Positions 1 through 43,674 of a DNA stretch of 43,674 nt are shown one piece after another. A model generated the notes under the pieces. The model searched no databases and was not told where the DNA came from. It was given only the letters and a program-made list of their open reading frames with translations. Every line of letters begins with the position of its first letter. Within the stretch, counting starts at the first letter, position 1. This stretch comes from a virus. The DNA is taken from the IMG/VR virus record IMGVR_UViG_3300045738_000450, positions 1 through 43,674 of that record. One strand, given 5' to 3'. A program made the translations under genes and the position numbers.

Positions 1-1379
1 AATCCATTTATAGATATGCCGCTTCCACCTTGATAAGCACCACTAATAGCAGTGCCGTTGTCGAACACAATTCCGCTGGTAGTGATACCTATTAATTGCG
101 TGCTAGTATCTGCTCTCTGTATGTCTGTTTTCCAAGTGTTGCTTGAGTTTTCCCAGTATAATCTTTTGTCGCCGGTGTCGTAATTACCGTCACCAGAGGA
201 AAGGAGGGATATGCCGCCTGTATCTACATAGCTATCCATGTACAGAGCATTTCCACTAAGGGAGGCCAACTCTAGGTTTTTGTCATCTATTGTTACGGTG
301 CTGCTGCTGATGTAGGTTAAATCGCCCCTGACATCCAAATCGCCCTTAACAGTGATGTCTGAGTCTATAATAGCTGCGCCGCCAACGTGGAGCGTAGCTT
401 CTGGTAATGCAACGCCTACTCCCAGCCTGTCTGAACCGCTATCCCAAACAAATTTGCCATCCCAACCTATAACTCCAGAACTATGATAGAAAGCCACGCC
501 GCTATAAGCAAAGGGCGGCTCTGGGACTTTATACGTGGTGACATAACTGAGGCTACTGAGATCGGGCATGTCGCTTGCATGTAAGGCTCTAAACGACGGG
601 AAGCCGGGTTCGCAGCCACCAACGCAGTCGTTAGCCGGGCTGGCAAATACCTGTCCAGCCGTCTGCGACACCAATAAAAGATACTCATCAACCGCGCCGG
701 ATGTTGCCAGAAGTCCGGTGGCATTAGTTATGGTGTATGGGTAGTCGTCTATTTGGGTTCTTAAGAATGGCTCTGTCTGTCTTGTGGCATAATCAACACC
801 TGAGAAAACTATACCAGAGGCGTCAGCAATAAAACCTGAAGCCCTAATGAGAGAGTAGGACTTGTCGCCACCGATATCTATTGCGAATTGAGGGCTAGTA
901 TTATGTATGCCTAGCCTGTGATTGGTGCGATCCCAAACGCCACTAGAATCATAATTCAGTATGCTATTAGTCTCCCAGAAGGCTAACCCGCTTGCTGCGG
1001 GGTGGATATATTTTGGGTCAACTCCACTTGCGGTATAAACGGAATGGGTGGCAGGATATGTTACATAAACTTCCTTAGTTCCCGCCGTCCAAGTTACTTT
1101 ACCGTTATCAGCAATGTTGCTAACAAATGGATACCTTCTGAGTTCGTCTGTTGATATTGCCGGGTCGCTAACAGCGTTGAGGTAATGCCCTGATCCAACT
1201 TCATAATTAACGCCATCTGTAATGGCGTAGTATACCAAGCCACTATGAGCATAAGATTCGGAAAAGGTCGAAAAGCCAGCCGCAGCACCCTCTAGCACCA
1301 TGTTGCCAGTGCCTTCGGTGTAGCTTAGTTCTTTTACTCTATCTGATAGTTGAACTATGTTATCTAATGGGTTAGGCAT
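1..1379 (-). CDS. Tail fibre/appendage protein, N-terminal part (runs off left edge)
   Basis: An open frame of 459 codons begins at the ATG at 1379 and continues past base 1, so the C-terminus is missing. The N-terminus (LSDRVKELSYTEGTGNMVL) matches in pattern the N-terminus of the 2162-aa fibre at 6480-12968 (LSDRVKETTITTGTADVVL). Both then show the G-F-x-T-F and N-Y-E-V-G pattern common at the start of phage fibre proteins, so it is probably a shared attachment domain. Further on come Gly/Ser/Thr-rich beta segments such as DRLGVGVALPEATLHVGG, typical of phage fibres. No enzymatic motif was seen. The role as receptor-binding or appendage protein is inferred from family resemblance and position at the end of the fibre cluster. 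Confidence 0.8.
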   Translation of the reverse strand, partial: MPNPLDNIVQLSDRVKELSYTEGTGNMVLEGAAAGFSTFSESYAHSGLVYYAITDGVNYEVGSGHYLNAVSDPAISTDELRRYPFVSNIADNGKVTWTAGTKEVYVTYPATHSVYTASGVDPKYIHPAASGLAFWETNSILNYDSSGVWDRTNHRLGIHNTSPQFAIDIGGDKSYSLIRASGFIADASGIVFSGVDYATRQTEPFLRTQIDDYPYTITNATGLLATSGAVDEYLLLVSQTAGQVFASPANDCVGGCEPGFPSFRALHASDMPDLSSLSYVTTYKVPEPPFAYSGVAFYHSSGVIGWDGKFVWDSGSDRLGVGVALPEATLHVGGAAIIDSDITVKGDLDVRGDLTYISSSTVTIDDKNLELASLSGNALYMDSYVDTGGISLLSSGDGNYDTGDKRLYWENSSNTWKTDIQRADTSTQLIGITTSGIVFDNGTAISGAYQGGSGISING

Positions 1380-1412
1380 CTATACTACCCCTAATTGGTG
1401 GTTAATTTAATT

Positions 1413-2381
1413 CTATCCATACGCTGGAGCAGGCGTTTCCGGGTCACTCTCTGGCACAACTCCAGAGGCGCGGCCGTAAACAACCAAATCGCATATCTCC
1501 GACTCAACATACTCACCGTCATCGGCCTTAATGTAGAAAGTACATGTTCTTGGACTGCTGGCAGACGATTCGTCTCCAGTTCGATGAACAAGCCCAACGT
1601 ACACTTGGCTGAAATCTGATCCCGCAGTAATACTTCCTCCTGTATGTCTACCCATAGCGTGTCCTAGGGCTACATAACTGTTGTTGTCGAAAATGCCAGA
1701 GGCAAAGGTTACTTTAAACTTGCCTATTGATTCTCTTTCTAGCTTAGAGATATTGAAGGATTCATTAACTGTGGGAGTCCACTCAGTACCAGAGATCACG
1801 TTCCCGCTGCTATTAAAATTAATCCAAGCCTTAGCAACACTCTTGGCCGATCTAATTACCGAGGAGTCGGATTCAAACACCATCTGGCCAAGGCCAAGTA
1901 TGTGCAGGTCTTCCCTGTTGTCATTAATGTATAGGAATTTTACGCCTCTTCCTGTATCTCCAGACGCCCCGATGAAATTGTCGGCCATCCTGAGGTTGCC
2001 AGCCATTTCCCTAGATCCGTCAATTGCCAGATATTGTGTGTGGGCGATGTTGCTAGAGTTTCTACCAGCTAAATCGTTATGATTTATACCTTGTGGGCCC
2101 GGATATGGGACATATTGAATACCGCCACCATTAACAAAATTAATGCCAGATTCAGGGATGAACATCCCGCCAGTGTTAGTTGTGGCGTTTCTGTCAGCCC
2201 GTACATCATTAACAAAAGCCCAAGAAGTGTCAAAATCACCGCTTGAAACGATTAAATTAATAGACTCGACAATATCTTCTAGGTTATGCCTAACGTCTTG
2301 TGCAGAAATTAATCCAGCGTTGTTGTCTGCTAGCTCGCTAGAAATAGTAGATAACAAATCGCCTGTATTTTTGATTGTCAT
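1413..2381 (-). CDS. Fibre-associated virion protein (322 aa)
   Basis: The first 45 residues (D-N-N-A-G-L-I-S-A-Q-D-V-R-H-N-L) closely resemble the start of the 1567-aa fibre (I-S-P-Y-D-V-R-H-N-L-L-D). The two proteins therefore share an N-terminal module, probably for docking onto the virion. A Gly/Asn/Ser-rich middle and a beta-rich C-terminal 120 residues (KFKVTFASGIFDNNSYVALG) suggest a small terminal domain. It sits 33 bp upstream of the next fibre gene in the same direction, consistent with one late operon. A fibre or adaptor role is inferred; the exact role is not visible. Confidence 0.7.
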   Translation of the reverse strand: MTIKNTGDLLSTISSELADNNAGLISAQDVRHNLEDIVESINLIVSSGDFDTSWAFVNDVRADRNATTNTGGMFIPESGINFVNGGGIQYVPYPGPQGINHNDLAGRNSSNIAHTQYLAIDGSREMAGNLRMADNFIGASGDTGRGVKFLYINDNREDLHILGLGQMVFESDSSVIRSAKSVAKAWINFNSSGNVISGTEWTPTVNESFNISKLERESIGKFKVTFASGIFDNNSYVALGHAMGRHTGGSITAGSDFSQVYVGLVHRTGDESSASSPRTCTFYIKADDGEYVESEICDLVVYGRASGVVPESDPETPAPAYG

Positions 2382-2394
2382 TTAACAATTCTCC

Positions 2395-2910
2395 TTAGTA
2401 TAAATATCCACCTGACCTGTGATCCCCGCCATTTCTGGATACAAAGTCGCTTCCGGGACTGTAGGGCCCAAGTATTGATGTGCCTGCTATGCTGTTACCA
2501 GCTCGATAGTTAAGTAATGTGTGTTCATATTTTTCGCATAAATCTTGGTGCAATACCACCAACGTGGACGTAACGCCTCGCAAATCAATGGCAGAAGGCC
2601 CGTCTTTAATGGATATCGCATTTCCCGACTCGCTTCTTATTTCGCTACCGACAATAATACAAGCTGACTTAAGGCAAACCAAGTTTATAAATGCGTCATC
2701 CCTAGTGTCCGTGTCTGTTGGATCTGGAGAGAGTGCACAACTCTCTACATTTATGGTATAAGTGTTGCCCAAGTCTACCTCTAGGGTAACTAATTGGGCT
2801 GCTACTAGCAGGGTTGTTTCAATCCTGTGGTCGCTATAGGTATATTTTGTGGAGTCTATATCGTTTATGATATATCTAAGTATTGTTGACATTTGACCTT
2901 GCCAAGACAT
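2395..2910 (-). CDS. Small virion protein, possibly head-tail connector-like (171 aa)
   Basis: Not firmly recognised. The N-terminal half (ILRYIINDIDSTKYTYSD, then a Leu/Ala-rich helix) has the pattern of phage gp6-type connector proteins. The middle (DDAFINLVCLKSACII) is another probable helix, followed by SIKDGPSAIDLRG and a further helix. There are many Cys residues for a virion protein. It lies between small structural genes with a 10-bp gap, so co-expression in the late operon is likely. The connector idea is inference from length and helix layout; a structural protein of unknown role is the safe reading. Confidence 0.6.
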   Translation of the reverse strand: MSWQGQMSTILRYIINDIDSTKYTYSDHRIETTLLVAAQLVTLEVDLGNTYTINVESCALSPDPTDTDTRDDAFINLVCLKSACIIVGSEIRSESGNAISIKDGPSAIDLRGVTSTLVVLHQDLCEKYEHTLLNYRAGNSIAGTSILGPYSPGSDFVSRNGGDHRSGGYLY

Positions 2911-2920
2911 AAGTTACCCC

Positions 2921-3232
2921 TTATAGGTTACAGTGCACCTTGAAAGTATGAATATCTGTATAATATGTCCCACTTGTCAAGGTTACTTTGCCTTGGAGCT
3001 TATAGTTCCCTACTTCATCTAGATCACCGTCCACGGAATCGTAATACATAACCCCTGAAGTTGAGCTACCATCACCAATCTTAGACCCTGTTCTGTTAAT
3101 AATCGTGTCGCTGGGTTTTCTGAAGTCTATCTGCAACGCTGACGCGCTAGACAAATCGACAGTGGACGTGCCATCTTTGACCGTTACTAAAAATCTTGTG
3201 CCAATATCATCTACATGTATTTCGCTAGCCAT
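2921..3232 (-). CDS. Ig-like/BppU-N-type baseplate or fibre accessory domain (103 aa)
   Basis: The pattern fits a single beta-sandwich domain seen in phage baseplate upper proteins: an opening strand, V-K-D-G-T-S-T-V-D-L-S, then I-D-F-R-K-P, then a hydrophobic YYDSVDGDLDEVGNYKLQGK stretch, and a final HTFKVHCNL strand. The length of 103 aa equals about one such domain. It lies among fibre genes. The assignment rests on pattern, not on a search. Confidence 0.55.
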   Translation of the reverse strand: MASEIHVDDIGTRFLVTVKDGTSTVDLSSASALQIDFRKPSDTIINRTGSKIGDGSSTSGVMYYDSVDGDLDEVGNYKLQGKVTLTSGTYYTDIHTFKVHCNL

Positions 3233-3301
3233 TTTATTTTTTTAGCGTGACCTCATATTTTTGTGTGATTGAGGCGGTAATCTTTAATACTACATTAGCC
3301 A

Positions 3302-3511
3302 CTATGCTTTTACGTCCTTAATCAAATATAATGTCTTTGCTTCTTCCTGTTGTATTTGGGCGGTGCTACTCTGACTTGTGCCCACTACAGCAGTCTTTGG
3401 TAAGATTTGTTGTATGTAAATGGTAAAATTAAATTGCTCGCCGTTATATGAAGGCGTGACCAGTGAGAAAAAACTGAATCCCGTCTCTCCAAAACTGTGG
3501 GTGCCAAACAT
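3302..3511 (-). CDS. Small virion protein (69 aa)
   Basis: The start is placed at the ATG at 3511, just after the stop of the preceding gene (3513-3515) and 9 nt after GGAAG; a longer in-frame start at 3538 would overlap that gene. The N-terminus M-F-G-T-H-S-F-G-E-T-G-F-S is a pattern often seen in small phage virion proteins next to fibre genes. The rest is beta-prone (FNFTIYIQQILPKTAVVG) with a Gln/Glu-rich segment. Function unknown. About 70 bp without a gene separate it from the next gene. Confidence 0.55.
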   Translation of the reverse strand: MFGTHSFGETGFSFFSLVTPSYNGEQFNFTIYIQQILPKTAVVGTSQSSTAQIQQEEAKTLYLIKDVKA

Positions 3512-3512
3512 T

Positions 3513-3854
3513 TTATGCTTCCGGGTCAGAAATGGCAACGTTGGTGTCTACCGCAGCGGCGGCAGCTTCCTTGGCTTGGTTTAGTTCATATGCAATCACA
3601 TGATCCGATAAAAATCCTCTAACCTTGCCGTGCGTAAAATCTCCTTGAGACTCTGGATTTTCTAATATTTCCGGTATTTCTACACCATTCTCGTCAACCA
3701 CCGGTAGGATAGGCGTACCATCCTCCTCGTTGAACGTCTGCGCAAGCGAATACAGGGGGTTAGCAAGCTCAGATTGCCAGCCATAATTGCTACAAACAGC
3801 GTCAAACACTCTTTGAACATCTGCGTCTGCTATTTCTAGCTGAAAAATCGCCAT
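3513..3854 (-). CDS. Small helical virion-associated protein (113 aa)
   Basis: Unrecognised function. It opens with a short strand (IFQLEIADADVQRVFDAVC) and closes with an Ala-rich helix (AYELNQAKEAAAAAVDTNVA); a proline-rich loop lies between. Proteins of this shape are common beside tail fibre genes in environmental phages. The gene begins a transcription unit: a late-promoter-like motif lies about 42 bp upstream, and a GAGGAG-type ribosome-binding site (complement of ctcctc near 3862) precedes the ATG. Confidence 0.6.
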   Translation of the reverse strand: MAIFQLEIADADVQRVFDAVCSNYGWQSELANPLYSLAQTFNEEDGTPILPVVDENGVEIPEILENPESQGDFTHGKVRGFLSDHVIAYELNQAKEAAAAAVDTNVAISDPEA

Positions 3855-3895
3855 TTCTTCTCTCCTCTAAAAAATAAAAAGATCTCTCTATAGTA

Positions 3896-3904
3896 AATAT
3901 ACAC
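3896..3904 (-). promoter_or_regulatory. Candidate late promoter motif
   Basis: On the minus strand the sequence reads TTAGTGTATATTTAC, matching the GTGTATA core found upstream of four other late units. It lies about 42 bp upstream of the gene starting at 3854. No -35 box is evident. Confidence 0.45.
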
Positions 3905-3926
3905 TAATTTTTTAAGGTGGTTTGTT

Positions 3927-4514
3927 TTATATCTTCTCTACCATGTCGTATCCAAACGTTTTACAGTCTGGTTCTGCCCACGTTTTATTAACATGGTCTA
4001 GTACCCTTGGGTTGTAGTACCACTCCCCGACCACAATTGGGTCATGATATCTTGCAGGAAGGCTTATCTCTTCACCAACCGCTGCTGAAAGTTCATCTTC
4101 TAGGTTTTCGTATCTAATCAAGCTAAACTCAGTTAGCCCTGCGGATACGACAAAATCTGTGATAGTCTTGTTAAACATCCAGTTTAGCTTTTGTCTATTA
4201 TAAACAAACTCTTCCCAGCACAGATATTTATCTGCCAAGCCCTTGTACTGTGACCACTCATAGTGTAAAAACAATCCAGCAAGCCTAGTGTAAGGATCTC
4301 TACACACAAGGTAAACTTTAAGTTCCTCTCCAATGGTTTCTCTTCTTTTCCATGAGCTGTGTAGTTTTGCGCAGTGGTGGTTAATAGATTCCGCATCGAA
4401 TGGGTCTGGGCCTATTACCCAATATGCTTCGGAACCAAGTCCTTTATGTATGTTTCCACTCGCTGTGTGCGGAGGGGTTATAATTGCAATATTTTTGTCG
4501 GAGAAATAAATCAT
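3927..4514 (-). CDS. Sulfotransferase-like protein
   Basis: Probably transfers sulfate from PAPS to a glycan or other acceptor. Seen: an N-terminal strand-loop I-A-I-I-T-P-P-H-T-A-S-G-N-I-H, in the place of the 5'-phosphosulfate-binding loop, and a segment Y-L-V-C-R-D-P-Y-T-R-L-A-G-L-F about 60 residues later that matches the 3'-phosphate motif (R-D-P-Y-x-R-L). The length (195 aa) is short for the family. The start at 4514 makes an ATGA overlap with the methyltransferase stop; an ATG at 4529 would overlap more and lacks a better ribosome site. The loop lacks the usual Lys (PPHTASG rather than PKTGT), so activity is uncertain. It is the last gene of a three-enzyme island. Confidence 0.7.
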   Translation of the reverse strand: MIYFSDKNIAIITPPHTASGNIHKGLGSEAYWVIGPDPFDAESINHHCAKLHSSWKRRETIGEELKVYLVCRDPYTRLAGLFLHYEWSQYKGLADKYLCWEEFVYNRQKLNWMFNKTITDFVVSAGLTEFSLIRYENLEDELSAAVGEEISLPARYHDPIVVGEWYYNPRVLDHVNKTWAEPDCKTFGYDMVEKI

Positions 4515-5086
4515 AATACTTTGGTACAATATGTAGGAAATATTTCTTTTGATATAGATATCATTTCTATGTCTTTATTTTGTATCCTTTCAGTTACGGC
4601 ACGTATTACAGAGCTTCCCCACACCGTTGTATTAACCACATAATCATGCCCCATTATATGGCCACCAGACTTAACCTTCAGAATTGACATCTCTAATTCG
4701 CGGCTTACATTTTGATAGTGATGATCGGAATCTAGATAAACCCAATCAAGCACATTGTCAGGCAATGAATTAAGAAAAGTCAAGCTTCTTTGTTTATGCA
4801 ACACCACCTTTTCTCTCTCTATCTCGTCTCGAAAAATATTAGAAACATAATCAAAATGATCTCCAAACCACAGATTAGGATCTTCTATGTGATGATTTCT
4901 GGCAGTTTCTTCCCATGTGTCAACAAGAAATAAAAGAGAGGGTTTAGTCCTAAAAAACAATTGAACGGCATTTACCCCTTTGCAAACTCCAAGTTCAGCA
5001 CCCACCCCGCCCCTTGGGATAGTTCCATAAATATCTTCTTTGCTGTCTAGGTCTTTTATCTTGTGTTCGTCGTTTTCGTAAACCAT
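4511..5086 (-). CDS. Class I SAM-dependent methyltransferase (191 aa)
   Basis: Motif I is A-E-L-G-V-C-K-G (residues 30-37). The acidic ribose-binding residue follows strand 2 (F-L-V-D-T-W, D56), and a post-motif DWVYLDSDHHYQNV (about 114-127) resembles the TylF/Methyltransf_24 group, which often acts on sugars or small molecules. The start codon directly follows the stop of the phosphoribosyltransferase-HAD gene, and the stop overlaps the sulfotransferase start, so the three are translationally coupled. The substrate is unknown; sugar O-methylation is an inference. Confidence 0.75.
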   Translation of the reverse strand: MVYENDEHKIKDLDSKEDIYGTIPRGGVGAELGVCKGVNAVQLFFRTKPSLLFLVDTWEETARNHHIEDPNLWFGDHFDYVSNIFRDEIEREKVVLHKQRSLTFLNSLPDNVLDWVYLDSDHHYQNVSRELEMSILKVKSGGHIMGHDYVVNTTVWGSSVIRAVTERIQNKDIEMISISKEIFPTYCTKVL

Positions 5087-6106
5087 TTATCCAAAACTTC
5101 CTTGATTAGGACATATAACAATTTTGTTGGTTGCCTTTCGTATTAGTGTGGCTTCTGCCGGACTACTTTCAACAAAAAATATGGCATCTGACTTTTCATA
5201 AAATTCAGCCTTATATCTAGATGCCTGAGCTACATGATTGGCGTTTCGGATGTGGGCGTCCTCTGTAGGGTACATTGTTAAGGATTTGTATTTTACCCCA
5301 TATCTATCCAGCCATTCTTCCGTTATCTCCCTGTCCTTTTCGAGTCTTGCGGTCACTATTCCTTGACAACAATGAGTAACCGGAAGTCTGTGATATATTG
5401 GTTGAACAGTTGATAGATATTCTATGCGTTCTTTCTCGGTGTTAAAAATTCGGTCAGGGTCTGGGCATAATATTCCATCTAAATCAAGCAAGCATTTTTT
5501 TATATGCTCGCTATTAAAAAAATGCCAATCTAATATGTGTGGATCTTCAAGCTCCATGCCAAAAACATCAACTTCTTTTATTGAAGAAGGCTTTACATAA
5601 ACAGCACCATATAAACAATCAGATCCCAGCCGTTCTTTTATTTTCCTGATAGAGTCTCCTGAAAAAACAGTGTCGTCTATGACGGCTATTTTTCCATTTG
5701 ATATTTTATGATTCCGCATTCTATATCCGCCGCACTCAGAAGCAGCAGACGCTAACTCTAGGTTGTTATTAATTATGTTATATATTGGGACATTAAGCGA
5801 GGTGGCACAAACCCCAGCGGTTATATAGCCAGACCTTGGCACTGCTGCCACACCAGAAATTTTTTTATCGTAAAGCTTTGGTATTAAATAATTCCTGCAA
5901 TCATCCACCATGTCTGACGCTGTTATAAATTTACCACCCACCCCAGAACAAAGCCTGCGGGCATGCTTTTTGTCACAATCTATCTTATACTGAGCCCTTT
6001 CCTCCGGGGTGGCATTTTGACACCATTGCCAGTTGGGAGGATCATATGTCATCTCCTGTTTGAAAAACTCACAAAATCCTGATTGCATACATTTGCATTT
6101 TTCCAT
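5087..6106 (-). CDS. Phosphoribosyltransferase-HAD hydrolase fusion (339 aa)
   Basis: Two enzyme domains. The N-terminal part is Cys-rich to residue 53. A type I phosphoribosyltransferase follows, with A-V-P-R-S-G (88-93) and the PRPP loop A-V-I-D-D-T-V-F-S-G-D-S (141-152). From residue 205 an HAD-fold domain begins with L-L-D-L-D-G-I-L; D208 and D210 are the expected catalytic aspartates, and a T-A-R-L-E-K motif lies near 253. The pair could make or recycle a nucleotide or phosphosugar; substrates are unknown. It heads a coupled trio with the methyltransferase and sulfotransferase, placed between fibre genes. The region looks richer in A+T than its fibre neighbours, suggesting acquisition. 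Confidence 0.75.
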   Translation of the reverse strand: MEKCKCMQSGFCEFFKQEMTYDPPNWQWCQNATPEERAQYKIDCDKKHARRLCSGVGGKFITASDMVDDCRNYLIPKLYDKKISGVAAVPRSGYITAGVCATSLNVPIYNIINNNLELASAASECGGYRMRNHKISNGKIAVIDDTVFSGDSIRKIKERLGSDCLYGAVYVKPSSIKEVDVFGMELEDPHILDWHFFNSEHIKKCLLDLDGILCPDPDRIFNTEKERIEYLSTVQPIYHRLPVTHCCQGIVTARLEKDREITEEWLDRYGVKYKSLTMYPTEDAHIRNANHVAQASRYKAEFYEKSDAIFFVESSPAEATLIRKATNKIVICPNQGSFG

Positions 6107-6111
6107 ACCCC

Positions 6112-6480
6112 CTACTCCACGAACATCTCAAACGCTGCACCCAAATCTCTTGTAAATGTGTGTGGGGAGTTTTCGGGCGAGCCTGAACTTCCTTCTCCTG
6201 AATTTAAATCACACGGAGAAGCGTCTCCTTCGTCCCCATCGTCGGTAATATATTTAACAGTAAGTGTATCACTATCTGTAATTCCAATTACTTGGTAGGT
6301 GTAGGTTGAGATAATTTCCCCTTCGCTGTCTCCCGCGTCTCGATGCTCTACTGTAACCCAGTCTCCAACCTGAACAAGCACCGTTGCCGAAGTTCCATAA
6401 TTTACTGTGTAACTAGGGCCAGAACCGGAACAGTTGGTCACCGCAATGTTACTTAATACTGTTATCGTGTTCCTTGCCAT
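6112..6480 (-). CDS. Beta-rich virion accessory protein (122 aa)
   Basis: Unrecognised. Its ATG overlaps the stop of the 2162-aa fibre by one base (TAATG), so it is translationally coupled to the fibre and may be a chaperone or a separate fibre tip. The sequence is Thr/Ser/Val-rich with strands such as VLVQVGDWVTVEHRD and TYTYQVIGITDSDTLTVKY, then an acidic Gly/Ser loop and a short helical tail. No enzymatic motif is seen. Confidence 0.55.
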   Translation of the reverse strand: MARNTITVLSNIAVTNCSGSGPSYTVNYGTSATVLVQVGDWVTVEHRDAGDSEGEIISTYTYQVIGITDSDTLTVKYITDDGDEGDASPCDLNSGEGSSGSPENSPHTFTRDLGAAFEMFVE

Positions 6481-9400
6481 TAGTCCGGTATGTCCTGACC
6501 TATAATAAATCCATCAAACTTGGTGTCATTTGCACTGCCGCCAGTGGCCGTACACAGAAATCCATATACGTCTTTGTGTCCTCTGTGGGTTTGGTCGTCT
6601 ATTCCGGTCATGGTGGGAGTTACACTTCCCGCCCACTTTAGTTCAGCAGCGGTACTTCCGTCAATTCTAACGGTACTCCAGCTTATGCTGTAGCCATCGG
6701 TTGCACCAATCACCTGAACAAACCGAACAATAAATCTTTGTCCTATTGTAGCGTTTGTAAATTCTACCGCCGAGACATCAGCACCTAATAGAACGTTAAA
6801 GTAATTTCCAAGACTTAAATCCAAGGTCACAGTAGCATCTTCTGTTGTGGTTCCTGTGGCTGGTACTGGCTGGTTAACATAAGCACCGCCCACCAAATGA
6901 AGCCTGTCCTCATCCTCGTCCCATAGTAAGTAAGAACCAGTAGTATCACCAAAGAATTTTACATCGTGACCTGTGCCATTGACGCCAACGGTGAGGGTTC
7001 CAATTATAGTTGCCGCACTTCCGTCAAAAGTAAAGTTAGCCTCGGCGTTCATGGCGTCGGTGCCAGTCGCCGTTAAAACGTAATTATTAGCACCGTTTGT
7101 CATAAAGTCTGAAACATCAACTGATATAGCATCTGCCGCCACATCAATACCTGTTCCTTCACCAATATTCAGAGTTACATCGCCGGTCGTTCCTCCATCT
7201 GTTAAGCCAGCACCAGCAACTACTGAGGTTATATCGCCAGCACCGCCAGCCCAGTTTGTATCTCCATAGGCTTTAATTGCGGCACCATCTGGTAAATTAG
7301 CACCGTCAGTTAGGGTGTCTTCGGCAGCCCTCGTTGCGGCAGAACCTAATTCTAAATTAGTTCTAGCGTCTCCAGCAGAAGAAGCTCCCGTACCACCATG
7401 AGCAACGGCTACGTCTGTAGCGGCCCAAGTGCCAGTACCAATAGTTCCCACAGTAAGAATGCTAGAACTACCAGCGATAACACCCTTGGTCTCCACGGCT
7501 GTTTCTAGGGCTTGTATGGAAGCTTTAATCGTTTGGTTATCTGAAATAGTACTTCCGGTAAAGGTTCCAAGATGCTCACTAGTATCGGCAGCAGCCCCAA
7601 CCAAAGTAAATAGATGATCTAAATCAAAGTCGGCTTTAGCGTAGGTTGTATCAGTGGCAGCAATAGTAATAGCACCGTCGCCATTGGTGATGCTGATATT
7701 GCTACCAGCAGTCAAAGTGGCGTTGTCCCATACCGACGCCGTATTGTCATAAATAATTAGATGGCCAGCGGCAGGAGATGATATGTTCGTGTCGTTTAAC
7801 TCTACAAGAGTATCTTCGCTAGCTACAGCGGTGTTAATTCTGTCATCAATAGCAGCAGAAGTCATCAGACTGGTATCGTTGTCTGTAAAAGATTCGCCGG
7901 ATGTTTGAATAGCATCAGCGTGCAACTGAGAGAACGTAATGTTGGCGAGGGTGCCGCCAAGCGTTATCGTTCCAGTGCTAGTAATAGCGCCGCCCGTTAA
8001 AGTAATACCATTAACAGTGCCAGCGGTAGCAACAGATGTCACAGTACCAGCAGTAGTAGAATAACTATATGCTTCAATTTTGTCTGCGATGGCAGCAGAT
8101 GTCATAAGTGACGTATCGTTGTCACTAAATGAGCTTGCGGCTTTTTGGACTGTTGTTATGCCGACAGTGCTAGATGTGGACTCGTCAAAAGTCCATGTAC
8201 CAGTTGTAGTAAAGCCACCAGCAGTAATAGTGCCAGTGGTGGTGTCACTAGCGTCGTTCTTTAAGAAGGCATCATCGACATTAAATGTTGTGCCGGATAA
8301 GGTTAGATTTGTTCCGCCGGTATAGGTTGTATTGGTATCAGTAACTGTACTTGAAATAGTAACAGTTCCGTCTGCTGTTGTTGCGCAGGTAATGCCAGTA
8401 CCTGCTGCGAAAAACAAGTCATCGCCTTGCGTTATAGTTGTAGCAGTAGTATCAGTTGTTGCTGATACTGTAAACCCACTGCCCATGGTGTTAGTGTCAG
8501 TTGGAGTTACCCAAGAATTGTCTCCTCTTAAGAAAGTTGAACTTGACGCAGTTCCTGTTGCTGACAACATAGCAATATCAACAGCATCTGTTGCAATAGT
8601 AAGAGCAGTACTGCCTGTTACATCGCCTGTGTGTGTGGCATTGGTTACTTTAGCTGTGTTGGCTACAACAGCCGTTTCTAAGTTAGCTACATTCGGAATT
8701 GCAACTGTGCCTGTAAATGTTGGGCTAGCAATTGGTGCCTTGGTTCCTAATGCAGTTGTTATTGTGCCTGCATAACTTGCATCATCATTTATTGCTGCTG
8801 CCAATTCATTTAGGGTGTCTAATGCTCCCGGCGCACCACCAATCAATGCATCTATAGCTGCTTGTACACCTGCTGGTGTAACGGCCCTAGCTGTGTCAGT
8901 TCCTGTAGTTGTTTCTCCGGTTGTAGCTAACTCGACACCACCAACCACTGTAACAGAGGCACTTGGTAGAGTATAAACTGTATCTGTATAGTTGCCCGCA
9001 TGTATTGTTCCGACACTAGCAGTCCAGTCAAGATGTTCGTTTTCAACAAATCCACTGAGGCTGTCGTGAACAATGTCGCCATCAGTAGTAGAAAGAGTAT
9101 CTCCAGTGAGAGTGATACCAGTACCAGCAGCTAAGTTTGTATTGGAGCTTATGTCAACAGTTCCAATATTTGCATAAGTGATTCCTAAATTGGTTCTAGC
9201 ATTAGCGGCGGTTGAAGCACCAGTACCGCCATGAGCGACTGCAACATCTGTAGCTTCCCATATGCCTGTTGCAATAGTTCCTACAGTAACAATACTAGAG
9301 CTTCCAGCAGTAACGCCTTTAGTTTCTACAGCCGTTTCTAACGCCTGCAATGCCGCTTTGATTGTCACGCTGTCTGAGATGGTGCTGCCAGTAAACGTTC

Positions 9401-12400
9401 CAAGATGTTCACTAGTGTCAGCAGCAGCGTCTACCAAGGTAAACAGGTGGTCTAAGTCAAAAGACGCCTTAGTGTATGTTGTATTAGTATCCGTAGAAGC
9501 AATTGTTCCTCCTGCGGAGATAGTTACATTAGTACCAGCAGTTAAAGCGGCCACTACATTAGTAGAGTCGGTTACATCAGCAAGTGCTTCAATGGCATTT
9601 AATTTAGAATGGTCATCATTAGTAAAATCATTAGTTGTTAAACCACCATCACCTACCGAATAAGTTGTGTCAGTAGCTGTAACGGTTAAAGTATCGCCAG
9701 CCATAGCAGTAGTGACATTAGTCCCACCAGCTATCGTAAGGGTATCTCCCGGAGTTATTCCTGTAGAGCCGCTATCTCCATCTACTGTTGTATCTGCAAC
9801 AACGAAATCTATATCATGCGTGCTGTCTTGATAAGTAACAGTAATACCAGTTTCTGTACCACCCAGCATTCCACCCACGAAGTCTTCTACTTGTTCTTCA
9901 GTAAGAGTGGCGGATATGTATCCAGCGCTTCCATGATCGCCCCACCCGTAGGCTGTGTCCCACTGGCCGACCTTGGCATCAGTAATGGTGTAAGTACCCA
10001 TGTCAATGATTTGGCTGTTGGCGTCAAGGGTGCCACCTAGCTGAGGGGTTGTATCCTCAACGACGTTAGACATACTACCCCCACCAGCGGCCTCAACCCA
10101 AGTAAAGCCCGGCCCACCAGCAGTATAAGATAAGAGGTAGTTGTCAGTGGGGCCATTGGTTACGTTTAAATGAGCTTCATCAATCGACCCATCTACATAA
10201 TTATCTGAATCTATCTTCTCGTCTGCTATGGTAGCAGTTAAGGTGGCGTTTCCAAGGGTACTAAGCGTGCAGTTGCCTGTTAAGTCTCCACCTAAAGTTA
10301 TTACTGGGGATTTGTTGACCGTGACGGCAGAAGCTATGTCGCCAGTGTCGATATTAGCATTGGTCATTGCTTGACTGTTGCAATCCATAGCTCCAGCAAG
10401 CTGGCTAATTGTTACTGAGCCAATTGTTCCGCCAGTGACTTGATCTCCACTGATTGCGTCCGCGCTGACTTGAGCAACTATCTCGTCAGCCGTTATCGAC
10501 TTACCCAAGAAAACTCCAGATCCCGCTATCGTAACGCCACTTGACGCCAGCTTAGTTATTGGTATCTGAGCAGAGTCTATAACAAAGTTGTCGTAATCCA
10601 GATAATAGGAACCTTGTTGTCCATCTAGTTTGTCCGCATCAAGACTAGTGCCAGCCCCGTCTACAGTTAGCAGCTTTGAAAGAACGTCGGCGGCTGTGTA
10701 GGACGAACTGGCAAGTTTAGCGTCAAGCTGTGTCTGTATGTTGGAACTGACGTTGTTCAGCCATCCAAACTCCGTGTTGCTAATGGTGCCGTCATGTACA
10801 AGGTTGGCATTGAGCCTGTTGGACGAATCAATGGTATCATGTTTAGCAGCTATCATGTCTCCAAGGGTGCCTGATATAGCATACCCCGAAGCGGCTGCTT
10901 CTAGGCGGACTGCCGCTGTTAAGTCTACGTTTGCGCTTCCGTTAAACCCGTGATCTGTGCTTCCTACCGTAAAGTTTCTAGAAGTGGTTAGGGTTGCAGC
11001 GCTACCAGTGGTGCTTTGGTTTAGAGTACCAATAGAAACATTAATTTCTGTATCTGGAGTTTCCGCCACGCTAAACTGAGATGAGAAATCTAAAGTAACT
11101 ATATCCGCACCGCCAACCTGAGAACCATTAGCCTTAACGGTGGTCATGCTACCTCCGCCACCCCCGGACGCTTGGTATATTAAGCCGTGCGGAGATCCTG
11201 AAACAACGTATAGGTCGTTAGCTAAGGCTCCCGACGCCGTTGTCAGGTCTGTAGACGAGGCCTTTGTGGCAATTGAGTTAGTCACAGTCGTGGAGAAGGC
11301 CTCGTCGTCTCCGAGGGCTTCTGCTAATTCATTAAGCGTGTCTAGCGCACTAGGGGCTGAGGCAATAAGATTAGTTACTTCAGTCCTAACGAAAGACGTT
11401 GTGGCTAACTGTGTAGTGTTTGTTAAGGCCGCAGCCGTTGGGGCCGCTGGAGTACCCGTAAAGGTCGGGCTGGCAATATTAGACTTAAGTGCTATCATGT
11501 CGGACAGCGTTCCCGACTGGGTAATCATCAGTCCACCAACGCCAGATACTGCGTGCAGGTCGGACGCCAGTGCCCCAGAAGCGGTAGCGATATCAGTTGC
11601 GTTGGTTGTTATGTCTCCCCTCAACGCTCCCGATGCGGTGACTAGATCGGTGGAGTTAGTTGTAATGTCTGCCCTTAATGCGCCAGAAGCTATTGCTATA
11701 TTGGGAGCAGAAAAGACGGTTCCATCAAGACTAACGCCGTTACTAGCTGTGTACGTTGTGTCCGTAGACGTTATGGTTAATATGCCATACGTGTTATCAT
11801 AGGAAGTTGAGACGTTTGTCCCACCGGCAAATTTGATCGTTCTTCCGTCGTAAACAATGAAGGGCCCAGAGGAATCATCATTAAGCTTCCAAGATGTGAA
11901 GGCTCCTCCTGAAGCACTTGTTAGGCCAATTACGTGGCCGTTGGAATCTAATGTCAAATCTTGTATAAATGTGTAATCTGAGTTGTCTGCGCTGTCTCCC
12001 GCTGAGATTGTGGGGTGTACGACTATATATCCAGCGTCGTTAGTTAGCAAGCTAACATTATCTCCAGCCGACAAGGTTGACGCAGTTGTCTGCGTGGTTC
12101 CGTCTGGAAACTGGAACGAGGTGCCGCTAATTGAACCTACGTTGCTGACCTTTGCTACTATTGTTTCAGCGCTGTCTTGCCACTGTTGCAGGTTAGCGGA
12201 CTGTGCTGCTGCGCCCCTAACAGTCAACGTTGGGGTGGAGGCTTTCCCGTCTTTGAAGATTGAGCCATCAGACTTATCTACATTAAACACGGTGGCGGAT
12301 TCATGCTGAACCCAAAACCCGTTATTTGTGTTTATGTACATGGCGTTGTTGGCGTCGGCAAAAGCTCCGGCAGACCCATTTTCACCAAAGACGTAACCAT

Positions 12401-12968
12401 AAGAAGGAGCCGCCGTGGTAGAGGCGGGTGAGTCCTTAACACCAAGCCTCCACTGTGGGCTGATTTCATCCTCAAGGTGGAGAGCTACCGTTCTGTCGTT
12501 TGTGTTATCCACATAGTAATGGAAGAATACTCCAGCGTTGTTCCTCCGCATCGTAGCGGGCGCTGCGCCATCGGTTGCCGAGGTTGCCTGAATGGTTCCA
12601 TCAGGAAAAGCCACTCCGGCGTAGGAGGCGGGTATGCCGCTGGCATAGCCTTCTGGAGTTATGAAGACAGCTTTTGATCCGGGCTGAGTAACAAATACGG
12701 TAGATACTCCAGTCAGCGTTATCTTAGAGCCGCTATTGCTGCTACTCAAAACCGTATCTCTGCTCAGGGTGTTGTCAGCAGAGGTGTAGGTTCCCACTCC
12801 TACTTCGTAGTTTCCATCAGAAGTCTCTATACCATAGAAGGTAGAGTTATTGTTTCCAATTGCCAGAGCAAAGGTGGTGAATCCGCCAAAGGTGCCGCCA
12901 AGAACAACGTCTGCTGTTCCTGTGGTTATGGTTGTTTCTTTTACTCTGTCTGATAATATAAACGCCAT
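6480..12968 (-). CDS. Giant repetitive tail fibre (2162 aa)
   Basis: The N-terminus (LSDRVKETTITTG) is shared with the fibre at the left edge. The body is Gly/Thr/Ser/Asp-rich beta repeats typical of phage fibres: repeated S-G-A-L units near residues 420-480, V-A-H-G-G-T-G-A-S motifs (two), D-N-D-T-S-L-M-T-S-A-A-I (two), and S-P-T-F-T-G-T (two). A block of about 100 residues is duplicated at roughly 1160-1265 and 1770-1875 (F-D-L-D-H-L-F-T-L-V ... A-R-T-N-L). The C-terminal 200 residues are less repetitive (RFIVRFVQVIGATDGYSISW) and may be the tip domain. It is probably a trimeric receptor-binding fibre. No protease or lyase motif was seen. Confidence 0.85.
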   Translation of the reverse strand: MAFILSDRVKETTITTGTADVVLGGTFGGFTTFALAIGNNNSTFYGIETSDGNYEVGVGTYTSADNTLSRDTVLSSSNSGSKITLTGVSTVFVTQPGSKAVFITPEGYASGIPASYAGVAFPDGTIQATSATDGAAPATMRRNNAGVFFHYYVDNTNDRTVALHLEDEISPQWRLGVKDSPASTTAAPSYGYVFGENGSAGAFADANNAMYINTNNGFWVQHESATVFNVDKSDGSIFKDGKASTPTLTVRGAAAQSANLQQWQDSAETIVAKVSNVGSISGTSFQFPDGTTQTTASTLSAGDNVSLLTNDAGYIVVHPTISAGDSADNSDYTFIQDLTLDSNGHVIGLTSASGGAFTSWKLNDDSSGPFIVYDGRTIKFAGGTNVSTSYDNTYGILTITSTDTTYTASNGVSLDGTVFSAPNIAIASGALRADITTNSTDLVTASGALRGDITTNATDIATASGALASDLHAVSGVGGLMITQSGTLSDMIALKSNIASPTFTGTPAAPTAAALTNTTQLATTSFVRTEVTNLIASAPSALDTLNELAEALGDDEAFSTTVTNSIATKASSTDLTTASGALANDLYVVSGSPHGLIYQASGGGGGSMTTVKANGSQVGGADIVTLDFSSQFSVAETPDTEINVSIGTLNQSTTGSAATLTTSRNFTVGSTDHGFNGSANVDLTAAVRLEAAASGYAISGTLGDMIAAKHDTIDSSNRLNANLVHDGTISNTEFGWLNNVSSNIQTQLDAKLASSSYTAADVLSKLLTVDGAGTSLDADKLDGQQGSYYLDYDNFVIDSAQIPITKLASSGVTIAGSGVFLGKSITADEIVAQVSADAISGDQVTGGTIGSVTISQLAGAMDCNSQAMTNANIDTGDIASAVTVNKSPVITLGGDLTGNCTLSTLGNATLTATIADEKIDSDNYVDGSIDEAHLNVTNGPTDNYLLSYTAGGPGFTWVEAAGGGSMSNVVEDTTPQLGGTLDANSQIIDMGTYTITDAKVGQWDTAYGWGDHGSAGYISATLTEEQVEDFVGGMLGGTETGITVTYQDSTHDIDFVVADTTVDGDSGSTGITPGDTLTIAGGTNVTTAMAGDTLTVTATDTTYSVGDGGLTTNDFTNDDHSKLNAIEALADVTDSTNVVAALTAGTNVTISAGGTIASTDTNTTYTKASFDLDHLFTLVDAAADTSEHLGTFTGSTISDSVTIKAALQALETAVETKGVTAGSSSIVTVGTIATGIWEATDVAVAHGGTGASTAANARTNLGITYANIGTVDISSNTNLAAGTGITLTGDTLSTTDGDIVHDSLSGFVENEHLDWTASVGTIHAGNYTDTVYTLPSASVTVVGGVELATTGETTTGTDTARAVTPAGVQAAIDALIGGAPGALDTLNELAAAINDDASYAGTITTALGTKAPIASPTFTGTVAIPNVANLETAVVANTAKVTNATHTGDVTGSTALTIATDAVDIAMLSATGTASSSTFLRGDNSWVTPTDTNTMGSGFTVSATTDTTATTITQGDDLFFAAGTGITCATTADGTVTISSTVTDTNTTYTGGTNLTLSGTTFNVDDAFLKNDASDTTTGTITAGGFTTTGTWTFDESTSSTVGITTVQKAASSFSDNDTSLMTSAAIADKIEAYSYSTTAGTVTSVATAGTVNGITLTGGAITSTGTITLGGTLANITFSQLHADAIQTSGESFTDNDTSLMTSAAIDDRINTAVASEDTLVELNDTNISSPAAGHLIIYDNTASVWDNATLTAGSNISITNGDGAITIAATDTTYAKADFDLDHLFTLVGAAADTSEHLGTFTGSTISDNQTIKASIQALETAVETKGVIAGSSSILTVGTIGTGTWAATDVAVAHGGTGASSAGDARTNLELGSAATRAAEDTLTDGANLPDGAAIKAYGDTNWAGGAGDITSVVAGAGLTDGGTTGDVTLNIGEGTGIDVAADAISVDVSDFMTNGANNYVLTATGTDAMNAEANFTFDGSAATIIGTLTVGVNGTGHDVKFFGDTTGSYLLWDEDEDRLHLVGGAYVNQPVPATGTTTEDATVTLDLSLGNYFNVLLGADVSAVEFTNATIGQRFIVRFVQVIGATDGYSISWSTVRIDGSTAAELKWAGSVTPTMTGIDDQTHRGHKDVYGFLCTATGGSANDTKFDGFIIGQDIPD

Positions 12969-12980
12969 CAGTATACCCCG

Positions 12981-15900
12981 TTAAAAGACCATAATTTGGC
13001 CGTCTATGTGTAGGTTGCCAGTCTGATCCATATATGCGACAACGTTACCATCGGAGTCTTTCCACTCCTGTATTCTTTCTGTGGTGGTGGCGGGCTTTAG
13101 TTCGAGGGTGGCAGTCGGAGTTGTTGCGTAGGAGCCTATAACAACCCTCTTGTTTGCTGTGTCACCCCTGATGGTGTCACCAATGTTGATTTGATCAGAG
13201 GACGATTCTATGCTTTTTTCGTTACTAAACCTTATGGCCCCTTGTAGTCGCAAATCTCCCTTGAGTTCTGCATATGGAACCTCGGGCGACGGCGAGAAGA
13301 AGGTGGGAGTAGATGATATCGGGGCAACATGATGCCTGAGTGACAGCAAGGTATTGTCTATACCGTCCGATCCCTCGAAGATGAACGCAATTCCCCCGTC
13401 TGGATATGCGGACAGTGGATCGTGGTGTTTTATTTCACTGCCAACTCTGTCTGTGCCAAAGAAGTTAAGGTTATGATCAAAAGACAGGTCTGCAACGTCA
13501 TCGAGTGCTGATATTATAAATTTTGATTCGTTGACTTTGAAGTACATGTCACCCACGTCCGGCCCAATCTTACCTTCAAGCAGTACGTTATTCTTTCCGT
13601 GGCCCAACAGGAAGTTATAGTCTGTTGTCATATTGAAGGCAATGTCGTCAAAGCCAATTACAATATTATTACTAATATTAGGGTCTATGCTGGCCTCTCC
13701 TGCGCCATACCCTAAGAATATGTTTTTACTGCCTCCCACTATAGCCCGACCCGCCTTAGAACCAACGAGAGTGTTGTACAACCCAGCCGTGATAACTTCA
13801 CCGGCGAGTGCGCCAATGGCGGTATTGTAGTCTCCGCCATTTAGGGACTTAAGGGTTTTCCAGCCATAGGCTGTGTTGAAGTCTTCGGTATCATAAGGTC
13901 TGGTGGCTCCAGCGCCCTTACCAACCACCGTATTCCCTAGGTCATCCGTATAGACAGACCTAGTTTCCAATGGATTACTTGGGTTTAGAACTAGGTTTGT
14001 TTGATTGCCACAATCATCTTGGAAAATGAGCTTCTGACATTCGCCGGGAGCGTCGGAGGCAGTTACAAAGACCTTTCCAAAAGAGGCGAGGTTTGAAGCA
14101 GCTCTACCCTGATCAAATTCAGACATGGACATGTCGCCATTAATTGCGAGCTTGGCGTTTGGAGCCGCAAGGTCAATACCCACCTGCCGTAATGGATCAA
14201 TAGAGATAGCAACGGTTTTAGTGCCCTCTTTATAAAGGCTGATATTTCCAGCGTCGTTTTCATACTCTAATTCTAACCCATCTGCGTTTTCTATGTAGTT
14301 TGAACCAGACAATAACTGCAATCGAGAATAAGTACCGCCTCCACCAGTCACTCTGGCCACGGCGTTTCCTGTAGATTGGATATTAAATATGGTATTTGGC
14401 AGTGGATTGGTTGTCATGTTGGTTATACCAACTAGACCAGCACCCTTATAGTCACGCATAACTGTAAATGCGTTTACGGGATCAGTCATGTCGTCATAAA
14501 CAGATATGTCAAGCCTGTCTGTTTTTTGATTGTGGCTGTCTACTACGTCTAACTTATCTTTGTAGTTAATATCAAAGCCATAGAAGTGTTCTTTATCATC
14601 GGTCTTCTTCTTATTAGAAGTTCTTGAGATAAGCCTTTGTCCGACAGTCACTCCCGACATAAGGGCAGAATAACTTACGGTGTAATCTGTCCCTGAGCTT
14701 AGGAAGTTAACATCTGAGATGTTATGAATTTTACCCTCTGGAGAAAGTGGGTTTGGCTTTATAAATTCTTCTCGTGTTAGATATGTGGTGTTGTCCTCTC
14801 CGAAGAACTCCACCGTTGTTACGTCTGGCGAACCCTGCTGTGTAGTTGTTACAGAGGCACCAATAGCAGCGGTGCCGGAATAATTAAGAACACCAAACTC
14901 CGTGAGGAGCATGTATACTTCGCCATTGATCTCAATAACTGGAGTAATATCATCCCTTGATCTGACCTTCCCGTTGTAGGGGCGCTGGCCGGGGAGCAGG
15001 CCTCCGTAATCGGCCTGTGAGGATGGCATGCGGGTAATCTCTTGGAGATGGTATGTCCCCGGATCAGGGGATGCAGATGTATAAACGGTTGCGTCGAGAT
15101 ATTCAAATATTAATCCCGTAATAGCCAAACAGTCTCTTCGTTGGTCGTCGGGCCACAGCTCCCCGTGATCATCTTCTCGCCTATATGGATCGTAGGCAGA
15201 GCCAGCGGGGGCGTCATCCCCCTTTAGATATCTATATGGGGCAGAGGTTACAACAACTTTGTCTGCGCCAATTTTATCATCAAACTTGTCTTGAACTTCA
15301 GCGGCGGTATCGCTACTGTTGAAATATACCGTAAACAAGTGCTGTTGTCCCCCCGTGTACTGGGAGTAGTACATCTGAACTCCGGGCTTGTAACCTCCAG
15401 CACACACTGGGGCTGGCCAAGATACAGCCGAACACCCTTTGGGATATAAGGCGAAGAACCCGGCCGGTTCATGAATGTTAAGCTCATGAACTGAGGAGCT
15501 TGAGGTGAGATCACGGATGGGATTTGTTGAACTAAAATGCCCCAATTGAACCTCATAGAGCGAAAATGACCATCCGCCGAGATCAGTAAGTTTTCGGGTG
15601 GGGTCGGTGGCCTCTGCGCCCGGCTCGCCGGTGATGAGCGTGTTGTTGCCATTGGGTACATAACAAAGGAAGTCTGGAATAGCCCTATCTGGATCTAGAT
15701 CCCCGTTGGCCTTCCTTCCGTTTTGAACAGCATAGGTGATCGCGGCGGCAACCTCGGCTAGAGTCATCGTAGACTGTAGGCTTGCGGTTCTTACGACGCC
15801 ACCACCGGCAGGTGTGTCTGTTGTAAATTCAAAGTAAAAATCCCCGACGTGCGTGCCGTGTTTAACGCGGAGTCTAGTATGGGTAGTTTCCGATTTATAA

Positions 15901-17684
15901 TTGTGTGCGACTGCGCAGCCAGCGCCAGTCATGTTCACTGCGCCACCAGTCATCTTAACCAAAAACTTCTGACCATCACTGCTCCCTGAACCGCCGGAAG
16001 TTAAATTGTCAGGATTAATTACTAATTGATTTACATTAACGCCAGCGTATCCAGTGCCCGTAAATTCTACGATCCAGCCAACGCCGCCTGTAACACTTGC
16101 GTCTGTGACAGTAATGGAGTCAGATGACATAGGAGTAACTGCCGAAGTGATAGCCAAACTAACTGCGGCGGCTGTAGCGTTCCAAATAATAGCTTCGGTT
16201 GTATATGTGCTTAAATTAGGGTCTGCAAACGAAAGCGTGAATGTTCCACCGTTGGCATAATGTTTAATTAATTGTTTTTCATTTCTAGTTGTGATTCCGC
16301 CCGTAATAACCACCTCATTATCTGGCCTAAGGAAGAATCCAAAGCATCCGCTTTCTGCCAGCAGCGACACTGTTTCTCTACCGATAACCCTGTCTGTCTG
16401 TAGATGGTTTCCAGATGCAATATTTATGCTGATATTGCTATTCCAAGTTGAGGAGGAGTATACGTTTATGTCCTCCAAGCATTCCGTCTGAACAACTCCA
16501 GATGGAATAAACGTCCAGTTGTAAGTCCTCAGATAATCGTTATCACCGTAAGGGTCATCCCCACTGGCAGTAATGACAAGGCCCGCTCCTTCAAGGCTGG
16601 CGTCGTCTAGATATCCGCATGGATTTTCTTCGCCAACACAAATTCCAGAAGTTGCCAAGTACAGTGTTTTGCATTCATACAGACATTCGGTTATGTGGTT
16701 GAACGTTGTGGCTTCTATGGTGTCCACAAATAAATCTTTAAAGTATCCGTTTTTCCAGTAAAGCTTAAGAGCGCCCAAGTCGTATCTTCTATCACTTAGC
16801 GGAACTACGTGGCCAGCGACGGTGACAAGACCATGCAGTCCAGACGGGGACGGTGTGCCTAGACCCAGCTTGCCTCCCGATATATATATTTGGTCGTCTA
16901 TGCTGAACTGGTCTTGGTTGGAATAAATTCCGTCCTCAACAAAGGCCGACTTCCAAGGGTATCGGGCGTGACCAAGATCAAAGGAGCCAGAGATGCTCGG
17001 GGAGACAGTGCCAGCAACTTGAAGGTTTCCATAGTCATGAAAAGTCTTTACACCAATGCCCAACCTAAGATTGTCAAGCTCGCCGTACATAAGGGGCGTC
17101 GGGCCAACGCCTTCCTCTATGTCGCAGGTGTCTAGAGATGTAGTATCGTGACTGCCAAGATAAAACTTGTTGCTGTAGGCGCTACTCGTTCCGCTTCCAT
17201 GATAATAGCCAGCACCGTGACCTATGGCTATATTGTAGTTTCCAAACTTGTTGCTTTGTAGAGAATTATTGCCTATTGCGACGTTCGAGTGACCAAAAAC
17301 GTTTCCGCCAAGGGAGGTATAGCCAACTGCCGTATTTCCACTACCCCAAACCGAACAAGAAAGGGAATAAGAGCCAACAGCAGTGTTTCTTTGCCCATTA
17401 TAATTATTTTGGAGAGCGTGATAGCCAAACGCAGAGTTATCTACGCTAACATATCCGGCCAGAGAGAGTTTGCCTAGGGCTCCATCCCCGCCTAATGTAG
17501 TCCTAGTAGGGGGAGTTGAGAAGTTGGCGGTTGCTATAGTCGTGTTGTTGAGTAACACATGTGCAGAATCAATCATATCAAGCAGATTATGCCTGACATC
17601 ATAAGGGGAGATAAGCATAGACGAATTGTCTACTATCTCACGCTTAATATTCTCTACAATGGTAGACTTGTCAAAAATCGCCAT
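12981..17684 (-). CDS. Large appendage/fibre protein with YadA-head-like repeats (1567 aa)
   Basis: The N-terminus (I-S-P-Y-D-V-R-H-N-L-L-D-M-I-D-S) is shared with the 322-aa protein at 1413-2381. Residues about 75-160 hold a run of N-T-A-V-G / N-V-A-I-G repeats (GNTAVGYTSLGGNVFGHS), the left-handed beta-roll pattern of YadA-like adhesin heads; a second run is at about 1250-1345 (NTAIGALAG, NTLVGSKAG). Two fibre repeats of the Y-D-L-G ... W-K-x-x-F/Y-x-D type lie near 225-330. The C-terminus ends in NVVAYMDQTGNLHIDG, a common fibre ending. The gene sits 12 bp upstream of the 2162-aa fibre. Function: adhesin-like virion appendage, inferred. Confidence 0.8.
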   Translation of the reverse strand: MAIFDKSTIVENIKREIVDNSSMLISPYDVRHNLLDMIDSAHVLLNNTTIATANFSTPPTRTTLGGDGALGKLSLAGYVSVDNSAFGYHALQNNYNGQRNTAVGSYSLSCSVWGSGNTAVGYTSLGGNVFGHSNVAIGNNSLQSNKFGNYNIAIGHGAGYYHGSGTSSAYSNKFYLGSHDTTSLDTCDIEEGVGPTPLMYGELDNLRLGIGVKTFHDYGNLQVAGTVSPSISGSFDLGHARYPWKSAFVEDGIYSNQDQFSIDDQIYISGGKLGLGTPSPSGLHGLVTVAGHVVPLSDRRYDLGALKLYWKNGYFKDLFVDTIEATTFNHITECLYECKTLYLATSGICVGEENPCGYLDDASLEGAGLVITASGDDPYGDNDYLRTYNWTFIPSGVVQTECLEDINVYSSSTWNSNISINIASGNHLQTDRVIGRETVSLLAESGCFGFFLRPDNEVVITGGITTRNEKQLIKHYANGGTFTLSFADPNLSTYTTEAIIWNATAAAVSLAITSAVTPMSSDSITVTDASVTGGVGWIVEFTGTGYAGVNVNQLVINPDNLTSGGSGSSDGQKFLVKMTGGAVNMTGAGCAVAHNYKSETTHTRLRVKHGTHVGDFYFEFTTDTPAGGGVVRTASLQSTMTLAEVAAAITYAVQNGRKANGDLDPDRAIPDFLCYVPNGNNTLITGEPGAEATDPTRKLTDLGGWSFSLYEVQLGHFSSTNPIRDLTSSSSVHELNIHEPAGFFALYPKGCSAVSWPAPVCAGGYKPGVQMYYSQYTGGQQHLFTVYFNSSDTAAEVQDKFDDKIGADKVVVTSAPYRYLKGDDAPAGSAYDPYRREDDHGELWPDDQRRDCLAITGLIFEYLDATVYTSASPDPGTYHLQEITRMPSSQADYGGLLPGQRPYNGKVRSRDDITPVIEINGEVYMLLTEFGVLNYSGTAAIGASVTTTQQGSPDVTTVEFFGEDNTTYLTREEFIKPNPLSPEGKIHNISDVNFLSSGTDYTVSYSALMSGVTVGQRLISRTSNKKKTDDKEHFYGFDINYKDKLDVVDSHNQKTDRLDISVYDDMTDPVNAFTVMRDYKGAGLVGITNMTTNPLPNTIFNIQSTGNAVARVTGGGGTYSRLQLLSGSNYIENADGLELEYENDAGNISLYKEGTKTVAISIDPLRQVGIDLAAPNAKLAINGDMSMSEFDQGRAASNLASFGKVFVTASDAPGECQKLIFQDDCGNQTNLVLNPSNPLETRSVYTDDLGNTVVGKGAGATRPYDTEDFNTAYGWKTLKSLNGGDYNTAIGALAGEVITAGLYNTLVGSKAGRAIVGGSKNIFLGYGAGEASIDPNISNNIVIGFDDIAFNMTTDYNFLLGHGKNNVLLEGKIGPDVGDMYFKVNESKFIISALDDVADLSFDHNLNFFGTDRVGSEIKHHDPLSAYPDGGIAFIFEGSDGIDNTLLSLRHHVAPISSTPTFFSPSPEVPYAELKGDLRLQGAIRFSNEKSIESSSDQINIGDTIRGDTANKRVVIGSYATTPTATLELKPATTTERIQEWKDSDGNVVAYMDQTGNLHIDGQIMVF

Positions 17685-17694
17685 TTAGATTGCC

Positions 17695-18168
17695 CTACTT
17701 AAAGCTGATTTCTAATGTTTGATAGTCAAATTTGACATTATCTCCGGCATAAATAATTCTTGGATTGCTTAACGAGGCATGCATTAGCACGTTTCCGGGG
17801 GCTGAGGTGGGATGTGTGCTATGATGAGGGCTATCTACGATAGCAATGCCAGAAACCCATCCCCAATCATTTAACGCCGTTGGAAATACAATCTGACCAC
17901 TGTTTTTGATTACACCACTACCATACGCCCAATCCTCCGCTGTGTAGCTCCAAGTAGTCGTGCTTGGGGCTCCAAGGGTGACTCTCGTATAGCCGCTAAG
18001 GTCTATACCATCGCCGCTTGGCATCTCTAGCAGGGTTGTGCCGGTGTCTGAGTCTCTTGTCACACCGCTGGTTAGAGCGATGGAAATGTTTGAGGGAGCA
18101 GAAAAGTCTTGGCCTCTGAAAAGCCAATTTAAAATTCCAGACTCCAAATAATCTGATAAGGCAGCCAT
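17695..18168 (-). CDS. Tail-fibre-family beta protein (157 aa)
   Basis: Matches the layout of a small phage protein family often found by fibre genes. An N-terminal S-D-Y-L-E-S-G-I-L-N-W-L-F-R-G is followed by N-I-S-I-A-L-T-S, a central G-Y-T-R-V-T-L, then I-V-F-P-T-A and W-G-W-V-S-G-I-A-I-V-D, and a final G-D-N-V-K-F-D-Y-Q-T-L-E-I-S-F. It starts a new unit after the capsid terminator, with a late-promoter motif 40 bp upstream and AGGAGATAAAAATG at the start. Probably a virion appendage component. Confidence 0.7.
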   Translation of the reverse strand: MAALSDYLESGILNWLFRGQDFSAPSNISIALTSGVTRDSDTGTTLLEMPSGDGIDLSGYTRVTLGAPSTTTWSYTAEDWAYGSGVIKNSGQIVFPTALNDWGWVSGIAIVDSPHHSTHPTSAPGNVLMHASLSNPRIIYAGDNVKFDYQTLEISFK

Positions 18169-18207
18169 TTTTATCTCCTGTGAAAATCCTTACAAGAACG
18201 CTTCTAC

Positions 18208-18219
18208 ATTATTATACAC
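18208..18219 (-). promoter_or_regulatory. Candidate late promoter motif
   Basis: The minus strand reads GTGTATAATAAT, between the capsid terminator and the gene starting at 18168. It is nearly identical to motifs at 23485 and 30401. Confidence 0.55.
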
Positions 18220-18221
18220 TT

Positions 18222-18257
18222 AAAAAAATAGCCACCCCCAAGTAAATGAGGGTGGCT
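18222..18257 (-). terminator. Rho-independent terminator after major capsid gene
   Basis: On the minus strand an 8-bp stem AGCCACCC/GGGTGGCT (18250-18257 with 18230-18237) is followed by seven T. It lies 25 bp after the capsid stop codon, separating the head module from the appendage module. Confidence 0.9.
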
Positions 18258-18282
18258 TTGGTTGGAAAAGCTTGAAGGGATA

Positions 18283-19290
18283 TTAGAATGAGCCAAGAAT
18301 AACTCGTCTATTGTCCAAAACTCCGAAGCCCATTTCCATGAAGCCGTAGTAACCAGCGCGCTGCTGTCTGTGAAGAGTAGGGTCTTCAAAGATTTCAAGC
18401 TGCTGCTTAATAGGCATGACGAAGCTATCATTGCTCGATTGGTCTAATCCAACAATAAGTTCAACGTCAGATCCCTGAACCGCACCAGAAAGCTGGCTAG
18501 TGAAGAAGTCTTGATACTCCTGACCTTCGCCAAGCTCATCAAGATCGTGGAGGTTAACACCAAAGATTCTGGTGATAGGCGCTCCTCGTTCATCAGCGGT
18601 GTAGATTTCGCGGCGAGTGACTTCATCAATCTGATCAAGTCCCCAGTTGCGAACGTCTTCAAGAGCCTCTGGGCTGACATACAGGTCTGTCAGTCGGCCT
18701 CTGCCAACGGAAGCGCTGTTACCGCCAGAGTTTCTGCGCATAACAGTCTGCATCAGCGAGACGAGTCTCTTGGTAAACTGACCTGCGGTAGCGTCAGCGT
18801 CGTAAACCAAGATGTTTCTATCAACGCCAGCGGCCAGCACTGTGTGCCATCCGTCGTCGTTCATCTTCTTGGTAAATCCAGCTTCCAGAACCTGCATGGC
18901 ACGCGCCACGATGTCCCAACGAGCTTCACGAGCGTATCGGAGCAAGAAGTCGATAGAGCTAGTGATACTGTAGGTCGGGATCATCACGTAGTCGCCTTCG
19001 ACGCTACGTTCTGGGACTCTACCGTGACCGGGATTCGTGTAAGCGACATGCTCGCCTTCAAGTCCCGGAGAAATCAAGTCAAGGGGGAATTCCGTATTTG
19101 CGCCCGGTTCTACATTGATGGCTTCAAAAATGTCGCCAAGAATATTGCCAACCAAAACACCCTTACGGAGTGGAAGTTCTAAGGCTTTTGCGAATTCACG
19201 TTGGGCCGCCAGAGCGAGCCCATTATCGCTGTCGCCAGATTGCTTAAGTAGCGAAATAAATTCTTCGCTTGGTCTATCTGTATAAGACAT
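18283..19290 (-). CDS. Major capsid protein (HK97 fold, 335 aa)
   Basis: Identified by position (after decoration protein and protease/scaffold, before a strong terminator) and by sequence. It has an N-terminal helix with F-A-K-A-L-E-L-P-L-R-K-G-V-L, a conserved E-G-D-Y-V-M-I-P-T-Y segment, A-R-W-D-I-V-A-R-A-M-Q-V-L-E-A-G-F, and a C-terminal DPTLHRQQRAGYYGFMEMGF typical of a large-phage capsid family. No N-terminal delta domain is fused, in keeping with a separate scaffold. A good AGGAGAAAATAAATG start is present. Forms the icosahedral shell. Confidence 0.85.
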   Translation of the reverse strand: MSYTDRPSEEFISLLKQSGDSDNGLALAAQREFAKALELPLRKGVLVGNILGDIFEAINVEPGANTEFPLDLISPGLEGEHVAYTNPGHGRVPERSVEGDYVMIPTYSITSSIDFLLRYAREARWDIVARAMQVLEAGFTKKMNDDGWHTVLAAGVDRNILVYDADATAGQFTKRLVSLMQTVMRRNSGGNSASVGRGRLTDLYVSPEALEDVRNWGLDQIDEVTRREIYTADERGAPITRIFGVNLHDLDELGEGQEYQDFFTSQLSGAVQGSDVELIVGLDQSSNDSFVMPIKQQLEIFEDPTLHRQQRAGYYGFMEMGFGVLDNRRVILGSF

Positions 19291-19317
19291 TTATTTTCTC
19301 CTAGTTTAAGGGTTTAG

Positions 19318-19809
19318 TTAGGCGGCTGGGCCGAAGTTAGGAAGGTTGATTTCTACCTTACAGTAGCCATCTTCGTCCTTATCAGTCAAAAATCGACCGA
19401 TAGCCAAGTTGCCTGTTGCCGCTGCGCTGGCCGCGCTCGCACCAATTTCTCCTTTGGTTGCACTTGCGAAAGCAACGTCACCAACATTCGGAGTACCGGT
19501 AATATTATTAGTAACAACCCAACCCTTACGGAGAATGGTTACTTTACCACCCTTCTGCACTTCATCTTTATGCTCGTTAAGATGAGTACGTGTTAGGTCT
19601 TTGTTTACAACGTCGTTCAAAAGAATACCAACGGGTACATCAGTAGCGCCACAAGTCTTGTACTTTACAAGGTTAACGCCTTGATCCATAGCTGCGCCAG
19701 ACGCAGTTGTTGAATCATGAACTACGACTCCGCCACGGGTAACCGTTTCTTCGTTGTAGAAAAAGCTGATGTCCGTTTCAAGTTCGTATCTATCTGCTTT
19801 AAGAGCCAT
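19318..19809 (-). CDS. Capsid decoration/stabilisation protein (163 aa)
   Basis: It lies between the protease/scaffold and the major capsid gene, the usual place for a gpD-like cement protein. It is beta-rich with many Gly, Val and Ala residues (RGGVVVHDSTTASGAAMDQG; KVTILRKGWVVTNNI) and a long Ala/Ser loop near the C-terminus. Length fits. AGGAGAAATAAAATG precedes it. The role is inferred mainly from synteny. Confidence 0.65.
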   Translation of the reverse strand: MALKADRYELETDISFFYNEETVTRGGVVVHDSTTASGAAMDQGVNLVKYKTCGATDVPVGILLNDVVNKDLTRTHLNEHKDEVQKGGKVTILRKGWVVTNNITGTPNVGDVAFASATKGEIGASAASAAATGNLAIGRFLTDKDEDGYCKVEINLPNFGPAA

Positions 19810-19833
19810 TTTATTTCTCCTATTTGTTTAAAA

Positions 19834-20514
19834 TTACTTGTTTAATACGTTAGAAGAAAGCCACTCCGAGATGCTAGCTCTCGTGCTTTGCAGTTCATCA
19901 ACTTCTGGCTCAACAAGTGCAGCTTCAGTTGATTCCACTTCTTCAAAAGCTTCTTCTAGTTCTTCCACCGCCTCAGCGGCTTCAGTTTCATCAGCTTCTT
20001 CTAGTTCTTCAGAAGTTTCGGAGGCCTTGGGCTTATCCTTGTCTTCTTTGTCTTCTTTCTTGTCCTTGTCCTTCTTCTTTTTATCCCACCACTGGGAGAC
20101 AATAGCGTCAAACGCTTCGTCACTAAGTGCTGAGTAAAGGACAAGAGACTCTTCTGCTTCTTCATCTTCAAAGCCAGCTTCAACAAGCGCGGCCTTTCTA
20201 CGAGAAGCAACTTCTTTCTGATGCATTTCTTCGATCTCGGACTGGCTCTTAACGAGTTCTTCCTGAGATTGGGCTAGGGCATCTTCTAGCTCGGCAATCC
20301 GGGCCTGAGTAGACTTAATAGCCTCTTCAAGCTCTGCAATCGCTTCGTCCTTAGAAGTAACATCTGCCTCAAAAGATTCAACAGTAGAAGCAAATTCGTT
20401 ATCCTTTGCTTCTTCAGTCGCCAGCTTCAGGGCTTTGTTTTCTTCTTTCGCGGTGACCAAATCTTCCTTAAGACTGGAAACCTGCTGTTCCAACAGATTT
20501 AAATTATCTGACAT
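19834..20514 (-). CDS. Scaffolding protein from internal start (226 aa, nested)
   Basis: The in-frame ATG at 20514 (codon 264 of the protease-scaffold gene) is preceded by TAGGAGATGTTCAA, that is AGGAG with 8-nt spacing, a better start than many gene starts here. The product would be only the coiled coil (LNLLEQQVSSLKEDL onward) and acidic tail, with no protease. This is the arrangement known for lambda C/Nu3. Seen: the start and its ribosome site. Inferred: that it is used. Confidence 0.6.
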   Translation of the reverse strand: MSDNLNLLEQQVSSLKEDLVTAKEENKALKLATEEAKDNEFASTVESFEADVTSKDEAIAELEEAIKSTQARIAELEDALAQSQEELVKSQSEIEEMHQKEVASRRKAALVEAGFEDEEAEESLVLYSALSDEAFDAIVSQWWDKKKKDKDKKEDKEDKDKPKASETSEELEEADETEAAEAVEELEEAFEEVESTEAALVEPEVDELQSTRASISEWLSSNVLNK

Positions 20515-21303
20515 TTGAACATCTCCTATAGAAATTGTAGTGATAATGTCATCTTCATTAACGTTAAAGGCTTTGCTCTTACTTAAGATGACGCTTCTTG
20601 GGTTCGCCGGTTTAGACACAAGGCCTTTACCAGAGAAAGAAATGTTTCTTAAAGCTCTGCCAACAGTGTATCCTTCGTACTCACCGCTTCCGCCGTAAGC
20701 CTTGAGGTGTTTGGTTAGGAACGCCGACGACTCGTCTCTCTTGAGGACTTGATTTTTGCCATCGGCGTCTACCAATGCATAATCAAACCCAGCAAAAAGA
20801 CACTCCATCGAAACATACCATTTTCCTTCTTCTATCTCAGCAATTATTTGCTGCATCCTGTCTTTATTTTCGGGGTCAGTCCAGCCATTGTAAAGAACGG
20901 CTTCGGTTATAATGTCGAAGTTTTTTGGTGGGTCTTGTGATTCAGCCTCAACTCTTTGCCCGTCTTTTCCTAAGACATAACTTCCCGTTATATGACCGAT
21001 AATGTCATTCTCATCATGCATGAAGTTGAATTGTTTGTCTTCTGGGGTGCCTCTGGCCTCCCACACTTCACTTGTGATAAAAACGTCGTCGTTCTTATTC
21101 CACCCAGTTGAAACCAAAACAGATTCGAGGTAATATAGGTCAATCTGGTCTGGATTGCTTTTCTGGGCTAAAATCTTCTCTAATGATTCAGGACATTCTT
21201 CTTTAGAGGTTGAAACCGTGGCTTGAGAACAATAGGCCAGAGAAGCTTGTTCTCTGACCATTTTGTCTACACCGTCATTGATTTCTTGTTTGTGTATTTT
21301 CAT
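19834..21303 (-). CDS. Prohead protease fused to scaffold (489 aa)
   Basis: Residues 1-250 look like a T4 gp21-type prohead serine protease: F-M-H-D-E-N-D-I-I-G-H (candidate catalytic His 96 or 104), K-W-Y-V-S-M-E-C-L-F with Ser165 as likely nucleophile, and GLVSKPANPRSV further on. Residues 265-360 are a heptad-rich coiled coil, followed by a Lys/Asp/Glu tract and a very acidic tail, as in scaffolding proteins. The protease would mature the prohead after assembly. An internal ATG with a strong ribosome site at residue 264 probably makes free scaffold. A GTGTATA motif lies just upstream. Confidence 0.8.
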   Translation of the reverse strand: MKIHKQEINDGVDKMVREQASLAYCSQATVSTSKEECPESLEKILAQKSNPDQIDLYYLESVLVSTGWNKNDDVFITSEVWEARGTPEDKQFNFMHDENDIIGHITGSYVLGKDGQRVEAESQDPPKNFDIITEAVLYNGWTDPENKDRMQQIIAEIEEGKWYVSMECLFAGFDYALVDADGKNQVLKRDESSAFLTKHLKAYGGSGEYEGYTVGRALRNISFSGKGLVSKPANPRSVILSKSKAFNVNEDDIITTISIGDVQMSDNLNLLEQQVSSLKEDLVTAKEENKALKLATEEAKDNEFASTVESFEADVTSKDEAIAELEEAIKSTQARIAELEDALAQSQEELVKSQSEIEEMHQKEVASRRKAALVEAGFEDEEAEESLVLYSALSDEAFDAIVSQWWDKKKKDKDKKEDKEDKDKPKASETSEELEEADETEAAEAVEELEEAFEEVESTEAALVEPEVDELQSTRASISEWLSSNVLNK

Positions 21304-21320
21304 ATGTCTTGCCTCTTAAA

Positions 21321-21330
21321 AAGTATACAC
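21321..21330 (-). promoter_or_regulatory. Candidate late promoter motif
   Basis: The minus strand reads ATGTGTATACTTTTT, 18 bp upstream of the protease-scaffold start and after an A/T-rich tract behind the portal-side gap. It is a weaker match to GTGTATAATAA. Confidence 0.35.
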
Positions 21331-21357
21331 ATTTTTTATTTTTTTTGCTAAATAACC

Positions 21358-23439
21358 CTATTTACATAAAAATTCAACGTATGCACTAATGGCTTTTTGC
21401 CTATAACAATCTATCGTCATTGAGGTGATATTTATGTCATTTTGGGCCAATAACTTAATAAATTCCTCCGGCGCTATGTCTCCATCGCTGAGTGTTGAGA
21501 AAATAACGTCGGCAGTAACATTTTCCATTGGTTCAACTGAAGTTAGAACATCCAGTTTGATTTTTTCTAGGTCAAATGACTCGGATTTTGTTATTTGCCT
21601 GAGGTTCTTTTTGTTGTTCATCTTCAGGAATGCTTCTGTTACCGTGTCTGATATGGTAGAAAAGCTATCCTGAGCCCAGACTATTAGATCAGCAAGTCCG
21701 GGTTTCGACCTTGGCTTTTCTGTTCTCTGCTTACGTGGCTTAGTGTCTATCGAGAATTTTGGCCTTCCGTTCTTATCCTCCTTCTTTTTCTGGTTATCCG
21801 GTGGGCCGCTGGGATTCTTGGGTTCAGGCTTTGGTATTAAAATATCGTCTGGAACCCTTGTTTCGAGGCCAACGTCCTGAGGTGTAACCTTACCAGTCTG
21901 AAGCCCAATCTTCTCCAGCTCATGTTCCTGCTGGGGGTTGTGGTATGGGCCAGCCTTGTTCGGGGTTTCATCCTTGGCTCTTTCTTTTATTTCTCGCTTT
22001 AGTCTAATTTTCTCCACGTCTGGTATTTCCTTAAATCTTTCCAAAATTGTCTCGTGGCTTATGATATCTCTATCTGCAAGCTGTAATAGCAGGTTTTTCT
22101 CCGTGGCGTCATCGGCTAGGCTCATTTGGTCAAAATGAATATACGCTGGTTTCCTGAAGCCCATAGCCTTTCTGACTACTTCTATCTCTCTTTGCCAGAA
22201 TTTAATCAGCAACTCTCTCCCGTACTGCAGTCTTTCCACTAGAGTTTTCAGTGAGATAAAGTTATTTGTGAAGCCTCCGCTTGTTCCTGCCATTCCAGTT
22301 AAAGTGGGAGGAACTCCTAGTCCTGCATATATGCTGTTTAGTACTGAACTATATTTTTCAGACCCTAGGAACTTGTAAACCTGACTATTGGATTCAGTAT
22401 AGCTTAACTCTGGCCCCCACACTAGCTCCATCGTTCCGCCGCCCACGTTACTAGCCAATATATCCCTAAGTTTGTTGATTGCTGCTTTATTTGGCAGTAT
22501 CTTGTGGTCTAGATTACCAAGAGTCCATAGCCTAATGTTGGATATAGCTCCATCTAGCGCGGAGAGATCCGCAAGCCGCATCTTTTCAAGCATCATAATA
22601 TCATCAAGAATTGCGTATATCATCGGGTTTGCCCATTGGTTCCAATCGTCCTTCTTGTAGTAAAAGACGGACACTCGATCTGGGTCTAGGGGTATTTCTT
22701 TATCCCCTCGCTCAATGCTCCGCCTAACCGCCGCCGGAAGGGTGTTTAGTACATTGGAAGGAATAGACCCTCTCTTGAAGTTGTCGGAGAGAACGCTACT
22801 ATTAAGAGTAAAGCTTTTATGACCAAGCACAAGAGATAAATCGCCATTCTTTATGTTAACATTTAGTGGGCTAAAGAAGTTGTATCTCCAAGGAATGACG
22901 TTTTTCTCTATATTGGGAACCTTTACCTTGATGTCATTTGCCATTGACTTCATGAATTTGTTTAATTCTGGAGTAATGTTGGCATAGCTGCGGTACAAAA
23001 CAACATTTCCACACCTATAGAGAGTGTTTAGAAATCTTTCAGACCTCTCTTTACCCTCCACCTTCCTGAACCATTGCTGAAAAAACTTCTCAGCGCTCTT
23101 GTTGGGGTGAACAAGATTGATGCCCTGACTACCAAAGTCTCCCATTAAGTCTACCACATTCCGTATAATGCCCACTTTGTCATATGCATCCATGCACATC
23201 TTAATGGCGCGCTTCTGACGTTGTGGAATCGCTTCGTCTGAACGAAAAGCGTAATAATCTCTGGAGCTAAATCCGGGGCGTACAGATATATTTGGTTCTA
23301 TGTCTGTAAAGTTTCTATAGGCACTGCCTTGGCTTCTTGAATACCCGCCATAGTGGTCAACGTTTTCGCTATGAGAAGCAAACGCTTTGGTTTTTTCTTC
23401 TTCGTTTCCCCAAGTTATCATACGATCATTATCGCTCAT
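21358..23439 (-). CDS. Portal protein (693 aa)
   Basis: Follows the large terminase and precedes the prohead protease, the standard place. Typical portal features: a helical N-terminal region (MCMDAYDKVGIIRNVVDLMG), a wing/stem region with PLDPDRVSVFYYKKDDWNQW, and the central SIYAGLGVPPTLTGMAG segment where portals contact DNA or subunits. After residue 480 it has a Lys/Pro-rich linker and an extra C-terminal alpha/beta extension, which makes it longer than the usual 450-550 aa. It forms the dodecameric DNA channel at one capsid vertex. A late-promoter motif lies 46 bp upstream. Confidence 0.85.
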   Translation of the reverse strand: MSDNDRMITWGNEEEKTKAFASHSENVDHYGGYSRSQGSAYRNFTDIEPNISVRPGFSSRDYYAFRSDEAIPQRQKRAIKMCMDAYDKVGIIRNVVDLMGDFGSQGINLVHPNKSAEKFFQQWFRKVEGKERSERFLNTLYRCGNVVLYRSYANITPELNKFMKSMANDIKVKVPNIEKNVIPWRYNFFSPLNVNIKNGDLSLVLGHKSFTLNSSVLSDNFKRGSIPSNVLNTLPAAVRRSIERGDKEIPLDPDRVSVFYYKKDDWNQWANPMIYAILDDIMMLEKMRLADLSALDGAISNIRLWTLGNLDHKILPNKAAINKLRDILASNVGGGTMELVWGPELSYTESNSQVYKFLGSEKYSSVLNSIYAGLGVPPTLTGMAGTSGGFTNNFISLKTLVERLQYGRELLIKFWQREIEVVRKAMGFRKPAYIHFDQMSLADDATEKNLLLQLADRDIISHETILERFKEIPDVEKIRLKREIKERAKDETPNKAGPYHNPQQEHELEKIGLQTGKVTPQDVGLETRVPDDILIPKPEPKNPSGPPDNQKKKEDKNGRPKFSIDTKPRKQRTEKPRSKPGLADLIVWAQDSFSTISDTVTEAFLKMNNKKNLRQITKSESFDLEKIKLDVLTSVEPMENVTADVIFSTLSDGDIAPEEFIKLLAQNDINITSMTIDCYRQKAISAYVEFLCK

Positions 23440-23484
23440 TTTTAGGTTTCCTATGGCAATGGGAATGTAATTGGAATGGTCACT

Positions 23485-23495
23485 TTATTATACAC
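23485..23495 (-). promoter_or_regulatory. Candidate late promoter motif
   Basis: The minus strand reads GTGTATAATAAAGTG in the 59-bp gap between the large terminase and portal genes, 46 bp upstream of the portal ATG. Confidence 0.55.
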
Positions 23496-23498
23496 AAG

Positions 23499-25487
23499 TT
23501 AGTATATATCTTTCATGTGATCGGTAAACCAGTTGGGGCCGGAATAAGGATCGCCCTGTGAGGATTTCTTATAGTCGTCATCCATAGAGGCAAAGCCTCC
23601 GAAGAACTTATATTCTTGTGGCGTGGGAAGTCTCGCCAGAACGCGGGCGGCCATATTGGACATAATTAGTGCTGAGTACCTGTCTTTTCTCATTTTGCTC
23701 TTTTTGCCAGCCGCAACAATAACTTCTGGAGTGTCCCATCTATCTCTACCGCTTGGGGTTTGGGTCATTTGTATCATGGACAGTTCATCTTTTAGCTCTT
23801 CTATGTCTAGTACACAATTCTCCAATGTGTCAAAAACTCTATCTTTAAGCCCGTCCTCTATTGTAGATAGGCCTAGGGTTACAGGGTCAAAAAATGGGAA
23901 CAAGGTCACTTTGTCTTCAAAGTCTTTTCTTAGTCCATGATTTGCCTCTGCTAGCCAGTCATATTTTGCGAACTGACACATTTCTAATATGTGAAGTCCA
24001 CGCTCGTCGTCTGTGTCTTTCTCTTTGTCCTCGTCAATAACGGGCCAGATCGCAACCTCGTTCTGTTTTATCTTGTCTTTGTCGTGTAGAGACTCCATGA
24101 CAGCAATGCCGCCACCCTGAGCGTCCATCGCTATGTGGATACAGGGGAACAGCCTCATTAAGTCTCTTATCTTTCTGGCGCAATAGGAGTAATAATCCGT
24201 TTCGGACGCATACCCTCTCTTAACCTTATCCTTATGCTCAAACCTGTTGGTAGTCCAGCAGTGTACAATTCTCCTGTGGTCTGGATTAACTTCAAGAACC
24301 ACAATACTAAAGTTGTCCACTTCGGAAGCGGGGTCAACACCAAATATATAGTGTTTGTTCGGATTTCCCATAAGCATGGACTCAAAGTGTATTTCTTTTC
24401 CTTCGCTGTCCTTTAATGTATTATCGTTAGTTATGACGCAGGACTCAATTAGCGACCTCTTGAAAAACCCTTGGCTATCCCTTGTAAAACAAGCGCCATA
24501 TTCCATTTGGTAGATACCGGCGTGAACGGTTGCTTTAGACCGGGCAACCTGAGCGGCGTCCATAAAGCCCTCTGGGAGTAGCTCATAGGGGATTCTTATG
24601 ATAGAGTATTGACGCCAATCAAAATCTTTAGGCACTGCATCGCCCCCAAACACCTCTCTTAATCTTTCGGGTTTTCCTCTACTTTTAATTATCTGCTTCC
24701 ACTTCTTCCAATATGTAGCAAAATGATTAAAATCATAGTAAGCAGTCCCGGAAAGTATGATTTGGTTATCTTTTATGGACATCTCGTTTTCTTCTTTTTC
24801 TTCTATCTCTACTCCAAGCTCTTCTGCTTTTTTCTTGGAGGCCATTTTTCTTACGTTATCTATCGGGTCTGCGCTAACAGCAGCAAAACCGGCTACAACA
24901 TTCTCAAAGATATCACGAGGTATAGATGCAAACTCATCGCTTATGATGTCATTGGCTCGTTGTCCACGTATTTTTTGTCCATCTCCTAGCGGTAAGCATG
25001 TTATGGTACTATCATTAATCCGCATAACACACCTGTCAACATCTCGCCTTGGCCCACTTTCGCTACTGCATATATCCCTGAATATTGGAGCGTTATACCA
25101 TATGGTTTCCATGTACTCAAAAAGAACCTTTGACTGCCTAAAAGCAGCGCCAACTACGACAACCTTTCTTTTTGGCAAAAGCAAGGCTCTCACAAGAGCA
25201 TAAAGAGAGAGCATGAATGACTTCCCAAAACCACGGCTTGCGATAAGCATTGGGAACTTTCTGTTCCACATCTCATAAAGCATCATAGCTTGAGAAGGGA
25301 GAATCTGCACGTTTAGTATGTGTTTGCATAAAAACGAAAAGTACTCTGGCTTTGACATTAGATACGAAAGCCTTAGGTGGTAATCGTCTTCTGTCGTTTT
25401 AAGAAATGACATTGGATTGAAGAGGTTGTCTTCGGAGACATCGAGGTCTAGCCAAGCCTCGTCTATGTTTTTTAGATCCAGAGACAT
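23499..25487 (-). CDS. Terminase large subunit (662 aa)
   Basis: ATP-driven DNA packaging motor with nuclease. The Walker A motif is A-S-R-G-F-G-K-S (83-90), and Walker B is I-I-S-D-E (181-185) followed by F-A-S. The RNase H-like nuclease domain supplies acidic residues in Y-I-F-G-V-D-P-A-S-E (about 375), H-I-A-M-D-A-Q-G-G-G (about 435) and K-M-R-K-D-R-Y-S-A-L (about 610). A charged insertion (KKKAEELGVEIEEKEENEM) lies between the domains. Its start overlaps the stop of the ERCC4 nuclease by one base. Length fits the family. Confidence 0.93.
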   Translation of the reverse strand: MSLDLKNIDEAWLDLDVSEDNLFNPMSFLKTTEDDYHLRLSYLMSKPEYFSFLCKHILNVQILPSQAMMLYEMWNRKFPMLIASRGFGKSFMLSLYALVRALLLPKRKVVVVGAAFRQSKVLFEYMETIWYNAPIFRDICSSESGPRRDVDRCVMRINDSTITCLPLGDGQKIRGQRANDIISDEFASIPRDIFENVVAGFAAVSADPIDNVRKMASKKKAEELGVEIEEKEENEMSIKDNQIILSGTAYYDFNHFATYWKKWKQIIKSRGKPERLREVFGGDAVPKDFDWRQYSIIRIPYELLPEGFMDAAQVARSKATVHAGIYQMEYGACFTRDSQGFFKRSLIESCVITNDNTLKDSEGKEIHFESMLMGNPNKHYIFGVDPASEVDNFSIVVLEVNPDHRRIVHCWTTNRFEHKDKVKRGYASETDYYSYCARKIRDLMRLFPCIHIAMDAQGGGIAVMESLHDKDKIKQNEVAIWPVIDEDKEKDTDDERGLHILEMCQFAKYDWLAEANHGLRKDFEDKVTLFPFFDPVTLGLSTIEDGLKDRVFDTLENCVLDIEELKDELSMIQMTQTPSGRDRWDTPEVIVAAGKKSKMRKDRYSALIMSNMAARVLARLPTPQEYKFFGGFASMDDDYKKSSQGDPYSGPNWFTDHMKDIY

Positions 25488-25990
25488 TACTTTTTTCTTC
25501 CTATGGTGTACATTTCGTTCACCCTTTTGAAGATGCTGCTAACGGTAAGAAATGCATTATATTTATCACCACAGAATATTATGTGGATATTATCGTGCAA
25601 TTGAAACTCCATTAGGCACTTAAGCATATACTTTCCGCTTATCTTAAGCTTGGATTTCTGTTTTTCGGGTATTCTGGTGTTCTCTGGAAAGTTTACTAAA
25701 TCATCAAGGGAGAATTCTAATATAATGAACTTGTGCGGGAACTCCTTCATCCTGCTAATCTCGTTCATAAAGGGGTGCTTCTTCTGGCCTAAGTTGATAG
25801 CCAGTTCCTCTACGCAGCCCTTCCGTTCTATGCAGATGATTTCCTCCATGCCTTCAATACTATAATCACCGGTGTCGAGTTTTCTCTCTACCATGCCCGA
25901 GCAGGTGCTGTACTTGCTGAAATAATAACCTTCCTGCTCTCTGGTATCTTTTATTACTGTGAAATCAGGAGCCTGTTCATAGCTAGCCAT
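25487..25990 (-). CDS. ERCC4/XPF-type nuclease (167 aa)
   Basis: Shows the full signature of the ERCC4 nuclease fold: D-T-R-E near the N-terminus (D15), G-D-Y (41-43) and I-E-R-K (54-57), then a long helix. It has no helicase or helix-hairpin-helix domain, so it is a stand-alone structure-selective nuclease, as known in phages. It may trim branched DNA before packaging, since it is coupled to the terminase (TAATG) and overlaps the HNH gene by 8 bases. The role is inferred. Confidence 0.8.
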   Translation of the reverse strand: MASYEQAPDFTVIKDTREQEGYYFSKYSTCSGMVERKLDTGDYSIEGMEEIICIERKGCVEELAINLGQKKHPFMNEISRMKEFPHKFIILEFSLDDLVNFPENTRIPEKQKSKLKISGKYMLKCLMEFQLHDNIHIIFCGDKYNAFLTVSSIFKRVNEMYTIGRKK

Positions 25991-26264
25991 TTTTGTTTCG
26001 ATTTACCACTTGTTGAAATAATGTTTCGTAGTGTGATTCGAGTCCACTTACCTTTTCGTGACACTCTCTACACAATGTTATACCATTATCAACGTCGTAT
26101 CTCAATATTGATGCCGCAGACCACTTTTTTATATGGTGTGCCTGTATTCTGTATTTGCAACCGCACACGCCTTTAGCTTGGGGCATCTGGCACTTAAAGT
26201 TATCTCGTTTGTAGATTTCCTTACGCCACTTCTTGTACACCGGGTCGTCGTAGTTTCTTCTCAT
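25983..26264 (-). CDS. HNH endonuclease (93 aa)
   Basis: Compact HNH domain: C25 and C34/C36, the catalytic A-H-H-I-K-K-W (H43/H44), N60 in D-N-G-I-T-L-C, and C-R-E-C-H (66-70). Four Cys likely bind zinc. An HNH nuclease beside the terminase is a common arrangement and is known in some phages to be needed for cos/pac cleavage. It is coupled to the upstream 82-aa gene (ATGA) and overlaps the ERCC4 gene. Confidence 0.85.
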   Translation of the reverse strand: MRRNYDDPVYKKWRKEIYKRDNFKCQMPQAKGVCGCKYRIQAHHIKKWSAASILRYDVDNGITLCRECHEKVSGLESHYETLFQQVVNRNKNG

Positions 26265-26509
26265 TCCGCCGTGGCTTTAATTACTCTTATGTCGGATTTG
26301 ATCTCCTTGCAAAATAGCCTTGCCTCCTCTGTGTCGTCTTGTTTTAATATCATGCGAAGAAGATTGTGAACCGCCTTGAAGCATGCTTCGTCTGGATCTT
26401 TAGCTTCTACGAAAACTATTGGTCGCTCGCTATTATATTCGTATATTTTGTATTTGGAAAGACTGGCTATTACTAGCGTTAAGTCCATATTAACTTTGTA
26501 TAGTTTCAT
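26261..26509 (-). CDS. Hypothetical protein (82 aa)
   Basis: Not recognised. Pattern: N-terminal strand (M-K-L-Y-K-V), then a possible ferredoxin-like strand/helix order with F-V-E-A-K-D-P-D-E-A-C-F-K-A and a charged C-terminus. The start at 26509 overlaps the dehydratase stop by 20 bases; an ATG at 26488 just after that stop is an alternative. Its stop overlaps the HNH start, so it is co-translated with the nuclease. Confidence 0.6.
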   Translation of the reverse strand: MKLYKVNMDLTLVIASLSKYKIYEYNSERPIVFVEAKDPDEACFKAVHNLLRMILKQDDTEEARLFCKEIKSDIRVIKATAE

Positions 26510-27593
26510 TTGTATCGTTCTTCATCATAATGTTTACTAGGCCTTGTAAGTCCGTTTTTGGCTCCCACCCAAGCTTTTCTTTCGCTTTGGAAAACCTTCC
26601 TTTTAGGTAGTTTACTTCTGCCGGTCGGCAGAATTTAGGATCAATCACCACAAAGGGTTCCCAGTCATAAATTCCAACATAATTAAATGCGGCGACCAGA
26701 AATTCTTTAACCGTGCTTGTTTCTCCGGTGCATATAACATAGTCATCCGGTTTCTCCTGCTGCAACATGAGCCACATAGCTTCTACATAATCTCCCGCAT
26801 ATCCCCAATCTCTAAATGCGTCCAAGTTTCCCAGCCGCAGCTTTGGGAATGAGGGTGTTACCTTGCCGTCCGTGTTCATGGCCTTGGGGTGAATGTGAAT
26901 ATTGTCTTCGGAAAACGAAATGGCCGTGAAGTCCTCTGGCATCCGAAACCGAAGCGCGTTGTCCTTCTTCCACTTAATAAAGTCGCCAATCCACTTGGTG
27001 ATTTTCCTAGTTACAAAGGTTTCTCCGCGTCTGGGGCCTTCGTGGTTGAACAGGATTCCGGCGCTGGAGTGAACTCCGTATGCTTCGCGGAACAGTCTTA
27101 CCATATAGTGCGCAGCACATTTCGCTATTGCGTATGGGGACTGAGGGAGGAATTTGGTTTCTTCGTCTTGATACCTTCCGTCCTTATCGACATCGTATGA
27201 GTTTCCAAACATCTCACTTGAAGAAGCTTGATAAAATTTACACCCAAGATTAAGATCCACGATTCCTTGTAAAATATTCAAACATCCCTTCCCCGTAATG
27301 TCCCAAGTTAGGCCGGGTTGCTTGAAGGAGACGCCTACATGCGACTGCGCAGCTAGGTTATAGATTTCATCTACATTGTCGTTATCCCGTAAGATTCTAT
27401 ATACGCTACCAACATCTGTAATGTCTCCCGAAACCATGTCGAGCCTTGGGTTATCTAATAGATGTCTAATTCTCCCGTTTGTGTCAACACTGCTCCGCCT
27501 CGCTACTCCAACTACTTCATAATCTTTTCCTAGAAGGAACTCCGCGAGATGGCTTCCATCCTGTCCGGTGATACCGAATATTATTGCCTTCAT
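26490..27593 (-). CDS. gmd: GDP-mannose 4,6-dehydratase
   Basis: Converts GDP-mannose to GDP-4-keto-6-deoxymannose, the precursor of GDP-fucose, rhamnose or perosamine. Seen: NADP-binding G-I-T-G-Q-D-G at residues 7-13, V-A-R-R-S-S, the S-S-S-E-M-F-G segment with the catalytic Ser/Glu, and S-P-Y-A-I-A-K with catalytic Tyr and Lys, then F-N-H-E-G-P-R-R-G. The start at 27593 is preferred over one at 27608: it has GAGGAGGGAAG just upstream and an ATGA overlap with the HNH stop. Length (367 aa) matches the family. No partner reductase is in the window, so the host or another phage gene must finish the pathway. Confidence 0.92.
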   Translation of the reverse strand: MKAIIFGITGQDGSHLAEFLLGKDYEVVGVARRSSVDTNGRIRHLLDNPRLDMVSGDITDVGSVYRILRDNDNVDEIYNLAAQSHVGVSFKQPGLTWDITGKGCLNILQGIVDLNLGCKFYQASSSEMFGNSYDVDKDGRYQDEETKFLPQSPYAIAKCAAHYMVRLFREAYGVHSSAGILFNHEGPRRGETFVTRKITKWIGDFIKWKKDNALRFRMPEDFTAISFSEDNIHIHPKAMNTDGKVTPSFPKLRLGNLDAFRDWGYAGDYVEAMWLMLQQEKPDDYVICTGETSTVKEFLVAAFNYVGIYDWEPFVVIDPKFCRPAEVNYLKGRFSKAKEKLGWEPKTDLQGLVNIMMKNDTNETIQS

Positions 27594-28150
27594 CTTCCCT
27601 CCTCCCATTTCTTAGATTTCCTCATGTTATCCTCCGCCCAAAGCGGCTGTAAATTCGTATAGTGGAAGCATGTCTTCTGCTGCTCCACATCGGTCAGGTC
27701 AAAGGAATTACATGGCCTAATATGATCTATATGCCACCCCGTAAATTCATAATTGTCCCAACTCATTCCCGGTTTCCATTGTTTCTCTAAACGCTCCATT
27801 AGCTCCTTAGCAGTACAGCCTAAGTATTCAACGGTGGTCAAAGCCTTCTTCTTCCCAGCGTTTTGTATCAATTTGCTCATTCTTCTTGCTTGTGACCTAT
27901 ACACCCTTACGTGGGGGCGATTCCTATACGCTTTCTTATATTCTTTATTGTATTCAGATTGATACTTAATACGCTTCTCTTTATTTTTTTGATAATACGA
28001 TTGACTATAGCTCTTGTCTTCATGATATGCTTCCGAGCAACACGCCCTACATCTTGATTGTTTCCCACTCTTGAGTGAGTTGTTCATAGCAAACTCCTCC
28101 GTCGCCTTCTCTTCTCCACACCTCCCACATTCCTTGGTTCTAGTTTCCAT
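27590..28150 (-). CDS. HNH endonuclease with N-terminal zinc ribbon (186 aa)
   Basis: The N-terminal C-G-R-C ... C-R-A-C zinc-binding pair (C8, C11, C34, C37) is followed by a Tyr/Lys-rich helix, a DNA-contact-type segment, and the nuclease core W-H-I-D-H-I-R-P-C (about 138-146) with N-L-Q-P-L-W-A-E-D-N (about 166-175). This is the layout of free-standing phage homing HNH enzymes. It stands directly upstream of the dehydratase and may have helped carry it into the late operon (inference). Confidence 0.85.
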   Translation of the reverse strand: METRTKECGRCGEEKATEEFAMNNSLKSGKQSRCRACCSEAYHEDKSYSQSYYQKNKEKRIKYQSEYNKEYKKAYRNRPHVRVYRSQARRMSKLIQNAGKKKALTTVEYLGCTAKELMERLEKQWKPGMSWDNYEFTGWHIDHIRPCNSFDLTDVEQQKTCFHYTNLQPLWAEDNMRKSKKWEEGR

Positions 28151-28151
28151 A

Positions 28152-28937
28152 TTAGTCCTTTACTGTGTCTGGTGTTAAGAACGGTTGATCCACCTGACCA
28201 TCCTCGTATTGATGAAAGGCACTCAGCCTTTCCTTCTCCTTCTCCATAGCAAGTCGCATTTTCTCCATCTCGATTCCATACTGTTGGGTCAAAGCTGGAT
28301 TTTGCATGAGATGAGCGACCCAGCCGGTGAAGCTCTGCTTGGAATCCTCCAGACGCTTTATTCTCTGCTCTCGCGTACCCTTCATCTCCTTGAGCATAGA
28401 ACTCTTCTTGGTCTGTAAGTCCCGGTAATCTCTATTCAGGGATTCCTGAGCGGCACGCAGGGCTGCCACCTGACGTTCAAGGTTGAATATCTCGTCCGTG
28501 TCTTGCTGGTCTACATCTAATGCCCGCGCCTCCTGCACAAGACTCTCAAACGCACTTATTTGATCTATATTGGCTTTGTTCTGCTCCAGACATCGGTTCA
28601 TCAGTAATTCCAGCTTTATTACGTCCACAACCTGCAACTCTTCAGTTGGGAATACGTCATCCTTAAACTGGTTGATAATCCTTCCCCAATGATACTTGAA
28701 CAACTCAAGCTCATCGAAGGTGAACTGTTTATTAAGCTCTACCCAGTAGGGGCGCTCTTCTAATTCATAGGCCGCCTGCTCAAACTCAGAAAGCCCAATC
28801 TTTAACTTCTTTTTAATAAAATTGTCAATGGCTGTAGGATCACGATCCAAATTTGCAGCGATCTCCTCTGCTGGTAATTTATCAGCATTTTGTGTAATAT
28901 AGCGGCCTTCTGCGTTAGATATTCTACCCCTCTTCAT
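28152..28937 (-). CDS. Coiled-coil DNA-binding protein, possible terminase small subunit (261 aa)
   Basis: The N-terminal 50 residues look like a helix-turn-helix (AEEIAANLDRDPTAIDNFIK), the middle is helical, and residues about 125-240 are a strong coiled coil (NLERQVAALRAAQESLNRDY; RLAMEKEKERLSAFH). HTH plus oligomerising coils, upstream of the large terminase by five genes, suit a small terminase, but no diagnostic motif was seen. It could also be a late transcription accessory protein, as it is coupled to the sigma-factor gene. Confidence 0.5.
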   Translation of the reverse strand: MKRGRISNAEGRYITQNADKLPAEEIAANLDRDPTAIDNFIKKKLKIGLSEFEQAAYELEERPYWVELNKQFTFDELELFKYHWGRIINQFKDDVFPTEELQVVDVIKLELLMNRCLEQNKANIDQISAFESLVQEARALDVDQQDTDEIFNLERQVAALRAAQESLNRDYRDLQTKKSSMLKEMKGTREQRIKRLEDSKQSFTGWVAHLMQNPALTQQYGIEMEKMRLAMEKEKERLSAFHQYEDGQVDQPFLTPDTVKD

Positions 28938-29424
28938 AGCCGTGTTCCCCTAGTATTGTTTGGACGATAAATAGTACTTCTTCTTTACGTTTCTTGGGTA
29001 CATATACGTCGTGAATTATTTTAAGGTAGTCTGACCTATACTGGGCAGGGAGTTTGATATCGAGAACACTGGTCATTTGCTTGTAGTCCATATCTTCGAT
29101 ATATTCTTCACGGCAGTCCAGTAAGTATTCTTCATTTGTAAGTTGTCCGGGCTTAACTATCTTGGCTTTTTCCGCTTCGTCCGCTGTGAAGTGATTATCT
29201 CTAATGAAGTTCTTAAGACGGTTAGAGAGGTGGACTGAGAGGAAGTTTTCTAGTGGTCTTTCTTCATCATAGCGTGGAAGTGCTTCCATGCAGATAATAA
29301 AGGCTTCTTGTTTTAAATCATCCCGTTCGTAACCGTGAAATTGGTATTTGGGGGCGATTCTATCAACAACTATCTGAATTTGCCTAACTACTTGTTCTTT
29401 CGTCATGTTAGATGGTATATGCAC
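28924..29424 (-). CDS. Phage RNA polymerase sigma factor, gp55-like (166 aa)
   Basis: Residues about 31-78 match sigma-70 region 2: Y-E-R-D-D-L-K-Q-E-A-F-I-I-C-M-E-A-L, R-Y-D-E-E-R-P-L-E-N-F-L, and S-N-R-L-K-N-F-I-R-D-N. There is no clear region 4, and the length is near T4 gp55 (185 aa), the late sigma factor. The start is placed at GTG 29424, which overlaps the upstream stop as TAGTG and follows GAGGAGG; an ATG at 29406 also exists. It probably directs host RNA polymerase to late promoters, for which GTGTATAATAA is the candidate here. Confidence 0.75.
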   Translation of the reverse strand: MHIPSNMTKEQVVRQIQIVVDRIAPKYQFHGYERDDLKQEAFIICMEALPRYDEERPLENFLSVHLSNRLKNFIRDNHFTADEAEKAKIVKPGQLTNEEYLLDCREEYIEDMDYKQMTSVLDIKLPAQYRSDYLKIIHDVYVPKKRKEEVLFIVQTILGEHGYEEG

Positions 29425-30215
29425 TACTCCTCCTCTTCTGAAAAGGAGAGGGTTTTCCATGATGTTCCATCGTAAAACTCAAGAGAGTGGGTTTCAGTGT
29501 TATATATGATGGTGCCTTGTTGCGCTGGCGGCTTTTCGTCGCTTGTGTAGTGGTCGGGCATTAGGCGAATATAGGGAGCAGACACAAAAGAGTTTTTGCG
29601 AGATAGGTCTAGTCTTCTTGTCTTTAGGGTTAATTGTTTTTGTGCCTTTTGGAGTGAGTCAATCAGCGCTTCGTCAAAATCAATTATTTCCCTGAGTTCT
29701 TGCTTGTCAATAGATTGAACAATATCGTCTTTTCTTCCTAAGAGGGTGTTTTCCTCAAGTGTTACGGGCGAGGGGCACCGTGATTCAATTGATGCTAGGA
29801 CAGAATATGGGGGCGCTAGTGCTTCGCTGAGAGAGAGAGGAAGCGTAGAATAAACCCGGAGATAGCTATCTGGACTAAACTTTACGGGTTTTTGGCCAAT
29901 TCTGTAGAGATTATCATCATCTGGGGTTCCAAATGAGAGAGGAAGGTCTCTCTGTAAGAAGGTTTCTCCATCACTGTCGTATATGAAGCCTATTCCGCGT
30001 TCATATTTTATGACAAAGCCCCCTGAAACCTCTTGTAAGAGGTACAGGAACCTATGATCGTAGCCAATTACGTTTTTTATCAGGGAGTCTTCAGAAGCAT
30101 CGTCTATATTGTAGTCGTTGTTGTCTTCCAGTACTTTGTAGCCACCCAAGCGAACAGTCTGGCGGTCTACTGGCAGCGCACCCTCGAACGCTCCCTGTTT
30201 AAATTTATTCTGCAT
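29424..30215 (-). CDS. Virion-like protein of unknown role (263 aa)
   Basis: Not firmly recognised. The C-terminus (GTIIYNTETHSLEFYDGTSW) is the G-T-I-x-Y-N-T ... Y-D-G-T-S-W motif found in phage structural and fibre proteins. The N-terminal half is beta-rich and includes GFVIKYERGIGFIYDSDGE; a helical segment lies at about 165-190. It overlaps the 50-aa gene by 11 bases and the sigma gene by one, so it is part of the first late cistrons. Confidence 0.6.
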   Translation of the reverse strand: MQNKFKQGAFEGALPVDRQTVRLGGYKVLEDNNDYNIDDASEDSLIKNVIGYDHRFLYLLQEVSGGFVIKYERGIGFIYDSDGETFLQRDLPLSFGTPDDDNLYRIGQKPVKFSPDSYLRVYSTLPLSLSEALAPPYSVLASIESRCPSPVTLEENTLLGRKDDIVQSIDKQELREIIDFDEALIDSLQKAQKQLTLKTRRLDLSRKNSFVSAPYIRLMPDHYTSDEKPPAQQGTIIYNTETHSLEFYDGTSWKTLSFSEEEE

Positions 30216-30357
30216 CCGCTTCAGCTTCTTTCTCGGCCAGAAGCTCTGCCAAGCTCTTATCTTCAGCCTCTAGATCTTCCAGTACTTCTTCTTCCAACTC
30301 AGCGGCAGCTTTACAGCTCATCTTAGAGGATATTTTGTGACTTTTCTTCTCTTTCAT
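30205..30357 (-). CDS. Small acidic helical protein (50 aa), first gene of late operon
   Basis: Frame starts at ATG 30357 and ends at TAA 30205. It begins basic (M-K-E-K-K-S-H-K) and then is almost entirely Glu/Ala/Leu (AELEEEVLEDLEAEDKSLAE), so a single charged helix. It overlaps the next gene by 11 bases, which indicates coupling. A late-promoter motif lies 44 bp upstream. Function unknown. Confidence 0.55.
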   Translation of the reverse strand: MKEKKSHKISSKMSCKAAAELEEEVLEDLEAEDKSLAELLAEKEAEADAE

Positions 30358-30400
30358 TGCTATGTGCCCCAATCCGATTGTTTTACTAGTAGTCTAACTG

Positions 30401-30413
30401 TATTATTATACAC
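30401..30413 (-). promoter_or_regulatory. Candidate late promoter for the main leftward operon
   Basis: The minus strand reads GTGTATAATAATA, 44 bp upstream of the first leftward gene. It is the best example of the late motif and faces away from the rightward small-gene region. Confidence 0.6.
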
Positions 30414-30582
30414 CCTAAATCAGTAAAAAGCACAAATTAGTGGCAGAAAGCAGGCGAAAGGCGCTAAGGGGGAGGTTTGGGTAATACATATGTTTGGATG
30501 AGTTCGGGTTGCGTTTGAAGCACCCCGGAATAAACAGCATAAGCAAGTAGTCTTTATTCTGAAGATAAAAGTGGGTGGGTCT

Positions 30583-30638
30583 GGGGTGATTTTCTAGGGG
30601 GTGATTTTCTGATCAGAAAAACAGGGGGGCGATTTTCT
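30583..30638. repeat. Three direct repeats and palindrome in divergent control region
   Basis: GGGGTGATTTTCT occurs at 30583-30595 and 30598-30610 and as GGGGCGATTTTCT at 30626-30638. A palindrome TTTTCTGATCAGAAAA (30605-30620) overlaps the second copy. The array lies 33 bp upstream of the first rightward promoter and about 170 bp from the leftward one. The 30358-30744 stretch has no gene. Likely a regulator-binding array. Confidence 0.6.
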
Positions 30639-30670
30639 GGCTTTTTTTTGATTTTTTCTCAAGATTGCTA

Positions 30671-30699
30671 TTGACAAATGACGATAATATATATATACT
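30671..30699 (+). promoter_or_regulatory. Sigma-70 promoter, first rightward gene
   Basis: TTGACA (30671-30676), 17-bp spacer containing ACGATAAT, TATACT (30694-30699). The expected start site falls on the ATG at 30706. Confidence 0.85.
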
Positions 30700-30744
30700 A
30701 AGAGCATGACAAACAACAACAACAACAACAACAAGGAAAACAAA

Positions 30745-30891
30745 ATGTCAAACTTAGATAAACTTATCAATTACTTCATGCTTCGCGGACATAGCTGGAT
30801 TAACAGCGTTAAACTTGCTAAGTCTACATTGACTATCATTGAGAATGGTGATACTCTACGACTAAGAGCATCTAGTACACGCGATGCCTAA
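30745..30891 (+). CDS. Small paralogous protein A1 (48 aa)
   Basis: Unrecognised. ATG 30745 is preceded by AAGGAAAACAAA. Sequence pattern SNLDKLINYFMLRGHSWINS, then V-K-L-A-K-S-T-L, then R-L-R-A. The next gene is a clear tandem paralogue with the same frame of conserved residues. An in-frame ATG at 30706, at the predicted transcription start, would add 13 residues (M-T-N then six more Asn, K-E-N-K). Likely an early host-takeover peptide (inference). Confidence 0.7.
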   Translation: MSNLDKLINYFMLRGHSWINSVKLAKSTLTIIENGDTLRLRASSTRDA

Positions 30892-30922
30892 CAAATAACT
30901 TCACAAAATAGCCGTATTGCTA

Positions 30923-30951
30923 TTGACACAACATCCAATATAGTATATAAT
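30923..30951 (+). promoter_or_regulatory. Sigma-70 promoter
   Basis: TTGACA (30923-30928), 17 bp, TATAAT (30946-30951). The ATG at 30958 is 7 nt after the -10 box. Preceded by ACTTCACAAAATAGCCG, also found before the promoter at 32629. Confidence 0.9.
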
Positions 30952-30996
30952 ACAACCATGACAAACAACAATAACAATACTCGAAAGGTAAACTCA

Positions 30997-31143
30997 ATGT
31001 CAAACTTAGATAAACTTATTAATACTTTTATGAAACGTGGACATAGCTGGTCTGAAAGCGTTCGGCTTGCTAAGAGTACTTTACAGATTTGCGAGAGTGG
31101 TCATACTGTACGACTAAGAGCATTCGTGAGAGTTGACGACTAA
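30997..31143 (+). CDS. Small paralogous protein A2 (48 aa)
   Basis: Tandem paralogue of the protein at 30745: same M-S-N-L-D-K-L-I-N start, R-G-H-S-W, L-A-K-S-T-L and R-L-R-A. ATG 30997 follows CGAAAGGTAAACTCA. An in-frame ATG at 30958 (39 nt upstream, at the transcription start) would add M-T-N-N-N-N-N-T-R-K-V-N-S. Function unknown; duplication with divergence suggests selection. Confidence 0.7.
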   Translation: MSNLDKLINTFMKRGHSWSESVRLAKSTLQICESGHTVRLRAFVRVDD

Positions 31144-31156
31144 GCTATATCGCCGT

Positions 31157-31248
31157 TCAACTGGAGTCGCAAGACTAGGTTTAAGAGACACTGAATGAAC
31201 TACTACTCAACTGGAGTCGAGAGACTAGGTTTAAGAGATACTGAATGA
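31157..31248 (+). repeat. Two copies of 42-bp repeat
   Basis: Two direct copies, 31157-31198 and 31207-31248, beginning TCAACTGGAGTCG and ending ACTGAATGA, with about 93% identity. A related pair with the core TTAAGAG...ACTGAA is at 36416-36492. They lie just downstream of the second gene and upstream of a hairpin element. Function unknown; perhaps 3' end signals. Confidence 0.75.
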
Positions 31249-31254
31249 GTGGCG

Positions 31255-31330
31255 AAAAAAGGCCGGGGCGTTTTTCTCCGTAAGTCCTTTGATAGCAATG
31301 GGTTACAACTACTTTCCCTTTTTTCTATTT
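31255..31330 (+). terminator. Double-hairpin intergenic element, copy 1
   Basis: AAAAAAGGCCGGGGCG then a T5 loop and CTCCG, followed by a second hairpin (GTAAGTCCTTT ... GGTTAC, weak here) and a T-rich tract ACTTTCCCTTTTTTC. A promoter follows at once. Same order as copies at 32200, 36983, 37992 and 43512. Confidence 0.55.
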
Positions 31331-31346
31331 TATGTGGAGATAGGGG

Positions 31347-31375
31347 TTGACAAATGCCGATAATATAAGTATAAT
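31347..31375 (+). promoter_or_regulatory. Sigma-70 promoter with conserved spacer
   Basis: TTGACA (31347-31352), 17-bp spacer with ATGCCGATAAT, TATAAT (31370-31375). ATG at 31382, 7 nt after the -10. Confidence 0.9.
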
Positions 31376-31399
31376 GGGAGCATGACAAGGAAAGACATA

Positions 31400-31519
31400 A
31401 TGAACATCAAAGCATTTCTAAACTACATCAACTATAGCACTGTTTGCCCTAGCAGGATTCATCCTATGCGATGGAATGCCATGCTCATCATGGCTAAGAA
31501 AATGGGATATATTTCCTAA
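31400..31519 (+). CDS. Small hypothetical protein (39 aa)
   Basis: ATG 31400 follows AAGGAAAGACATA; an in-frame ATG at 31382 on the predicted start site would add M-T-R-K-D-I. The product starts N-I-K-A-F-L-N-Y-I-N-Y and is Met-rich with several basic residues. Unrecognised. It stands alone between two promoters. Confidence 0.5.
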   Translation: MNIKAFLNYINYSTVCPSRIHPMRWNAMLIMAKKMGYIS

Positions 31520-31536
31520 TAATGCCCTGATTGGGC

Positions 31537-31565
31537 TTGACAAATTGGTCAACTTAGTATATAAT
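31537..31565 (+). promoter_or_regulatory. Sigma-70 promoter
   Basis: TTGACA (31537-31542), 17 bp ending in CAACTTAGTA, TATAAT (31560-31565). ATG at 31572, 7 nt after the -10. Spacer of the second class (CCAACTTAGT type). Confidence 0.88.
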
Positions 31566-31607
31566 ACAAGCATGAAAAACAAAAACACTTTAACGAAAGA
31601 AAAGAAA

Positions 31608-31940
31608 ATGACTTTTAAGATTCACGAAAACGATTACAATAGAGCTTTAACTCTTTACACTAGACTCCATGAGAATGGTATCGAAGTATGGATGAAGTTA
31701 AACACCAATGACATGAGCGATTGCCAATGGCGATTCGTTGATAGTCCATCACCGCATATCTTCGGTACGATGGCTCACCCACTACACAATGGTGGTGTAG
31801 GTGCTTTGATTAATGACTTGCTCACAGCGTGTTACAATCATGGTATCATGAAGCGTCCCGTTCGCATGGGTACACGTAATCACATGCGTCTATCATGCGA
31901 TGCTAATGGTAAGCAGTGGACTACTGCCAATGGTGGTTGA
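31608..31940 (+). CDS. Hypothetical protein, RNH-x-RLS family (110 aa)
   Basis: ATG 31608 is preceded by CGAAAGAAAAGAAA; an in-frame ATG at 31572 would add 12 residues (M-K-N-K-N-T ...). Unrecognised fold. The C-terminal third (G-G-V-G-A-L-I ... R-N-H-M-R-L-S ... W-T-T-A-N-G-G) is clearly related to the protein at 35380 (G-G-I-G-A-L ... R-N-H-V-R-L-S ... W-T-T-S-N-G-G). So these are diverged paralogues. The conserved W, N and G residues suggest a real small domain. Confidence 0.75.
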   Translation: MTFKIHENDYNRALTLYTRLHENGIEVWMKLNTNDMSDCQWRFVDSPSPHIFGTMAHPLHNGGVGALINDLLTACYNHGIMKRPVRMGTRNHMRLSCDANGKQWTTANGG

Positions 31941-31941
31941 T

Positions 31942-31992
31942 ATGGGTTTACTGTTTGCTGTTACTGTTATCGTGTTGGCTATCTTAGATTAG
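31942..31992 (+). CDS. Possible 16-aa hydrophobic peptide
   Basis: ATG 31942 begins 1 nt after the upstream TGA and encodes M-G-L-L-F-A-V-T-V-I-V-L-A-I-L-D, a perfect membrane-helix composition. There is only a weak GGTGG ribosome site. Other genes nearby encode similar single-helix peptides, which supports it. Low confidence because of length. Confidence 0.3.
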   Translation: MGLLFAVTVIVLAILD

Positions 31993-32001
31993 GAAAACGA
32001 A

Positions 32002-32091
32002 ATGAGCGATGAGTTTATTATGTACGTTGCAGTGCCATTGATACTGTTGATTGCCTCTTACCCATTCAGGGATAGGAGCAGCAGGCAGTAG
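32002..32091 (+). CDS. Small single-helix membrane protein (29 aa)
   Basis: ATG 32002 follows AGGAAAACGAA, the standard ribosome site of this region. Product: short acidic N-terminus (M-S-D-E), hydrophobic stretch FIMYVAVPLILLIASY, then a basic tail (R-D-R-S-S-R-Q). One membrane helix with a positive C-terminus. Function unknown; one of at least seven such peptides in this region. Confidence 0.5.
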   Translation: MSDEFIMYVAVPLILLIASYPFRDRSSRQ

Positions 32092-32190
32092 TCTTACCCT
32101 ATCCAATCCCCTAGTGGGCAGTAGGTGGTGGGGCAGCAGGTGGTGGTCTCACCCTATCCAATCCCCTAGTGGTCGGTAGGCAGTAGGGGC
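32081..32190 (+). repeat. Duplicated 50-bp intergenic repeat
   Basis: Two direct copies, about 32081-32125 and 32133-32190, sharing ACCCTATCCAATCCCCTAGT and GG(C/T)(A/C)GTAGG. A third copy lies at 33344-33402. All stand just before a double-hairpin element. Confidence 0.7.
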
Positions 32191-32199
32191 GGTGCGTAG

Positions 32200-32272
32200 A
32201 AAAAGGCCGGGGCGTTTTTCGCCGTAAGTCCTTTGGTAGCAACGATTTACAACTATTTTGCTTTTTTTGGGG
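32200..32272 (+). terminator. Double-hairpin intergenic element, copy 2
   Basis: AAAAAGGCCGGGGCG, T-loop, CGCCG; then GTAAGTCCTTT ... ATTTAC and a T-rich tract (TATTTTGCTTTTTTT). Followed by ACGCCGATAATATATG, a degenerate copy of the promoter spacer without a good -35. Confidence 0.6.
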
Positions 32273-32378
32273 TTTTGACTGGATTTCGACCACCTAAAAC
32301 GCCGATAATATATGTAGAGAGGGAGAGAATAGACAATAAAAAACATGCAAAAAACTTTACAAAATAACGAAACTGCTC

Positions 32379-32407
32379 TTGACAAAACGTCCAACTTAGT
32401 TTATAAT
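32379..32407 (+). promoter_or_regulatory. Sigma-70 promoter
   Basis: TTGACA (32379-32384), 17 bp with CCAACTTAGT, TATAAT (32402-32407). ATG at 32414, 7 nt after the -10. Confidence 0.88.
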
Positions 32408-32449
32408 ACAGACATGAGAAACAACAACAACACCAACGAAAGCAATGAA

Positions 32450-32617
32450 ATGAAAACCACTAAATCCATTAGTACAACAATCACCTATCGTGAATGGCTC
32501 ATAGCTCGTAATGAGGGACTGACCCGCGCTGATAAGAAACGAGCTGCAAGAGCTTACATCGTAAAAGAAAACGAAATAATGGCGGCTAGAAAAGCTGCAA
32601 AAAACTTCACAAAATAG
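32450..32617 (+). CDS. Small basic helical protein (55 aa)
   Basis: ATG 32450; an in-frame ATG at 32414 on the predicted start site would add 12 residues (M-R-N-N-N-N-T-N-E-S-N-E). Product rich in Arg/Lys/Ala with E-W-L-I-A-R-N-E-G-L-T-R-A-D-K-K-R-A-A-R, a charged amphipathic helix, and ends K-A-A-K-N-F-T-K. It could bind nucleic acid; that is a guess from composition. The end of the gene forms part of the promoter block of the next gene. Confidence 0.6.
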   Translation: MKTTKSISTTITYREWLIARNEGLTRADKKRAARAYIVKENEIMAARKAAKNFTK

Positions 32618-32628
32618 CCGTATTGCTA

Positions 32629-32657
32629 TTGACAAAACGACCAACTTAGTATATAAT
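32629..32657 (+). promoter_or_regulatory. Sigma-70 promoter
   Basis: TTGACA (32629-32634), 17 bp with CCAACTTAGT, TATAAT (32652-32657). ATG at 32664, 7 nt after the -10. Confidence 0.88.
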
Positions 32658-32702
32658 ACAGACATGACAAACAACAATAACACTTCAATGAAAGAAAAGA
32701 AA

Positions 32703-33011
32703 ATGACTTTTACAAAATACAATACAAACGTAAATCACCTTACCACCCATGAAATGGTTGCTAGTAAAATCGAAAACGGTTTGACTAACGAATTGCAAAT
32801 CATTTGTAAGATTGGTAATATCTTACGAGATATGGGTAAGTCCCCTACTCAAGTTAATTACCTTATGAGCGTTGATAGTGATTTCATCACTGACGTTCTA
32901 AGTTGTTACGATAGCGATAACGAGAACCTTCCTCCGTTTGATAACTTCCATCCTCTTAATGCTACTAAGATTAGCCCACGTTGGGCCGATGGTAGTAAGA
33001 GAACCAGTTAG
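32703..33011 (+). CDS. Paralogous protein B1 (102 aa)
   Basis: ATG 32703 follows GAAAGAAAAGAAA; in-frame ATG 32664 would add 13 residues (M-T-N-N-N-N-T-S-M-K-E-K-K). The first 70 residues (MTFTKYNTNVNHLTTHEMVA; I-L-R-D-M-G-K; Q-V-N-Y-L) are about 75% identical to the protein at 33679; the C-terminal 35 residues here are extra. Mostly helical with Q-V-N-Y-L and D-F-I-T-D-V-L, perhaps a small DNA-binding fold, but unrecognised. Confidence 0.7.
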   Translation: MTFTKYNTNVNHLTTHEMVASKIENGLTNELQIICKIGNILRDMGKSPTQVNYLMSVDSDFITDVLSCYDSDNENLPPFDNFHPLNATKISPRWADGSKRTS

Positions 33012-33100
33012 GGTTAAACCCGCAAGCCTTGCCCTAGTCGCAAGCATAGTTTACGGTCTATTCCAAAACCGTTTTCGATACAACTACTTTTTAGAAAGAA
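33011..33100 (+). repeat. GGGTTAAACCC gene-end element, copy A
   Basis: Starts at the stop codon: GGGTTAAACCC, then CGCAAGCCTTGCCC, AGTCGCAAGCATAG, TTTACGG and TATTCCAAAACCG. Three other copies (33888, 35289, 36509) keep these blocks. The 11-bp opening is a perfect palindromic hairpin. Ends just before the ribosome site of the 40-aa gene. Confidence 0.75.
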
Positions 33101-33101
33101 A

Positions 33102-33224
33102 ATGAAAATGAAAAACGAAACTAAGGAAACGCTTGTTGAACTTGCGATTCTCACCAGTGGTGTTCTTGCAGTAATTGTAACTACTATTGTGTTCGGTTGG
33201 ATTCTCGCCAGCTCGGCCATATAA
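33102..33224 (+). CDS. Small single-helix membrane protein (40 aa)
   Basis: Starts at ATG 33102 or 33108 (MKMKNETKET). The hydrophobic segment VELAILTSGVLAVIVTTIV and W-I-L-A form one membrane helix after a charged N-terminus. Preceded by TTTTTAGAAAGAAA and gene-end element A. No own promoter is visible, so it is read through from 32629. Function unknown. Confidence 0.55.
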   Translation: MKMKNETKETLVELAILTSGVLAVIVTTIVFGWILASSAI

Positions 33225-33235
33225 GGAAAACGAAA

Positions 33236-33334
33236 ATGGACTACAACACAGGTTTACAAATCGCTGGCATGGTCGCCGGTGTGACAGGGCTGTTGATGTT
33301 GCTTGACTTGATTCCATATCGACACAATCGGTAA
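33236..33334 (+). CDS. Small single-helix membrane protein (32 aa)
   Basis: ATG 33236 follows AAGGAAAACGAAA. Product M-D-Y-N-T-G-L-Q then IAGMVAGVTGLLMLLDLI and a basic tail (P-Y-R-H-N-R): one helix, positive end likely inside. Lies 11 bp after the previous membrane peptide, so they are co-expressed. Function unknown. Confidence 0.55.
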   Translation: MDYNTGLQIAGMVAGVTGLLMLLDLIPYRHNR

Positions 33335-33343
33335 ATCGTCCAA

Positions 33344-33402
33344 GCAGCCAGTTGGTGGTCTCGCCCGATCCAATCCGCTAGCGGGGGGTAGGCAGTAGGG
33401 GC
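33344..33402 (+). repeat. Third copy of 50-bp intergenic repeat
   Basis: AGCAGCCAGTTGGTGGTCTC, CGATCCAATCCGCTAG, GGTAGGCAGTAGGGGC: about 80% like 32133-32190. Directly precedes a double-hairpin element, as there. Confidence 0.65.
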
Positions 33403-33403
33403 A

Positions 33404-33457
33404 GAAAAAGGCCCCGGCGTTTTTCGTCGTAAACCCTTACTATCAAAGGACTTAGGG
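33404..33457 (+). terminator. Double-hairpin intergenic element, copy 3
   Basis: AAAAAGGCCCCGGCG, T-loop, CGTCG; second hairpin AAACCCTTAC ... AAAGGACTTAGG. No TTGACA promoter follows; instead the 185-bp upstream block begins. Confidence 0.55.
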
Positions 33458-33460
33458 GCT

Positions 33461-33645
33461 GCCAAACTGACATGACATTATTGCAGCAACTGCCAATCTG
33501 ACAGGCGACAAACCATCACTATGCCAAACCAAAATAAACTTTCTGAGAAATTTTAAGTCGTTACCATACAAGGACTTACGATCGGTTCAAAGACAATTCT
33601 GGGCTGTTTGGCCTGAACGGCACAGTATTCGCACTATATAGTACT
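33461..33645 (+). repeat. 185-bp conserved upstream block, copy 1
   Basis: No gene lies in 33335-33678. This block is about 85% identical to 36115-36302 and partly to 34831-34964: GCCAAACTGACATG, CCAAAATAAACTTTCTGAGA, AATTTTAAGTCGTTAC, TTTGGCCTGA and, at the end, GCACTATATA. It ends at the ATG 33646. It lacks TTGACA; TATATA near 33635-33640 may be the -10 of a different promoter class. Confidence 0.7.
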
Positions 33646-33678
33646 ATGACAAACAATAACACTAACGAAAGAAACAAA

Positions 33679-33894
33679 ATGACTTTTACAAAATACAATA
33701 CAAACGTAAATCACTTAACAACTCACGAAATAGTTGCTAGTAAAATCAAAAAGGGTTTGACTAATGAGCTTCGCATCATTTGTGAGATCGGTACGATTTT
33801 ACGAGATATGGGTAAGAACCATACTCAAGTAAACTACCTACTGAATGTTGATGAAGATTTTATCTCTGACGTGCTTGGTTGTTACAAGGGTTAA
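33679..33894 (+). CDS. Paralogous protein B2 (71 aa)
   Basis: Shorter paralogue of the protein at 32703: same M-T-F-T-K-Y-N-T-N-V-N-H-L-T-T-H-E start, I-L-R-D-M-G-K and T-Q-V-N-Y-L, ending G-C-Y-K-G. ATG 33679 follows CGAAAGAAACAAA; in-frame ATG 33646 would add M-T-N-N-N-T-N-E-R-N-K. It is expressed from the 185-bp block, so the two paralogues have different upstream control. Confidence 0.7.
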   Translation: MTFTKYNTNVNHLTTHEIVASKIKKGLTNELRIICEIGTILRDMGKNHTQVNYLLNVDEDFISDVLGCYKG

Positions 33895-33945
33895 ACCCGA
33901 AAGCCTAGCCCTAGTCGCTAGCATAGTACGGTCTATTCAAAACCG
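33888..33945 (+). repeat. GGGTTAAACCC gene-end element, copy B
   Basis: Overlaps the last codons and stop of the B2 gene: GGGTTAAACCC, GAAAGCCTAGCCC, AGTCGCTAGCATAG, TACGG, TATTCAAAACCG. Runs directly into the 28-bp tandem repeats. Confidence 0.75.
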
Positions 33946-34113
33946 CTTGAAGTTGAACAAGTAAACAACGACACTTGAAGTTGAACAAGTAAACAACGAC
34001 ACTTGAAGTTGAACAAGTAAACAACGACACTTGAAGTTGAACAAGTAAACAACGACACTTGAAGTTGAACAAGTAAACAACGACACTTGAAGCCTAACAA
34101 GTAAACAATGGCA
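33946..34113 (+). repeat. 28-bp tandem repeat array (six units)
   Basis: Unit: CTTGAAGTTGAACA followed by AGTAAACAACGACA. Five identical head-to-tail copies start at 33946, 33974, 34002, 34030 and 34058; a degenerate sixth starts at 34086 (CTTGAAGCCTAACAAG). No spacers, so not CRISPR. Each unit contains CTTG...CAAG half-sites (CTTGaagttgaaCAAG), as in an iteron or multi-site operator. Confidence 0.9.
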
Positions 34114-34146
34114 CACGACACAACTGTTTTTTAGAAAGTAAAGAAA

Positions 34147-34431
34147 ATGAAAATCGACTTAGACATAAGCATTGACACAAGCAAATGGTACAACGTAACG
34201 TACATGAACACCATCACGCCTTACTACTGGAAAGAACGTGATGGAAAATATCCGCATGGTGGGCCTGTAACCGCCATGCAGATCAGTGGCAAGGATCTTG
34301 CCGAAATGGTAGCCAATGGCGGCTACTTCTACAATTCCACCTATCCCGCATTGGAGATCCTCAAGATCGAGGAAACTCACGAAGTAACGTGGGAAATGGT
34401 AACTAGCAATGGCCGATGGTCTTGCAACTAA
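34147..34431 (+). CDS. Hypothetical protein (94 aa)
   Basis: ATG 34147 follows TTTTTTAGAAAGTAAAGAAA. Unrecognised; mixed alpha/beta with many aromatic residues (W-Y-N-V-T-Y, TPYYWKERDGKYPHGG, GGYFYNSTYPALEI). The C-terminus T-W-E-M-V-T-S-N-G-R-W-S-C-N loosely resembles the end of the proteins at 31608 and 35380. It follows the 28-bp array and is co-directional with a membrane peptide gene 14 bp downstream. Confidence 0.7.
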   Translation: MKIDLDISIDTSKWYNVTYMNTITPYYWKERDGKYPHGGPVTAMQISGKDLAEMVANGGYFYNSTYPALEILKIEETHEVTWEMVTSNGRWSCN

Positions 34432-34445
34432 TAAGGAAAATGAAA

Positions 34446-34553
34446 ATGAAAATGAAAACCATCATCACCGAAATGGCTCTGTTTCTAATCTGGGGATTGC
34501 TTGCTTTGTTCGTCGTCTTTGGCGGTTCGTACTGGCTACTGAGCACGCTGTAG
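34446..34553 (+). CDS. Small single-helix membrane protein (35 aa)
   Basis: Three in-frame ATGs (34440, 34446, 34452); 34446 has the best spacing to AAGGA. Product M-K-M-K-T-I-I-T-E then MALFLIWGLLALFVVFGGSY and W-L-L: one strong membrane helix. It shares the GGAAAATGAAAATGAAAATG start region with its neighbours. Function unknown. Confidence 0.55.
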   Translation: MKMKTIITEMALFLIWGLLALFVVFGGSYWLLSTL

Positions 34554-34830
34554 GCCGTGTCCTTGCCGATCTCCACCAGTGAAGCGGATCTGAAAAAGGG
34601 GGGTTGACAAAACCCGAAAAAAGGCCCGCCCGTTTTTCGCCGTAAACCCTTACTGTCAAACGACTTACGGTTCCCTCGCCATCTCAATAAGAAACCAGAG
34701 AATCAATTTGACTACACACCCCCAGCCAGAGGGGTACGTTTTACCCTACTATACTAGTCTAATATGATACCCAAATCAATTTGACTACAACGTGTCGTCA
34801 TTGTGACTTCATTTAGCTGTCTCAATAGCC
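34554..34830 (+). other. Gene-free stretch with hairpin element copy 4 and short direct repeats
   Basis: Contains GGGGTTGACAAAACCC (a small hairpin also seen near 36046), then the double-hairpin element at 34617-34670 (AAAAAAGGCCCGCCCG, CGCCGTAAACCCTTAC, AACGACTTACGG). After it, AATCAATTTGACTACA is repeated at 34701 and 34774. CCCC ... GGGG at about 34720-34735 can form another hairpin. No gene seen. Confidence 0.5.
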
Positions 34831-34964
34831 TGTGCCAAAACAAAATAAACTTTATGGGAAATTTTTAACTACTTACCACGTAACGACTTACAACTATTTG
34901 CAAGTGAATTATAACGCGATTAGGCCGAGTGGTACAGTATATGCACTATATACTATATAGAAAG
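34831..34964 (+). repeat. Conserved upstream block, copy 2
   Basis: Diverged partner of 33461-33645 and 36115-36302: TGCCAAAACAAAATAAACTT, GGGAAATTTTTAACTACTTA, GGCCGAGTGGTACAG and GCACTATATACTATATAG. It stands 26 bp before the gene at 34990, in the same relation as copy 1 to its gene. Confidence 0.6.
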
Positions 34965-34989
34965 TAAGTTTTAACGAAAGAAAAAGAAA

Positions 34990-35289
34990 ATGACAGTAAA
35001 AGCAAACATCATCTGGAAAAGAACCAACGATTCCTTCGGCCTGCTAATCGACGATTGCAACGGAGCTTTTATGGCTACGGTTAACACCTTTAACCCCGAT
35101 GGAAGTCTTGCCACAACGGTAAGCTGGCCATTCCAGACATTCGATGGCTGCCTTCACTTTTTTGAGCGTACACTCAACGATATGGAATTGCCGGGCGACA
35201 TGACACGCAACAGGCTTGAAAACCGATTCGCACCGAAACCGAAACGTTGGCCCAACGGATCGCCCCGAAAGAATAAGTGGGAAAGCTAG
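34990..35289 (+). CDS. Hypothetical protein (99 aa)
   Basis: ATG 34990 follows ACGAAAGAAAAAGAAA. Unrecognised; the first 65 residues are a compact alpha/beta pattern (N-I-I-W-K-R-T-N-D-S-F-G-L-L-I-D-D-C-N-G; TTVSWPFQTFDGCLHFFERT), the last 30 are basic and Pro-rich (RFAPKPKRWPNGSPRKNKW). The basic tail could bind nucleic acid. Its stop codon begins gene-end element C. Confidence 0.65.
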   Translation: MTVKANIIWKRTNDSFGLLIDDCNGAFMATVNTFNPDGSLATTVSWPFQTFDGCLHFFERTLNDMELPGDMTRNRLENRFAPKPKRWPNGSPRKNKWES

Positions 35290-35370
35290 GGTTTAACCCG
35301 CAAGTCTGGCCCAAGTCGCCAGCATAGTTTACGGAACTATTCAAAACCGTTTTCAATACAACACTTAACG
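35289..35370 (+). repeat. GGGTTAAACCC gene-end element, copy C
   Basis: GGGTTTAACCC (palindrome kept), GCAAGTCTGGCCCAAGTCG, CCAGCATAGTTTACGG, ACTATTCAAAACCG, TTTTCAATACAAC. Same blocks and order as copies A and D; ends just before the ribosome site at 35380. Confidence 0.75.
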
Positions 35371-35379
35371 AAAGAGAAA

Positions 35380-35664
35380 ATGAAAATGAGTATAACAAAA
35401 CAACAACTAGAAAAGTTGTCCAATCGCGTGAGATCGTCACGGCGAGGACTGCTGACTATCGTATCTAGTCACAACATCCGGCAAGACACAGAAGTCTGCT
35501 GGGAGTGGACTAACGAAAATGGAAAAGCCACTTGTGGTGGTATCGGTGCATTGGCCGAGTTCATCAACAACGGCTGTAAGACCGTTAGATGGGTTGGACA
35601 GCGCAACCACGTTCGACTTTCCATCAATGGCAATCCTGTCTGGACAACGTCCAACGGGGGTTGA
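35380..35664 (+). CDS. Hypothetical protein, RNH-x-RLS family (94 aa)
   Basis: ATG 35380 (or 35386) follows ACGAAAGAGAAA. The C-terminal half shares G-G-I-G-A-L, R-N-H-V-R-L-S and W-T-T-S-N-G-G with the protein at 31608. The N-terminal half is basic (KQQLEKLSNRVRSSRRG). The stop codon lies inside the TTGACA of the next promoter, showing how tightly the cassettes are packed. Confidence 0.7.
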   Translation: MKMSITKQQLEKLSNRVRSSRRGLLTIVSSHNIRQDTEVCWEWTNENGKATCGGIGALAEFINNGCKTVRWVGQRNHVRLSINGNPVWTTSNGG

Positions 35665-35688
35665 CAGCCGCTAATTGTATGGTATAAT
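35661..35688 (+). promoter_or_regulatory. Sigma-70 promoter overlapping a stop codon
   Basis: TTGACA (35661-35666), 16 bp, TATAAT (35683-35688). The TGA stop of the upstream gene is part of the -35 box. Confidence 0.85.
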
Positions 35689-35709
35689 AAACAAAAAGGA
35701 AAAATTAAA

Positions 35710-36024
35710 ATGGCGTTTCCAAAAATTAGCAGTGAGTGCTTGCTTGCAACATTGACCAAAGCCTCTCAAGAAACCCCTATGAAGGAATTTGCGAAGGGGG
35801 TCATCACGGATCTGCTTGACGAGCAGCCCGCTACAATGGAGGCAATCATTGCTTTGCTTGAGCCGTGGCTGAAACCTCAACCGGACGTGGAGGTGGTAGA
35901 GCTTGAGGTAGCCCAAGATATTATACTGCAAGCCTGCTTTACGGTTCTTGGCGTTGTCCTAAAGTCCATAGCCGCCCAGCAAGAGGCGGATGAAATGAAT
36001 GAGGCGTGGGGCCAAGATTCCTAG
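35710..36024 (+). CDS. Hypothetical acidic helical protein (104 aa)
   Basis: ATG 35710 follows AAAAAGGAAAAATTAAA. Almost wholly helical: FAKGVITDLLDEQPATMEAI, IALLEPWLKP, and a C-terminal helix ILQACFTVLGVVLKSIAAQQ. No motif. Own promoter 22 bp upstream. Could be a small protein-binding factor; function unknown. Confidence 0.7.
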   Translation: MAFPKISSECLLATLTKASQETPMKEFAKGVITDLLDEQPATMEAIIALLEPWLKPQPDVEVVELEVAQDIILQACFTVLGVVLKSIAAQQEADEMNEAWGQDS

Positions 36025-36058
36025 CTGATTCCTCCAAAGGGGGGGTTGACAAAACCCG

Positions 36059-36112
36059 AAAAAGGCCGGGGCGTTTTTCGCCGTAAACCCTTACCACCAA
36101 AGGACTTAGGGG
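36059..36112 (+). terminator. Double-hairpin intergenic element, copy 5
   Basis: AAAAAGGCCGGGGCG, T-loop, CGCCG; second hairpin TAAACCCTTACC ... AAAGGACTTAGG. Preceded by GGGGTTGACAAAACCC, and followed by the third copy of the upstream block, the same order as at 33404. Confidence 0.6.
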
Positions 36113-36114
36113 TT

Positions 36115-36302
36115 GCCAAACTGACATGCCATTATTGCGTCAACTGCCAATTTGACAACCTCCAAACCATCGCCATGCCAAACCAAAATAAACCTTCTGA
36201 GAAATTTTAAGTCGTTACTATACAAGGGCTTACGGTCGATTCAAAGATAATTCTGAGCTGTTTGGCCTGAGTGGCACAGCATTCGCACTATATACTATAT
36301 AG
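36115..36302 (+). repeat. Conserved upstream block, copy 3
   Basis: About 85% identical to 33461-33645, including GCCAAACTGACATG, CCAAAATAAACCTTCTGAGA, AATTTTAAGTCGTTAC and TTTGGCCTGA. Ends GCACTATATACTATATAG. Here no protein gene follows; instead a long gene-free region begins, so the block may drive a noncoding transcript. Confidence 0.7.
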
Positions 36303-36610
36303 AAAGCGAGCCTAATACACTTGGCTCAACGAAACAAAAAAAACAGGTGAGACTGGAGGCGTCTTAAAGCTGCTCATGCTCAAGCAAGCTGCCCGTTTTT
36401 GAAATAAGTCGGTCTTACTGGATTCGATTAGGATTAAGAGTCACTGAAAGCCTAACGGCTACTGGAATCGAATAGGATTAAGAGTCACTGAATCGACCGC
36501 AACACACAGGGTTAAACCCGCAAACCTTGCCCAAGTCGCAAGTATAGTTCACGGCACTATTCCAAAAGCGTTAAAATAACGAGCCAGATACACTTGGCTC
36601 AACGAAACTA
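36303..36610 (+). other. Gene-free stretch with three repeat families
   Basis: Holds two copies of a hairpin repeat CGAGCC...ACACTTGGCTCAACG (36307-36335 and 36580-36608), two copies of TACTGGA(T/A)TCGA(T/A)TAG plus GATTAAGAGTCACTGAA (36416-36448, 36460-36492), and gene-end element D at 36509-36575 (GGGTTAAACCC, GCAAACCTTGCCCAAGTCG). No convincing reading frame. Confidence 0.6.
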
Positions 36611-36975
36611 CCAAACCGCCGAATCGTATTCGCGGCAGAGCAACAAGGATCGCAAGATCGTTTGCCACCGACAAAGGATACGAAACGGCGGCCAATACAT
36701 ATGGCGTGAAATAGGAGGAACTGGATAGTCCTTATTAGAATCTGGAAGAGCTGAATTAACAGTATATACTTCCTGCATCGCTTGACTAGGCGTGATTCTA
36801 ATAAGCCAGTCTCGCTGGGTGAACAAATCCCAGCCACGTCGCCCTACATTCCCCGCGTGGAGCAAGCTACTAAACTGGGGTACGATGGCGAGAGGACGCT
36901 CTCGCAAGCTCCACCCAACACAACAGGCGTACTGCCTCAGCCAGCCCGGTATATATGCACCGAAAGCCAGCCAGC
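36611..36975 (+). ncRNA. Candidate structured noncoding RNA 1
   Basis: No gene, but dense complementarity. CTTATTAGAATC (36731) pairs with GATTCTAATAAG (36794). TAGTC (36726) can pair with GACTA (36784), which would interlock with it as a pseudoknot. GTGGAGC (36857) pairs with GCTCCAC (36908), enclosing a perfect 7-bp GCGAGAG/CTCTCGC hairpin with loop GACG (36888-36905). The 3' part (CAGCCCGGTATATATGC ... CAGCCAGCACGGCACG) is repeated after the noncoding locus at 37583. Transcription is inferred from the block at 36115. Confidence 0.45.
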
Positions 36976-36982
36976 ACGGCAC

Positions 36983-37059
36983 GAAAAATGCCCCGGCGAT
37001 TTTCGCCGTAAGTCCTTACTACCAAAGGGGTTACGACTATTTTGGGTTTTTTGGATTTT
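36983..37059 (+). terminator. Double-hairpin intergenic element, copy 6
   Basis: AAAAATGCCCCGGCG ATTTT CGCCG makes the first hairpin. GTAAGTCCTT ACTACC AAAGGGGTTAC makes a 10-bp stem with one mismatch. Then TATTTTGGGTTTTTTGG. Well placed to end noncoding RNA 1. Confidence 0.65.
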
Positions 37060-37074
37060 ATCTAAAGATTGCCC

Positions 37075-37103
37075 TTGACAAGTGCCGATAATAATAGTAT
37101 ACT
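37075..37103 (+). promoter_or_regulatory. Sigma-70 promoter with conserved spacer
   Basis: TTGACA (37075-37080), 17 bp with GTGCCGATAATAATAG, TATACT (37098-37103). Confidence 0.88.
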
Positions 37104-37116
37104 AAGGAGGTGTTAC

Positions 37117-37197
37117 ATGTTTATACTTTTATTGTTCGCCGCGTGTGCGATTGGTTTTGTTGGTGCTGAAATGTTTAACCGATTTATTTTGAAATAG
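37117..37197 (+). CDS. Small single-helix membrane protein (26 aa)
   Basis: ATG 37117 has AAGGAGG 6 nt upstream, the strongest ribosome site in the region. Product M-F-I-L-L-L-F-A-A-C-A-I-G-F-V-G-A then E-M-F-N-R-F-I-L-K: one membrane helix with a basic end. It has its own promoter and ends 3 bp before the next one. Function unknown. Confidence 0.6.
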   Translation: MFILLLFAACAIGFVGAEMFNRFILK

Positions 37198-37200
37198 GGG

Positions 37201-37228
37201 TTGACAGTCACAGCTAGTATGGTATAAT
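37201..37228 (+). promoter_or_regulatory. Sigma-70 promoter
   Basis: TTGACA (37201-37206), 16 bp, TATAAT (37223-37228). The start site is expected near 37235, giving a 60-nt leader, unusually long for this region. Confidence 0.85.
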
Positions 37229-37242
37229 GTAAGTAACAACAA

Positions 37243-37285
37243 AGGGGAAAAGCTCCTCGACAACTGAGGTCGCCCTAACTTTTTT
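37243..37285 (+). promoter_or_regulatory. Possible attenuator in 5' leader
   Basis: AGGG (37243) pairs with CCCT (37273) around an inner CCTC/GAGG hairpin (37255-37269), followed by six T (37280-37285) and then AAGGACAACGAAATG. This looks like a weak intrinsic terminator between promoter and gene. No known riboswitch was recognised. Confidence 0.35.
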
Positions 37286-37297
37286 AAGGACAACGAA

Positions 37298-37582
37298 ATG
37301 AAACTGAATGACCGAGAACTGAATGAAATGGTAGCCGCGATGCAGACGAAACCGAAGTGGGACTATAGCGGTTCGTTTGATCTCCAGCCGCCAGATGATT
37401 ACGAGAGCGATGAGGATTCTCTTGGCGACCAGACCACGAATGATTCCATCGAAATTGAAATCGTGGACGAATGCGAGGACGAATGCGAGGATGACGGCCA
37501 ACCTACTGAATACGAGGAATGGCAAGACTTCAATGGTGGTGACGACTGGGATCAGGGTCAGTACGATTGCATGGATTATTAA
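37298..37582 (+). CDS. Highly acidic small protein (94 aa)
   Basis: ATG 37298 follows TTAAGGACAACGAA. After a short helix (DRELNEMVAAMQTKPKW) the chain is extremely acidic, with runs of Asp/Glu such as E-I-V-D-E-C-E-D-E-C-E-D-D and a tail rich in Asp, Trp, Tyr and Gln. Such phage proteins often mimic DNA or bind basic host proteins (an inference from composition only). Possible attenuation in its leader. Confidence 0.7.
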   Translation: MKLNDRELNEMVAAMQTKPKWDYSGSFDLQPPDDYESDEDSLGDQTTNDSIEIEIVDECEDECEDDGQPTEYEEWQDFNGGDDWDQGQYDCMDY

Positions 37583-37975
37583 CAACACAATACAAGCGAG
37601 GAATCGTTCCAGTCCCTGCTAGTGACAGCAGTAACCTTGGACATGTCAGTGTTCTGGTCTGCCTAGTCAAACTGTTCTGGATTCCGAACTGCTAGTACCG
37701 AAGCGACTAGCTCTACTGACCAGAGGCATCTGGTAACCAGTAGGTGAGAGAGGGGAATGATCGCCCCACTCAGCTTCAACCACACTCCTCCTATAGCCGA
37801 TGGAAGTCTAAAGCGGTGCTGGACGTAGGCCAGTATGGAGGATATTTTGGGCTTGATTTTGGTATCGACTCACTGTAAAGCGTGGAAGCGCCCAGTAGAG
37901 CACGAGGGTTCGATTCCCTCCGAGTCCACTTGCGGCGTCCCTCCTCATCCAGCCGGATAGATATGCCACAACAGT
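37583..37975 (+). ncRNA. Candidate structured noncoding RNA 2 with tRNA-like T arm
   Basis: No gene over about 550 bp (37583-38135). Strong hairpins: CTACTGACCAG ... CTGG ... CCAGTAG (about 37714-37743), GGGG ... CCCC near 37755, and CTGCT ... AGCAG near 37617. At the 3' end GAGGG-TTCGATT-CCCTC is a perfect T arm, preceded by CAGTAGAGCA and flanked by GTGGA/TCCAC. The anticodon arm is absent, so no full tRNA can be drawn. The flank CAGCCAGCACGGCACG and the double hairpin after it match those behind noncoding RNA 1. Confidence 0.45.
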
Positions 37976-37991
37976 CAGCCAGCACGGCACG

Positions 37992-38067
37992 AAAAATGCC
38001 CCGGCGTTTTTTCCGCAAACCCTTACTGCCAAAGGGGTTACAGCTATTTTGGGTTTTTTGGGATTTT
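37992..38067 (+). terminator. Double-hairpin intergenic element, copy 7
   Basis: AAAAATGCCCCGGCG then T6 and CCGC; AAACCCTTAC TGCC AAAGGGGTTAC second stem; TATTTTGGGTTTTTTGG. Over 25 bp are identical to copy 6, including sequence upstream. Confidence 0.65.
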
Positions 38068-38080
38068 GACTGGATTTCTC

Positions 38081-38109
38081 TTGACAAATGTGTCGATATA
38101 ATATATAAT
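38081..38109 (+). promoter_or_regulatory. Sigma-70 promoter
   Basis: TTGACA (38081-38086), 17 bp, TATAAT (38104-38109). An ATG lies at 38116, again 7 nt after the -10. Confidence 0.88.
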
Positions 38110-38115
38110 GGAGGT

Positions 38116-38139
38116 ATGTTAAACGCGAAAGGAAAATGA
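38116..38139 (+). CDS. Possible 7-codon leader peptide at transcription start
   Basis: ATG 38116 at the predicted start site encodes M-L-N-A-K-G-K and stops with TGA overlapping the next ATG (ATGA at 38136). In seven other genes the corresponding ATG is in frame with the gene; here it makes a coupled upstream reading frame instead. Confidence 0.3.
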   Translation: MLNAKGK

Positions 38140-38327
38140 AAATGAACAGCCACTTTGAGGACTTATTCCCGAAAAGGAATGTAACTGTCTCCCACGGGCC
38201 GAATGGCCTAATTCAAATTGAGGGCGGCAAGCGTACAATCTACGTGAATTCAAACGGCCTATTTGATAGGTGCGGCACGAAAATAAACTTAACAGAGGCT
38301 ATGAAGTCTCTAGACTTGGAGAAATGA
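38136..38327 (+). CDS. Hypothetical protein (63 aa)
   Basis: Starts at ATG 38136 or, with better spacing to GAAAGGA, at 38142. Pattern of short strands: NGLIQIEGGKRTIYVNSNGL. Unrecognised. Overlaps the next gene region by ATGA at 38324, so the pair is coupled. Confidence 0.6.
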   Translation: MKMNSHFEDLFPKRNVTVSHGPNGLIQIEGGKRTIYVNSNGLFDRCGTKINLTEAMKSLDLEK

Positions 38328-38329
38328 AA

Positions 38330-38581
38330 ATGGAAATTCCAACAGACAAGATTATTGAAGCGGTAGGTGACGAACAAAACGAAGTCATCAAGATCATCAA
38401 GGCTCAAGCCCTAGAGATTCGTGAACTACAAGCGGTCATCGTGCGGCTGCGTGAGGAAGCCAGTGCTATGACACAATCGCAGCCCGACTTCTGGGCAAAG
38501 CGTAGGATGGTGGCATTCAGGGCATTACCTGAACCACGGATGGCGTGGGAAGATTTCAAAAGAAAATGGACAGACGACTAA
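38330..38581 (+). CDS. Coiled-coil hypothetical protein (83 aa)
   Basis: ATG 38330 has GGAG 8 nt upstream (ATG 38324 is possible but too close). Helical with heptads (EVIKIIKAQALEIRELQAVI; V-R-L-R-E-E) and a basic, Trp-containing C-terminus (MAWEDFKRKW). Unknown function; second gene of a two-gene unit from the promoter at 38081. Confidence 0.6.
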   Translation: MEIPTDKIIEAVGDEQNEVIKIIKAQALEIRELQAVIVRLREEASAMTQSQPDFWAKRRMVAFRALPEPRMAWEDFKRKWTDD

Positions 38582-38588
38582 AGAGCTG

Positions 38589-38617
38589 TTGACAAATATA
38601 CCAACCTGTGGTATAAT
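38589..38617 (+). promoter_or_regulatory. Sigma-70 promoter
   Basis: TTGACA (38589-38594), 17 bp, TATAAT (38612-38617), 5 bp after the preceding stop codon. Confidence 0.85.
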
Positions 38618-38650
38618 AAGGCATTAACACGAAACGAAAAGGAAAACGAA

Positions 38651-38986
38651 ATGAGAAGAATGGTAAAAGGCAATTTGAAGTTAGATGTTGTGGAGCATAT
38701 CATCCTCCGCAATATGTGGGAGTATTACGTTCTGAGCGACGAAGGCGAGAGCGATTGGGTGTCGAGCGAACCCGATGTTGTGTACGCTCTAGTGATGGGG
38801 TTCAATGATGAAATAGGATGCGTGTCTCTGGCGGAGATCCAGCCGCACATCATCAGCCGCACTAGCAGACTCGACGAGATCATGCCCGCCGATGGGTACG
38901 AGTGGGCCGATGAGGTGCCGACTCAGACTGGCGTTCGCCTGCATGGGTTCACAGGTCAAGGGTGTCCTGACTACCCGCTCGACTAA
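38651..38986 (+). CDS. Hypothetical protein (111 aa)
   Basis: ATG 38651 follows AAGGAAAACGAA. Unrecognised; a sheet-like pattern HIILRNMWEYYVLSDEGESD, then VVYALVMGFNDEIGCVSLAE and a loop-rich C-terminus ending P-D-Y-P-L-D. Higher G+C than the upstream small genes, suggesting a different origin. Own promoter. Confidence 0.65.
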   Translation: MRRMVKGNLKLDVVEHIILRNMWEYYVLSDEGESDWVSSEPDVVYALVMGFNDEIGCVSLAEIQPHIISRTSRLDEIMPADGYEWADEVPTQTGVRLHGFTGQGCPDYPLD

Positions 38987-39034
38987 TTATGGTACAATAG
39001 AAGCAGACAACAAACGACTACGAAAGGTCACAAC

Positions 39035-39382
39035 ATGACGAAGAATTTTGAAACCCTTAAAGCTGACATGGATGCCGCTATCGCTGAGTGTATTTGGATT
39101 CCCAATAATCTATTACCTGAGCGTTACCAAGACCATCGTGAAGGTGGTTCTACGATAGAACGCCTTAACCGTATCTATGATGAGGAAGTATTGCCCAATC
39201 TGGAATTTCAACAGATGAAAGCGGAAAAGGCTGAGCGACTGGAAAAGTACGCTGCTGAGTACGCTGAACGTGGCGAGTTTACCTATGACGTAAACGAACA
39301 TCGGCAATATATGAATGAGCAATCATTTTGCGATGGATTGTTAAAGGCTGGCATACTGGACAGCGAAGATTTTATGGAATGA
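39035..39382 (+). CDS. Hypothetical helical protein (115 aa)
   Basis: ATG 39035 follows ACGAAAGGTCACAAC. Helical throughout with charged segments (FQQMKAEKAERLEKYAAEYA) and acidic residues. A possible -10 (TACAAT, 38993-38998) without a clear -35 precedes it, so expression may also come from 38589. Function unknown. Confidence 0.6.
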   Translation: MTKNFETLKADMDAAIAECIWIPNNLLPERYQDHREGGSTIERLNRIYDEEVLPNLEFQQMKAEKAERLEKYAAEYAERGEFTYDVNEHRQYMNEQSFCDGLLKAGILDSEDFME

Positions 39383-39396
39383 AAGGAATGGAAAGA

Positions 39397-39534
39397 ATGA
39401 GAACCAGACGAATAACTCAGCTTGAGATTGCCAGATTTTATCAGCGATTAGAGAATGAAGAGCGACGGCGCAAGGCTGCGGAAGCAATCAAGGAACAGAA
39501 AAGTTTCCTGAAAAAACTGTTCGGTAGGCCTTGA
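39397..39534 (+). CDS. Small basic helical protein (45 aa)
   Basis: ATG 39397 follows AAAGGAATGGAAAGA; earlier in-frame ATGs at 39379 and 39388 exist. Product is one long charged helix (IARFYQRLENEERRRKAAEA, I-K-E-Q-K-S-F-L-K-K-L-F). Could bind nucleic acid or polymerase; this is only from composition. Coupled to the upstream gene. Confidence 0.5.
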   Translation: MRTRRITQLEIARFYQRLENEERRRKAAEAIKEQKSFLKKLFGRP

Positions 39535-39598
39535 CAAAACCGAAAAAAGGGCGGGGCGATTTTTTGCAAAAATTCCGGTTTTCCTTAAAGTTTTCCCC

Positions 39599-39626
39599 TT
39601 GCAAACGCCGATAAATATAGTATAAT
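39599..39626 (+). promoter_or_regulatory. Promoter of tRNA gene
   Basis: TTGCAA (39599-39604), 16 bp with CGCCGATAAATATAG, TATAAT (39621-39626). Preceded by a degenerate hairpin element (AAAAAAGGGCGGGGCGATTT). Start expected about 10 nt before the tRNA. Confidence 0.75.
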
Positions 39627-39642
39627 GAAGAAGTATCGGTTA

Positions 39643-39716
<74 letters not shown>

Positions 39717-39810
39717 CTATGATGTGCCGTCTGCTGTCTTTGCCAATCAACGCCAGTCAAAGTATAGCACAATAGTCAGCGAAAATCCGGGAATACACTA
39801 AAGTTTCTGA

Positions 39811-39838
39811 TTGACAATGACGATAAATATAGTATAAT
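39811..39838 (+). promoter_or_regulatory. Sigma-70 promoter with conserved spacer
   Basis: TTGACA (39811-39816), 16 bp with ATGACGATAAATATAG, TATAAT (39833-39838). Confidence 0.9.
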
Positions 39839-39880
39839 GAAAGATGTAAGGTAATTAACTCTAGCACAAGGAAAAGAATA

Positions 39881-40051
39881 ATGAAGATTGAATTTGTTAA
39901 GGACAAGGAAACGAAGAACACCATCCGGTTCACCGCTAGTGGCGGAGAAGTTTCGGGTAGCCTGTATGTTGCCAAAGATTCTGAACTGGCAAAGGATAGC
40001 CACATTGCCGTAGAGGTTGTGGCCTCACAGCCAGCAGAAGTGGAGGCATAA
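39881..40051 (+). CDS. Small conserved-type phage protein (56 aa)
   Basis: ATG 39881 follows ACAAGGAAAAGAATA. Pattern M-K-I-E-F-V-K-D-K-E-T-K-N-T-I-R-F then G-S-L-Y-V-A-K and a final I-A-V-E-V-V strand: a small beta fold of a type common in phage genomes with no known function. Next gene begins 2 bp downstream, so the pair forms an operon. Confidence 0.65.
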   Translation: MKIEFVKDKETKNTIRFTASGGEVSGSLYVAKDSELAKDSHIAVEVVASQPAEVEA

Positions 40052-40053
40052 CA

Positions 40054-40245
40054 ATGAAACTAATTCTTACCGACGACGAGGGGTTAGTGATAGACCAGTG
40101 GGAGATCAAGCAGGATATTGACCTACCAGATCTAGATGAGCTTACAGATTGTCTGTATGCCGCCGGGTTTTATGATGACGCACAAATGCCCGTATCAACG
40201 ACACCGAAATGGTCTTCGATTGTGTCTTTTATGAAAAAAGATTAA
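40054..40245 (+). CDS. Hypothetical acidic protein (63 aa)
   Basis: ATG 40054, 2 bp after the upstream stop, with GGAGG at 40042-40046. Sequence KLILTDDEGLVIDQWEI then helix LDELTDCLYAAGF. Unrecognised. Acidic; ends before the next promoter. Confidence 0.6.
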   Translation: MKLILTDDEGLVIDQWEIKQDIDLPDLDELTDCLYAAGFYDDAQMPVSTTPKWSSIVSFMKKD

Positions 40246-40255
40246 AGTTTACCCC

Positions 40256-40283
40256 TTGACAATGCCGATAATTATAGTATAAT
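40256..40283 (+). promoter_or_regulatory. Sigma-70 promoter with conserved spacer
   Basis: TTGACA (40256-40261), 16 bp with ATGCCGATAATTATAG, TATAAT (40278-40283). Confidence 0.9.
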
Positions 40284-40319
40284 GGAAGAGTAACACGGTT
40301 TTTTTGAAAGGATTGAAAC

Positions 40320-40577
40320 ATGAAAGTTTCACAACAGATTACGGCTGGCAAATTGACAAGTTCCTATATGTCCTCTTGGAACAATGAGCTTCAACTTAGC
40401 TTTGGTGATGACCAAGTTACGTTGAAAATTGACGAGTCAGAATTGCGTGATCTACGCAACCGACTCAATGAGCGTATTGAGTCAATCGACACCGAGCGTA
40501 AAGAGGAACTCGAAGCTGAATTGGCAAAGGCGCAGACCGAGGCTGAAGAACTCGAAAGTGAGGCTTCCGATGGCTAA
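40320..40577 (+). CDS. Hypothetical protein with C-terminal coiled coil (85 aa)
   Basis: ATG 40320 follows GAAAGGATTGAAAC. Beta-prone first half (ELQLSFGDDQVTLKIDESEL), then a long acidic helix (ERKEELEAELAKAQTEAEEL). First of three coupled genes (overlap of 8 bases, then 4-bp gap). Function unknown. Confidence 0.65.
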   Translation: MKVSQQITAGKLTSSYMSSWNNELQLSFGDDQVTLKIDESELRDLRNRLNERIESIDTERKEELEAELAKAQTEAEELESEASDG

Positions 40578-40728
40578 TCTGGAGCCCATTTGTGGACTTG
40601 GCACTGAATTGCCACAGGGTACTGTTGTATCCATCAACCGGGGAACTGTCACGGTTGAAAAGAAAGATGGCACTGAAGGCACGTTGACCTTCGAGCAAGT
40701 AGAGAACCTGTTTTTTAAGAAGGAGTAA
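40570..40728 (+). CDS. Small SH3-like hypothetical protein (52 aa)
   Basis: ATG 40570 overlaps the upstream gene by 8 bases. Product: L-P-Q-G-T-V-V-S-I-N-R-G-T-V-T-V-E-K-K-D-G then F-E-Q-V-E-N-L-F-F-K-K-E. The strand-turn-strand pattern with G-T-V-x-x-I resembles a KOW/SH3-like barrel (inference). The next gene has a similar pattern. Confidence 0.55.
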   Translation: MANLEPICGLGTELPQGTVVSINRGTVTVEKKDGTEGTLTFEQVENLFFKKE

Positions 40729-40732
40729 GCAT

Positions 40733-40942
40733 ATGTTTACCAACATTTTGACTCTCAAGAGAGGTGATACTTTGTCGTGTAAGTATCCCGTACATGGAAG
40801 TCGCAACATTTTGAAGCGACACACCGGAACCGTTGAGAAAGTCTCATCTGGCAACGGCGGCCTGTACGCCACCATCCGCAGCGCAAACGGTGCTGTTCGC
40901 AGCCTGTCATACGCAAGGATGATCGACCCAACAACCGCATAG
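40733..40942 (+). CDS. Small SH3-like hypothetical protein (69 aa)
   Basis: ATG 40733 follows AAGAAGGAGTAAGCAT, a strong ribosome site. Pattern LTLKRGDTLSCKYPVHGSRN, H-T-G-T-V-E-K-V, G-L-Y-A-T-I-R-S-A-N-G-A-V-R-S-L-S, basic, all-beta. Could bind nucleic acid, unproven. Last gene before a strong hairpin. Confidence 0.6.
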   Translation: MFTNILTLKRGDTLSCKYPVHGSRNILKRHTGTVEKVSSGNGGLYATIRSANGAVRSLSYARMIDPTTA

Positions 40943-40976
40943 TTGTTGTCCCCTTTGTGGGTTGTTTGCTTGTGCG

Positions 40977-41002
40977 GGGTGGCCGGTTTCGGCCGGTCAC
41001 CC
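40977..41002 (+). terminator. Strong hairpin after the SH3-like gene
   Basis: GGGTGGCCGG pairs with CCGGTCACCC (10 bp, one G-T pair), loop TTTCGG. No T tract follows, so it could instead be an RNA 3' stabiliser or a processing site. Confidence 0.55.
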
Positions 41003-41029
41003 ACACTTGCAGATTAAGAAATACAATAT

Positions 41030-41291
41030 ATATCGGTTGGGTAGCTCCCAGCCGGTAGGAAGGTGGCCGAATGCCCAAGCTAGACTGAGGGGGTAAGGCA
41101 CACGGACTAAGGAGTATGCCCGAATGGGTGAGGCTTTAGTCGGTGGTACAAAGTAGGGAACGCTCCCGCAAGGGGGTAGACATATCAGTCCCTGAAACGT
41201 TGGTGGTGATACATAATTCCACCCCTTCCACAATACAGAAGACCGGCGAGTCGCTGCTAAACCGATGCAGTCGGCCGCCGGTTTCTTTTTT
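41030..41291 (+). ncRNA. Candidate structured noncoding RNA 3, group-I-intron-like segments
   Basis: A 460-bp gene-free stretch (40943-41406). TACAATATATAT near 41022-41033 may be a -10. Hairpin CGGTTGGG/CCCAGCCG opens the RNA. GGAAGGTGG (41058) pairs with CCACCCCTTCC (41219), closing a multi-branched domain. Inside it, CACGGACTAAGG and GACATATCAGTCCC resemble the group I intron R and S segments, with GGACT/AGTCC as P7; CTCCC/GGGGG and GCCC/GGGT hairpins also form. No exon genes were recognised, so it may be a free-standing RNA. It ends in a clear terminator. Confidence 0.5.
41242..41291 (+). terminator. Rho-independent terminator of noncoding RNA 3
   Basis: ACCGGCG (41242-41248) pairs with CGCCGGT (41276-41282), inner CTGC/GCAG, followed by TTTCTTTTTT. 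This is the clearest intrinsic terminator on the plus strand and marks a transcript without a protein. Confidence 0.8.
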
Positions 41292-41293
41292 GC

Positions 41294-41345
41294 AAAAAAC
41301 GCCCCGGCATTTTTCGTGCCAAAAGTATTCTGGATTTCTCTAAAG
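41294..41345 (+). terminator. Double-hairpin intergenic element, copy 9 (degenerate)
   Basis: AAAAAACGCCCCGGCATTTT, CGTGCC; the second hairpin is lost, but GGATTTCTCTAAAGTTTTCG links to the promoter as in 43512. Confidence 0.5.
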
Positions 41346-41351
41346 TTTTCG

Positions 41352-41380
41352 CCTGCAAATGCCGATAAATATGATATAAT
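41352..41380 (+). promoter_or_regulatory. Promoter with conserved spacer, weak -35
   Basis: CCTGCA (41352-41357), 17 bp with ATGCCGATAAATATGA, TATAAT (41375-41380). The spacer is conserved although the -35 is not. Confidence 0.7.
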
Positions 41381-41406
41381 AGCAGTGTACCATTGAAAGG
41401 AAAACC

Positions 41407-41799
41407 ATGATCGACCCAAGCAAACGAGTGTACGTGTATTACAATCTTCATAAGAAGTGTTGGAGTGTAAAGCAGTCTGGTAAGGTGGTGTCGCATACAG
41501 ACCGTATCGCGTTACGTGATGCCCGTTACCTAGTGGGCAAAGCGGGCCGCAAACGTGTGTTAGCCACAAAGACAAAAAACGTTCACGCTGGCGTGTCTGG
41601 CTACGTGGTTGATCGAATACCCACCCTTGAAAGGGAGATCGTTTTTTACGTTACTTATAATCCGTACAAATACGATTCATTTGTAGACCGGATAGACCGC
41701 GAGCCAGTTGACCATTCTGATTATGCTTACTTGGAGTGTGGCGACGGGTGGAGAGACATTGAAGCAATTTTCGATATAGAGTATTGGTCTAAAGTTTAG
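41407..41799 (+). CDS. Hypothetical phage protein (130 aa)
   Basis: ATG 41407 follows TTGAAAGGAAAACC. Sequence V-Y-V-Y-Y-N-L-H-K-K-C-W-S-V, R-D-A-R-Y-L-V-G-K-A-G-R-K-R-V-L and K-N-V-H-A-G-V-S-G-Y are conserved features of a widespread uncharacterised phage family. Basic first half, acidic aromatic second half (DYAYLECGDGWRDIEAIFDI). Function unknown. Stop is 3 bp before the next promoter. Confidence 0.75.
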   Translation: MIDPSKRVYVYYNLHKKCWSVKQSGKVVSHTDRIALRDARYLVGKAGRKRVLATKTKNVHAGVSGYVVDRIPTLEREIVFYVTYNPYKYDSFVDRIDREPVDHSDYAYLECGDGWRDIEAIFDIEYWSKV

Positions 41800-41801
41800 G
41801 C

Positions 41802-41829
41802 TTGACAAATGCCGATAATATGTTATAAT
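41802..41829 (+). promoter_or_regulatory. Sigma-70 promoter with conserved spacer
   Basis: TTGACA (41802-41807), 16 bp with ATGCCGATAATATG, TATAAT (41824-41829). Confidence 0.9.
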
Positions 41830-41864
41830 GGGGACAAGTAAGCAACACAACGAAAGGTAGCACA

Positions 41865-42659
41865 ATGTTAAAGTATTCACCAGCTAACGCGAAAACAGAA
41901 GCACTAAAAGAGGTTGACGAACTCAAGCCGTTTCTTGCCGCGATCCATGAGCAGGGAATCCCACACCGCAAAATCTACTCTCTTGATCTACTGTCCGGTT
42001 ACAGTTGCCCGTCTGCAAAAGCCTGCTTGTCGAAAGCTGTTGTAGATGAAAACGGCAAACGTCATATTGAGGATGGTAAGGACAACGAGTTTCGTTGTTT
42101 CTCTGCTAGTCAAGAAGTCCAGTATACCAACGTCTACAATCTACGCAAGCACAATTTTGATACGCTGCGCGGGTTACACTTGAACGATATGATTCACGAA
42201 TTGAATCAGGCCATGCCGGAAGATTTGGGCATCTGTCGGATTCATGTTGCTGGCGATTTCTTCAATTCGGATTATATGTTCGCTTGGATTAACATGGCGA
42301 TGATGCACCCTGATAGATTGTTCTATGCTTATACCAAGTCACTCAAATACTGGTTGCAGCATATAGAGTGGATTGAGAAGTTGGATAACTTTGTCTTGAC
42401 CGCTAGTTATGGTGGCAGGGACGATGATCTAATTTTCAAACACGGATTGCGGCATTGTAATGTTATCGGATCAGAGGCAGAAACGCACTTACCGATAGAC
42501 CACGACGATAGCCATGCAGCTAGACCGTCGCAACGTCACAATTCATTTTCCTTGCTGATTCATGGCACACAACCAAAGGGAAGCAAGGCGGCGGAAGCGT
42601 TGAAGCTACTCAAGAAAAACAACGTGCGACATTCCTACAATCGAAAGTCAACAGTATGA
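41865..42659 (+). CDS. GP88-family protein (264 aa)
   Basis: ATG 41865 follows CGAAAGGTAGCACA. Recognisable as the phage 'gene product 88' family: I-Y-S-L-D-L-L-S-G-Y-S-C-P-S-A-K-A-C (38-54), F-R-C-F-S-A-S (77-82), C-R-I-H-V-A-G-D-F-F (124-133) and F-Y-A-Y-T-K-S (153-159). Conserved Cys, His and Asp residues suggest a metal or cofactor site. The activity of this family is not known. Largest gene of the rightward region, with its own promoter. Confidence 0.8.
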   Translation: MLKYSPANAKTEALKEVDELKPFLAAIHEQGIPHRKIYSLDLLSGYSCPSAKACLSKAVVDENGKRHIEDGKDNEFRCFSASQEVQYTNVYNLRKHNFDTLRGLHLNDMIHELNQAMPEDLGICRIHVAGDFFNSDYMFAWINMAMMHPDRLFYAYTKSLKYWLQHIEWIEKLDNFVLTASYGGRDDDLIFKHGLRHCNVIGSEAETHLPIDHDDSHAARPSQRHNSFSLLIHGTQPKGSKAAEALKLLKKNNVRHSYNRKSTV

Positions 42660-42676
42660 CATTTCCAGATGGTCAC

Positions 42677-42704
42677 TTGACTCCAACGAAAGGTGTGGTA
42701 CAAT
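42677..42704 (+). promoter_or_regulatory. Promoter, weak
   Basis: TTGACT (42677-42682), 16 bp, TACAAT (42699-42704). Upstream of the 19-aa peptide gene. Confidence 0.55.
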
Positions 42705-42730
42705 GAATCTATTCTGAAAGGTGGTTGCGT

Positions 42731-42790
42731 ATGCTAGAACTTTTCGTGGCAATGATGATTTTGTACATGATGACAGGAGAAGATGAATGA
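42731..42790 (+). CDS. Possible 19-aa membrane peptide
   Basis: ATG 42731 follows GAAAGGTGGTTGCGT. Product M-L-E-L-F-V-A-M-M-I-L-Y-M-M-T-G-E-D-E, one hydrophobic helix. Its stop overlaps the next ATG (ATGA), so it may also serve as a coupling leader. Confidence 0.4.
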   Translation: MLELFVAMMILYMMTGEDE

Positions 42791-42969
42791 CATATAGAGA
42801 GTTACTTGAGTTTTTACAGTCGCTGCCGGACACGGACGACAGGTTAAGCGACAATGTTACTGTTTACGACGCTGAGGTGGATGAGTTTTTCGGACAGGTA
42901 GAATTGATGGAAACTGTTGATTCTGACGTTCTGGACGACAAGCATTTATACTTCGCGTGGGAAGCATAA
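42787..42969 (+). CDS. Hypothetical acidic phage protein (60 aa)
   Basis: ATG 42787 has ACAGGAGAAG upstream. Pattern MTYRELLEFLQSLPDTDDRL, then N-V-T-V-Y-D-A-E-V-D-E-F-F and V-L-D-D-K-H-L-Y-F-A-W: a layout common in phage and bacterial hypothetical proteins of about 60 aa. Helix followed by small sheet; function unknown. Confidence 0.7.
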   Translation: MTYRELLEFLQSLPDTDDRLSDNVTVYDAEVDEFFGQVELMETVDSDVLDDKHLYFAWEA

Positions 42970-43123
42970 TTTGTAAGCCCAAAGGATAGCCGCTGGTCGA
43001 CCAGAACCCTTGAAACCGTGGAGCCGCGAGGCGCAAATGGTGGCAGTCGAGCCAGATAGGGTAGCGACTCGCCGTTTTTACGGCGGGTGTCTGCGGCGGC
43101 TGTCCGGCGGGCCTACGTTTCAT
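42970..43123 (+). other. Gene-free, GC-rich, hairpin-rich stretch
   Basis: Contains the palindrome CTGGTCGACCAG, a hairpin CGCCGTTTTTACGGCG, and inverted GGCGG/CCGCC segments. G+C is far above the surrounding genes. Could be a noncoding RNA or 5' leader of the gene at 43135. No reading frame on the plus strand. Confidence 0.4.
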
Positions 43124-43134
43124 AGGAGTTGAAG

Positions 43135-43380
43135 ATGGGATATGAAGGCGAATACGTTGTAGGCTTTGTTGGTAGTGATGGTACTTTAGGTCGCACCATA
43201 TCGGGTGAATATAATGTCGCCATAGAAGCTATGGAAGTGTTGTTTGATGAAAATGAAGATGTAGCACCACCTCCTGAGTATTGGGAAGATAATTGTTCGT
43301 ATCACAGTGAACTGGAAATAGGAACCTACTTCTTTGGTGGGTTGGAACATTACACTGAATCAACAATATGTAATTGTTAG
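43135..43380 (+). CDS. Hypothetical acidic protein (81 aa)
   Basis: ATG 43135 follows ATAGGAGTTGAAG. Sequence YEGEYVVGFVGSDGTLGRTI then an acidic helix and C-terminal C-N-C. Unrecognised. Preceded by the GC-rich stretch, with no clear promoter of its own. Confidence 0.65.
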   Translation: MGYEGEYVVGFVGSDGTLGRTISGEYNVAIEAMEVLFDENEDVAPPPEYWEDNCSYHSELEIGTYFFGGLEHYTESTICNC

Positions 43381-43403
43381 GAACTGAAGATGAGTAATGC
43401 TTT

Positions 43404-43490
43404 ATGGGAATAGAGAAAAAAGTATTGTTGTGGAATTTGGTTGTGATCCCCTTCCTGCTGCTTATAGTATTTATAATGCTGCTGGTCTGA
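43404..43490 (+). CDS. Small single-helix membrane protein (28 aa)
   Basis: ATG 43404 lies inside a 7-codon frame (43390-43413, preceded by GGAACTGAAG), so coupled initiation is likely. Product M-G-I-E-K-K then VLLWNLVVIPFLLLIVFIML: one membrane helix. Function unknown. Confidence 0.45.
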   Translation: MGIEKKVLLWNLVVIPFLLLIVFIMLLV

Positions 43491-43511
43491 GCGGGGGCTG
43501 AATAATATACC

Positions 43512-43586
43512 AAAAAACGCCCCGGCGGTTTTCGCCGTAACCCCTTGCCCCATAACGACTTACGACTATTCCGGTTTTTTTTGGGA
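43512..43586 (+). terminator. Double-hairpin intergenic element, copy 10
   Basis: AAAAAACGCCCCGGCG GTTTT CGCCG; second stem GTAACCCCTT ... AACGACTTAC; then TATTCCGGTTTTTTTTGGG. Complete version, followed at once by a promoter. Confidence 0.65.
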
Positions 43587-43604
43587 TTCTCTAAAGTTTT
43601 GGCC

Positions 43605-43632
43605 TTGACTTTGCCGATAATTATAGTATACT
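43605..43632 (+). promoter_or_regulatory. Promoter with conserved spacer
   Basis: TTGACT (43605-43610), 16 bp with TTGCCGATAATTATAG, TATACT (43627-43632). Confidence 0.85.
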
Positions 43633-43667
43633 AAGAGGGTAACACCAGCAGATACAAGGAGAGACAA

Positions 43668-43674
43668 ATGATAA
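43668..43674 (+). CDS. Start of next gene (cut by right edge)
   Basis: ATG 43668 with AAGGAGAGACAA upstream and the promoter at 43605; only two codons and one base are inside the window. Confidence 0.5.

Follow-up and report, generated by a model that had tools for sequence, protein, structure and literature searches.

An exchangeable cassette of predicted glycan-modifying enzymes in the tail-fibre operon of a metagenomic phage group

The window, our term for the entire stretch analysed (43,674 nt of IMG/VR record IMGVR_UViG_3300045738_000450), contains three enzyme genes, adjacent and head to tail on the minus strand, in a slot between tail fibre genes. They encode a fusion of phosphoribosyltransferase (PRTase) and HAD phosphatase domains, here PRT-HAD, a SAM methyltransferase (MTase) and a sulfotransferase (ST). 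The features of the locus, and one gene farther along the window, are as follows.

1413..2381, minus strand: 322-aa tail-fibre-like gene (tail fibre PHROG, 5.2e-8)
2395..2910, minus strand: F167, 171 aa, downstream, a position it keeps in 21 of 25 contigs
2921..3232, minus strand: 103-aa gene, downstream, with a weak, sub-threshold BppU_N match
3513..3854, minus strand: F113, 113 aa, downstream of the slot
3927..4514, minus strand: ST, sulfotransferase (ST1 type), 195 aa, overlapping MTase
4511..5086, minus strand: MTase, Methyltransf_24 SAM methyltransferase by Pfam match, 191 aa
5087..6106, minus strand: PRT-HAD, 339 aa, in three parts (Cys-rich module, PRTase, HAD)
6112..6480, minus strand: MARN (a label given here), 122 aa, upstream of PRT-HAD in most related contigs
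6480..12968, minus strand: giant tail fibre protein (PHROG match), upstream of the slot
26490..27608, minus strand: GDP-mannose 4,6-dehydratase-like gene (Pfam, 5.8e-106), near the terminase genes

The stop codon of PRT-HAD directly adjoins the MTase ATG, and MTase shares 4 nt (ATGA) with ST, an arrangement found in all 11 contigs, the window included, where MTase directly precedes ST. The ST start is taken as ATG 4514, which its relative has in common; the TTG at 4529 in the list of open reading frames is not a conserved start. The giant open reading frames upstream (2162 and 1567 aa) are matched by PHROGs of tail fibres and tail spikes (1.4e-33, 4.2e-23). The GC content of the trio is 0.394. 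Stretches of equal size in the late region have 0.447 (sd 0.027), and 7 of the 533 are equally low; PRT-HAD has a lower GC content than MARN in all 12 related loci compared. These results bear out an earlier, sequence-only reading of this DNA, which had described the three genes as translationally coupled, as lying between fibre genes and as apparently more A+T-rich than their neighbours. The right-hand third of the window (30215-43674) holds mainly small open reading frames on both strands. Most related contigs are fragments, and relatives reach 163 kb, so the window (43.7 kb) may be a fragment as well.

PRT-HAD consists of a Cys-rich N-terminal module (residues ~1-50), a type I PRTase domain (~56-190) and a HAD phosphatase domain (~200-335). 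The matches of both enzymatic domains are weak and fall under curated cut-offs, yet they are consistent. The PRTase domain matches the NCBIfam xanthine PRTase at 1.1e-6, but with 28.3 of 138 bits it lies far under the curated cut-off; a 14-row profile searched against the PDB places it closest to solved purine/xanthine PRTases (1.5e-5). The HAD domain matches polynucleotide kinase (phrog_415, 1.8e-6) and, in a PDB profile search, Pnkp1 (0.0059). Among the 25 full-length PRT-HADs of the survey described below, C4, C6, C12 and C29 of the Cys-rich module are invariant and C44 is present in 23. Also invariant are R91-S92-G93, D144-D145-T146, G150, D208, D210, T252, K299 and E313, and as judged from the alignment the PRPP-site and HAD catalytic residues are kept in all 25, the motif that each residue serves being in part our assumption. 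A difference from xanthine PRTases appears at the second-last Asp of their DDLVDTG loop, which we take to be the catalytic base: the aligned residue in PRT-HADs is Tyr (21), Phe (3) or Ser (1). The Tyr or Phe in 24 of 25 sequences speaks against a purine acceptor, and purine salvage as the main role of PRT-HAD was rejected because this Asp is replaced.

PRT-HAD is under purifying selection, with dN/dS between 0.035 and 0.10 in the four pairs that gave a value; the ratios are rough, since 6 of the 15 pairs tried gave no dS and several dS values exceed 1. Chance or an annotation artefact as the origin of the trio was rejected, given its occurrence on 25 contigs and this low dN/dS. Hydropathy gave no membrane segment in any of the three proteins. 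AlphaFold models built from two-row alignments were unusable (mean pLDDT 36.8 for PRT-HAD and 39.9 for ST). A protein search of phage records returned no match for PRT-HAD (from the window and from contig L013) or for ST, and distant matches only, in 31 records, for MTase; viral scans with a single PRT-HAD or MTase sequence found no relative.

The MTase of the window matches Methyltransf_24 at 4.6e-11 (44 bits against a cut-off of 26.3), as do 12 of 12 homologues, and has a sub-threshold match to rhamnosyl O-methyltransferase/CmcI. It thus belongs with known Methyltransf_24 enzymes by a match above the cut-off, and differs from them in its position in a fibre operon. The ST of the window is short and by itself lies under the Pfam Sulfotransfer_1 cut-off (E 0.15, 11.9 against 22 bits), whereas its homologue in L006, 45% identical, exceeds it (23.1 against 22 bits) and also weakly matches a galactose-3-O-sulfotransferase PHROG (0.0034). 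Another type, the unrelated ST3 of L014, also exceeds a sulfotransferase cut-off (Sulfotransfer_1/Sulfotransfer_2); hhalign gives a probability of 82% for ST1 with ST3 and 3% for ST1 with ST2. The ST2 type is recognised solely by a HIPR-type motif, in 10 contigs, and was rejected as a proven sulfotransferase given this 3% and four members scanned without a Pfam match. Profiles of MTase and ST searched against the PDB yielded nothing usable.

To survey the locus we used profile scans with PRT-HAD and MARN, which yielded 25 contigs with a full-length PRT-HAD, the window counted. Every contig was reached through one of these two patterns, and loci sharing a contig were counted once. Outside the 25 stand L016 and L018, where PRT-HAD is cut at the contig end, and L017, which has a stump. 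The contigs are partly non-independent, with L033, L034, L035 and L040 being near copies, as are L007 and L008; 24 of the 25 PRT-HAD sequences are distinct. PRT-HAD usually occupies the same slot. MARN was recognised upstream in 23 of 25 contigs, the exceptions (L006, L015) being loci that start close to PRT-HAD, and in L005 it is longer and separated from PRT-HAD by another gene. F167 was not recognised downstream in L004, L005, L006 and L037. Seen from MARN, 20 of 25 loci continue into a full-length PRT-HAD, 3 are cut by the contig end, 1 has the stump and 1 (L023) has no PRT-HAD. On L017 the stump, 50 aa of PRT-HAD (541-693), is immediately followed by the downstream structural gene, as if a deletion had removed the cassette. 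On L023, a related contig of 156.7 kb, a second MARN domain (6740-7336) is fused behind another domain, and the cassette is absent.

What follows PRT-HAD in the slot falls into six types. MTase plus ST1 occurs in four contigs (the window, L003, L004 and L006, the last also with a radical SAM gene) and MTase plus ST2 in seven; L026 alone has ST4, MTase and a WavE-like transferase. Three contigs combine ST2 with pyruvyltransferase-like and radical SAM genes, eight combine a GT8-like gene and ST3 with a pyruvyltransferase (7) or an epimerase (1, L013), and two have GT2 and a cytidylyltransferase. Representatives of the pyruvyltransferase, radical SAM, cytidylyltransferase, epimerase and WavE genes exceed Pfam cut-offs; the GT8 matches are sub-threshold (0.0018, 0.00049), and "GT2" is a label for a protein without a Pfam match. 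MTase is present in 12 contigs and absent from 13, and an ST-like gene is present in 23 (10 of them by motif only) and absent from 2. The sequence-only reading would have been refuted had the trio been kept together nowhere else, but it does recur: 11 of the 25 contigs have PRT-HAD, MTase and an ST-like gene in succession, and 12 contain a gene of each kind. That reading had also called a sulfating and methylating set in a late fibre operon unusual; sulfation is common within this virus group, 23 of the 25 cassettes having an ST-like gene.

Mapping the six cassette types onto trees shows how they are distributed. On the PRT-HAD tree they require 8 changes, against a minimum of 5 and a shuffled mean of 14.7; on the F167 tree they likewise require 8, against a shuffled mean of 12.3. 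The excess over the minimum indicates that cassette types were exchanged or lost more than once, although they are nonetheless clustered on both trees. Compared with the nearest relative, L003, the window is 55% identical in PRT-HAD, 61% in MTase and 66% in ST, against 90% in two conserved downstream genes, 95% in a capsid-region gene and 87% in the terminase. Ranked by identity, the bottom five among 25 compared genes are endonuclease VII (37%), PRT-HAD, MTase, a 263-aa gene (64%) and ST. With the low dN/dS of PRT-HAD, these comparisons point to fast divergence under constraint.

Several observations connect the slot to glycans. In L005, a GT8-like glycosyltransferase domain forms one protein with PRT-HAD; this domain is 57% identical to the GT8-like protein that L014 encodes separately. 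The Cys-rich module also forms the N terminus of a 634-aa GT8-like protein on L019 (profile E 1.1e-16) and, on two other contigs, of a 373-aa glycosyltransferase-like protein (2e-9); as a control, its profile gave 0 matches at E<1 among 1737 shuffled open reading frames. The 634-aa gene has a Methyltransf_24 gene and a cytidylyltransferase as companions in a second cluster. Because the slot swaps glycan enzymes, because of the GT8-like fusion and because the module is common to glycosyltransferase-like proteins, context gives good support to the proposal that a sugar is made or decorated by the trio. This part of the original suggestion stands; among the possible targets that it had named (fibres, host surface, a nucleotide), fibres fit best and purine-nucleotide synthesis least. 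The GDP-mannose dehydratase-like gene falls marginally short of the NCBIfam gmd cut-off. Of 26 related records, 17 contain a relative of it, 13 with E below 1e-50. It is a possible maker of a sugar donor; we infer its tie to the trio.

Contigs L019 and L055 belong to one SAR202 MAG and carry genes of this virus group, and the terminase of that MAG is 78% identical to that of the window. On L052, a 152-kb SAR202 MAG contig, positions 3916-8411 form a second glycan cluster made up of a Methyltransf_24 gene, a GT8-like protein with the Cys-rich module, DUF6492 and a cytidylyltransferase; an IMG/VR contig of 166.8 kb encodes this GT8-like protein with 100% identity. SAR202 as a proven host was rejected, the link being one of binning only.

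A fusion of PRTase-type and HAD-type domains among glycan enzymes has a bacterial precedent. According to PMC11127046, which describes Kelly 2022, polysaccharides of some bacteria are ribofuranosylated by a gPRT domain that transfers ribose 5-phosphate from PRPP and a HAD-family PRP that dephosphorylates the product, and such PRPP users have to act in the cytoplasm. PRT-HAD resembles these enzymes in having both domains on one chain (by weak matches), the catalytic residues at the level of sequence and a glycan locus; it differs in being viral, in a PRTase domain nearest to xanthine PRTases and in its additional Cys-rich N-terminal module. In the Hib capsule polymerase Bcs3, as described in PMC10299916, the PRTase-like transferase CriT and then the HAD phosphatase CrpP act on PRPP-derived ribose. 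CriT is described there as lacking the vicinal DD pair (it uses D680 and E818) and CrpP as having kept just one Asp of DxD, the first. PRT-HAD differs in possessing DD as well as DxD in all 25 sequences and in lacking a CroT-type domain. Xanthine/purine PRTases (PDB 4trb, 6kp5) do share the type I domain and the DD motif, but PRT-HAD departs from them in its loop residue, in its fusion to HAD and Cys-rich parts, in its glycan context and in falling under the family cut-off. Among the PDB profile matches up to E 10, no gPRT/PRP or Bcs3 molecule was named. In the open-licence PMC literature, nothing was found on phage sulfotransferase combinations, and nothing about this cassette was noticed among the papers listed on phage glycosylation or SAR202 phages.

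On the strength of the two-domain design and the conserved sites, we propose that PRT-HAD is a viral gPRT-PRP-like enzyme, a PRPP-dependent ribofuranosyltransferase working in two steps. The PRTase domain would transfer 5-phosphoribose from PRPP to its acceptor, a sugar (or else a protein), after which the HAD domain would take off the 5'-phosphate. The Methyltransf_24 enzyme would O-methylate the glycan and the sulfotransferase would sulfate it. The predicted donors PRPP, SAM and PAPS are cytoplasmic, the enzymes have no membrane segment and they are encoded and made with the fibres, which makes a fibre protein the likeliest target, perhaps the adjacent MARN, a candidate acceptor with 24% Ser+Thr. 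From this pattern we infer the chemistry and the sequence of its steps, as well as acceptor and target. That the trio is one version of a swappable glycan cassette in a late fibre-operon slot, with ribosylation, methylation and sulfation likeliest on the fibres, is a model in which we place about even confidence.

The same cassette could instead make or modify a glycan of the host surface, for example against superinfection or the trapping of released virions, its place in the fibre operon then reflecting co-inheritance of receptor-binding and receptor-altering functions. Pyruvyltransferase, WavE-like, GT8-like and cytidylyltransferase genes typify cell-surface polysaccharides, and the GDP-mannose dehydratase-like gene is retained in many records. 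However, in the cassettes inspected we recognised neither a flippase nor a polymerase nor a membrane-bound transferase, the trio proteins are not membrane-spanning, and a late fibre operon is late for changing the host surface; we regard this explanation as unlikely, though it is the most serious competitor.

Less probable still is a role of PRT-HAD in RNA processing or in the synthesis of a modified nucleotide or nucleoside-like metabolite, with methyl and sulfate added to that small molecule. The nearest relatives of its PRTase domain are xanthine/purine enzymes, and a HAD domain nearest to polynucleotide kinase phosphatases would equally suit a role in nucleotide or RNA metabolism. Nucleoside-like metabolites have been proposed as the products of PRTase-HAD pairs located near ter genes, which would favour this explanation; no paper on the Ter-type PRTase-HAD was found in the open-licence PMC literature. 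Against it stand the loop Asp of purine-type enzymes, replaced by Tyr or Phe in 24 of 25 sequences, and partners that are glycan enzymes and glycosyltransferase fusions. Finally, it is improbable that PRT-HAD is a former enzyme, now a scaffold or regulator holding modifying enzymes at the fibre: its Cys-rich module could serve docking and, where the TG loop of xanthine PRTases has Thr, PRT-HAD has Gly, Ala, Ser or Lys, but the DD pair, the R-S-G loop and the HAD residues are unchanged in 25 of 25 sequences and dN/dS is low.

Returning to the fibre model, we tentatively extend it, at clearly less than even confidence, to a phage group known from metagenomes that has its own PRPP-dependent ribofuranosyltransferase and whose slot cassettes vary the ribose glycans of the fibres (bearing sulfate, methyl, pyruvyl or other groups), a system of virion-glycan types swapped by recombination. 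If this is true, viruses would have their own enzyme for PRPP-dependent glycan ribosylation, and a xanthine-PRTase-like domain with a Cys-rich module common to glycosyltransferases would be a further architecture for obtaining ribofuranose from PRPP. The cassette would offer a defined, testable gene set. Phage fibres would then bear a built-in, swappable glycan code, with a bearing on host recognition and on the diversification of environmental phages.

Follow-up and report, generated by a model that had tools for sequence, protein, structure and literature searches.

In-frame AUG codons at the predicted 5' ends of SD-led early mRNAs in an uncultivated phage clade

The window, that is, the whole 43,674-bp stretch of phage DNA analyzed (an IMG/VR virus contig), carries late and structural genes on the minus strand, with a terminase at 23499-25487 on the same strand (TerL profile matches), and, starting at 30.7 kb, small early genes on the plus strand. 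Comparison of the window early genes with known domains gave no convincing match. In seven of these genes an earlier note had placed an ATG at the predicted transcription start, in frame with a second ATG preceded by a ribosome site. Re-examination confirmed that the ATGs at 30706, 30958, 31382, 31572, 32414, 32664, and 33646 are in frame with an ATG 39, 39, 18, 36, 36, 39, and 33 nt downstream, respectively, with no stop between. The placement at the predicted start held for the first six, each of which has TTGACA, a 17-bp spacer, TATAAT or TATACT, six nucleotides, and the ATG.

The first locus (30671..30744, plus strand) contains TTGACA at 30671, TATACT at 30694, and a predicted +1 AUG at 30706, followed by a 39-nt CA-rich leader, MTNNNNNNNKENK, an SD-led ATG at 30745, and an ORF ending at 30891. 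The second (30923..30996, plus strand; TTGACA 30923, TATAAT 30946, predicted +1 AUG 30958) has a 39-nt leader, an SD-led ATG at 30997, and an ORF ending at 31143; its gene is a paralogue of that at the first locus. The third (31347..31399, plus strand; TTGACA 31347, TATAAT 31370, predicted +1 AUG 31382) has the shortest leader of the seven, 18 nt including the SD AAGGA, before the ATG at 31400 of an ORF ending at 31519. Leaders of 36 nt are found at the fourth locus (31537..31607, plus strand; TTGACA 31537, TATAAT 31560, predicted +1 AUG 31572, ATG 31608, ORF end 31940) and the fifth (32379..32449, plus strand; TTGACA 32379, TATAAT 32402, predicted +1 AUG 32414, ATG 32450, ORF end 32617). The sixth (32629..32702, plus strand; TTGACA 32629, TATAAT 32652, predicted +1 AUG 32664) has a 39-nt leader, with an additional in-frame ATG at 32688, before the ATG at 32703 of an ORF ending at 33011. 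At the seventh (33646..33678, plus strand), a leader-like ATG at 33646 runs 33 nt in frame to the ATG at 33679 of an ORF ending at 33894. Its gene is a paralogue of the 32664 gene, a search upstream found no recognizable -35 or -10, and the locus looks like a decayed duplicate. The SD claimed before each second ATG is good at the first three loci and weak (GAAAG-type) at the others. The list of +1 ATGs was also incomplete. At 38081..38139 (plus strand), a TTGACA-N17-TATAAT promoter places an AUG at 38116, the same offset as in the first six loci; it opens a 7-codon reading that stops at TGA 38137-38139, out of frame with the gene at 38136-38327. A further promoter, at 39811, has ATG-TAA at offset 5, not in frame with a gene.

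The odds of about 1 in 2000 originally attached to seven in-frame cases take no account of gene copying (30706/30958 and 32664/33646 are paralogous pairs), but relatives of the phage far strengthen the in-frame excess. The 32664 protein has a close homologue (L001:9994, with a 36-nt in-frame leader) on the L001 contig, which has five +1 ATGs, all in frame. Homologues of the 31572 gene in L001/L516, L421/L490, and L451 all have an in-frame +1 AUG. Viral contigs were scanned for TATAAT followed, after a gap of anywhere from 1 to 16 nt, by ATGANAAACAAYAA, counting distinct matches with at most one mismatch in the -35; a gap of 6 was found in 24 matches, 7 in six, and 14 in one. This concentration at 6 therefore ties the ATG to the transcription start. 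Among CA-rich +1-ATG loci with a downstream SD-led ATG, 64 of 68 were in frame, or 35 of 39 when counted by unrelated protein family.

A terminase of the window type was present in 41 of 50 records tested, at 47-87% identity and, except for one fragment, at least 51%. Wherever a record showed both, leader and terminase lay on opposite strands, which puts the leader on the early side. Given the shared terminase and strand layout, the leader arrangement therefore belongs to one large uncultivated phage clade. In INPHARED, neither the DNA nor the major-capsid and portal candidates retrieved an isolate relative, and the closest terminase match there was only about 26%. When GTDB genomes were scanned for the leader, 19 matches resulted, none with a proper -35 plus an SD-led in-frame start. 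For the terminase, 398 genomes from the Photorhabdus phylum were searched along with 380 from the Saccharibacteria phylum, giving two weak matches only and no host. A Patescibacteria MAG contig, considered as a host lead through L248, was rejected because the sequences around the matches differ.

To obtain orthologues without leader bias, members of one protein family (H[DN]VRV...) were sought through the protein only. All 13 loci recovered have TTGACA-N17-TATAAT (0-1 mismatch), six nucleotides, an ATG, and an in-frame leader, while their 17-nt promoter spacers have diverged. Leader lengths were 36, 39, 42, 51, or 54 nt; frame-breaking indels, which the earlier note had proposed seeking in related phages, were found in none of the 13 despite these five lengths. 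The paralogy of several window copies would fit chance or the spread of one copied promoter-leader cassette. However, the leaders span 18-54 nt and precede dozens of unrelated protein families, many of them lack AAC repeats, and both the 13 orthologues and the difference in frame between AUG and AUA leaders described below, per leader and per family, contradict this account, which we regard as extremely improbable. Slippage at a trinucleotide repeat was likewise rejected, as length changes are not confined to a triplet repeat and leaders such as MTQSNTFLKGFA, MLNETKNERENE, and MTRKDI contain no such repeat and are still 3n.

A promoter census covered the window and 36 related phage records, taking up to 20 kb of early region from each, with promoters judged by consensus and +1 taken from promoter geometry. 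Of 304 distinct strong early-strand promoters, 90 had an ATG at offset 6 from the -10, a share of 30% that is inflated by the recruitment of most records through the leader pattern, and other offsets had 0-7 each. In terminase-selected records, which carry no leader bias, a +1 ATG was found in 9 of 85 promoters (about 11%); again offset 6 alone stood out, and all four +1 ATGs with a clear SD-led ATG were open and in frame. The 90 census ATGs comprised 71 that share the frame of a second ATG (62 of these with an SD and 9 with a weak SD), 11 with the +1 ATG only, and 8 short readings. Some of the short readings precede RNA genes. The SD was centered 9-12 nt upstream of the second start. A pyrimidine at -1 was found in 65/66 AUG promoters, 74/76 AUA promoters, and 30/76 of the remaining promoters. 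It was rejected as a leaderless signature, belonging instead to a YAUR initiator that AUA promoters share.

Several genes appear to depend on the +1 AUG. In L486 and L492 it is the only plausible start of a HAD-like protein, which has a KAFVFDFDDTLA motif and weak matches to Pfam HAD profiles, and in L496 and L497 of a 49-50 aa protein. In these four, an in-frame stop is reached upstream before any ATG, GTG, or TTG, and the front of the gene has no SD-led alternative nearby. Differences between L496 and L497 fall mostly at third codon positions (6:6:24), and the frame is therefore coding from its beginning. As far as the sequences go, these four genes imply that translation without an SD is possible. 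Leaderless genes with perfect promoters are furthermore common among the IMG/VR matches, as would be expected if the +1 AUG were the sole real start throughout and the second ATG incidental. We nevertheless consider this very improbable, because the second ATG has a correctly spaced SD and is the start that AUA-type homologues must use, indicating that the second start is real.

Promoters that start AUA instead of AUG provide a natural control. Among census promoters without the ATG, 96 have AUA in that position, in many cases followed by a leader of the same type. An unbroken frame from +1 into the SD-led gene was present in 63 of 66 AUG leaders versus 15 of 76 AUA leaders (Fisher p = 1e-21), and in the latter the SD-led ATG was distributed at random over the three frames (24:17:35). 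Many census rows are related; counts per protein family, which lessen this relatedness without removing it, gave in-frame to not-in-frame ratios of 30:3 for AUG and 8:34 for AUA (p = 2e-10, with families holding both states set aside). The 30 of 33 AUG families in frame correspond to a binomial p = 8e-12. Exceptions are the AUG at 38116 in the window and L500, where the SD-led ATG is out of frame with the AUG of the leader MTNNTNTRREWR. A frame constrained only where a start codon lies at +1 is expected if ribosomes initiate there. The leaderless translation put forward in the earlier note thus gains support from this restriction to AUG leaders, as well as from the genes in which the +1 AUG is the sole usable start.

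The same pattern could arise from transcription alone, the AUG being a variant of a preferred AUA initial sequence. Ribosomes would start at it, with harm when it is out of frame, so that out-of-frame cases are purged and in-frame cases tolerated without function. Consistent with such an origin, AUA is a common sister state on the same promoter and initiator, several protein families hold both AUG and AUA members, and several switch among AUA, GUA, and AUG; in homologues of the 31382 gene (L487, L500, L501, L509, and L515) the +1 triplet is AUA, AUC, or GUA. Purging would not explain, however, why AUG is enriched in open leaders, at 63 AUG to 15 AUA, when G:A at +3 after GU is 2:18, a small and rough baseline. 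This excess argues for positive use of the AUG and not purging alone. AUG leaders are also richer in CA than AUA leaders (0.86 versus 0.71, p = 4e-12), the AUG is kept in all 13 orthologues, and some genes depend on it. Purging without function therefore seems unlikely. Low RNA structure was rejected as a speciality of AUG leaders, because AUA leaders are equally unstructured (p = 0.79).

The peptide encoded by the leader was considered as an alternative object of selection. Across many unrelated proteins its composition is 38% N, 22% T, and 13% K, a commonality that would suit a tail functioning as protein (in solubility, targeting, or binding), with the SD-led start yielding a tail-less isoform. 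The leader itself is 59% A and 22% C. Its substitutions show no third-position bias (33:42:47 by codon position, versus 44:33:75 in the gene body), and of 79 leader codon changes 64 were non-synonymous and 15 synonymous. AAC is preferred over AAT more strongly in leaders (191:38, or 134:38 once the codon set by the search pattern is excluded) than in gene bodies (135:116), which points to a CA-rich RNA as the feature maintained, and homologues with AUA or GUA leaders lack the Asn-rich tail. The importance of the Asn-rich tail as protein was thus not borne out, and we judge a tail function very unlikely. The AAC bias, the unrestrained amino-acid changes, and the CA-richness of AUG leaders suggest instead that the tail is a by-product of an RNA signal.

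Taken with the frame data, these findings make it probable that the phages produce double-entry early mRNAs, in which leaderless initiation at a 5'-AUG and SD-led initiation feed one frame as an expression device acting at the RNA level. Transcription from the sigma-70-type promoters would begin with the A of a fixed -1Y/+1A-U-R initiator, and in a subset of promoters with G at +3 the mRNA 5' end would be AUG. As with a leaderless mRNA, ribosomes would bind this 5'-terminal AUG itself, assisted by the CA-rich tract that immediately follows it, and would also enter at the SD-led AUG 18-54 nt further on. With a stop-free leader of 3n length, either entry would give the same protein, with or without a Thr/Asn/Lys-rich tail of 6-18 residues; two protein forms per gene, as first suggested, are thus a likely consequence of the two in-frame starts. 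Selection would act on the RNA (the 5' AUG, the CA-rich sequence, and the frame) and not on the tail sequence. We infer the transcription start, initiation at both AUGs, and a benefit in more, or more robust, early translation from the conserved geometry and frame. The yield of the long form may be small, as several E. coli 5'-uAUGs translate little. A doubtful but possible extension is that the leaderless route (70S and initiation-factor-sparing) sustains the synthesis of early proteins if infection limits canonical 30S initiation or brings it under attack.

Comparable arrangements are known from E. coli, in which 115 of 3,456 transcripts begin directly with an AUG (Beck, Fleming and Janssen 2016, PMC4965119). 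Such 5'-terminal AUGs of SD-led mRNAs bind 70S ribosomes and support translation; some are strongly translated, several weakly, and some affect the downstream gene (PMC4965119). The phage mRNAs resemble these in having an AUG at most 3 nt from the 5' end, here predicted, and a downstream SD-led start. However, the 13 E. coli 5'-uAUGs tested were picked out of frame, with in-frame, longer-isoform cases set aside (PMC4965119), whereas the phage AUGs are in frame and open in 63 of 66 leaders and are not of the bicistronic type. Unlike in the E. coli set, the in-frame type is the rule in the phages, where it recurs in dozens of gene families, has a CA-rich leader, and can be set against AUA controls. 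As in leaderless mRNAs (lambda cI; mycobacteria; PMC9031893), the start codon lies at the predicted 5' end with CA-rich sequence downstream, and some of the phage genes are single-start, but most of them retain a second, SD-led start in the same frame. Both leaderless and leadered translation increase when CA repeats follow the start codon (PMC9031893). Shigella virF offers another parallel, in that one gene is reported to give two protein forms, one via a leaderless mRNA (PMC5101355); there the leaderless mRNA yields the shorter form, whereas the phage leaderless start, on the same mRNA, would give the longer one. No description of a systematic in-frame 5'-AUG plus SD version in phages was found in the open-access literature.

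For genome annotation, the predicted double-start genes would mean that gene callers pick the wrong N-terminus, or just one. So far, a handful of E. coli reporters have been the basis for judging whether the 5'-terminal AUG of an SD-led mRNA has a function or is an accident. The clade offers dozens of natural AUG cases and matched AUA leaders on similar promoters, a comparison that indicates selection for an in-frame 5' AUG, and it makes it possible to test directly what leaderless initiation contributes to early gene expression in phages.

The window carries a small, promoter-driven hairpin element at positions 37236-37285, with further copies in two other viral contig records (L488:10038 and L489:12995, position after the colon). 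The element has the make-up AGCTCCTC-GACAACT-GAGGTCGCCC. Changes in its stem are compensated (CCTC/GAGG vs CCCC/GGGG), and judged from sequence the element is probably a structured RNA. Two RNA models gave sub-threshold matches in the window: the manA RNA motif (RF01745) was matched over its full length at 41034-41233 (26 bits vs a gathering threshold of 55), and a tmRNA model match at 37849-37931 (38.9 bits vs 47), obtained in one search, was absent on repeat search. A protein with a Pfam Gp88 domain (PF17338, E 3e-34) is encoded at 41865-42659.

Early regions across the clade, the large uncultivated phage group that includes the window, contain tandem copies of an element of about 48-50 nt reading CAACTGGAGTCG...GACTAGGTTTAAGAG. 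It occurs at 31154-31252 in the window, at L489:11416 and, in three copies, in L503, and looks like a structured RNA or binding site. A separate tandem repeat at 33946-34108 in the window comprises 5.8 copies of a 28-bp unit (CTTGAAGTTGAACAAGTAAACAACGACA; 97% match), and pieces resembling it are present in L001, L489 and L510.

An AUA initial transcribed sequence following a -1 pyrimidine is common to approximately one third of early promoters clade-wide, as exemplified by L495, L497 and L506. Among diverse IMG/VR contigs (L082-L201), an ATG at the predicted transcription start of consensus sigma-70 promoters mostly begins a long reading frame, suggesting that ordinary leaderless genes are common in phages.
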